A stretch of DNA of 35,112 nucleotides from a virus, in IMG/VR virus record IMGVR_UViG_3300043420_001163, positions 1 to 35,112 of that record; one strand, written 5' to 3'. This document shows, in pieces, positions 1 through 35,112 of the stretch. The translations under genes were made by a program, and so were the position numbers. Every line of letters starts with the position of its first letter. Position 1 is the stretch's first letter. Below the pieces are notes generated by a model. The model saw only the letters and a program-made list of their open reading frames with translations. It was not told the DNA's origin and did no database searches.

Positions 1-2
1 TT

Positions 3-659
3 GAACGAAAAGACTCGCTCCTAACAGACTTCACCGATGCGGATTTTGCTTTCACAGTGTCAGCGATATCAGGAGACGGATTGACTGTGACCCTTAGCGG
101 CGCTTTCAGTGGTCCCGTGGGTAGTGCTCTCACCTGGTATAACGGCACCGTCACCAAGATATACCGCATCACAGCAGTCTCAGGGGCCGACGTGACCCTG
201 AACATCCCGTTCTCCGGTTCCGTGTCCGATGCGGTGACTCTGTACACCCCCATCGAATCCATCATCAGGACAGCCCCCATCGATGGAGGGGATTCGAGCT
301 ATGTAAAGCAGTTTACGAATTTTATCGTCAACACCCGCTATGATTCGCTTTCTGCTGCAAATATCAGCTTCCGCAGTGACTGGTTTGAATACGGTATCGA
401 TGTCGATTGGACGAAGCGAGACGAACGAAGGGGATGGGGTCAAGAACAGTGGGGCCGCTTCCCATGGGGCCAGGCTGCCGCTCAGAATCTTGAATACTTG
501 ACGAAGCCTTCGCAAATCATACAGACCGAGGTGCCAAGGACCCAGCAGAAGACGACCTTTTTGCAAGCCGAACTCGTGCATAACGTGGCCTGCGAAGGTA
601 TGTTCATTCAACAAATGGCATTTGAAGTCGATACAAAATCTAAGAGGCCAGCACGATGA
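3..659 (+). CDS. Tail nozzle/hub-like virion protein, C-terminal part (5' end outside window)
   Basis: The frame is open from base 3, so only the last 218 residues are visible and no start belongs to the window; the GTG at 57 is probably internal. The visible part is beta-rich (alternating T/V/G/S segments), followed by a tryptophan-glycine stretch (GWGQEQWGRFPWG, about residues 140-155). The C-terminus ends in basic residues. Similar W-G segments occur near the ends of podovirus hub, nozzle or DNA-stabilisation proteins, which plug the portal side of the tail. Its position immediately before the portal gene (the ATG at 656 overlaps its stop) fits a virion role. The nozzle assignment is inference by style and position; a different tail or appendage protein is possible. 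Confidence 0.5.
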   Translation, partial: ERKDSLLTDFTDADFAFTVSAISGDGLTVTLSGAFSGPVGSALTWYNGTVTKIYRITAVSGADVTLNIPFSGSVSDAVTLYTPIESIIRTAPIDGGDSSYVKQFTNFIVNTRYDSLSAANISFRSDWFEYGIDVDWTKRDERRGWGQEQWGRFPWGQAAAQNLEYLTKPSQIIQTEVPRTQQKTTFLQAELVHNVACEGMFIQQMAFEVDTKSKRPAR

Positions 660-2644
660 ATAACGGTTATTGGGCAGCAGAGAAAGACACCGATTCGGTC
701 GTTTCCAAGATTGAAAGCTTCCTATCCATGTTCAGCCTGAACGCGGATGCAGGGCAATCCACGCTATCCGGTGTCTGGTCGAGAAACCTCCGAATGTATT
801 ATAACTCGGTAGTTTCCCTGGATTCGACAGATTCAAGCCTCGGATATGGTGGTGAAAACGGCGAGCTGATTGATATGCACGTCCCCGTTGCCCGTTCGGA
901 CGTGCGAAAGATGATTGCTATCATTTGCCGTCAGAGGCTCTTTTTCAAGGCGCAGGCAGAGAGCGGTGAATGGGTGACTCGCAGTAATACCCAAATCGTG
1001 GATTCTCTGTCTCAAGACTATGCCACCGATGAAGATATGGATTTAAACCGAGTCCGTGAAAAGCTAGCCGAACTTGCTATCGTATGTGGGCATAGCTTTC
1101 TGCTGAACCAGTGGGATGCAGATAAGAAAAAGCCTATCTTCCGGGTTATCCCCCCTTGGATGTCAACTTATAACTTCAACGTCGATTCCTTCGATTCGCT
1201 TGATTGGTTTGTCGTTCACTACTTCGTAAACAAGTACAGCCTTGCCGAAGAACACCCGAAACACCGGGAAACCATTCTGAACGCTGCATCAGACCGTTCG
1301 GCTATTAACCCTTGGTCCATTCAGTTCGGGGTTCTTGACTACTCCGAAGATGATGTTCTTGTCTCCGAGTTTTACCACAAATCGACCCCTGCTCTTGAGA
1401 ACGGCCGGTTCATCAAGTTCGTCTCAAACGTCGGTATCGAGGATATCGATAACCCTTACCTGGACACCTCAGGACGGGCCGAGATTCCGGTGTCCATGTG
1501 CGTGCCCGAACTCATTCAGCCTTATTTGATTGGCTACCCAAAGATTTGCGACTTGCTCCCGCTCCAGGAGATGACCGACCATCAGTTCTCGGTCATGGCG
1601 ACTATCTTCAGTGCCTTGGGTGTCCCGACTATCTTGAACCCAAGAACAAGCGGGATGAACGCGTCAAACATGAGTGGCTTGAAGGTCATTAGCTATAACC
1701 CGCAGCTAGGCGACGGGCTCAAGGCAGCTAAACCAGAGGTTCTTGAACTCTGTAAGCTTCCCCCGAACTTGCTCGATACCATTAACATCATGCAGCAGTT
1801 CCAGCAGAGGATTTCAAACATCAGTGGCGCACTTCAAGGGCAGCTCCCTCCCGGTGTGACAGCCGCTAGCGCAATTGCAACGCTCTCCGCCAATGCCGTC
1901 GAGTTCATTGAGCCGATGAGCCTTGCGGTCAACAGAGCCATGGAATCGGGCATGATGAAAGCCATTACCCAGACTGCTCAATTCCTGGACGAAGCACGGA
2001 CCCTCGAAATCGTGGGGCCAAACAATGCGACAGCGGTTGCGAAATTTACAGGTGACGACTTGAAGGGCATTAGGCGCGTGAACCTCCTGGTTCAGAATCC
2101 CCTCATGCTCTTCGCCGGTGGGCGTCAGAAGATTGCCGAAGATTACATGAAAATCGGTTTGATTCAGACTCCCGAACAATATGATGCGGTTATGGTTTAC
2201 GGCTCTCTCGACCCCGTTCGTGAGAAGTCCATGACAAAAGAGAACCTCGTGTCTTGGGAAAACCAGCAGATGAGACAGGGCGAGCCTGTCTACGCATTGG
2301 CTACCGATGACCATGCTTATCATATTTATAAACATACGGTTCTTGAGAACGACCCCGAGATTCGAAGGCGACCGGAACTTCTCAAGATTATTGACGACCA
2401 CAAAAATGAGCACCTTCGCCTAAGCAGAGAAGTGGATGTAGGCCTCTATGCCATGGCGCAAACCGGCAAGAATTTGCCACCCGACCAAAACACCCCTACG
2501 GGCATGCCAGAACAGGTACCCATGGAGGGGCAGATGCAAGCGCCTTCTGGTACACTCGAGGGGGCGGAACAAATGGCGGAAGGGGTCGAAACAGCCGAAC
2601 CAGCGAGCCCGGCTAACCCCATTTTTGACCTTGGAGAAGCGTAA
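656..2644 (+). CDS. Portal protein
   Basis: A 662-residue protein, the usual size for a podovirus portal. The portal is the dodecameric ring at one capsid vertex through which the terminase pumps DNA and to which the tail attaches. Visible signs are an N-terminal helical region, a central mixed domain, and a long helical segment around residues 390-445 (GALQGQLPPGVTAASAIATL and following) like the portal stem/crown helices. The C-terminal tail after about residue 610 is proline-, methionine- and glutamate-rich and likely disordered. The start ATG overlaps the previous stop by four bases and its own stop overlaps the next ATG (TAATG), indicating translational coupling. The gene lies next to tail and internal-protein genes rather than beside the terminase, which is unusual. 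The call rests on overall resemblance, length and neighbours. Confidence 0.82.
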   Translation: MNNGYWAAEKDTDSVVSKIESFLSMFSLNADAGQSTLSGVWSRNLRMYYNSVVSLDSTDSSLGYGGENGELIDMHVPVARSDVRKMIAIICRQRLFFKAQAESGEWVTRSNTQIVDSLSQDYATDEDMDLNRVREKLAELAIVCGHSFLLNQWDADKKKPIFRVIPPWMSTYNFNVDSFDSLDWFVVHYFVNKYSLAEEHPKHRETILNAASDRSAINPWSIQFGVLDYSEDDVLVSEFYHKSTPALENGRFIKFVSNVGIEDIDNPYLDTSGRAEIPVSMCVPELIQPYLIGYPKICDLLPLQEMTDHQFSVMATIFSALGVPTILNPRTSGMNASNMSGLKVISYNPQLGDGLKAAKPEVLELCKLPPNLLDTINIMQQFQQRISNISGALQGQLPPGVTAASAIATLSANAVEFIEPMSLAVNRAMESGMMKAITQTAQFLDEARTLEIVGPNNATAVAKFTGDDLKGIRRVNLLVQNPLMLFAGGRQKIAEDYMKIGLIQTPEQYDAVMVYGSLDPVREKSMTKENLVSWENQQMRQGEPVYALATDDHAYHIYKHTVLENDPEIRRRPELLKIIDDHKNEHLRLSREVDVGLYAMAQTGKNLPPDQNTPTGMPEQVPMEGQMQAPSGTLEGAEQMAEGVETAEPASPANPIFDLGEA

Positions 2645-4038
2645 TGCAACGCGAACAAGATTACCTGGTATCTCAGCCAGGGGGACAACAAAACGAAGAC
2701 ACCCAGCGGTCGTATAGGCTCGCCGGGGGTCCGTCGTTTGGTGTCAGTTCATCCGGCGGTCAGGTTCGACCAGCGTCCAACTTTCAAGCAGCACAGCAAG
2801 CATCGCCAGATAGGGCGAGGCAGACTTTCAGAACGAGAGAGAGGCAAATTCGCGAAGTTCGTCCAGTGGATTTCACCCTCCGTGATACTTCTCAGACAAA
2901 AAGCGATATCGGTGCCGATATTGTCAGTCAGGGTATCCAGCAAGAACAGAGACTCGCAGAGAGTGGACCAAAGGTTGAAGAGTTTCTTCCTGATTATGAG
3001 AAAGCGCTAACGGGCGACCAAGATGCAATTATGCGGACAGGGTATCGCTTGCAAAATCCTTACGAAGAAAGAAAAGTTGAGGATATTAGACCGACAGCAG
3101 GTCAAACTTTTCTGGACTTTCTAAGAGCACCCGGTCAGGACACTTACCACACTGAACTTGCAAAACAGCAAGGCGGTCCCTTTGGTGTAAACGCTCTTGA
3201 CGCTGCAAGGCTTGCAGCTAGTGGGCAGGGAGCTAGGGCATTCTCAAGAGCCGCGCAGGATATTGGAAGTGTCTATAATTTAATACCTGAAGCCGAAGCA
3301 AGGGTTGCGGAATCAGAAACAAGACGCGCTAATCAATACGCTGAAACCGTGGATTCAATACGTGCTTTGTTGCAGGGTGGGGAAAGAGAATTAAAGACAG
3401 CCGGTGAGAGAGAAATCGAAGCATATCGAACGAGAGATCTTGGTCCTGAACTAAGGGCTTTAGTTGAAGAACTAAAAGTTACAAATCCTGAAATAAGTCC
3501 TTATATTGGAGAAGGTCTAGGGGCAGGTTTTGAAAAACTTAACCCATTCATCGATCGAGAACTGACATTTGCTGAAACCCTTAGTCCAGAGGAAGCGGAT
3601 AGATATAACATCATCGCTGAACTCTTAGGGGTCAATCCTGTTCAAAGGCTAGCACCGGAAGCAGGGTTTAACAGAGATTCGGTCATTGCTGCGATATTGG
3701 CAGCAGCTCAAAACGAACAGACAACCGCTGAAACAGAAAGAAAGAGACAAGAATCACTAACACCTGAACAGTGGTTAAACGAGAATGCCCGTGGTCTTAA
3801 CCAGTATATCAAGAGTCAGATTTCCGACATGACTCCTGCACAACAGGCAGAGATATTAAGAGACATACAGCAAGAAATGAAAAACAATCCAGAAGCTCAG
3901 CGCATGGGGCAGGCTTGGGTATCCAATAGAATAGAAGAGAAAAGAGCGGCTATTTTAACAAGAGATCAACTCGCTCAAAACTTAGATTTTACATCAGGTC
4001 CGAACCGAATCCCGCACATTTCGGTCGTTAATCTTTAG
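2644..4038 (+). CDS. Putative internal virion (ejection) protein, Q/E/R-rich
   Basis: A 464-residue hydrophilic protein with no transmembrane segment. The first 90 residues are low-complexity (Q, S, G, R) and the rest is rich in predicted helix with many E, R, A and Q. No enzyme motif was seen. It follows the portal gene with a TAATG overlap and precedes two other helical proteins and one very large protein. That arrangement resembles the ejection-protein block of short-tailed phages, whose products are packed in the head and delivered with the DNA. The second half of the gene is visibly more A/T-rich than the portal gene, which may reflect module exchange. I do not recognise a family; the role is inferred only from position and composition. 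Confidence 0.5.
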   Translation: MQREQDYLVSQPGGQQNEDTQRSYRLAGGPSFGVSSSGGQVRPASNFQAAQQASPDRARQTFRTRERQIREVRPVDFTLRDTSQTKSDIGADIVSQGIQQEQRLAESGPKVEEFLPDYEKALTGDQDAIMRTGYRLQNPYEERKVEDIRPTAGQTFLDFLRAPGQDTYHTELAKQQGGPFGVNALDAARLAASGQGARAFSRAAQDIGSVYNLIPEAEARVAESETRRANQYAETVDSIRALLQGGERELKTAGEREIEAYRTRDLGPELRALVEELKVTNPEISPYIGEGLGAGFEKLNPFIDRELTFAETLSPEEADRYNIIAELLGVNPVQRLAPEAGFNRDSVIAAILAAAQNEQTTAETERKRQESLTPEQWLNENARGLNQYIKSQISDMTPAQQAEILRDIQQEMKNNPEAQRMGQAWVSNRIEEKRAAILTRDQLAQNLDFTSGPNRIPHISVVNL

Positions 4039-4046
4039 GGGTTAAA

Positions 4047-5093
4047 ATGGTAGCACCAATCGTAGCAATGGTCGGAATCACCGCAGTATCCGGACTCGTC
4101 CAGTTCCTCAACTCTGAACGCGGGCGCTCTTTGGCTCGTGAAGAACGAAGACGACTTGAAGCCCTTATCGATAAGCTCGAATCCCCGCAGTTCGATACGA
4201 GCATTATTACACCTCCTGAACTGAAGCTTCTCGAGACTTACACTCCAGAAGTCGCTCAGATGGTTTACGAAGTAGACCCCGAACTAATTACAGCAGACTC
4301 AGACAGGGCAATCGCAGGCAAAGCAGCACAGCAGGCAACACTTAGCCGACTCGAAGCTATCGCAGCCGGTCAAGACCCCCTCGGTGATGCGACTATCGTC
4401 AAAGCGATTAACGATGCTATCGAGGCAAGCGGGACCCAAAGGGATGCTATTCTTGCGGATATGGCTAGGCAGGGGATGTCACCCGGTTCTAGTGCATATG
4501 GTTTGATGCAGTCCCAAGCAGCCAGCCAAAGTCAGAAGAACATGTTTGATGCAAGCCTGAACGCTGCAATCGCTGAAAGGCAGAGGCGACAGCAGGCTAT
4601 GGGTGAAAGCGCAGCACTCGGCGGTAAGATGCTGCAATCAGAAATCGACCTCGAACGCATGAACGACAGCATCATCAATGCAATCAATCAGCGCAACACG
4701 CAAGCACGTAGGCAGTACCTTGCAAACCGTGCCAACACTCTGAACGACGCGCAACTGAGAAATCAGAGGGAAAGACAACGGCTATACGAAACCAATGCGT
4801 CGAACATCTTCGAATCGCAGCTCCGCGGACAGGATTTGAGAAACAAGCAAATCCAAGCGGATTACAACACTCAACGCGATAAACTAAATGCCTACGCAGG
4901 AAATGCCCGGTTCCCTGAAATCACCGAAGAGACCCAAGGACGTAACCAGATGATACAAGGCCTTAGCAATGCAGCCTTGATTGCGTCTATCTTGGCTAAG
5001 GATAGTCCGGCACCTGTTCGTCAGGAAGCAAGTTCAGTGGATTCGCAAGGGTTCCCGAATTATATTAGACCGTCGAACGAATTACCGATTTGA
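4047..5093 (+). CDS. Putative internal virion protein with hydrophobic N-terminus and coiled coil
   Basis: A 348-residue protein. Residues 1-21 (MVAPIVAMVGITAVSGLVQF) are hydrophobic and could insert in a membrane or pack against another virion protein. Residues 25-45 are very basic and acidic (EERRRLEALIDKLE). Roughly residues 120-280 form a long Q/N/R-rich helical region with coiled-coil character. No catalytic motif was seen. It starts nine bases after the previous stop and ends five bases before the next gene. Proteins of this type after the portal gene are commonly internal or injection proteins of podoviruses, and a hydrophobic N-terminus fits passage into the host envelope. This is inference from context. 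Confidence 0.5.
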   Translation: MVAPIVAMVGITAVSGLVQFLNSERGRSLAREERRRLEALIDKLESPQFDTSIITPPELKLLETYTPEVAQMVYEVDPELITADSDRAIAGKAAQQATLSRLEAIAAGQDPLGDATIVKAINDAIEASGTQRDAILADMARQGMSPGSSAYGLMQSQAASQSQKNMFDASLNAAIAERQRRQQAMGESAALGGKMLQSEIDLERMNDSIINAINQRNTQARRQYLANRANTLNDAQLRNQRERQRLYETNASNIFESQLRGQDLRNKQIQADYNTQRDKLNAYAGNARFPEITEETQGRNQMIQGLSNAALIASILAKDSPAPVRQEASSVDSQGFPNYIRPSNELPI

Positions 5094-5098
5094 GGTGA

Positions 5099-6478
5099 AT
5101 GATGGGAATGCGACAAACATCAGCTATTGAAGAATTGCTTCAAAGCAGAAAACAGAGACGAGACAATCCATTCGGCGGTGACAGGGCGAGAGCCTTGGCC
5201 AGTGCTCTCAGTGGTATGAGCGCATCCGCTGGAACATATGGCGGTAAAATGCCACAGTCTCCAGGATTCCAGGAAGCTATCAAGTTACTCGGTCGGGATG
5301 AGGACACGACAGACGAACAGCTATTTGAAAACATCAAGGTCGCAGGACTCGCAGACGAAGCACAAAAAAACGAAGCGCGAAGGGCCAGGGTACTCGACCC
5401 CCTTAGCCGTGGTTTGCTTGAATCGCGTATCAAGGCACTACCCATCGAACAGGTAGGCGAAATCGATATTCGTCCCGATATGACCATGGGTGAAGTTGAA
5501 GACGACCCAATCCTTGGTCAGTTCATGAAAGAGTCACTACCCAAAAGGCCCACAGTTACCGAGGATATCGCAAGGACGAAGGAAGCCGAAAGGCAAGCTC
5601 TTCGAAGGCAGCCGCTATCTGATATTGATAAAGCATTTCTCGAAAAGAAGATGAAAGAGTTCGGTATCGAGAAGAAAATACCGGAAGGGTACACCCGTGG
5701 CGAGGCTCAAGATAACCTATTCTTTCAGCAGTACATCGGTAAAATGCCAAGCGATAAAGGTGGTTTGACTCCATGGCAGCAAATCACTCTCCAGAGAGGT
5801 ATCCAGAAAGATATCAGGGATGAAAACCGATATCAGGAACAGCAAGCGCAGAAAGAGCGTGACAGGGCAAAACCAAGTGATAAGTTCCAGCAACAAATGC
5901 TCGATTATGATGAAGCCTTGGCACTGATTGACACCATCGAGAAGCAGAAACAACAGTTCCCGACGGGCCGCACCGAGTCAATCGGAGAAACCATGTCGGA
6001 ACTTGCAACGGATTACCTCGGGGATATTCCAGTCATTGGAAAGTATGCTCCGAAGCCGACCCCTGGTTTTGCCGAGTTTAGAGCAAACGTCGAGAGAAAC
6101 CTCGCCCAATTCATCAATCGGATATCGGGGGCAGCAGCATCGGAACGGGAAGTCGCAAGACTTGGAAACGTGGAAGTCAAAGTATCGGACCCTGATTCGG
6201 TATTCATGGATAAGCTCCGAGCCACAAAAGATAACCTCATGGCAGCTCGTGATATCGCTATCGAACATCAAAGGCGACTCGGGAAAGACCCTGAAGCGTT
6301 TGTCCCTAGGGTTCAGCGTCCTGCTCAGCAAACCGCGCCTAACCGTGGTCCCACAGGCGAACTTCAAGAAAGACTAACAGAGGAAGATAAGGCAGCAGCA
6401 GACTGGGCGCATAAGAATCCAAATGACCCAAGGTCTAAGCAGATATTGGAGGCAATCCGTGCCAAGTTTCGACCCTGA
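5099..6478 (+). CDS. Putative internal virion protein, charged and helical
   Basis: A 459-residue hydrophilic protein without a membrane segment, rich in E, R, K and Q. There is a long helical stretch around residues 215-265 and a proline/arginine-rich part near residues 400-425. Two start codons overlap the region (ATG at 5099 and 5102); the GAGGTG just upstream fits either. The end of the gene overlaps the next one, whose likely GTG start at 6459 lies 20 bases before this stop. No domain recognised. Its place between two other putative ejection proteins supports a virion role, but scaffolding or assembly functions cannot be excluded. Confidence 0.45.
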   Translation: MMGMRQTSAIEELLQSRKQRRDNPFGGDRARALASALSGMSASAGTYGGKMPQSPGFQEAIKLLGRDEDTTDEQLFENIKVAGLADEAQKNEARRARVLDPLSRGLLESRIKALPIEQVGEIDIRPDMTMGEVEDDPILGQFMKESLPKRPTVTEDIARTKEAERQALRRQPLSDIDKAFLEKKMKEFGIEKKIPEGYTRGEAQDNLFFQQYIGKMPSDKGGLTPWQQITLQRGIQKDIRDENRYQEQQAQKERDRAKPSDKFQQQMLDYDEALALIDTIEKQKQQFPTGRTESIGETMSELATDYLGDIPVIGKYAPKPTPGFAEFRANVERNLAQFINRISGAAASEREVARLGNVEVKVSDPDSVFMDKLRATKDNLMAARDIAIEHQRRLGKDPEAFVPRVQRPAQQTAPNRGPTGELQERLTEEDKAAADWAHKNPNDPRSKQILEAIRAKFRP

Positions 6479-9400
6479 TTCCTATCTGAAAAAGCAAAAA
6501 GAATTCAACCCAGATGCTTACCTTCAGAAGCAGCAACTTCCTATTGGTAAGGATATCGAGCCTGAGAGCGCACCCCGGATTCGCTTCGGTCCCGACGTGC
6601 CGGTTCTTGAAGCCTTGGCTAAATCCTATGGTCAGGGTGTCACCCTCGACAATATCGAAGAAATCCTCGCAGGGGCAAAAAGCACCTTCGGTGAGAAGTC
6701 CTACGAAGACTACCTCGCTGAAGAACAGCGAAGGATGCAGGAAATCGAGCAGGAACGACCTTTGACATCCTTTGTCGGTCGGACAGGTGGATACCTCACG
6801 ACAGGGGGCCTCGCAAGGGGCCTCGTCAAACCGGCAACTAGACTCGGTACTGCTGCCATGGAAGCGGGCCTCGGTGCTATCCAGGGTTTTGGTTCAGCAG
6901 AGAGTGATGAAGACAAGCTATCTTCCATGGGAGAAGGGGCAGTCCTTGGGGGTGTTGGAAGTACCGTTTTTGATACCCTCGGTAAAGCCATTCGAACAGG
7001 CGCAGGAAAAGCCTCCGACCTGTTCTCCGACGTTATCCTGAACACCCCGAAACCTGTCTCTCAGGCACTCAGGAAAGACCCGAAATACTTTGATGACCTA
7101 GCCGAACTAGATGAGATAGCCGAGAACGTCGCGGGTAAATTAGGAAGTTTGCAAGCAAGTGTCAGGAATCTGAATGAGCAGGCAATCGGCACCCTTGCCA
7201 ATAGGCCCTTGCAGAACAAGGCGCAGGTGGTAAGGGACCTCGAAGAGCTACCGGGCAGAATGTCACTGACAGGTGTCGAGGACTATCCCGAGAATCAGGC
7301 AATCCTGAACGAAATCGAACGTGCTCGAAATGTGATTATGAATGCCGAGAGTGAGAGGGAATTGAAAAACCTCCTGACAACACTTGGCAGAAAAGCAGAC
7401 TTTGGGACCCCCGGAAGCAGTGCTATTAACTCGGTTAGGAAGCAAATCAGGGGAATCGTGAACCGTAGCCTGAAAGAGCAGAACCCAGAGTATGCAGCCG
7501 CAATGCTCCCCCTTGCCAAGCAAACCAGGGCACTGGATGCAGGAATCAAAGAATCCAGGGTCGGGCTTGAAGACGGGATGTTCGTCCCCTCAAATAGAAC
7601 CGTGTCACGACTCGAAACCTTGATGAACAGCCTCGACAAGAGCAAGAACCAAATCGCTCGTTCCGACCTTGAAAGGGTATACCCAGGACTCGAAGAGGCT
7701 CTCCGTAAACAGAAACTCTTTAGGCAGAGTCAGGGGGGTGTAACATCAGGTTCGAGAAATGTGAACCTTGGTTTTGGTATTGGTTCCGGTGCCGGTGCGA
7801 TAGGTGAAGTTGTAAACGCTGCGACAGGGATGAACGTGCCCCCCTCTGTTTTCCTGACAACAGGTGCGATAGGTGGCGCGGTTATCGACAAGTACGGACG
7901 CTCCCTCGGTTCGGCAATCGCCAAGGCTGGGGGCAGGGCCGGTAAGTTCCTGGACAAGTACGGGGACATGTTCAAAACATCGGCCAATAAGGAAGCCACG
8001 CATCAATTCCTTTTAGAAACGGACCCCGAATACCGGGATGCTTACCTGGAACTTGAAAGGGGTTTTAACGACCCCGCATCGCTTGCGAACCTAGTGGGTT
8101 CCGCGGTGTTGGGGAGTGACTTAACCAGGGGTGTAGCCTCCGTAGGGGCCGGTATCGGTGGTGCTATGGAGGGCAGGCCTTTTGCTGAAGGTATGGAAGA
8201 ACGCTACCGAGAACTGGAGCAAAACCCATCGCAGCTTGAAGGTGTCCTCAGTATGGCGGGCGCTATGCTGCCAACTGGAAGAGCAGGCAGCCTCCCTTCG
8301 AAGATTATCCGAGGTGTCCAGGGACTCGACGAACTGCTGTCTGATACAGGCAAGCAGAAGAATGCGCCGAATTTGATGAATATCAAAATGCCGGATGGGA
8401 CGGAGTTTGGGTCGAAGATAGGCGACTCAAAGAAAGCCAAGGAATTGCTCGATGGTTTGAAACTTAAGAACAAAAATAAAATTGAAATAACAAGTACAAG
8501 TGACAATAATATATCGGGTTACATCAATCACCCCGATTACCCAAAGCATACAAAATTCTCGTTTGATAAAGATTCGGAAGGTTTGTGGGTTCTAAACTCA
8601 AATTATCGGTCCGACAGGCTTGCCGACATCCCACAGCTCAAAGGCTCTTCAACGGATATGCGACGCGCATTCGCTGAAGCATTAGGGGGGGTGGGTTCAG
8701 ATAGATTCGGAAGAAACTCCAAGGTCGGTCAGATATCTTACCTCAGAGACGAACAGGCGATGCCAACTTCACCGGATGTTACGAGTAACTTTCGTGGAAA
8801 TAGAATGAACAATCAAAGCAGGTTTTTTACTCCAGGGGACGAACAGCAAAAAGAAGACTTTATCAAGGCTTTCCAGGAGTCATACAAAATCAAACCTGAA
8901 GATGTCGATAGAAAGGGTTTGATTGACGAATTAGCACTTGGATTGCCGTATCAATACCAAGGCGCAGAGCAAGCTAGAAAAGCAGAAGCCAGGCTATTAA
9001 ATTTGCGTGATGATGCCAGAAAATATTATAAAAAGTATTCTACCGACCCAGCATACCGTAATGAACGTCTTGAAGCAAAACACGATTTTGATGAGAGATT
9101 GAATGAGATAAAAACAAAGCTGAGAAATGGTGATGTGTTAGATAATTCAACTATCGAAAGATTGATTGTTCAAATTCCAACAGACAAAAGAACGAGTGTT
9201 GAAAATGCCATACTATCGGATAAAAACCAGTTATTTGACATCATAGAACGAGATAGAAGAAACCTTGATTATGCTTCACCTGAAATTATAGAAATGTTCA
9301 AACTGAATCAGAGAAATGCTATAGCAAAAGCAAATCAAGTTTTGAAGGACCCAGGTGTTCCAGAAGAACGTCAGATACAAAGATATCTTAACGACCCCGA

Positions 9401-9641
9401 GTCATTAAAAAGACTGGACGCTTATTTTGATCATACAAAACAAACAATCCAAGACCTCGAAAGAGAAATAAGAGGTGCAATGCAAACTAGCGCCGAAGCT
9501 CCCGACCCTTGGATAATAAGTGAATTAAGAGCAGCAAAAAACCGTCTATCGACTCTTGAAGAAGTGAAACGAAGAGCAGAAAAACAAAACCAAGTCACCC
9601 CCCAAGACCTCGACCTACTCAGGGAGCTAGGTAAAAAATAA
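6459..9641 (+). CDS. Large putative internal virion/ejection protein with membrane-active segments
   Basis: About 1060 residues. I prefer the GTG at 6459 (GGAGG six bases upstream) over the in-frame ATG at 6423, which has no good ribosome site. The N-terminus has two copies of an F-[D/N]-P-D-x-Y-L motif (residues 4-10 and 15-21). Glycine- and alanine-rich hydrophobic stretches lie near residues 107-150, 158-185, 430-475 and 545-570, suggesting segments able to enter or disturb a membrane. The last 390 residues are K/N/D/E-rich and helical, and their DNA (from about 8460) is markedly A/T-richer than the first part. Size, location after the portal and glycine-rich segments fit the large ejection protein of podoviruses. 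No lytic transglycosylase motif was identified. Function inferred. Confidence 0.5.
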   Translation: MPSFDPDSYLKKQKEFNPDAYLQKQQLPIGKDIEPESAPRIRFGPDVPVLEALAKSYGQGVTLDNIEEILAGAKSTFGEKSYEDYLAEEQRRMQEIEQERPLTSFVGRTGGYLTTGGLARGLVKPATRLGTAAMEAGLGAIQGFGSAESDEDKLSSMGEGAVLGGVGSTVFDTLGKAIRTGAGKASDLFSDVILNTPKPVSQALRKDPKYFDDLAELDEIAENVAGKLGSLQASVRNLNEQAIGTLANRPLQNKAQVVRDLEELPGRMSLTGVEDYPENQAILNEIERARNVIMNAESERELKNLLTTLGRKADFGTPGSSAINSVRKQIRGIVNRSLKEQNPEYAAAMLPLAKQTRALDAGIKESRVGLEDGMFVPSNRTVSRLETLMNSLDKSKNQIARSDLERVYPGLEEALRKQKLFRQSQGGVTSGSRNVNLGFGIGSGAGAIGEVVNAATGMNVPPSVFLTTGAIGGAVIDKYGRSLGSAIAKAGGRAGKFLDKYGDMFKTSANKEATHQFLLETDPEYRDAYLELERGFNDPASLANLVGSAVLGSDLTRGVASVGAGIGGAMEGRPFAEGMEERYRELEQNPSQLEGVLSMAGAMLPTGRAGSLPSKIIRGVQGLDELLSDTGKQKNAPNLMNIKMPDGTEFGSKIGDSKKAKELLDGLKLKNKNKIEITSTSDNNISGYINHPDYPKHTKFSFDKDSEGLWVLNSNYRSDRLADIPQLKGSSTDMRRAFAEALGGVGSDRFGRNSKVGQISYLRDEQAMPTSPDVTSNFRGNRMNNQSRFFTPGDEQQKEDFIKAFQESYKIKPEDVDRKGLIDELALGLPYQYQGAEQARKAEARLLNLRDDARKYYKKYSTDPAYRNERLEAKHDFDERLNEIKTKLRNGDVLDNSTIERLIVQIPTDKRTSVENAILSDKNQLFDIIERDRRNLDYASPEIIEMFKLNQRNAIAKANQVLKDPGVPEERQIQRYLNDPESLKRLDAYFDHTKQTIQDLEREIRGAMQTSAEAPDPWIISELRAAKNRLSTLEEVKRRAEKQNQVTPQDLDLLRELGKK

Positions 9642-9729
9642 CGTTGCCTTGGCTTATGGATTAGGATAGTCTTCTTGCGCTAGGCAAGCCAATCTTCAAC
9701 TGACTTAGGTTGGCTGGGACAGAGTTTCG
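9642..9729. other. Convergent intergenic gap with weak inverted repeats
   Basis: This 88-base gap separates the end of the plus-strand virion operon from the end of a minus-strand gene, so terminators for both are expected. A CTTGC/GCAAG pair (9674-9678 and 9684-9688, five-base loop) and an AGCCAA/TTGGCT pair (9687-9692 and 9710-9715) are visible, but neither is followed by a T-run. No standard intrinsic terminator can be claimed. Confidence 0.35.
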
Positions 9730-9987
9730 CTACCTCGAAGGCTTGTCTAGCTTCTGCTGCCTGAGTTTCTCGATTTCAAGTTCAATTTTGATGATACGCT
9801 CTTTCAAAGTCTCAATGCTGACATTCAAAACCTTCGTGTGACTCGACAGTTCAAAGACGTGATTTGATAATTCTTTGATTTCAGTGTTCATACTTTGAAG
9901 ACTCGAGACAGCAATGCCGAGCAATCCCGTAGCGGCAACGCTAAGAATTTTTAACAAGATATTAGAAAACCAACTTTGATTATCCAT
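9730..9987 (-). CDS. Small membrane protein with coiled-coil tail (holin/spanin-like architecture)
   Basis: An 85-residue protein with one hydrophobic segment at about residues 8-30 (FSNILLKILSVAATGLLGIA), followed by a heptad-like helix with regular L, I and V spacing and a K/R/Q-rich end. The architecture, one N-terminal transmembrane helix plus coiled coil, is shared by some inner-membrane spanins, small holin-associated proteins and other phage membrane factors, but no family is recognised. It is the last minus-strand gene before the virion operon and stands 43 bases from the divergently transcribed nuclease gene. A second protein with the same layout lies in the lysis region (18701-18934). 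Confidence 0.55.
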   Translation of the reverse strand: MDNQSWFSNILLKILSVAATGLLGIAVSSLQSMNTEIKELSNHVFELSSHTKVLNVSIETLKERIIKIELEIEKLRQQKLDKPSR

Positions 9988-10030
9988 TCCATTTATTCCT
10001 AGACGTTCTCAAAATATGGTACCATGAACC

Positions 10031-10516
10031 ATGAGAGAAAATATAGTTCAAAAATTGGCGAGATTGTTCCTTGTTGCATTGGAAGAACACATTCCTATAA
10101 CGCATTGGCGCATCCCCGTAGAAGGTCGCAGAATTGGCGGTTCGAACGTGTCAAACCCCCTTAAGGGATTCGCCGACCTCCTCATTTGCTACCGTGGCAT
10201 TTACATCCAAGCCGAAGCCAAGGGGGCAGGCGGGAAGCAAAGCGAGAGGCAGAAGCAGATGCAAACCCAGGTGGAGAATGCCGAAGGCGATTACTTCATC
10301 TTCGATTCGCTTCACGCGCTGTCTGCAAATCTTCAACGAATTGCAGAGTCTCGGCTACAATCATGTCTTGCGTCTCACGACAAGCAGATAATGAATGCAG
10401 TAATAGATGACCTTTGTAATAGAAAACAAATAAAGCCTTATCTCTCCCCGTCACCAGCATCTGGTGCTGCATCTGAACGACGTAATGTTCGGGAATCTTC
10501 CCCACCATTTCTATGA
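10031..10516 (+). CDS. VRR-NUC-type nuclease (PD-(D/E)xK fold)
   Basis: A 161-residue frame whose first 105 residues look like a stand-alone VRR-NUC domain. FADLL near residue 47 supplies the metal-binding Asp, and AEAKG near residues 61-65 the E-x-K pair. GGKQSERQKQMQ follows, the typical G-K-Q-S-x-x-Q motif, then GDYFIFDSL. Such proteins are structure-specific or nicking endonucleases and are common beside phage recombination genes. The last 57 codons (from about 10346) run antisense to the exonuclease gene and look unlike the family, so the biologically relevant part may end near residue 105 even though the frame continues to 10516. The start ATG lacks a strong ribosome site. Acts on DNA, probably with the adjacent minus-strand recombination module. 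Confidence 0.75.
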   Translation: MRENIVQKLARLFLVALEEHIPITHWRIPVEGRRIGGSNVSNPLKGFADLLICYRGIYIQAEAKGAGGKQSERQKQMQTQVENAEGDYFIFDSLHALSANLQRIAESRLQSCLASHDKQIMNAVIDDLCNRKQIKPYLSPSPASGAASERRNVRESSPPFL

Positions 10517-10946
10517 AACTCGACTCCCGGTAAGGGCACTTGATTTCGATTTGATGCTTTTCGCCTAGTCCGTCAATCTGAGCCACCAAGTGGGGATGCT
10601 TCTTGGATTGCAAAACCAGTTCGTCTAGCTTCTCCCCGAGCCGCACTTCCATCATTTCCCTGACCTTGGGTTCGAGAGCCTTGCCGTGCTCCGTGGCAGC
10701 ATTGGGTTTGAACTTTTCCATCCCCAGTTTTCGCTTGAGACACTGGAAGCGGGTCATGAACGGGCTCACCCCAAGTATCGCAGGGGTCTCACTCGCTCCA
10801 ATATGCTGAAGCCTCCATTGAAGCCAATCTTCGACTAAATCAAACGAGTAGGTGACGTATGGTAGGTGAACACTTTCGGATACTTCTCGTCCATGTTTTT
10901 CATCATTACATAGGTTATCTTCTCCCCCGACCTGAGAATCTTCCAT
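10296..10946 (-). CDS. YqaJ-type viral recombinase exonuclease
   Basis: About 216 residues from the chosen ATG at 10946, which has GGAGGAG about 12 bases upstream; an upstream ATG at 11000 is possible. YqaJ exonucleases degrade one strand of duplex ends to make single strands for a phage annealing protein. Motifs in order are IGASE (49-53), a Glu at about 92 (KALEPK), the metal-binding D125 (AQIDG), E134-I-K136 (IEIKCP), and the QMQHQ helix near 158-162. These are the active-site residues of the lambda-exonuclease/YqaJ class. The 5' end overlaps the helicase gene by 112 bases and the 3' end overlaps the plus-strand nuclease frame. It belongs to the operon with the Sak4-like ATPase, DUF669-like protein and helicase. 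Confidence 0.85.
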   Translation of the reverse strand: MEDSQVGGEDNLCNDEKHGREVSESVHLPYVTYSFDLVEDWLQWRLQHIGASETPAILGVSPFMTRFQCLKRKLGMEKFKPNAATEHGKALEPKVREMMEVRLGEKLDELVLQSKKHPHLVAQIDGLGEKHQIEIKCPYRESSFIEMVGKIPEHYVVQMQHQMLVTGRDKALFVFYYKGHLLLHSLSACRETQDMIVAETLQFVEDLQTAREANRR

Positions 10947-12334
10947 TTCGCGAGTCCGCTCCTCCGTGCCCATTGGTTCGGGTGATTTATGTTCAGCCAA
11001 TCTGTAAAGACCCCCATGTCCGTGTGGATAGTCACAAGTATTGCATCATGTCCGTTTCGTGTTGTTATTGTTTTATAGGAAAGACTTTTCACCTTCAACT
11101 CTACCAGGGGACTAACTGGGTTCTCTCTCGGCTTAATAAACATGTAATCGCAATACGGACACGTTCTTGTGCTCGCTGACACTTCCATTTCGCACTCGGG
11201 ACATTCTTTCGTCGGAGCATCTTGACCGAGAGAGAGGGGGATATCGTCCCTCTCAGGGGTGCTATAATCCATCGGATTCGTGATATCCCCGAAGCGGTCG
11301 AGGTTATCCGTAAGCTCTAAAATGGTGGCCTCTTCCTTTCCTGGAAAGGGCCTCAGTGCCCGTCCAATTGCTTGAATGTACAAGCTTGCGGACATGGTGG
11401 GACGTAGAAAAACAATGCCGTCACAGATTGGGATATCGGTGCCAGTCGTGAGCACGTTGCAGTTTGCGACGAACTTCTGTAGTCCGTTCTTCATCCGCTG
11501 GATGAGAGTATCCCTATCCTTCGTCTTCGTCTCTCCATCAATATACGCACAACCGGGTATCGCCTCTGAAATGCGTCTTGCGTGCTCCCTGGAGCAGCAG
11601 TAGATGATGACACATTTACAGTGCATGATTGATGAGAGTATCCAATCTCTTGCGTTTTTAATCTCTTCATCCTGCGAAGCCTTGGCACCCAGGGCCTCAT
11701 ACTCGGATTTCGTTATCTCTCGACTCGACTTGCCGACCCTAATCGACGTTGAACCCTGAATGAAACGGTAGGCCGAAAGCCTGTCCATTGCGACAAGCTC
11801 CCTGATACCCAAACGATACGCGCATATCTCGAAAGGCTTCTTTTTTCCGTACACTTTCCCACCGACAAGGCGGTATGGTGTGGCACTCATGCCGATGATA
11901 TAACGAGCCCGACAGTTCGAGAAGATTTGCTGATAACTGCTTGTCTTGCCGTTTGATACTAAGTGGCATTCATCGACGATTACCAGGTCAAAATAGGGCA
12001 AGCTTTGCTGAGCACGAATGCTGTCTCGACTCGCAAACACAACGGGGCCGCTCATGTCTTTCTGACCCAGACCGTTGCAGTAGATGGATGACCGGATACC
12101 AGGGTTCAAACGGTGAAGCGCATCCCTGTTCTGAGTCAGGATTTCCCTAACATGACACAGAACAAGGATTCTGGCTTCGGGGCTTTTGGTTATCGCACGA
12201 CTTGCAAGCTCGGCGGCTATCAGACTTTTTCCAGCCCCCGGACCAAGCTCCAGCATGACACGAGCAAAGCCACGTCGAAAAGCATCAATCGTCTTTTCGA
12301 CGGCTTCAACCTGGTAATCTCGAAGTTTAATCAC
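10835..12334 (-). CDS. Superfamily II DNA helicase (DEAD/DEAH-like)
   Basis: A 499-residue helicase with a full motif set: Walker A GPGAGKS (31-37), DECH (121-124), SATPYR (150-155), GTD (298-300) and Q-A-I-G-R-A-L-R (321-328). After the two RecA folds comes a probable zinc finger with C378, C381, C392 and C395 (CPEC and CPYC pairs), then a short mixed C-terminal domain. It most resembles phage helicases related to UvsW/RecG/type III restriction-like SF2 enzymes that remodel forks and branched recombination intermediates. The start is GTG, overlapping the stop of the preceding DUF669-like gene (GTGA). Neighbouring nuclease and ATPase genes place it in replication and recombination. Confidence 0.9.
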   Translation of the reverse strand: MIKLRDYQVEAVEKTIDAFRRGFARVMLELGPGAGKSLIAAELASRAITKSPEARILVLCHVREILTQNRDALHRLNPGIRSSIYCNGLGQKDMSGPVVFASRDSIRAQQSLPYFDLVIVDECHLVSNGKTSSYQQIFSNCRARYIIGMSATPYRLVGGKVYGKKKPFEICAYRLGIRELVAMDRLSAYRFIQGSTSIRVGKSSREITKSEYEALGAKASQDEEIKNARDWILSSIMHCKCVIIYCCSREHARRISEAIPGCAYIDGETKTKDRDTLIQRMKNGLQKFVANCNVLTTGTDIPICDGIVFLRPTMSASLYIQAIGRALRPFPGKEEATILELTDNLDRFGDITNPMDYSTPERDDIPLSLGQDAPTKECPECEMEVSASTRTCPYCDYMFIKPRENPVSPLVELKVKSLSYKTITTRNGHDAILVTIHTDMGVFTDWLNINHPNQWARRSGLAKWKILRSGEKITYVMMKNMDEKYPKVFTYHTSPTRLI

Positions 12335-12750
12335 AGCGGTACATCATCCATTTTCTTGACTGGAGAAGCCTTGCCCTTCAAGCTGTTTAAGACGTTCTTG
12401 TCCTTGTAAATGCCGACATCTACCAGGCATTCAAAGCCGATTAACTTCTGCATGTCGCTTGAACTTCGAAGCTTGATTCCCATCGCATCACAGATTGCCT
12501 TCATCGTTCCGCGCCCTCTTTTCACTGCACCTTCCCATTCAGGATGATTCAGATACAGGTTATTGAAAAGCTTCCGATTTCGATGCGTTCCTTCTGTCAC
12601 TGTCAAGACAAGCTTGATATACGGATTACCGTGTACATCTTCCTTCTCTTCACACTCTTCGACACACATCGCGTATTCAGCCTTTGGCAACAAACCAAAT
12701 GACTCAAGAGTTTCTGTCACTTCATCCGGGTTGAAAAAATATTCGCTCAT
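12331..12750 (-). CDS. DUF669-like protein (probable single-stranded DNA-binding role)
   Basis: A 139-residue protein. The pattern of aromatic and hydrophobic strands (KLVLTVTEG, RKLFNNLYLNHPEWEG) followed by a helix and a C-terminal segment matches phage DUF669 proteins, which commonly sit between Sak4-like ATPases and helicases and are thought to act like single-stranded DNA-binding proteins. The C-terminus ends in an acidic and hydrophobic tail (KKMDDVPL), a feature often seen in SSB-like proteins. Both ends overlap neighbours by a few bases (ATGA with the gene before, GTGA with the helicase after), so expression is likely coupled. The family assignment is by pattern only. Confidence 0.65.
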   Translation of the reverse strand: MSEYFFNPDEVTETLESFGLLPKAEYAMCVEECEEKEDVHGNPYIKLVLTVTEGTHRNRKLFNNLYLNHPEWEGAVKRGRGTMKAICDAMGIKLRSSSDMQKLIGFECLVDVGIYKDKNVLNSLKGKASPVKKMDDVPL

Positions 12751-12977
12751 TTGCTTGCCCTCACTGCTTTCTCAAGTTCCACAAATAGACGCTCGTTTTC
12801 CTTGTACATGCTGCGGGTTCTTTCCACCGTCGCAATGTTAAAAGGTTCCGTCTTCATCTTCCCGATTTCCTCGCTGTTCGACATAATCTTCTCGAACAAG
12901 GCTCGCGCCAAATCCTCAGAGGGAATCGAAGATTGCCCTTGCTGATTCGTCGTTTTTGATTGGTATGAACTTTTCAT
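12747..12977 (-). CDS. Small helical protein of the recombination operon, unknown function
   Basis: About 76 residues from the ATG at 12977, chosen because GAGGGGG lies five bases upstream; a longer form from 13007 has no good ribosome site. The N-terminus is S/Q/T/K-rich and probably disordered. The rest forms two likely helices (EDLARALFEKIMSNSEEIGK and a second ending ELEKAVRASK). It overlaps the end of the upstream ATPase gene by 62 bases in another frame and its stop overlaps the next start (ATGA). No family recognised; context suggests an accessory of the Sak4/DUF669 recombination system. Confidence 0.6.
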   Translation of the reverse strand: MKSSYQSKTTNQQGQSSIPSEDLARALFEKIMSNSEEIGKMKTEPFNIATVERTRSMYKENERLFVELEKAVRASK

Positions 12978-13662
12978 GAGTCCCCCTCGTTTTTGCCACC
13001 ACCGCACCCGAACTACTCGTTTGCGCTAAAATGTTATTCCTGAACTTTGCAACGGGCTTTGCGCCGTCTCTTTCTGCTACGACCTTCTCTTGATGCAAGT
13101 ACCAAATGTAATCGACGTTTGCTTTGATACGTTCGCTGATTCGCTTGTCAAGGGAAACATTGAATCGGTCATAGCCTCCCGATGATGGGTCTTGAAACGT
13201 CTCCACAGTCGCATGAGCAATCAGAATCACGTTCTTGTTATGCTTTTTCAGTGACTCGACCAGTTCCAGAAACAAAGCCGCTTCAGCCGAAAGCTTTTGG
13301 TACCCTGCACCATAGCCGAAAGCAGCTAGCGTGTCTTTCGGTCCCTTGTCGTCTCCATTCTTGCAAATGTCTTGGATGATGAGTTCCTGAAGCTTGGACA
13401 GCGAATCAATCACGATGGTCGTGAATCGCTCACTGTTCAAACACTTCATCAAAAGCTTCTTCACTTCGGGCCAAGAATCGATAGGGGTCGTCGCAAAGGT
13501 GTCAAAGCTCTTCAAATCAACACCCTTCAAACCGTTCTCGATATTAATAATGAGAGCCTTCGGTGCCTTCGCTGCAAAGGTCGTCTTCCCGATACCGCTC
13601 TCACCATAAAGCAGCATTGTCCATGCCTGGTCTTCGAACTCTTGGACTATTTCGATCGTCAT
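12916..13662 (-). CDS. Sak4-like RecA-core ATPase (AAA_24 family)
   Basis: About 248 residues. Walker A is GESGIGKT (20-27 from this start) and a Walker B-like strand is IVIDS (83-87), followed by a segment ending ILIAHAT that resembles the RecA-core motif 3 region. The length and layout match phage Sak4/AAA_24 nucleotide-binding proteins, minimal RecA-like ATPases that promote single-strand annealing. The first gene of a minus-strand operon with the small helical protein, DUF669-like protein, helicase and YqaJ exonuclease, a standard phage recombination set. The start is uncertain: ATG at 13662 has a G-rich stretch seven bases upstream, while ATG at 13677 adds five residues without a clear ribosome site. 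Confidence 0.8.
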   Translation of the reverse strand: MTIEIVQEFEDQAWTMLLYGESGIGKTTFAAKAPKALIINIENGLKGVDLKSFDTFATTPIDSWPEVKKLLMKCLNSERFTTIVIDSLSKLQELIIQDICKNGDDKGPKDTLAAFGYGAGYQKLSAEAALFLELVESLKKHNKNVILIAHATVETFQDPSSGGYDRFNVSLDKRISERIKANVDYIWYLHQEKVVAERDGAKPVAKFRNNILAQTSSSGAVVAKTRGTHEKFIPIKNDESARAIFDSL

Positions 13663-13677
13663 TGCGTAACCCCCCAT

Positions 13678-13735
13678 TCGGTAGTATTCCGATAAAACCT
13701 ATGCACCTTCTTTATAACAGCCGGAGGAAAAGTCA
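13678..13735. promoter_or_regulatory. Divergent control region between recombination and replication genes
   Basis: This 58-base gap drives the minus-strand recombination operon and the plus-strand primase-polymerase gene. It holds a TCGG/CCGA inverted repeat around TAGTATT (13679-13693), a TATAAC box at 13713-13718 on the plus strand, and a GGAGGA ribosome site just before 13736. On the minus strand TTGACT and TATAAA are 14 bases apart, too close for a confident sigma-70 call. The exact promoters cannot be fixed. Confidence 0.4.
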
Positions 13736-15982
13736 ATGTTCAAAACGTATCAAAGGTTAAATCTAAAACTCCTAAGGGTTTACCGGGCCGATAAAAAGAA
13801 ATGCGCTTGTCCCGATGGTTTTGCTTGCCGTGCTCCAGGGAAACATCCTGCCCCATGGGACGGGGAAGCTAACCAGGGAGTCTACAACGCACGGGCCGAG
13901 TACGACGCAGAGAAGTTCCGCGGGTACAACGTTGGCATTGCTACCGGAGGCGGGCTTTTGGTTGTGGACGTGGACCCGCGAAACCACGGTCATCATACTT
14001 GGAATGCAATTTGTGAGGGGGAGTCACTACCCGAGACTTTGACGGTTCAGACGGGGGGTGGGGGAATCCACTACTATTTTCAGCTTCCCGATGGTTTCGA
14101 GATGAAAAACCTAACGGTGCAGGGAATCGACTTCCAGTTTGCCGGAAAATATGCAGTAGCCCCCCCGAGCATCCACCATTCGGGGGCGATTTACCACACC
14201 GAAGACTTCGAAGAAAACGATGAGCAAATCAGAATTGCGAACGCTCCTGAATGGCTTCTTAAATACATCGAAAGCAAATTGCAAACACTTTCGCAGCATA
14301 TTGAGGAAGACACCCTCGAAGCCGTCGAACCTGCCCAATGGGAATGGGAATGGATTGATGAAGTCTTAGCCAAGCTAGACCCGGATATCCCTTATGAGCA
14401 GTGGGTAGGGGTCGGTATGGGACTGCACCTGACAGGGGACAAACGAGCCTTTCGCATATGGGACAAATGGAGTTCCAAAGGTAAGAAGTATGTAAGGGGG
14501 GAAACCGAACGGAAGTGGCGAAGCTTTAAGGTCCAGGTCGGCAAGCGGCACACCTACAGGTGGATATTCTCCCTTGCTGCGATTTACGACATCCCCTTTG
14601 GTCCTCCTGACCTGGAGTACACCTTCGGAGGGGAGGCTCCCAAGAAACGAGCCGATGTCGATTACCTCTGCCAGAACAGCGGGGCAATCCTGTCTGAACT
14701 CGTGAACCATTTTCGGGATAACGCTCGCGTCGATAGGGCCGAATTCGCCCTTGCCAGTGCCCTAGCGGTGCTGTCTGCATCGGTCCAGGGTGCCTACTCC
14801 GGGCCGAACAGGGTGTCTCTAAACCTCTACCAGTGGTGCGCCGGTCCTGCTGCAAGCGGTAAGGACAGCTATTTCCAGGGGACCAGGAAGCTAATCAGCA
14901 AGATTAACTCAAACCTGAACAGCGACAGGTGTAGCACAGTCCAAGGCTTCCGAGTGTCCCTTATGGCATACAACAGCCGAATCCATATCAGGGACGAGTT
15001 CCATGATGAATACATGACTATGACAACTAGTAAGATGGATGCAGCTAGGGAAATCCTCAAAGATTATAAGATGCTGTACAATAGTCCCGATGAACTTGAG
15101 TCTGTCATCATCAAGACTTCCAAGCTTCCCAAGATAGAACACCCCTACTTTAGTCTACTTGGCTTCAGCACCGTGGCCGGACTCGACAAGTGTTCGCAGG
15201 GGGACTTTCTAACCAGTGGGATGGGGTCTCGCTTTCTGTTCTGGATATGCGACCAGGCAGAGAAAGAGAGGTGGCCAAAGGAGACACCTCTCTGTGACCA
15301 CGTTCTGGACGTTCTGAAGCGTTTTAGCACCAAGGGCCTCACAACGGTCGGTCGGGGTTCCAAGAGCGCAGAGAAGAACCTGGATAGCATCCAGGAGGGG
15401 ATGCGTGACCCCAAGGGCAAGGCGCAGGTTCATATGGCTCAGACAGTGGTTCTCGAAACCCTCTCCATAAGCCAGGACGCAAGCGTGGCTTTCCAGGCAT
15501 ACAGCGAGCAAAACCGGCAGCTCATGAACGAAGCGGGCAAGGATGATGCGCTCCAGTCCATTGTCGGCCGCAAGGGGCAGCTTTGTCTCCGTCTCGCTTC
15601 CCTTCGTGCTCTGAGCGATGAGAGGACCATGATCGAAGAGTCGGACTATGAGTGGGCCAAAGCTCTAACCGAAATCAATGTGGAGGCAGTGGGTAAGCAT
15701 TTCGCTCTGAACGTAGGCAGCTCCAGAATCGACGTGGAAACCGAAGAGCGAGCAGCTCGCATCCTTCGAATCGTCAAAGCACTTACCGACAACGGGAAGA
15801 GCCTCGTTATGAAGGCCGAAATGATGAAAAATAAAATTATGGAACCAAAACAGTTTGATAGCGCCCTTATGGTCCTCATAGAAACCGGTGCGATAAAGGC
15901 ATTTGACAGGGCCGGACGAAGGGTCTATCCTGTAAAAGTTGAACGAGGTCTGAGGTTTACAGTCAATTCCGAGTTTAGTTAA
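13736..15982 (+). CDS. Primase-polymerase with PriCT and DUF3987-like helicase/ATPase domain
   Basis: A 748-residue protein with a GGAGGA ribosome site. An N-terminal cysteine-rich entry (CACPDGFACRAPGKHP, 23-38) leads into a prim-pol domain with the metal-binding D78-x-D80 in VVDVDP and H112 in GGGGIHYYF. Residues about 205-285 look like PriCT-2 (IPYEQWVGVGMGLHLTGDK and following), which couples primase to a helicase. From about 310 a DUF3987-like region follows with a Walker A-like GPAASGKDS (370-378), where K is followed by D instead of the usual S or T. No separate DNA polymerase is visible, so this enzyme may prime or synthesise DNA with host help. Likely the phage replication initiator/primase. 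Confidence 0.85.
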   Translation: MFKTYQRLNLKLLRVYRADKKKCACPDGFACRAPGKHPAPWDGEANQGVYNARAEYDAEKFRGYNVGIATGGGLLVVDVDPRNHGHHTWNAICEGESLPETLTVQTGGGGIHYYFQLPDGFEMKNLTVQGIDFQFAGKYAVAPPSIHHSGAIYHTEDFEENDEQIRIANAPEWLLKYIESKLQTLSQHIEEDTLEAVEPAQWEWEWIDEVLAKLDPDIPYEQWVGVGMGLHLTGDKRAFRIWDKWSSKGKKYVRGETERKWRSFKVQVGKRHTYRWIFSLAAIYDIPFGPPDLEYTFGGEAPKKRADVDYLCQNSGAILSELVNHFRDNARVDRAEFALASALAVLSASVQGAYSGPNRVSLNLYQWCAGPAASGKDSYFQGTRKLISKINSNLNSDRCSTVQGFRVSLMAYNSRIHIRDEFHDEYMTMTTSKMDAAREILKDYKMLYNSPDELESVIIKTSKLPKIEHPYFSLLGFSTVAGLDKCSQGDFLTSGMGSRFLFWICDQAEKERWPKETPLCDHVLDVLKRFSTKGLTTVGRGSKSAEKNLDSIQEGMRDPKGKAQVHMAQTVVLETLSISQDASVAFQAYSEQNRQLMNEAGKDDALQSIVGRKGQLCLRLASLRALSDERTMIEESDYEWAKALTEINVEAVGKHFALNVGSSRIDVETEERAARILRIVKALTDNGKSLVMKAEMMKNKIMEPKQFDSALMVLIETGAIKAFDRAGRRVYPVKVERGLRFTVNSEFS

Positions 15983-16134
15983 CCGGAATAAATGAAAACC
16001 CAGTCTTATCCATTAAGTAGGACTTTGATGGAGGTAATTACCTGAGAACATAAGGTTAATTCATACGAGCCTATTCCTGAGTCAAAACCAGATGATAGGG
16101 TCAGAATAACCTAAAAACCTTCCTATATAGTCCA

Positions 16135-16151
16135 GGGGTTTTAGAAACCCC
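16135..16151. repeat. Seven-base-arm hairpin
   Basis: Arms GGGGTTT (16135-16141) and AAACCCC (16145-16151) pair perfectly around the loop TAG. No T-run follows on either strand, so a terminator role is not supported. One of several hairpins in the 15983-16689 gap. Confidence 0.6.
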
Positions 16152-16213
16152 ACACAATCAGACACTTACGATTACTTTATTCCAAAGGTAATATGGCTAG
16201 CCTATTACTCTGT

Positions 16214-16235
16214 CTCCCCCCCGTTAGGGGGGGAG
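16214..16235. repeat. Very GC-rich hairpin with C7/G7 arms
   Basis: CT plus seven C (16214-16222) pairs perfectly with seven G plus AG (16227-16235) around GTTA. The nine-pair stem is followed by A/T-rich DNA (TTAAAATATAC), not by a T-run. The homopolymer arms are striking; length should be checked because such runs are error-prone in sequencing. Confidence 0.65.
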
Positions 16236-16329
16236 TGGTTAAAATATACTCCTCTCTCTAAAAATATACCGCGAATCACATCACACTATATATGTATGGG
16301 AACCAGGAGCTACCCACAATAAGGACATG

Positions 16330-16393
16330 GAGGCTTCGCCTCCAATCAACATCTTTTGGAAGGGGAGACGCTCGTTACGGTCTCTTCGAGACC
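16330..16393. repeat. Two look-alike TTC-loop hairpins
   Basis: GGAGGC-TTC-GCCTCC at 16330-16344 and GGTCTC-TTC-GAGACC at 16379-16393 each have six perfect pairs and the same three-base loop, 34 bases apart. Their arms differ in sequence but not in design, which suggests selection on structure. No tRNA cloverleaf could be drawn around them. Confidence 0.55.
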
Positions 16394-16614
16394 TACTCGC
16401 TTTAACCATTAGAGTTTTACTTATATTTAGACACACGGTTTTTGACCCGGTGATTATCCGGTTAATACGGCTCACAACTCCATATTCCAAATCAGCCACT
16501 CTGCTGCATTGCATCATGCTTCCCTAGTCTTCCATCATTCCCATTATTAAAATGCAGCCTTGCCCCCTTAAAACGATTCGTAGGGGCATTCCCATTCATC
16601 CCACTCAGTATCCC

Positions 16615-16643
16615 TTCACCCCCTAGATTTCTCTTGCTATAAA
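16615..16643 (+). promoter_or_regulatory. Candidate sigma-70 promoter for the early small-gene region
   Basis: TTCACC (16615-16620) and TATAAA (16638-16643) are separated by exactly 17 bases and lie about 47 bases upstream of the ATG at 16690. The -10 matches the consensus at five of six positions, the -35 at four. A strong AGGAGG ribosome site follows at 16674-16679. Promoter activity is inferred. Confidence 0.45.
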
Positions 16644-16689
16644 GTTTACAAGCGGCTATCCGATATATCTAACAGGAGGCAGATTGCCC

Positions 16690-17136
16690 ATGACTTATGT
16701 GACCATCAATACCGTCCACGAACTCTCCGTGAAACTCGTCGATGAGGCTATCTCCATCGCTGGCAATGCTTGGAGACTCTCCAAACTCTGCGGTATCAAT
16801 CACTGCACTCTTATCAATTTGAAGAAGCACCCCAATCGAGTCCTGAACGGTAGACACTTCATCGCAATCATTCGCTTCCTCGGAACCGAGAAGTCCATCG
16901 AAACCATCATCTCTTATCCAGAATGCTCAGTTGGGGAGTTTATAGAAGAGAAACAAGAACTTGCGCAGCGTATTAAAAACAGAAAGGTTACATCAAATGG
17001 AAAATCTAAACCCAAACTTAAACTTAAGAAGATACCTAGAAATAAAGAAGCAGATTGCAGAGCTGGAGAAGGAAGCGAACCTAATCAAGAGGGAGATTCG
17101 AACCAGCCTACCGTTCGGTACCCACGAATTCGGTGA
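16690..17136 (+). CDS. Putative HTH regulatory protein
   Basis: A 148-residue protein from ATG 16690, ten bases after AGGAGG; an in-frame TTG at 16684 is too close to that site. Residues about 20-60 (AGNAWRLSKLCGINHCTLIN and following) have the spacing of a Cro/Xre-like helix-turn-helix: a short helix, a glycine turn, then a helix with small and polar residues. The last 46 codons, from about 16997, overlap the next gene in another frame and are basic low-complexity, so the functional part may be the first 100 residues. As the first gene after the putative origin with its own promoter, it is a plausible early regulator. The HTH call is by pattern only. Confidence 0.55.
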   Translation: MTYVTINTVHELSVKLVDEAISIAGNAWRLSKLCGINHCTLINLKKHPNRVLNGRHFIAIIRFLGTEKSIETIISYPECSVGEFIEEKQELAQRIKNRKVTSNGKSKPKLKLKKIPRNKEADCRAGEGSEPNQEGDSNQPTVRYPRIR

Positions 17137-17275
17137 TATTAAAGTTATCCGCTCCACCCGTATCCGTATCGACTTAGATAAAGAATCCGTGCTTCTGAAA
17201 CTGGGACCAGAAGCATACCAAGCTTGCGAGAAAGCCTCCGAATATGAAGTGGTTGAGGTAAAGCAAATAATCTGA
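16997..17275 (+). CDS. Small early protein of unknown function with helical N-terminus
   Basis: A 92-residue protein starting at ATG 16997 (AAAGG about 10 bases upstream). A charged helix (residues 11-36, YLEIKKQIAELEKEANLIKR) is followed by a compact beta segment with basic residues (DIKVIRSTRIRIDLD) and a helical end (LLKLGPEAYQACEKASEYEV). This pattern is reminiscent of small phage proteins found near replication genes, but I do not recognise a family. It overlaps the previous frame by 140 bases, an unusually long overlap, and ends just before the AACCCTTGAC promoter. Confidence 0.6.
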   Translation: MENLNPNLNLRRYLEIKKQIAELEKEANLIKREIRTSLPFGTHEFGDIKVIRSTRIRIDLDKESVLLKLGPEAYQACEKASEYEVVEVKQII

Positions 17276-17284
17276 AAAAAACCC

Positions 17285-17314
17285 TTGACTCCTACGGCAA
17301 AATGCCGATATATA
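17285..17314 (+). promoter_or_regulatory. Promoter A with embedded inverted repeat
   Basis: TTGACT (17285-17290) and TATATA (17309-17314) are 18 bases apart. Between them lies a perfect inverted repeat CGGCA-AAA-TGCCG (17295-17307), where a repressor could block RNA polymerase. The ten bases ending in the -35 (AACCCTTGAC, 17280-17289) recur exactly at 20408-20417 in front of the second HTH cassette. The HTH protein encoded at 17576 is a natural candidate for binding here; that link is inference. Confidence 0.6.
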
Positions 17315-17372
17315 GATATCAGTCGGGAATGAACCCGGCAAGATTCGACGGAAGTCGGAAAGGAAAGAAGAA

Positions 17373-17579
17373 ATGTACAAGATTACAGTAACCATGCCAG
17401 GGGAAGTAGGAACCAACGTCGTTACAAGAACGGGTTTCTCAAGGGACGAAAAAGAAGCGATCTATTTCAGCTCGAAGGAACAAGCCGAAAAGGAAGCCAG
17501 ATATATCGCTCATGGTTTGCCTCATTTCTGGTTTCAGGTTTGCAGCTTCGACGATAAATATTACAAGACAGTAAAATGA
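17373..17579 (+). CDS. Small protein of HTH cassette A, unknown function
   Basis: A 68-residue protein with a beta-rich N-terminal half (MYKITVTMPGEVGTNVVTR), a charged helix (SKEQAEKEARYIAH) and an aromatic C-terminus (HFWFQVCSFDD). AGGAAAG gives a ribosome site. No family is recognised. It is the first gene after promoter A and its TGA overlaps the ATG of the HTH gene (ATGA), so the two are coupled. Cassette B has an unrelated protein in the equivalent position. Confidence 0.6.
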   Translation: MYKITVTMPGEVGTNVVTRTGFSRDEKEAIYFSSKEQAEKEARYIAHGLPHFWFQVCSFDDKYYKTVK

Positions 17580-17740
17580 CTAACGGCCAGAAGCTTCGAA
17601 AGCTTCGTGAAGCCATTGGGCTTACCCAGGAACAACTTGCTGAACGAATCCGAGTCAGCAAAAGAACGATTCAACGATGGGAAACTGGGACTAGACACTG
17701 TCCCCATGCAATCGTGATGCTAGTGGAGACGTATTTATGA
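17576..17740 (+). CDS. Single-domain Xre/Cro-type HTH protein, cassette A
   Basis: A 54-residue protein that is almost entirely one helix-turn-helix: LRKLREAIGLTQEQLAERI (7-25), then recognition helix VSKRTIQRWETG (27-38). The L-T-Q-E-Q-L-A and R-W-E-x-G signatures are classic for the Xre/HTH_3 family. Such minimal proteins are usually dimeric DNA-binding repressors. Its start overlaps the preceding stop and its stop overlaps the next ATG. It is clearly similar to the 57-residue protein at 20677 (shared LRK, GL-[TS]-Q, RT-x-QRWE-x-G). Likely target: the inverted repeat in promoter A, by inference. Confidence 0.85.
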   Translation: MTNGQKLRKLREAIGLTQEQLAERIRVSKRTIQRWETGTRHCPHAIVMLVETYL

Positions 17741-17853
17741 TTGGTTACATCATCGCATTTGCCGCAGCCCTTTGGTTTGCTTCAATGGGTCAAGCAATAC
17801 CCGCTTATATTTCAATTGGTTGTTTGTGTTTAATGCCTTTGGCACAAGATTAA
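17737..17853 (+). CDS. Membrane mini-protein, cassette A (1)
   Basis: A 38-residue, almost wholly hydrophobic protein (MIGYIIAFAAALWFASMGQA and a second apolar stretch), enough for one or two short membrane helices. Its ATG overlaps the HTH gene stop (TTTATGA), the same junction as in cassette B. It has no signal cleavage site or known motif. It could be a small toxin-like, holin-like or membrane-signalling peptide, but there is no direct evidence. Confidence 0.55.
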   Translation: MIGYIIAFAAALWFASMGQAIPAYISIGCLCLMPLAQD

Positions 17854-17864
17854 AGAGGTTACTT

Positions 17865-17996
17865 ATGCTATTCTTCATCGCTGCTTTGTTTTTCGCTTGG
17901 AATTATCAAGCGCACTATGCTTTAGTCTGCATTGGGTTGGGTGTTTTATCATTATTGTTATCCTCCAACACGAACACCAACAATACATCATACTGA
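17865..17996 (+). CDS. Membrane mini-protein, cassette A (2)
   Basis: A 43-residue protein with two apolar stretches (MLFFIAALFFAW and ALVCIGLGVLSLLL) and a polar N/T-rich tail (SSNTNTNNTSY). AGAGG lies about six bases before the ATG. Two short membrane helices with both ends on one side is the simplest reading. No family recognised. It follows the 38-residue membrane protein by 11 bases. Confidence 0.55.
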   Translation: MLFFIAALFFAWNYQAHYALVCIGLGVLSLLLSSNTNTNNTSY

Positions 17997-18011
17997 AAGG
18001 AACACTCTACC

Positions 18012-18266
18012 ATGACCCAGCTAGACCCCGATTACGAATTGGCGAAAGAATTACACCAATATATCCTTACAAGAATGGACGAAAGAAGCATGCTTCTTCC
18101 TAGAGCTATCCATGTAAGCTCTCTCCTGGTTATGATGATTGCCAAAGGCTTGCAGCACTTGGTTGATGACGAAGACAAAGAACGAATCATTCAACACATC
18201 ATAGATAACTTGGATATCATACGAAAAAGCTCGAAAGATGATTTAAATAAGATGATTGAGAACTAA
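18012..18266 (+). CDS. Small helical protein, unknown function
   Basis: An 84-residue, acidic and helical protein (LAKELHQYILTRMDERSMLL; DKERIIQHIIDNLDIIRK), with AAAGGAA upstream of the start. No motif was recognised. It ends with a four-base overlap against the convergent minus-strand gene at 18263. It probably closes the transcript from promoter A. Confidence 0.6.
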   Translation: MTQLDPDYELAKELHQYILTRMDERSMLLPRAIHVSSLLVMMIAKGLQHLVDDEDKERIIQHIIDNLDIIRKSSKDDLNKMIEN

Positions 18267-18457
18267 TCCCACACACTGCCCCAATCCACTGGGGCTTCAT
18301 CATCACTCAAGGCATTCGGTATGCTTTTGGTCATATCCTGAACCGTTGAGTTAAACACCCAGTTCGGTTCGCTGTATTCACTCTCTTCGTCTTGTCCCCA
18401 AATGCTAAACACACCATCTATCAAACCACTCTCAGGCACCACTAGCCGCATCATCAT
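18263..18457 (-). CDS. Small acidic protein of a minus-strand pair, unknown function
   Basis: A 64-residue protein from the ATG at 18457, which overlaps the upstream stop (ATGA); ATGs at 18463 and 18451 are alternatives and no ribosome site decides. It is acidic, rich in D, E, S and W (WGQDEESEYSEPNWVF; ALSDDEAPVDWGSVWD), with a hydrophobic N-terminus. It ends against the plus-strand gene at 18266. A minus-strand pair isolated in a plus-strand region suggests a separate transcription unit, perhaps host-interaction genes, but nothing in the sequence shows that. Confidence 0.5.
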   Translation of the reverse strand: MMMRLVVPESGLIDGVFSIWGQDEESEYSEPNWVFNSTVQDMTKSIPNALSDDEAPVDWGSVWD

Positions 18458-18702
18458 TCCCATGGCAGCATATCCACGATTGCTTCCTTGTTAATCCATA
18501 TCTTCCCCGTCTTGAGTGGCTTGTATGCAGGCGGTAGCCGTGGCTTGCTCTGTAAGAAATCCTCCCAATCCGGTATCGATAGAATGCACTCTGCATCTTC
18601 GAACTCCAGGAATCCATCCCTAGACTTTACAAATCTCGCAATATAGTAAAATGTGACAGTACGAACGAAATAAAGCTTTCCGCCTTTGAAAGGTATAATC
18701 AT
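18454..18702 (-). CDS. Small protein of a minus-strand pair, unknown function
   Basis: An 82-residue protein, beta-rich at the start (MIIPFKGGKLYFVRTVTFYY) and with a tryptophan-containing middle. The start is fixed by AGGAG seven bases upstream of the ATG at 18702. That ATG is interlocked with the plus-strand ATG at 18701 (the four bases CATG), so each gene's ribosome site lies inside or beside the other gene. No family recognised. It is translated just before the 18263 gene. Confidence 0.55.
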   Translation of the reverse strand: MIIPFKGGKLYFVRTVTFYYIARFVKSRDGFLEFEDAECILSIPDWEDFLQSKPRLPPAYKPLKTGKIWINKEAIVDMLPWE

Positions 18703-18934
18703 GGAACTTCTCCTAGTTATAAATACATCCCTCACTACTCTTAGCACAGTGAGCCTCGCTGTCATCTATTTCCTCTTCAAACAATCTTCCAAAGCAGCAG
18801 CCAAAGCACAAGAATCCGCTACCGCTCTGCAAGTGGCGCATAACTCTCATGCCAATGCCATGGAAAACATGATTGCAAAGATTAACGACCTCGAAACCCA
18901 AATCGCGATGACGACAAGGCAAATCAGAAGATGA
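18701..18934 (+). CDS. Membrane protein with coiled coil, lysis-region (holin or spanin-like)
   Basis: A 77-residue protein. Residues 3-27 form one hydrophobic segment (LLLVINTSLTTLSTVSLAVI), followed by a basic/polar helix with A, Q, N and E in coiled-coil spacing (KAAAKAQESATALQV; MENMIAKINDLETQIA). The ribosome site is AAAGG. A start at TTG 18686 would add five residues. Its layout resembles the protein at 9730-9987. It lies two genes before the endolysin, so a holin or spanin role is plausible; the sequence does not decide. Confidence 0.6.
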   Translation: MELLLVINTSLTTLSTVSLAVIYFLFKQSSKAAAKAQESATALQVAHNSHANAMENMIAKINDLETQIAMTTRQIRR

Positions 18935-19257
18935 GTTATCCCTACATGAATGGTTTTTGCGAGATGCTGAAGTCCCACATGACCCAAGGCAATAGCTTCC
19001 GTACCTTCGCTGCCACAATCGATTACCCTCCCGAAATCGTCGAAGGGTGGCTTGAATCACAACCCCAGTTTGCTCTCACCAAACGCATCGGGGAGGTGGC
19101 GAGACGCAAAACACTCGAAGACCTCCTGCTGACAAAGCAAATCTCATTAGATATATTCAAACACCTTCTTGATAACGAAGATGCTGAGATGGATGCGATT
19201 GTCGAAGGCTTTAACGATGCAGTCCTCATTCAAGCAAGAGAGAGGTTTACAAAATGA
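18931..19257 (+). CDS. Terminase small subunit-like protein (candidate)
   Basis: A 108-residue protein with an N-terminal HTH-like segment: GNSFRTFAATIDYPPEIVEG then WLESQPQF (20-47). Many phage terminase small subunits carry a G-x-S-x-x-x-F-A-x-x-I segment followed by W-x-x-x-x-P-x-F and then a helical oligomerisation region. Here the latter is EVARRKTLEDLLLTKQISLD and following. The small subunit binds the packaging site and activates the large subunit. The gene overlaps its neighbours by four bases on both sides (ATGA) and lies about 4 kb before the terminase large subunit. Alternative: another small HTH regulator. Confidence 0.5.
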   Translation: MSYPYMNGFCEMLKSHMTQGNSFRTFAATIDYPPEIVEGWLESQPQFALTKRIGEVARRKTLEDLLLTKQISLDIFKHLLDNEDAEMDAIVEGFNDAVLIQARERFTK

Positions 19258-20405
19258 AACAATACTCCCAAACCTTACTCGATTGCATCCGGGTTCTCGT
19301 GACTCAGCGAACAGAACTCCATCGCTACCATACCGCTATGGTCGCTCAGTGGATTCTGGAGTCCGACCGTGGTTTCTCTCACCTCGCTGTCTCTTTCAAA
19401 AACTTTGCGGGTATCAAGTACAGAGACGAACTCTTCTCCTTTGCAACTCCCGAGTTTATCAAAGTCCCCTCCGAACCTGCCCCCGTTCAGTTTGCTAAGT
19501 TTCCAGCACCCTATAACTTCGTTCATGGATACCTCAAATTCCTGAAACGCTCCCCCTACGCTGGATGGGATAAAACCCCAGACTCCGAAGCTTTCATCGA
19601 ACACATCGGCAAGGTGTGGGCCGAAGACCCGAGATACATCCGTAAAGTTAAATCTTTATTCAATGAAGCAAACGAAATCATTTCATCCATCGAAAGGGGA
19701 ACAATCGTGAGCGACAAGAAGGTAACATGGTGGGAGATTTACAAGGCAGGTAATGGCGGAGCGATGCTCGTCGGGTACGCTGGAGCTGTTCCCGTGGTTA
19801 AAGTGCACTGCAAGGATACCGAAGATATTGCAGAGGCGCAGCGCATTCATGGCTCTATGCCCGTCCATAACGTCGAAGTCGCCCCCGAAGGTAAACGTAT
19901 CCCCGATGTCGATACTCCTGAACCCGCTATCCCACCCGGCACTGGAGAACCTGAGAAGCCTGAAGTCACCTACGAACGCTCGCCGAATCAATCTTCCCGT
20001 AATGGCGTCCCCATCAAACGCATCGTGCTGCATTACACAACGTCGTCCAATCCCCAAGGCACTATCTCTTGGTTTAAAAACCCCGCGTCCCGTGTCTCTG
20101 CCCACTACATGGTCGGACGTGATGGTAAGATTTGGCAGTTTGTGAACGATGATAAAAAAGCATGGCACGCTGCCGGGCATAATGCTGATAGTATTGGAGT
20201 GGAAAATGTAGCAGCCGTCGGCCAGAAGCTAACCGCCTTCCAGCAAGCCGCGCTTGTGAAGCTTCTCAAGTATCTCATGAGCGAATACAAGATCCATAAG
20301 TCCGGTATCACCGGGCACAAGTGGCTGCCGAACTCTACGTCCTGCCCAGGTTCCCTTTGGGAATCCGAAGCCGCTCTCGCTCAGTGGGTTGAACAAAATT
20401 TATAA
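19254..20405 (+). CDS. Bifunctional endolysin: glucosaminidase plus N-acetylmuramoyl-L-alanine amidase
   Basis: A 383-residue protein with two cell-wall hydrolase domains. Residues about 25-145 look like a FlgJ-type glucosaminidase: the presumed catalytic E36 in AQWILESDRG, NFAGIKY (50-56), and HGYLKFLKRSPYAGW. It would cut between sugars of peptidoglycan. A linker domain around 155-240 ends in a proline/glutamate-rich stretch. Residues 250-380 are an amidase_2/PGRP domain with zinc ligands H260 (VLHYT), H355 (GHKW) and C364 (TSCPG), plus the AHYMVGRDG and WHAAGHN motifs. It cuts the peptide from the sugar. There is no signal peptide, so release needs a holin. The ATG overlaps the previous stop. 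Confidence 0.9.
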   Translation: MKQYSQTLLDCIRVLVTQRTELHRYHTAMVAQWILESDRGFSHLAVSFKNFAGIKYRDELFSFATPEFIKVPSEPAPVQFAKFPAPYNFVHGYLKFLKRSPYAGWDKTPDSEAFIEHIGKVWAEDPRYIRKVKSLFNEANEIISSIERGTIVSDKKVTWWEIYKAGNGGAMLVGYAGAVPVVKVHCKDTEDIAEAQRIHGSMPVHNVEVAPEGKRIPDVDTPEPAIPPGTGEPEKPEVTYERSPNQSSRNGVPIKRIVLHYTTSSNPQGTISWFKNPASRVSAHYMVGRDGKIWQFVNDDKKAWHAAGHNADSIGVENVAAVGQKLTAFQQAALVKLLKYLMSEYKIHKSGITGHKWLPNSTSCPGSLWESEAALAQWVEQNL

Positions 20406-20407
20406 AT

Positions 20408-20441
20408 AACCCTTGACGGCAATGTGTCTCTATGGCAGATT
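20408..20441 (+). promoter_or_regulatory. Promoter B region, shared AACCCTTGAC
   Basis: AACCCTTGAC (20408-20417) is identical to the sequence in front of promoter A. The -35 would be TTGACG (20413-20418). The -10 is unclear: CAGATT at 17 bases is weak, and TATGGC is only 12 bases away. A CGGCA half-site (20417-20421) follows the -35 as in promoter A, but the opposite half TGCCG is absent. AGGAGG precedes the gene at 20462. Confidence 0.5.
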
Positions 20442-20461
20442 GTCGTTAGGAGGTTTACACC

Positions 20462-20695
20462 ATGAAATTCACTGAAGCATTCAACCGACTCGAAGAACTC
20501 GAAGCCAAGAAACGCGCATTCGAAAAGCCTGTCATGGTTCGCCAAGCACCCCATGACTTCGTAGGATTCCGTATTGAAAATAACGACCTCTGCGAGTTCG
20601 ATATCGACGAACCCGAGTGGAGCTCACTCGCTGAACTGAACTCCGAATTTGTCATGGCTAAGGATTGGGAGGTGAGATGGATTCTCACGAACTGA
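20462..20695 (+). CDS. Small protein of HTH cassette B, unknown function
   Basis: A 77-residue protein with an AGGAGG ribosome site. The start is helical (FNRLEELEAKKRAFEK), then a beta-like acidic part (NNDLCEFDIDEPEW). No family recognised. It overlaps the HTH gene by 19 bases in another frame. It occupies the same slot as the 68-residue protein of cassette A but does not resemble it, so the slot may be exchangeable cargo. Confidence 0.6.
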   Translation: MKFTEAFNRLEELEAKKRAFEKPVMVRQAPHDFVGFRIENNDLCEFDIDEPEWSSLAELNSEFVMAKDWEVRWILTN

Positions 20696-20850
20696 AACAA
20701 CTGAGAAAGGAACTTGGCCTTAGCCAAGCTAAGATGGCTAAGTACCTCATGGTTCACCTCCGAACATACCAGCGGTGGGAACAAGGCCAGTCCCGTTGCA
20801 GACTGACCAGGGAACAAATCCTAGTCGGTATCGAGAGGTGGATGTTATGA
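20677..20850 (+). CDS. Single-domain Xre/Cro-type HTH protein, cassette B
   Basis: A 57-residue protein from ATG 20677, four bases after GGAGG. It is an HTH domain: LKQLRKELGLSQAKMAKYL (6-24), then LRTYQRWEQG. It is similar to the cassette A protein in the helix-1 LRK, the G-L-S-Q turn and the RT-x-QRWE-x-G recognition region, but the bases of the recognition helix differ (HLRTYQR against SKRTIQR), so specificity may have diverged. The start lies inside the previous gene and the stop overlaps the following membrane mini-protein (GTTATGA). Probably a DNA-binding repressor. Confidence 0.8.
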   Translation: MDSHELKQLRKELGLSQAKMAKYLMVHLRTYQRWEQGQSRCRLTREQILVGIERWML

Positions 20851-20951
20851 TGCAATGGAATCCCCTTTATACCATGGTTATGCTTGCTCTTGGGGCGTGC
20901 GTTCTGCTGTTTTGGTTTGCTGTTATCTCTTGGATTGTGGGGTTTGGATAA
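20847..20951 (+). CDS. Membrane mini-protein, cassette B (1)
   Basis: A 34-residue protein with one hydrophobic segment (YTMVMLALGACVLLFWFAVI). It overlaps the HTH stop, as in cassette A, and its stop overlaps the next ATG (TAATG). Its sequence is unrelated to the cassette A mini-proteins, but size, membrane character and gene position are the same. Confidence 0.5.
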   Translation: MMQWNPLYTMVMLALGACVLLFWFAVISWIVGFG

Positions 20952-21160
20952 TGAAAATAAATTGCATCCATTGCGCATACCCTCTCGCTCCCGATGGACT
21001 TTGCCGGCGATGCGGGGAACAGCAAGAACCACATTCAGGAACATGGCCAGAATATTACAAAGAAGAATCACGCTTCTTAGAGCCATTTGACACGGGATTT
21101 TTCTGCCTTTGCATCGTGACCCTTTTAATTGTTTTTATCTCTTTACTTTCTCTTGTGTGA
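20951..21160 (+). CDS. Zinc-ribbon plus transmembrane small protein, cassette B (2)
   Basis: A 69-residue protein. The N-terminus holds two Cys pairs, CIHC (5-8) and CRRC (18-21), 9 residues apart, which fits a small zinc ribbon. Residues about 48-69 are a transmembrane helix (TGFFCLCIVTLLIVFISLLS) reaching the C-terminus. Such a layout suggests a membrane-anchored sensor or interaction module. The ATG overlaps the previous stop. No family name is claimed. Confidence 0.6.
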   Translation: MKINCIHCAYPLAPDGLCRRCGEQQEPHSGTWPEYYKEESRFLEPFDTGFFCLCIVTLLIVFISLLSLV

Positions 21161-21177
21161 GTTATAAACGAGATGCG

Positions 21178-21225
21178 GGAAGGGTATCGCCTTAAAACAA
21201 CGCGGTGAACACTTGATACCCTTCC
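21178..21225 (+). promoter_or_regulatory. Long hairpin with 11-base arms before a C10 run
   Basis: GGAAGGGTATC (21178-21188) pairs perfectly with GATACCCTTCC (21215-21225) around a 26-base loop. A run of ten C follows at 21228-21237 and then the gene at 21253. There is no T-run, so a simple intrinsic terminator is not supported. It may act as an RNA processing or translational control element between cassette B and the next gene. Confidence 0.55.
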
Positions 21226-21252
21226 TTCCCCCCCCCCTACATGAGGTTACAG

Positions 21253-21600
21253 ATGAGACTTGAGGAAGGGAAATACTATCGGACAGGAGACGGCCAAAAG
21301 GTTAAGTGTGTTGCCGTGTCAACCATGGACCATGGCGTGGAATACGGAGCTATCATTGCGACAGATTGTTATAATTACCTTAGCCTGTACACCGTAGATG
21401 GATATTATTTTTCAAGTAAAGTTGAACATGTTAACAATATCGTTTCCAAGTGGAAAGAGCCTAAGAAGCACAGCGCAAAAGCTCACCTATGGAGTGATGG
21501 TAGGCTAACAGGTGACTTTGAGAAAATCTTTGTTCCTGGTAACGCAAAGCATCCCTACGTTGTCGAAAGCCGCACCATTGAGTGGGAGGTTGGGGAGTGA
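21253..21600 (+). CDS. Unknown beta-rich protein
   Basis: A 115-residue protein starting at ATG 21253, with GAGG seven bases upstream; a longer form from ATG 21241 lacks a ribosome site. It is rich in G, Y, V and K and alternates short strands (KYYRTGDGQKVKCVAVSTM; YNYLSLYTVDGYYFSSKV), suggesting a small beta domain. No motif recognised. It sits behind a strong hairpin and overlaps the following gene (GTGA). Confidence 0.6.
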   Translation: MRLEEGKYYRTGDGQKVKCVAVSTMDHGVEYGAIIATDCYNYLSLYTVDGYYFSSKVEHVNNIVSKWKEPKKHSAKAHLWSDGRLTGDFEKIFVPGNAKHPYVVESRTIEWEVGE

Positions 21601-21809
21601 GCTTCATCCCAGCAGCCGTAGCCATGTGGTTAATCTTGAACGGCAGAAAGAGACACGAGCCTATCAAGCCTAGCTTTCCTAGCCTTCCAGTAAACAGGGC
21701 AATGGTTAGACGGGCTTTTGACCTTGGGCCTGAGCTAGAAGGTAGGGATTACCTTTGCAGCCTGAGAAAGTATTGGACTGAGCCCCCTTTGCCACCGACC
21801 GAGGGCTAG
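21597..21809 (+). CDS. Small protein with apolar N-terminus and basic middle, unknown
   Basis: A 70-residue protein with a GTG start that overlaps the preceding TGA; GGGAGG and GGGGAG precede it. Residues 2-14 are apolar (SFIPAAVAMWLIL), followed by basic residues (GRKRH) and a proline-rich stretch, then an R/L-rich helix. The short apolar stretch could be a membrane anchor. A sigma-70-like promoter lies across its 3' end. Confidence 0.5.
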   Translation: MSFIPAAVAMWLILNGRKRHEPIKPSFPSLPVNRAMVRRAFDLGPELEGRDYLCSLRKYWTEPPLPPTEG

Positions 21810-21835
21810 GCTAGAATCTCCGTAAACAGCGGAGA
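21789..21835 (+). promoter_or_regulatory. Sigma-70-like promoter with overlapping inverted repeat
   Basis: TTGCCA (21789-21794) and TAGAAT (21812-21817), separated by 17 bases, match the consensus at five of six positions each. An inverted repeat TCTCCG/CGGAGA (21817-21822 and 21830-21835) overlaps the end of the -10 box and includes the GGAGA ribosome site of the gene at 21843. If transcription starts near 21824 the left arm is not in the RNA, so an operator is more likely than a leader hairpin. Confidence 0.6.
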
Positions 21836-21842
21836 CAACACC

Positions 21843-22493
21843 ATGACTATAGTCCGAGGTAGACTCGAACCCAATCAGCACATCCATACCGATGTTATCG
21901 TTCGTTTCGTTGAACATCATAACCCTGAAGCTAAACTGAAGTTCTATGCCGAAGACTTCCTTCGATTCGGTGATATGTACAAAGTGAACTGGCTTGGTCT
22001 CTTCGCTATCGCTTACCACATGACAAACAGAGACCCCTTCTGGATTGGTGTCAAGACCCCCGGATACGAACTCTCAGGGGGCACCATGAGCCGATACGCA
22101 AGGCTCGCTCAGTCTGTCTCCGAACAGTACAAGTTCGGTGAACACTTCGTCGAACGAGATATCACACTGGGAAACGTCACCGTCAAAGGGAAAGATATCG
22201 AAGATGTCATCCAAGCCGTGGTAGAATTTGCAAAGCTTCCCCCAAAGCAGAAAGAACGATTCCCCCCAGATGGAAGGGTTGTTATGCCAGAAAAGCCAAA
22301 ACCAGTTGAAGAAAAGAAGCCTGAACCAGTTAGCAAAAGCGTTCCTATATGGTGGCGACTTGCCCGTAAGCCGATTGAGTTTGTACTTGGCGCTATTCTT
22401 GGGAGCTTGCTTGGTCAGGTTCCTGAAGTGAAAAAGTATGCTGAAGAGATTATCGCGATGGTTCTCGCTTTGGTGGAACACATTATCTTCTAA
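21843..22493 (+). CDS. Protein with C-terminal membrane segment, function unknown
   Basis: A 216-residue protein. Residues 1-135 form a globular alpha/beta part (FYAEDFLRFGDMYKVNWLGL; AYHMTNRDPFW). A K/E/P-rich linker at 146-165 leads to one hydrophobic segment at 178-192 (PIEFVLGAILGSLLG) and an amphipathic C-terminus. The N-terminal half has the length of a glycosidase-like or lysozyme-like fold but lacks an obvious catalytic Glu, so no enzyme is claimed. It has its own promoter and lies after the regulatory cassettes and before the terminase block. Confidence 0.55.
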   Translation: MTIVRGRLEPNQHIHTDVIVRFVEHHNPEAKLKFYAEDFLRFGDMYKVNWLGLFAIAYHMTNRDPFWIGVKTPGYELSGGTMSRYARLAQSVSEQYKFGEHFVERDITLGNVTVKGKDIEDVIQAVVEFAKLPPKQKERFPPDGRVVMPEKPKPVEEKKPEPVSKSVPIWWRLARKPIEFVLGAILGSLLGQVPEVKKYAEEIIAMVLALVEHIIF

Positions 22494-22499
22494 GAAGAT

Positions 22500-22543
22500 G
22501 CGGGGGCCGAGTCCTTCGGCAAATGGAATCTTCCCATCCCCGC
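22500..22543. promoter_or_regulatory. Compact structured element between convergent genes
   Basis: GCGGGG (22500-22505) pairs with CCCCGC (22538-22543). Inside, GCCGA and TCGGC (22506-22510, 22516-22520) make a second stem, and ATGG and CCAT around 22523-22537 can make a weak third, giving a three-way-junction shape. It lies between the convergent ends at 22493 and 22551. It may serve as a bidirectional terminator, but no T-run follows on either strand. Confidence 0.45.
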
Positions 22544-22550
22544 TAAGAGG

Positions 22551-22844
22551 TTACACCTTCTTCGCTTCTAGCGCAGAAAGAACAGAAACCACAATCTCAA
22601 TACCCATCACTCCAAGCTCGCCAACTTCCTTGGCGTCCAGGTCGCTCACTTCAGCGCCGACCTTGCTAATATCAGCAACCGCAGCAAGAGCAGCATCCCT
22701 AAACTCTAAGTCGAGAAGGATTTTTTGACCAAGGGCCAGAAGGTCGTCAACCCCTGCACCATCTTGCAACTGCTTGGCAATGAATACCGCAAGCAATTTC
22801 GTAAAAACAAGAACTTCCTTTGACTCTTTAATTCCCTGCGACAT
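22551..22844 (-). CDS. Small helical protein, unknown function
   Basis: A 97-residue protein made of long helices rich in A, L, V and E (EVLVFTKLLAVFIAKQL; AALAAVADISKVGAEV; IEIVVSVLSALEAKKV). The ribosome site is AAGGAG. No transmembrane segment is long enough to be sure of, and no motif is recognised. It is the only minus-strand gene in this stretch and diverges from the 22943 gene, so the 98 bases between them contain both promoters. Confidence 0.6.
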   Translation of the reverse strand: MSQGIKESKEVLVFTKLLAVFIAKQLQDGAGVDDLLALGQKILLDLEFRDAALAAVADISKVGAEVSDLDAKEVGELGVMGIEIVVSVLSALEAKKV

Positions 22845-22942
22845 TTCAAACTCCTTCTTTTAATGTCCCGGGATACTTTACACCAATTCCGAATCGGGAT
22901 ACAAAATAAGTCGAAATTGTACCATCTATAGGAGATTGCGTT
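22845..22942. promoter_or_regulatory. Divergent promoter region with two CGGGATAC repeats
   Basis: On the plus strand TTTACA (22877-22882) and TACAAA (22900-22905) are 17 bases apart. CGGGATAC occurs twice (22869-22876 and 22895-22902), 26 bases start to start, placing one copy at each side of the -35. GGAG precedes the ATG at 22943. Repeat spacing suggests a protein-binding site. The minus-strand promoter is not clear. Confidence 0.45.
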
Positions 22943-23233
22943 ATGAAAGTTGCATGGAGCACGGTTATCACAGATATGGACGGCGAAGAGATTAAGGACG
23001 GGGCCAAGCCTCTGACACTCGCTCGTGTCGCTATCAATTCCCTCACCGCTTTATCACAAGCCGACCAGCAGCTATCCGGCGAAGAGAAGTTCAAGCTTGG
23101 CCAACTTGCATTCAAGATTCATGCTGAGCCTGAAGGGGAATTCGAAGTGGAAGATGTAGCTAAGGTCAAGGATAAGATTGGCAAACTCTACGCTCCGTAT
23201 ATCGTCTTCAAGGCTTACTCCCTCCTCAAATGA
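22943..23233 (+). CDS. Conserved-looking phage protein of unknown function
   Basis: A 96-residue protein with a GGAG ribosome site. The pattern, a strand-rich N-terminus with DGEEIKDG, a helix LTLARVAINSLTAL, a E/G-K-containing helix and a final FKAYSLL, matches a widespread class of small phage proteins of unknown role; I can name no accepted function. It ends with a four-base overlap on the terminase large-subunit start (ATGA), which suggests translational coupling to packaging genes. Confidence 0.6.
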   Translation: MKVAWSTVITDMDGEEIKDGAKPLTLARVAINSLTALSQADQQLSGEEKFKLGQLAFKIHAEPEGEFEVEDVAKVKDKIGKLYAPYIVFKAYSLLK

Positions 23234-24672
23234 CTCCAGAAGAAAAAGCCGAAATCGTCAAAAAGATATTCCGCGCCTGGACGACCGGCGACCTTCGGTA
23301 CAAGATGCACGAAGGCCAACTCCAAATCTATACCGTTCTTAGGAACCTCCCACCCGAAGTCCGTATCCGGATGATGGAATGTTGCCGTGGCTACGGGAAG
23401 TCTACCTTGAATGTTCTTATGGCTTGCGAGGATTGCGCCAAGCCGCACCCCTTGAACTATCCCGTTCGTATTGTCGGGCCTGAGAAAGACCAAACCGTCG
23501 ATATCGTTGCGCAGATATTCGATATCATTGGGGCAGAAGCTCCCCCCGGATGGATTAAACGCAAGGGCTCTACCTGGTTCGTCGGGCATAACCGAATCAT
23601 CGTGAGTGGGTTTAACCTTGGGTCCATCGAGAGACTTCGAGGAAAGAGAGCCATGTCTATCTACCTCGAAGAGATTCGAGACGTGCCGAGCGAATCTTTT
23701 GAATATGGTATGAAGTCCGTCCTGCTGCCTATGTCTCTCTTGGTAAAATGCCCCATCACTGCGGCCACCACGTCGAGTAGTCAAATCCTGCACTCCATGA
23801 ATACCTACTTCAAGCAGAAGGCTATCGCTAACGATGGGTACTTTCACTTCGATATCCATGACTGCCCCCTCTATGGTCCAGAAGAAATCAAGCAGGCTAT
23901 CGAGGATTGCGGGGGACCTCACACCGAAGACTTTATCAGGGAATACCTCTGCATCGCCGTCGATACCAAGGTTCAACTAGCCGTCCCTGCCTTCAGCGAA
24001 GAGAGACACGTTAGAGACTTTGACTTCCCGAAGCGAGACTTCAAACGGTGGATGATTACCGACGTAGGGGGCCTTGGCGACCCTACCCATTCGCTCGTGT
24101 TCTTCTATGATGAAGATGCACGCAAAGTCCGCATCAAATCCGAACGTGTCTTCGAACCTCGGACTCCCACTAGCGACCTCGTGAAGAACCTGCGAGAGAT
24201 TGAAGAGGAAGCCGGTATCATCGAGGAAGATGATGACAAACCTAGCTTCATGGACTGCCCAGGTCAGTTCATGGTGGACCTTCAGGAAGAACACCTTTAC
24301 CGATGCAGCTTCGTCCAGAAAGGCGGCTTCCAGGAGTCTGTCAAAAGTCTTAACCAAGGCTTCCATGATGATATGATTGAAATCCATCCCTCTTGCGAAC
24401 AACTTATTCATCAGCTCAAGACCGGCAAGCTCAATAAGCAGAACAAGGATTTTGAAAGAGAGCCGAAGATAGGTAAATTCATTGCACATCATTGCGATGG
24501 TATCGCAGCCGCTATGTATGGCTGGAGAATGCGTGACGTGTCGAAAATCAGGGTCATGCCTAAGATAGACAGCGATACCCAGTGGATTCATCCCATGGTG
24601 CTCGAACAGATGATGAACAGAATGGACGATAGAAAACTTGAAGCAATCAGGCCTAAAATGAAGAGGTTCTAA
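23230..24672 (+). CDS. terL: Terminase large subunit
   Basis: A 480-residue DNA-packaging motor with ATPase and nuclease domains. Walker A is CRGYGKST (52-59) and Walker B IYLEE (144-148). The nuclease domain has three acidic residues in the expected order: D278 (MITDVG), D342 (FMDCPG) and D423 (HHCDG), the last followed by A and Y as usual. The protein docks on the portal, pumps DNA with ATP and cuts it at the end of packaging. The start overlaps the previous stop (ATGA) and the TAA overlaps the next ATG. The length is typical. Confidence 0.94.
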   Translation: MTPEEKAEIVKKIFRAWTTGDLRYKMHEGQLQIYTVLRNLPPEVRIRMMECCRGYGKSTLNVLMACEDCAKPHPLNYPVRIVGPEKDQTVDIVAQIFDIIGAEAPPGWIKRKGSTWFVGHNRIIVSGFNLGSIERLRGKRAMSIYLEEIRDVPSESFEYGMKSVLLPMSLLVKCPITAATTSSSQILHSMNTYFKQKAIANDGYFHFDIHDCPLYGPEEIKQAIEDCGGPHTEDFIREYLCIAVDTKVQLAVPAFSEERHVRDFDFPKRDFKRWMITDVGGLGDPTHSLVFFYDEDARKVRIKSERVFEPRTPTSDLVKNLREIEEEAGIIEEDDDKPSFMDCPGQFMVDLQEEHLYRCSFVQKGGFQESVKSLNQGFHDDMIEIHPSCEQLIHQLKTGKLNKQNKDFEREPKIGKFIAHHCDGIAAAMYGWRMRDVSKIRVMPKIDSDTQWIHPMVLEQMMNRMDDRKLEAIRPKMKRF

Positions 24673-25052
24673 TGACTCTCATAACAGCGACAGAGACTTT
24701 CGACGAAGAACTACTTGACCCCGAACTGTCTGAAGACATGGCCGAGTTAATCGAATGGCTTAATGCCAATATGCAGAACATCGTGTCTGCTTTGAACGGC
24801 GGGATATCCGACCAGAATACAAGCATCCAAAGCTTAGAAGTGAAAGCTACAAGCGGTGTTAAACAATTCATTCGGATTGAAGGCGACGTTTCACATGTAG
24901 AAGTATCAAGAGTTATTAGTCAGCCAGATACCCAGACCACCATCACTGGATACAATTGGTGGCCGGCAACAGGAGGTTTCGAGTTCTTAGTTAATTGGGA
25001 AAACGGTAGCAACACTTACAACGTACAACTAAGGGTGCATTTCAATGTTTGA
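24672..25052 (+). CDS. Unknown protein between terminase and scaffold
   Basis: A 126-residue protein. The N-terminal half is acidic and helical (FDEELLDPELSEDMAELIEW; NANMQNIVSALNGG) and the C-terminal half is beta-rich with a tryptophan and aromatic core (GYNWWPATGGFEFLVNWEN). The TAATG with the terminase and an eight-base overlap with the scaffold imply joint translation. It may be a small virion or assembly factor; no family recognised. Confidence 0.55.
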   Translation: MTLITATETFDEELLDPELSEDMAELIEWLNANMQNIVSALNGGISDQNTSIQSLEVKATSGVKQFIRIEGDVSHVEVSRVISQPDTQTTITGYNWWPATGGFEFLVNWENGSNTYNVQLRVHFNV

Positions 25053-25953
25053 AGAAAACAACACATCAGCAGATTTTGGCGATTTATTCGAAGACACTCC
25101 CGAACCCGAAGCAGAAGTCGAAGAGACCGAAGCAGAGGAAGCGGAGGCCGAGCCTGAAGCCGAAGAGTCTGAAGAATCCGAGGACAAGGAACCCTCCGAA
25201 GAATCCGAAGAGTCCGAAGAGTCAGAGGAAGCCGAGACACCTGAAGAGCCTGAAGACAAGGGTATCATCGCAACCATTGAAATCGATGGTCAGCAGTTCC
25301 CCCTGGATGAAATGAAGGTTCAGAAGATTGCCGAACAATATGTCGAGGTGGCACAGCAGAATAAGGTTCTGGCCAAGGACAGAGAGCAAGTCGTCCAGGT
25401 TATGGGTATCGTCGAGAACATTAGAAACGGTGTCGATATCGATGAGTCCATGAAAGCCCTCGGAGTGGACTTCGATGCTCTCATTCGAGACAAGGTGAAG
25501 GACTTCATCAGACGTTCCACTATGAGTTCAAAAGAGAGAGAACTCGAAGACGCAAACAAAGAACGCGAGATTCTCCGTAAGAAGATTGCCGAACGGGAAG
25601 CCAAAGAAAAGGAAGAGATGGAGGCCAAAGCTTCCCAAGAACAGGCAACACTTATAATTGATACAGTTAACATGGCGGTGTCAAAAATCCCCGAACAGCA
25701 TAGGAAGGAAATTCAGCTCGAAGTGTTCGGAGCTATCGAACGTCGGATTCGTTCAGGTGGCATGCCACCATCTTCGAAAGCAATCGAAAACGCAGTGCAG
25801 ACAGTCTATAATCGTAAGTATAAGTCTACGCCTCAGGCTGTTACAAAAAAACAATCCGTTGCTCCCAAGCCATTGAAAAATTCTCCCAAACCCGTGACAA
25901 TGGAGAAAAAGAAGTCTTATAATGCGGTAGATTATAACGACCTTTTCAGATGA
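25045..25953 (+). CDS. Capsid scaffolding protein
   Basis: A 302-residue protein with a very acidic E/S-rich N-terminus (about residues 13-72, long runs of E, S and A), a helical coiled-coil middle (about 160-200) and a basic P/K-rich C-terminus (from about 265). This polarity, acidic repeats to a basic tail, and the position just before the capsid gene are typical of scaffolds. They bind the coat protein, guide shell assembly and leave or are removed before packaging. No protease domain is visible, so it is probably a pure scaffold. Confidence 0.82.
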   Translation: MFEENNTSADFGDLFEDTPEPEAEVEETEAEEAEAEPEAEESEESEDKEPSEESEESEESEEAETPEEPEDKGIIATIEIDGQQFPLDEMKVQKIAEQYVEVAQQNKVLAKDREQVVQVMGIVENIRNGVDIDESMKALGVDFDALIRDKVKDFIRRSTMSSKERELEDANKEREILRKKIAEREAKEKEEMEAKASQEQATLIIDTVNMAVSKIPEQHRKEIQLEVFGAIERRIRSGGMPPSSKAIENAVQTVYNRKYKSTPQAVTKKQSVAPKPLKNSPKPVTMEKKKSYNAVDYNDLFR

Positions 25954-25967
25954 TGGAGAATTAACAC

Positions 25968-26462
25968 ATGAGTCTGCAAGCCTTGACGCTAGAGAATCCG
26001 CAACTTGCCGCGTCTCAGCCACACCAACTAAAATTGGTGTTCACTGTGACAGCCGGTGTCGTGACCCAGATTGCGACCAAAAATAGACTTCCGATTATCT
26101 TCGGTACTGCTGATTCTGCTTTCACGCAGGCAGCCGTTAACGCTCTTCTCGGAGTGGATTCGGCAACCTCGACAGAAGAGATTGATACGACGGTCGCTTT
26201 CGGTTCAACAGCTCTCGGCGTAGATGCTTTTGGCTTCGTTCTCGCTTGCAGTGGACAGATTGCGGATGTCGTCGGCATGGAAGCGGTTCTCTATGATGCT
26301 GAAGACATGAAGTTCGTTCCTAAAGTCACGTCCCTTCCTGACACTCTGACAGCGGGCCTCCTGGTAACCCCAGCAGGAAACCTCGCAGGTCGTGTGATTC
26401 CGACAGGACTTGATTCGGAAACCGGACAACTCGTTATCACTATCCATTTCTTCAGCAAATAA
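25968..26462 (+). CDS. Probable capsid decoration protein or fibre
   Basis: A 164-residue protein, mainly beta-rich (VTAGVVTQIATKNRLPIIFG; GLLVTPAGNLAGRVIP), with many small residues and few charges. It lies between the scaffold and the major capsid protein, the common place for head-decoration proteins that bind the outside of the shell. It has a modest ribosome site (GGAGAA) and a gap of 11 bases to the capsid gene. Its function is inferred from context. Confidence 0.6.
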   Translation: MSLQALTLENPQLAASQPHQLKLVFTVTAGVVTQIATKNRLPIIFGTADSAFTQAAVNALLGVDSATSTEEIDTTVAFGSTALGVDAFGFVLACSGQIADVVGMEAVLYDAEDMKFVPKVTSLPDTLTAGLLVTPAGNLAGRVIPTGLDSETGQLVITIHFFSK

Positions 26463-26473
26463 GGAACTGAACC

Positions 26474-27868
26474 ATGAGTCAACAATCACAAGCAGCTACC
26501 TACAACGGTCTATTCAAGAAGGTATACGGCAAGTTTAATAACCTCCGTGTACCTGGTATGAAACTTCTCGACTTCATCCCATTTGAAGGTTCAGCCGGTG
26601 ACGGCGAGTCTTATATCGAGGGAATGGCGCTTACGGATGAATCCGGCCATACCTGGACAGGATCGGGCCTTGCCCTTGCAAACATCAACCCCGCAAATGC
26701 CGGTGTTGTGGAGCAAGCCGAGTACAAGTCCTATGAGTACCTCCTGACTTCCGTTATCCCATGGAAGGTCATGTCCCGCTCTGACGGTAATGAGAAAGCC
26801 TTCAAATCTGCCACCAAGTACCTCGTTTCGAATAACCTAGAGTCTCACGCTCGTACCCTTCAAGACGTGGTTCTATACGGTCAGGATACGGAGCACGGTC
26901 TCTTCGGGCATACCTCCTACACAACCGCAACCTACCGCGGTGTGGCTCTTACGGCAGGATCCGGAACGGTTAACGGTGTCGCCTTCACGAACGGTGTGAA
27001 CGCTGCCGGTCGTCACGTCCTCTTTAACCTCGGTGAGTTCGCTTCTGGACTCTTCGTCGGTCGTGAAGGAACCGTTTTTGTCGAAATCGAGCGGTCATCA
27101 GGTTCCGTGGTCTACGAAAGCCGACTCAAGTCGGTGGACGTGGAAAACGGCTACGTGACCTTCGAAGACGGAACCCCCGTTGCTGCTTCCTCCCTCACTT
27201 CCCACTACTGGGGAATCAAGGGAATGGAAGACACCACGAAGCTTATGCCTGGTATCATCAAGATTATCAGCACGCAGAGTGGACAGCTCTTCGGAATCGA
27301 GACCAGCAAGTACAGCAGGTACCGCGGTATTGTTGTCCCTGGTGGCGGGCCTAACAGTGGCGTAAAACTCACCTTCGGTCGAATCCTTGACGGTATCGCT
27401 TACGCAGCTAACAAGGGCCTCGGAACTCCGACGCAAGTCGAACAGATGGTGTTCATGAACAACCTCGCTTGGGCGAACGTCCTTGATGACCAGATGGCAT
27501 ATCGCCGCTACGACTCAAGCTACAAGATTTCGTCCCTCGATGTTGGCGCGAACATGATTACGTTCCATAGCCAAATCGGTATCACGAAGCTTGTCCCTTG
27601 CTCCATCATCAAGGAAGGCGAGGCTATCGGTCTCTGCAAGCCTATGAATGCAGCAGGCGCATCCGAGAACGTGCCTAACCGACACTGGTACCGAGGCGGT
27701 TCGTCTGAGATGTCCTTCAAGGTGCCCGGTGCCGATGGACAGCTTATCAAGCTGCTCGATAACCAGACCGGTTACAAGTATACAAGCCGCTCCGACCAGT
27801 TCGTAGCGTGCCGTGTACCTGGATACCAAATCTACTGGACAGGGTTCAACTGGGAATCAAATACCTAA
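26474..27868 (+). CDS. Major capsid protein
   Basis: A 464-residue protein with a GGAAC site. It starts with a short N-terminal arm and follows the scaffold and decoration-like genes. The pattern of a long helical spine (ATKYLVSNNLESHARTLQDV), strand-rich axial domain, and the loop KLDGIAYAANKGLGT-like region fits an HK97-fold coat protein. Many copies form the icosahedral shell. It is followed by a clear terminator. Evidence is overall resemblance, size and context. Confidence 0.85.
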   Translation: MSQQSQAATYNGLFKKVYGKFNNLRVPGMKLLDFIPFEGSAGDGESYIEGMALTDESGHTWTGSGLALANINPANAGVVEQAEYKSYEYLLTSVIPWKVMSRSDGNEKAFKSATKYLVSNNLESHARTLQDVVLYGQDTEHGLFGHTSYTTATYRGVALTAGSGTVNGVAFTNGVNAAGRHVLFNLGEFASGLFVGREGTVFVEIERSSGSVVYESRLKSVDVENGYVTFEDGTPVAASSLTSHYWGIKGMEDTTKLMPGIIKIISTQSGQLFGIETSKYSRYRGIVVPGGGPNSGVKLTFGRILDGIAYAANKGLGTPTQVEQMVFMNNLAWANVLDDQMAYRRYDSSYKISSLDVGANMITFHSQIGITKLVPCSIIKEGEAIGLCKPMNAAGASENVPNRHWYRGGSSEMSFKVPGADGQLIKLLDNQTGYKYTSRSDQFVACRVPGYQIYWTGFNWESNT

Positions 27869-27898
27869 GTCGATACCAGGTTAGATTTGGTGTATATT

Positions 27899-27921
27899 AC
27901 CCTGCATAGCAGGGTTTTTTT
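27899..27921 (+). terminator. Intrinsic terminator after the capsid gene
   Basis: ACCCTGC (27899-27905) and GCAGGGT (27909-27915) form a perfect seven-base stem with loop ATA, and T bases run to 27921. It is a textbook rho-independent terminator, 31 bases after the capsid stop and 14 bases before the tail-fibre start. It probably lowers expression of the downstream genes compared with the capsid gene. Confidence 0.9.
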
Positions 27922-27934
27922 ATTGGGGTGAAGC

Positions 27935-30900
27935 ATGGCCACGGTCGTTACCTTTAACGGTGTCTCTTATTCAGTTCCAGCAGTGAACGAAGAGGATTGG
28001 GAAAGCCTGTCCAATTATCTGGTAGCTCTCCAGAATGCCGCTGTCAGTGGTGGGCCGAAGGTTTCAAATATCCGTGTCTCAACTTCAGCAACCACAGCGG
28101 TAGCCACTACCGACTATGCGGTACTGATTAACTATGCTGGAGCAGCTACTGTCAATCTTCCGGCAGGTGCTACAGGCCAAGTCTTCGTGATTGCCGACGT
28201 GTCAGGGGCAGCCGCTACCAATAACATCACCATCAACCGGAATGGTGCGAACACGATTCTAGGGGGGACTTCCCTGGTCCTCGACCGTAATAACGAAGTC
28301 GTGATTCTGGCCTTCAGTGGGGGCAACTGGTACCGAGTGGGTGATGCACTTCCAAATGCTGTTTCATCCCCTGCATCGACCACTGCAAACGGAATCATGG
28401 CATTTACTGGGACCGACGGCAAGTTTGCAAGTGACCTCGGAGTAGGTACAGCCGATGATGTCCTTGTGACCAATGGGACGACCCCTTCATTCGCCAAGAT
28501 AGTGAATGCTAACGTCGATGGGGCAGCAGCTATTGCCTATAGCAAGCTTGCTTTGACAAACTCCATCGTGAACGCTGACGTGTCATCTAGTGCAGCCATT
28601 GCATACAGCAAATTGAATCTGACGGGCCATATTGTAAACTCCGATATCAATGGCTCTGCAAATATCGCATATTCAAAACTAAATCTAACGAATAAAATCG
28701 ATAATAGTGACATTAAAAGCTCTGCGGCTATCGATTATAGCAAGCTCAATTTGACCGGGCATATCGTAAATACCGATATTAATGCTTCTGCCGCTATTGC
28801 TTACTCGAAGCTTGCTTTGACTGGCTCTATTGTGGATGCGGACATTAATGCTTCTGCCGCTATCGCCTACTCTAAGCTTGCTTTGACAGGTTCTCTTGTG
28901 AATGCAGATGTTAACGCATCCGCAGCTATCGCCTATAGCAAGCTTGCTTTAACGGGTTCCATTGTCGATGCAGATATTAATGTTGCTGCTGCTATTGCCT
29001 ATAGCAAGCTTGCTTTAACGGGCTCTATCGTGAACGCGGATATCGACGCTTCCGCGGCTATCTCTTATTCGAAGCTTGCTTTGACAAGTTCTATCGTGAA
29101 TGCCGATATCAACGCATCAGCAGCTATTGCACGGACCAAGATTGCATCCGGTTCCGCTAGTCATGTGGTGGTGAACGATGGGGCCGGTGCTCTGTCTAGC
29201 GTGGCAACGCTCCCCGTGTCCCAAGGCGGTACTGGACTTACTGCTATTGGTTCCGCTCTCCAAGTGCTACGTGTGGATTCAGGCGGTACAGCTCTTGAGT
29301 TCGCAACCCTCGCAGCCGGTTCCGGTGACGTGTTGGGACCGTCTAGCTCGGTCACAAATGGTATCGTTCAGTTTGCTTCGACAACTGGTAAGGCAATTAA
29401 AGACCTTGGGGTGGGTTCGGCAAACCAGGTGCTTATTACCGATGGTACCGCTCCTAGTTTTGGGTTAATCACAGATGCATACATCGACGCATCAGCCGCA
29501 ATTGCGATTTCCAAGCTTGCAACACTAACAGCTAGTCGGGCTCTTGAAACAAGCGCTGGCGGTCTTATATCAGCAAGCACGGTGACCTCTACGGAACTTG
29601 GCTACGTTTCAGGAGTCACGAGTTCCATTCAGACTCAGCTAAATGGAAAACTCCCCCTCACGGGCGGAACGCTTACAGGCGCTTTGACAGTTGGCGGATC
29701 GCTGACCTTCAACACTGGCGGATCTGCTGCTGACTATCGCATTTGGCGAAGTGGCCCGAACATGTTAATGCAATACAGTTCCTCGGGTGCTTTCCAGTTG
29801 CAAGATTCTTCATTTAACCGCGCAATACTCGCAGCCGATACCGGCTACGTATTCATTGGAAGCAGCAGCAATACGACAAGCCCGCATAGCATTATAACCG
29901 GTGGTGTTTTTGGCCTTCCGGTTGTTTACATCGAAAACGCAGGCGAGTTTGAGTCGACAATCGGCTGGAGAATCATTGGAAACAACACGGTAAGCTTTCT
30001 TGGGGCGTCAAGCACAGAGAGCTTGGTTGTCTACAATTCGAGTAAGACAATTAAGCATTTGTCCATTAGTTCGGCTGGCGATGCCACGTTCAGCGGGGCG
30101 GTGACTCTCTCCAATAACCTAATTGTCGATACCGATACGCTATTTGTGGATGCGAGTGCTAACAGGGTTGGTGTGGGGACGGCTACACCATTATATCAGT
30201 TTGAAGTGAGGCAAAGTGCAGAGGACTTTGCAGCAATAACGACAAACAGCTCCACAGTATCGCAAGGGACCGGGTTATATCTCCGCACAACGTCAGAGGC
30301 CCGTATTAGTGTTGGGTCAAATGCTAAGTTGTCTTTCTATGATAATGGACCAACCGGAACAGAGAATGGATCAATAAGCGGGTCTGGGGCTTGGACGCTG
30401 GGGCCTGCTCCAGTGGCGGCAACTAACGGCGTGTTGCATAAGATTGCTACTGGTGACCAAGGGGCTACAATTGTTTTAGACACATCGCTTGCAGGCTATG
30501 TCCAGTTCAGTAATGCGGCGTCCGGAAGCATGCAACCTTCTATAGTTGGCGTTACATCGGATGCAAACGTACCTGGACTTGGATTGTTCTCCGCTACGTC
30601 TAACTCCAACACAAATGCGGATATGGTTTTTGATGTTAGAGAAAATGACGCTACAGACTTTTCTACATTAACGACAGACGCCTTTCGGTGGCGACGTTCC
30701 AATAATGTAATAGGAAGCGTAACCCGTGCCGGAGCCTGGACGCTGGGGCCGAGTAGTGCGGCGAGCACCACTCATATCGTCAATGGGGGCATCTCTAATA
30801 TATCTTCCATAACAGCCCAGCCAACAGAGATAGGACGCAGCGATGCATCCACATCATCTGGTGTTATGGGTATTACAAAGTTCAACACAACTGTGGCCAA

Positions 30901-31312
30901 CACAAGACTAGTCTTTGGATACGCATCCACCAACACAACCCAAGGAACTGCTCGGGGATATATTCGGGTAAACTCCACCTCCAACAATTTGGAATTTGAG
31001 GGGACCTCTGACAGGCGGATAAAAACGGCAATTGAGGATTTGCAAGAGTCGTCCCTCGCCAGATTAGCAGAAGTCAGGGTGCGGAAGTATGAGATGAGGG
31101 AGTTTCCGGGGGTTGTGGGGACAGGGTTTATTGCCCAAGAATTAAACGAATGTTTTCCTGAATTGGTCACACAAACAGATGACGGGCAGGGAGAAACCTT
31201 GCCGGAAGGGCAATCCCCCTGGACTATTTCAGAGGCGGGGTTTACTCCTCACCTCATCAAAGCCATCCAAGAGCTAGCCGCCAAAGTAGAAGCTCTAGAG
31301 GCAGCTAGTTGA
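27935..31312 (+). CDS. Tail fibre with 22-residue repeats and S74 intramolecular chaperone
   Basis: A 1125-residue fibre with a GGGG ribosome site. The N-terminal 170 residues are beta-rich, probably the virion anchor. Residues 200-397 are nine copies of a 22-residue repeat (IAYSKLALTGSIVNADINAS and relatives), a trimeric-shaft type. Then come further shaft motifs (LPVSQGGTGLTAIG; LPLTGGTLTGAL) and two SGAWTLGP-like segments. The C-terminus is an S74/endosialidase chaperone: S1025 and K1030 in TSDRRIK form the expected dyad, then GFIAQELNECFPELV and IKAIQELAAKVEALEA. This domain trimerises the fibre and usually cuts itself off. It is the receptor-binding candidate. Confidence 0.88.
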   Translation: MATVVTFNGVSYSVPAVNEEDWESLSNYLVALQNAAVSGGPKVSNIRVSTSATTAVATTDYAVLINYAGAATVNLPAGATGQVFVIADVSGAAATNNITINRNGANTILGGTSLVLDRNNEVVILAFSGGNWYRVGDALPNAVSSPASTTANGIMAFTGTDGKFASDLGVGTADDVLVTNGTTPSFAKIVNANVDGAAAIAYSKLALTNSIVNADVSSSAAIAYSKLNLTGHIVNSDINGSANIAYSKLNLTNKIDNSDIKSSAAIDYSKLNLTGHIVNTDINASAAIAYSKLALTGSIVDADINASAAIAYSKLALTGSLVNADVNASAAIAYSKLALTGSIVDADINVAAAIAYSKLALTGSIVNADIDASAAISYSKLALTSSIVNADINASAAIARTKIASGSASHVVVNDGAGALSSVATLPVSQGGTGLTAIGSALQVLRVDSGGTALEFATLAAGSGDVLGPSSSVTNGIVQFASTTGKAIKDLGVGSANQVLITDGTAPSFGLITDAYIDASAAIAISKLATLTASRALETSAGGLISASTVTSTELGYVSGVTSSIQTQLNGKLPLTGGTLTGALTVGGSLTFNTGGSAADYRIWRSGPNMLMQYSSSGAFQLQDSSFNRAILAADTGYVFIGSSSNTTSPHSIITGGVFGLPVVYIENAGEFESTIGWRIIGNNTVSFLGASSTESLVVYNSSKTIKHLSISSAGDATFSGAVTLSNNLIVDTDTLFVDASANRVGVGTATPLYQFEVRQSAEDFAAITTNSSTVSQGTGLYLRTTSEARISVGSNAKLSFYDNGPTGTENGSISGSGAWTLGPAPVAATNGVLHKIATGDQGATIVLDTSLAGYVQFSNAASGSMQPSIVGVTSDANVPGLGLFSATSNSNTNADMVFDVRENDATDFSTLTTDAFRWRRSNNVIGSVTRAGAWTLGPSSAASTTHIVNGGISNISSITAQPTEIGRSDASTSSGVMGITKFNTTVANTRLVFGYASTNTTQGTARGYIRVNSTSNNLEFEGTSDRRIKTAIEDLQESSLARLAEVRVRKYEMREFPGVVGTGFIAQELNECFPELVTQTDDGQGETLPEGQSPWTISEAGFTPHLIKAIQELAAKVEALEAAS
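28532..29125 (+). repeat. Nine tandem 66-base repeats in the fibre gene
   Basis: Nine in-frame units of 66 bases run from 28532 to 29125, with a partial tenth. The block AAGCTTGCTTT is repeated six times (units 1 and 5-9), while units 2-4 differ there. Units 5-9 are more alike than 1-4. Copy number could change by recombination. Confidence 0.85.
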
Positions 31313-31337
31313 CGGTGGGAATAGAAAAGGAAAATAA

Positions 31338-31481
31338 ATGCCAAGTAAATCGCCAAAACAAAAGAAGTTAATGCAGGCAGCAGCACACAATAAAGATTTT
31401 GCTAAAAAGGTAGGCGTACCTCAGAAGGTAGCTAAAGAGTTCGTCAAAGCCGACAAAAAGAAAGGGAGTAAAAAGAAATAA
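31338..31481 (+). CDS. Small lysine-rich phage protein
   Basis: A 47-residue basic protein beginning MPSKSPKQKKLMQAAAHN and containing FAKKVGVPQKVAKEFVKADK. Short proteins with this M-P-x-K-S...Q-x-x-L-M-x-x-A-A-H and V-A-x-E-F pattern are common among tail or structural genes of phages. Their role is unknown. AAAAGG gives the ribosome site and the stop overlaps the next ATG. Confidence 0.7.
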   Translation: MPSKSPKQKKLMQAAAHNKDFAKKVGVPQKVAKEFVKADKKKGSKKK

Positions 31482-31783
31482 TGGCAACACAACCCGCAAT
31501 CATTAGGCCAGTTATGGTTAGGGCCGGACACCTCGCCGTACAAACTAGCGCATCAGGTGCAACATACGTGACCCTCGCTCACAATGTTTGTAATCAGGTT
31601 ACAGTGAGTAATCAAACGGGAGTATCAATCGCTGTCAGACAAGACGGTTCCGGTGATATCTTCGTCGTACCTACGGGCGCATTTTATACGTTCTTTGGTA
31701 TTTCAAGCACGAATGAGATATCTTTCAAAAGACTAGACGACTCTAATTCTCAAGTGACTCTGTATTGGCGATGGGAAGGTTAG
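31481..31783 (+). CDS. Small beta-rich virion-type protein
   Basis: A 100-residue protein with alternating strands and few charges (VTLAHNVCNQVTVSNQTGVS; FVVPTGAFYTFFGIS). It starts on TAATG after the basic mini-protein. Such proteins occur in tail regions as spike or decoration subunits. No family recognised. Confidence 0.55.
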   Translation: MATQPAIIRPVMVRAGHLAVQTSASGATYVTLAHNVCNQVTVSNQTGVSIAVRQDGSGDIFVVPTGAFYTFFGISSTNEISFKRLDDSNSQVTLYWRWEG

Positions 31784-31787
31784 CGCA

Positions 31788-31928
31788 ATGATGAAAATGC
31801 TGCGAGGTAATCACTTCCCATTTGCAAACGGGTACGGACTTGTAATTTTTGTTTATGTTTTGTTTGTCCCGCTTGGATCTGACAGGCTAATAACATCGGA
31901 CGGCGACGTTTTTAAAGTGAGAGGCTAA
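31788..31928 (+). CDS. Small hydrophobic protein
   Basis: A 46-residue protein with a hydrophobic centre (YGLVIFVYVLFVPLG), enough for one membrane helix, and a charged C-terminus. It lacks a strong ribosome site. It lies between two virion-type genes. ATG choice at 31788, 31791 or 31797 is uncertain. Real expression is likely but not proven. Confidence 0.45.
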   Translation: MMKMLRGNHFPFANGYGLVIFVYVLFVPLGSDRLITSDGDVFKVRG

Positions 31929-31929
31929 A

Positions 31930-32310
31930 ATGGCAGATTTTAATTCGGCGTATACAGGCGCGCAAATTGATGCTGGGATTGCCGCTGCAAACACGGCCAC
32001 ACAGCCCGGAGATTTAGCTACAGTTGCCACTAGCGGTGACTACAATGATTTGTCAAACAAGCCAACTCTTGGCACGGCGGCAGCAACTAACAGCACAGAC
32101 TATGCTACGGCGGCGCAGGGTTCGACAGCAGACACCGCGCTACAGCCAGGTGATAACATTTCAGATTTGACTAATGATGCGGGCTTTGTGCCGAGCGATA
32201 CAACCGGCGTGACAGGAGCTGACGCAATTACCAATATTATCTCGTTAACGCAGGCGGAATACGACGCTATTGTGTCTCCAAACGCCTCTACTTTATACGT
32301 GGTTGTTTAA
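31930..32310 (+). CDS. Fibre-like appendage protein
   Basis: A 126-residue protein with repeated phage fibre phrases: QPGDLATVATSGDYNDLSNK, then AQGSTADTALQPGDNISDLT, and LTQAEYDAIVSPNASTLYVV at the end. These sequences are common in tail-fibre shafts and baseplate-linked proteins. It could be a short fibre tip or an adaptor for the following appendage proteins. Confidence 0.65.
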   Translation: MADFNSAYTGAQIDAGIAAANTATQPGDLATVATSGDYNDLSNKPTLGTAAATNSTDYATAAQGSTADTALQPGDNISDLTNDAGFVPSDTTGVTGADAITNIISLTQAEYDAIVSPNASTLYVVV

Positions 32311-32311
32311 T

Positions 32312-33253
32312 ATGGCGTTGAAACTCGGAACGGCCACACCAAGCAAGCTCTACGTAGGCTCGACAGAGGTGACCAAGGCGTACCTTGGCGCTTCTGAGGT
32401 ATATTCATCTGGGCCTGCCCTTGACCCTGACGCAGCGGCCTACATCACCGCAGTCGAAACCGCTGACGGACAGGCGCTAGAGGCAGGCTTGGTTACTGCA
32501 ATCAACGACTTTGTGGTTGGCTGCAAGGCCGATGGTATCTGGACTGCCATCAAGGCTAGTTGCATCCTTGCGGGTGCCCGAACGCTTAGCGGTGCTTTGG
32601 TGCCGTTGGCGGGAACTGCGCCGACTAATTTCAACTTTGTATCCGGGGATTACAATAGAAAGACGGGGCTAGTGGGAGATGGAAGTACGAAGTATCTGGA
32701 CAGCAACAGGAACAACAATGCTGATCCGCAAGATAATCAGCACATGTCTGTTTGGGCATCAACCGCCGCAACCAGCACAGCGTCTACTTTCCCAATTTAC
32801 ATAGGGGCAGGAGCGTTAGGCACGGGAGCAACTCATATAGGTCGCCTCGCCTCTGACGGTGTTCTTTACTTAAGAAACAGAAATAGTGAGTATCAGGAAG
32901 CAATTCCGGGATCGGCCGTGGGGCTTCTTGGCATGTCTAGGAACTCCTCAAGTTCTTATGTGTCAAGAGTGGATGGAATAAACACGAACAATAACGTCAC
33001 TTCTCAAACTCCATTGAATCAGAATGTAATTGTCTTCGCTGCCAGCTCTGACCCCGGTAGGCCATCTAACGGCCGCCTCGCCTTCTACAGCATCGGTGAA
33101 GCCATTGACCTCGCATTGCTAGATGCACGTGTTTCCACGCTGATTGCCGCACTTCAATTCGGCATAAACACTGGACTAGCCGCAAGTGACTACGACGCCG
33201 ACACGGTGGCTTACGTTAACCGTGGTTATGCAGCAGGAGGTTCGCTAGCATGA
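32312..33253 (+). CDS. Virion appendage protein, paralogue 1
   Basis: A 313-residue protein from the ATG at 32312. It has an N-terminal extension with a short module (LYVGSTEVTKAYLGASEVYS) found in appendage proteins, a central block shared with the next gene (GTAPTNFNFVSGDYNRKTGL then VGDGSTKYL and SNRNNNADPQD), a variable middle and the conserved end LAFYSIGEAIDLALLDARVS. It carries a further C-terminal tail. It probably is a receptor-binding or host-range protein; no lectin motif is claimed. Confidence 0.65.
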   Translation: MALKLGTATPSKLYVGSTEVTKAYLGASEVYSSGPALDPDAAAYITAVETADGQALEAGLVTAINDFVVGCKADGIWTAIKASCILAGARTLSGALVPLAGTAPTNFNFVSGDYNRKTGLVGDGSTKYLDSNRNNNADPQDNQHMSVWASTAATSTASTFPIYIGAGALGTGATHIGRLASDGVLYLRNRNSEYQEAIPGSAVGLLGMSRNSSSSYVSRVDGINTNNNVTSQTPLNQNVIVFAASSDPGRPSNGRLAFYSIGEAIDLALLDARVSTLIAALQFGINTGLAASDYDADTVAYVNRGYAAGGSLA

Positions 33254-33933
33254 GCCAAGTGAAAAACCTAGTTGACGCGATTGACGCCTTTATTACTGGA
33301 AGCAAAGCAGACGGCACCTGGAACGCGATTAAGGCGAGTTGCATTTTGGCGGCGTGGGATAACCTGAATGGTGCGTTGGTGCCGTTGGTGGGGACGGCGC
33401 CTACGAACTTCAACTTTGTCTTTGGTGATTATAACAGGAAGACAGGATTGGTTGGAGATGGAAGTACGAAATACTTGAATAGCAACAGAAACAACAATGC
33501 AGACCCGCAGGATAGCAAGCACTTTTCCGTTTTTGCGTCAACATTATTTAACAACACCGTTATTGGGGCTTTTGATGGGGTGGGGTCAACTGGTGCCAGT
33601 TGGTTGGCAAGAGACGCGACCACCACATATGTAAGGCTTAACGCTAGTTCATCAAACGCAACAGTTGAAGTCGCTGCCACTGGTTTTATCGGAGCAAGCA
33701 GGTCTTCATCAACAACTATAAACAGACGAATTTTTGGAACGACGATTACTGGAATAAGCCAAAATTCTGTTATTCCGTCTAATACACCTGTTAATGTTTT
33801 CAGGCAAGGTTTGGCTAGTCAGTTTTCAAACAGTCGCCTCGCCTTCTACTCCATCGGCGAAGCTTTAGACCTCGCTTTGCTTGACACTCGCGTTTCTGCA
33901 CTAATAACTGCTATTGACGGAGCAATTCCATGA
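33250..33933 (+). CDS. Virion appendage protein, paralogue 2
   Basis: A 227-residue protein whose ATG overlaps the previous stop (ATGA). The shared block begins at about residue 20 (GSKADGTWNAIKASCILAAW), goes on through the GDYNRKTGLVGDGSTKYL motif, and ends with the LAFYSIGEALDLALLDTRVS segment. The middle is different from paralogue 1. It lacks the extra N-terminal module. Tandem duplication followed by divergence is likely. Confidence 0.65.
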   Translation: MSQVKNLVDAIDAFITGSKADGTWNAIKASCILAAWDNLNGALVPLVGTAPTNFNFVFGDYNRKTGLVGDGSTKYLNSNRNNNADPQDSKHFSVFASTLFNNTVIGAFDGVGSTGASWLARDATTTYVRLNASSSNATVEVAATGFIGASRSSSTTINRRIFGTTITGISQNSVIPSNTPVNVFRQGLASQFSNSRLAFYSIGEALDLALLDTRVSALITAIDGAIP

Positions 33934-34163
33934 ACGCACTAATCTTTACCGACGCTGACGCTCAAACGTTAATCGCTTATCAATCGGGCCAACACCGCCT
34001 TGCCCCGGTGCAACTGACTGACGGGCGATGGTTCCTCATGGAAGACATTTTGACAGAAATTCCAGACGGGCTTTTTGGGGGCAAGCTCAATGTGAGCTAC
34101 GAGACTGAGCAATTTGACAATATCAAACAACTAATTCCAGTTGCAGAGATTGATTTTATTTAA
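33930..34163 (+). CDS. Small protein following the appendage genes, unknown
   Basis: A 77-residue protein with a compact beta/alpha pattern (APVQLTDGRWFLMEDIL). The ATG overlaps the previous stop. Small proteins at this place can be appendage chaperones, but the sequence gives no proof. Confidence 0.55.
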   Translation: MNALIFTDADAQTLIAYQSGQHRLAPVQLTDGRWFLMEDILTEIPDGLFGGKLNVSYETEQFDNIKQLIPVAEIDFI

Positions 34164-34176
34164 AAGGAGATAAGAA

Positions 34177-34344
34177 ATGATGGACGACAAGAAAAAGAAA
34201 ATCGCCGACAAGCTTATTAAGTACATGGAAGAACTTCTCGAAGATGAAGACCCTCTATACGAAGATGATGAACTTTTCGAAAAAGTAAAGAAGCCGAAAA
34301 TCAAAGTAATGGTCAGTAAGAAGCTTAAAGAAAAGGCTGAGTAA
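34177..34344 (+). CDS. Small highly charged protein
   Basis: A 55-residue protein with a strong AAGGAG site. Blocks of K alternate with blocks of E and D (MMDDKKKKIADKLIKYMEEL; DEDPLYEDDELFEKVKK). It is too short for the usual gene cut-offs. The stop overlaps the next ATG (TAATG). No function recognised; probably an assembly accessory of the adaptor. Confidence 0.6.
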   Translation: MMDDKKKKIADKLIKYMEELLEDEDPLYEDDELFEKVKKPKIKVMVSKKLKEKAE

Positions 34345-35112
34345 TGTACACGACTGAAGACCTAGTTGACCAAATTAAGGAGAACACTTCGACTGAATTT
34401 GCACAAGGTCGATTCAGTCAAAGTACAATTATTGACATTTGTAACCAAGAATCCATTAAGCGTATTCGACCTATCATATCCGACCTTCAAAAAGAGTTTT
34501 TTGTCGTATCAACTTCGCTAGCAGTTGCAGCAAACCAGAAGCATGTCAGACTTCCAAAGCGCGCTTCAGGTCGGGGACTCCGTGAACTCTACTTGACAGT
34601 GGATACCGAGAGGCACTTGCTGACACAGATTACCAGGGAGCAAGCAACGAACGAGGAAACCACGAACAGCGGTATCCCTCGCAAGTTCTACTTCGAAGCC
34701 GACTCCATCGTGTTCACACAGCCAATGTCGCAGGCAGCTACCCTTGAACTGGTTCTTGAAGTCTCACCCGGTCGCCTGGTTCTCTCAACTGCAACCACAA
34801 CCGTGTCATCAGTGGACTTTGATACCGGGGTTGTTGTCGTATCCGGTACTCCATCAGGATACGGCTCTCCCGTCGAATACGACTTCATCCAGCAGCTTGG
34901 CTACGGGAATGCCGTGCTTGCATGTGGGTTGACACCCGTATCCGTGGTGGGGACGACATACACGTTTACGGCTAGCGAACTGCCTAAGACCCTGGCACCG
35001 GGGGACTACATCACCCTCGCAGGACAAACACCCATCCCGAACATGCCAGACGAAGCCGTAGCCTGTCTGATTCATGCGGTGTCTACCCGTATCTACAGGC
35101 TACGTGGTGATT
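34344..35112 (+). CDS. Head-tail adaptor protein, N-terminal part (runs off the window)
   Basis: At least 256 residues are visible and the frame stays open to the last base. The start is MYTTEDLVDQIKENTSTEFA; helices near the N-terminus (FSQSTIIDICNQESIKRIRP) precede a beta-rich region and a helix PDEAVACLIHAVSTRIYRL. This layout resembles P22 gp4/T7 gp11-type adaptors that extend the portal ring. The position before a nozzle-like gene in a circular map supports the idea. The missing C-terminus limits the call. Confidence 0.6.
   Translation, partial: MYTTEDLVDQIKENTSTEFAQGRFSQSTIIDICNQESIKRIRPIISDLQKEFFVVSTSLAVAANQKHVRLPKRASGRGLRELYLTVDTERHLLTQITREQATNEETTNSGIPRKFYFEADSIVFTQPMSQAATLELVLEVSPGRLVLSTATTTVSSVDFDTGVVVVSGTPSGYGSPVEYDFIQQLGYGNAVLACGLTPVSVVGTTYTFTASELPKTLAPGDYITLAGQTPIPNMPDEAVACLIHAVSTRIYRLRGD

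Follow-up and report, generated by a model that had tools for sequence, protein, structure and literature searches.

A recurrent phage gene pair with a predicted lectin-like fold, exchangeable middle segments and a helix-like tail on its first gene

Introduction

Two neighboring genes in a viral DNA record raise the question of why their ends are alike while their middles differ, and what the encoded proteins might do. The window, by which we mean the whole stretch of DNA analyzed, comprises positions 1-35,112 (35,112 bases) of the virus record IMGVR_UViG_3300043420_001163 and carries terminase, portal, primase and endolysin genes. The original prediction, made from the letters alone, was that the two genes encode duplicated host-range proteins with diversifying middles, whose shared ends can act as recombination anchors. 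Structure prediction of both proteins and swapping of the middle among relatives were named beforehand as checks, and uniform similarity along the length, or a lack of variation among relatives, as observations that would speak against it. How aquatic phages recognize their hosts is inferred mostly from genes to which no function has been assigned.

Results

The two genes, here called A and B, lie on the plus strand at 32312-33253 (313 aa) and 33250-33933 (227 aa), and both belong to the phrog_17104 family, which carries no function annotation; A matches positions 3-261 of the 264 in the profile (E 1.7e-88) and B positions 32-264 (E 1.2e-69). A begins with an N-terminal module of 33 aa (32312-32410), followed by a first helix (residues 39-52, 32426-32467) with the family motif D-x-DAxxYIxAVExADGQALE, a conserved N-block (residues 60-144, 32489-32743) which includes GDYNRKTGLVGDGSTKYL, a hypervariable, exchangeable middle (residues 147-253, 32750-33070), a conserved C-block with the GRLAFYSIGEA... 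helix (33071-33172) and a C-terminal tail of 27 aa (33170-33250). B consists of a conserved N-block (33268-33522), a hypervariable middle (residues 94-194, 33529-33831) and a conserved C-block (33832-33924), and has no counterpart of the 33-aa module, the first helix or the 27-aa tail of A. Stop and start codons of the two genes overlap in an ATGA (33250-33253), and a Shine-Dalgarno-like AGGAGG site for B (33235-33240) is placed within AGG codons of the tail of A, 9 nt upstream of the ATG of B.

The proteins are identical at 126 of 229 positions (55%, BLASTP E 2e-71), which is far above chance. This likeness is concentrated at the ends, as originally described for the pair: 67 of 85 residues (183/255 nt) are identical in the N-block and 22 of 31 (63/93 nt) in the C-block, compared with 32 of 110 aligned amino acid columns (129/330 nt) in the middle. 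The DNA similarity noted in the first block corresponds to a repeat of 173 nt (79%), and the other end also contains one, of 80 nt (76%); no such repeat spans the middle in the same comparison. The shared motifs quoted at that time are indeed inside the conserved blocks, which are longer than the motifs, and the divergent stretch exists but, by the block limits used here, measures 107 residues in A and 101 in B rather than 130-150.

Directly upstream of A lie a tail fibre with an S74 chaperone (27935-31312) and then a Phage_tail_C protein (31930-32310). The N-terminal module of A is shared, at 61-64% identity, with tail-protein genes of the mycobacteriophages DroogsArmy and SWU2. The tail fibre itself contains many near-identical repeats of the INASAAIAYSKLALTGSIVNAD type at 28500-29150, and this region aligns in multiple registers to a sister contig (L090, the contig of L009).

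Relatives of A and B were found in the Synechococcus phages S-CBS4, KBS-S-2A, S-CBWM1 and S-SRP02; S-CRM01 matched partially, and at least 573 relatives were confirmed in one scan of IMG/VR. Partly from their records, we take S-CBS4 and KBS-S-2A to be siphoviruses, S-SRP02 to be a member of Autographiviridae and S-CRM01 of Kyanoviridae. Genome contigs of bacteria and archaea gave 63 pattern matches, of which only two (L088 and L089) are true relatives. Their contigs had been assigned to the bins of a Parcubacteria bacterium (425 kb) and of a Planctomycetaceae bacterium, and are probably viral contigs or proviruses within these bins. Pfam has no family for B, and A matched only DUF7754, below the curated cut-off (15.4 of 27 bits); neither protein matched the Concanavalin A/LamG families above their curated cut-offs. 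Relatives of the two middles of the window alone were not found in IMG/VR with a scan that requires an exact short peptide and therefore gives a weak absence.

Mean protein identity among 166 distinct relatives was 73% in the N-block, 22% in the middle and 69% in the C-block, with corresponding DNA values of 67%, 33% and 69%. Neither of the two contrary observations named beforehand was made: similarity changes along the length, and the relatives differ among themselves. This set was reduced from 224 domains to 166 distinct DNA sequences and left out domains below 100 bits or short of profile positions 45-250, as well as L006, L007, L090 and L091, which repeat the window or the contig of L009. 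The conserved-variable-conserved profile is also clear over 109 distinct domains, from which ORFs open at the 3' end were left out: column entropy rises from about 0.6-0.9 over most of the N-block to 2.2-3.4 in the middle and falls to 0.3-1.3 in the C-block. The middles of A and B are diverged versions of one fold and not unrelated domains: in an alignment of 70 sequences, conservation reaches at least 90% at G207, R210, R219 and S231 of A.

The AlphaFold2 model of A (pLDDT 89.2) is a jelly-roll with N-terminal helices at residues 39-52 and 58-73 and a C-terminal helix at 267-287, and B is modeled as the same jelly-roll without the first helix (pLDDT 90.2). Structure matches include CBM40, AbnA domain 4, lectin domains of sialidases and other LamG-like domains, and the closest solved folds are lectin/CBM-like domains of glycosidases (VIA-align Z about 15). 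Both proteins are thus predicted to be concanavalin A/LamG-like jelly-rolls, although a lectin fold alone is no proof of their function. The cyanopodophage Pan3 tailspike (9vyh chain p) was matched with Z 13.7 over 208 aligned residues (rmsd 3.7, VIA-align); model residues 40-279 cover chain positions 2-270, nearly the whole chain, but at 10% identity, i.e. the fold matches without a sequence match. A search of PDB with sequence profiles of the family matched no chain at E up to 10. Binding domains of clostridial neurotoxins ranked high in Foldseek; at 5-15% identity we read this as a shared jelly-roll lectin fold and not as kinship or toxicity.

Identity of the N-block barely predicts that of the middle (Spearman 0.21 over 5886 pairs). 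Middle DNA is at least 0.70 identical in 47 pairs, and in 13 of these the similarity is clearly lower at the ends (in 11 pairs at both ends). Swapping of the middle among relatives is apparent in seven of 20 shared-middle groups, which are mosaic, with middle DNA up to 98% identical against ends down to 60-74%. In the pair L008/L010 identity is 0.74 in the N-block, 0.98 in the middle and 0.74 in the C-block (Fisher p 3e-18 and 1e-12), and the shared segment starts at residue 123 (numbering of A throughout), within TGLVG-DGSTKYL, and ends at 254, before RLAFYS. In the other clear cases the shared segment starts at residue 121 or 104 and ends at residue 273 or 268, while four less clear cases start at 70, 130, 164 and 196. 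Because the fitted exchange borders are mostly within the conserved end blocks, the shared ends look like recombination anchors, as had been suggested. The A gene of S-CBS4 (L001) and the solo gene L068 have a common middle, as do the B gene of the sister phage (L009) and the solo gene L069; exchange of the middle crosses gene types (A/solo, B/solo).

The opposite pattern, replacement, was seen in 20 pairs (thresholds N-block at least 0.85, C-block at least 0.82) with ends of 0.83-0.98 DNA identity and unalignable middles of 0.27-0.40. In all 20 the dissimilar segment extends from about residue 134-150 to 250-254, and in 19 the middles are of unequal length. Taken in both directions, these patterns point to adhesin-like modular exchange between conserved anchors. 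All 20 of the closest pairs in the binned table (N-block DNA at least 0.94) retain middles of at least 0.85, so on this scale the exchange is not fast. Genes for a YqaJ-type nuclease, a ResIII helicase, a DUF669 protein and an AAA_24 ATPase are present at 10296-13677, likely a replication and recombination block. YqaJ-type nuclease, DUF669 and AAA_24 ATPase genes belong to phage recombination modules, and those of the window may have a role in exchange of the middle.

Among all loci examined the short C-terminal tail occurs in 32 ORFs and an overlapping B comes next in 32 of 32; likewise all 32 B genes sit behind a tailed A, although contigs that are identical or nearly so contribute many of the loci, so that the number of independent dyads is below 32, and the absence of the first-helix segment is partly built into the criterion by which B was called. 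GGAGG is found shortly upstream of the start codon in 15 of 15 distinct junctions, 14 of which have ATGA and one GTGA. Synechococcus phage S-CBS4 has the same dyad with tail and ATGA (gp056/gp057, hypothetical proteins in their records), and on sequence grounds A and B are a recurrent coupled dyad. Three fused two-domain ORFs (L027, L037 and L079) contain a full helix motif between the domains. A programmed frameshift between A and B was considered and set aside: in several dyads the frame of B stays open upstream for only a few codons, and inspection of the junctions by eye showed no slippery run. Six further tailed A-like ORFs (L130, L105, L129, L136, L137 and L145) have long C-terminal extensions and no B. 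That of L130 (3836-5314), the one tested, is weakly Lcl_C-like (PF07603, E 0.0068, below cut-off), and such extensions may represent another adhesin domain.

A branch of the N-block tree with support 97 separates all 16 distinct B rows from the rest, while they need 14 changes on the tree of middles, which indicates that position in the dyad is inherited and the middles are not. A rows require 12 changes on the N-block tree, by which A is no clade, and four on the C-block tree. A recent duplication of A into B is disfavored by the N-block tree, in which the B rows stand together on one side of that well-supported branch; of the original idea of duplicated proteins with diversifying middles, the varying and exchanging middles hold, and recent duplication gives way to a recurrent dyad.

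The tail of A follows the pattern ...D-x-D-[AT]-x-x-Y-[IV]...AGG[ST]L[AS] and is predicted by AlphaFold2 to form a helix at residues 296-307, which matches helix 39-52, whose motif is missing in B. In a single register, each of nine distinct tails fits the N-terminal helix motif, and 0-14 of 2000 shuffles did equally well; all nine score above the 99th percentile of 1320 control 30-mers, and five above the control maximum. The log-odds scores of the motif are low, around zero or below it (9.5 to -16.6), and the case for homology between tail and helix is therefore made by register, position and the predicted helix. Over 12 distinct tails pN is about 0.12-0.16 against pS of 0.59-0.89, and the tail is under constraint at the protein level.

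The sister contig is 95% identical to the window over 24927-28548 and 31295-31835, and 88% over 33835-35112; its adaptor protein is 94% identical. Measured in 60-base steps, identity within the two genes is 65-90% in the N-blocks and 57-85% in the C-blocks, but falls to about 40% in both middles (about 35-52%). A stretch of about 600 bases (about 31840-32420) with the Phage_tail_C gene and the N-terminal module of A is missing in the sister, whose A has the N-terminus MMKMLRGNHFPFANGY instead. A 46-aa ORF of the window at 31788-31928 opens with the same MMKMLRGNHFPFANGY and looks like the former N-terminal module of A, left after insertion of a new one, which indicates that this module was replaced too. 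The sister contig also bridges the window ends (3 and 35112) over about 2.57 kb, so the record is an incomplete genome, although its end ORFs seem to run on into each other.

Discussion

The account towards which we lean, with moderate confidence, is that A and B form a lectin-like adsorption appendage with exchangeable middles, a coupled dyad in which A docks on the tail and holds B by a helix. They would be two subunits of one appendage on the phage tail. In each jelly-roll the N- and C-blocks would provide a conserved framework, and the hypervariable central segment would be the putative ligand-binding face, through which a receptor could be bound. This segment would be replaced by homologous recombination between phages, with crossovers in the conserved end blocks, possibly also among A, B and solo copies. 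B, which lacks the first helix of the fold, would be translated from the ribosome-binding site within the last codons of A and would have no virion anchor of its own; the tail of A would be a copy of that helix. A most likely docks on the tail via its N-terminal module, and most likely holds B by donating the tail helix. The simplest account of this arrangement is an old two-unit lectin in which the boundary between the genes cuts the second unit, leaving its first helix at the end of A and B without an anchor of its own.

A stronger form of this account is possible but somewhat doubtful: B would fold or dock only on A, with the helix donated in trans, ATGA coupling and the internal ribosome-binding site would fix the ratio of the two, and each middle would be exchanged separately. 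The confident model of B alone suggests that helix donation may be needless for its folding. The same model is in accordance with a reading in which the lectins are still receptor-binding proteins with exchangeable middles and the tail of A is a relic of duplication, retained for the ribosome-binding site of B, with A and B as independent appendage proteins. All 12 distinct tails have GGA as codon 15, which would be expected if conservation acts on that site. We nevertheless regard this reading as rather unlikely, since pN/pS is about 0.2 in the first 13 codons, upstream of the site, the tail is predicted to be helical, and it is exactly that segment which B lacks in every dyad, with the reservation on B calling given above. 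A single two-domain gene split by a sequencing or assembly error, for which the fused ORFs could be cited, is next to impossible to reconcile with the same junction in 15 distinct sequences, the isolate S-CBS4 included, and with selection on the tail that runs up to its stop.

The middles themselves might differ by fast point mutation under diversifying selection on vertical copies, or through a diversity-generating retroelement, and residual conserved positions do show that they are homologous. Such an origin without exchange is very improbable given mosaic groups whose middles exceed their conserved ends in DNA identity, and given the unequal lengths in replacement pairs. The retroelement was dropped on these length changes and on the absence of a PF00078 reverse transcriptase match from the incomplete 35,112-base record, with a control search that matched in three of 14 genomes. 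A host-range role of A and B is suggested by fold, gene neighborhood and variability. The proteins could also be virion lectins with another task, such as decoration of capsid or tail, binding of particles or mucus-like polymers, or polysaccharide-degrading spikes; the fold is common to carbohydrate-binding modules of glycosidases and the family is without assigned function. We consider this improbable in view of the position in a tail-fibre block, the tail-type module on A, the fold match to the Pan3 tailspike and a pattern of exchange typical of host-recognition modules.

Exchange of adhesin parts between conserved sequences and variable host-recognition islands in aquatic phages are both already known. 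Exchange of the distal tail-fibre adhesin of T-even phages was reportedly described by Tetart in 1998; that adhesin is a different protein, and unlike it the unit swapped in A and B is the inside of one jelly-roll with conserved framework on both sides. In tailspikes of E. coli phages, conserved motifs flank the exchanged receptor-binding domain and are a proposed recombination hotspot across genera (PMC10408124). The exchanged unit in those tailspikes is an entire C-terminal domain that follows an N-terminal anchor, whereas in A and B it is an internal part of the lectin domain. In aquatic phages that are nearly identical, variable islands are formed by lectin-like, C1q and tail-fibre genes, with variation at the level of genes or domains and, in the accessible portions of these reports, no mention of a split dyad (PMC3909814, PMC7468147). 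We found no description of the phrog_17104 dyad, exchange or fold in the literature covered, which leaves out most subscription journals. Family-level exchange in phrog_17104, a swap inside a single jelly-roll and a dyad that shares a helix are thus apparently new.

The family is large and occurs in Synechococcus phages of what we presume to be several tail types. Since the swapped segment is bounded within about 15 residues, the putative binding face can be named and is directly testable. If the link between the tail of A and the helix of B is real, it would offer a simple assembly rule by which several independently exchangeable lectins are stacked on one tail. The split unit, if it holds, would be a two-receptor or combinatorial adhesin common to the siphovirus S-CBS4 and the podovirus-like phage of the window. 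The probable major capsid protein of the latter (464 aa, 26474-27868) and its terminase (23230-24672) have as sole match among phage records one from Silvanigrella aquatica, at 28-34%, which indicates that the lineage is far from the cyanophages with which it shares the lectin.
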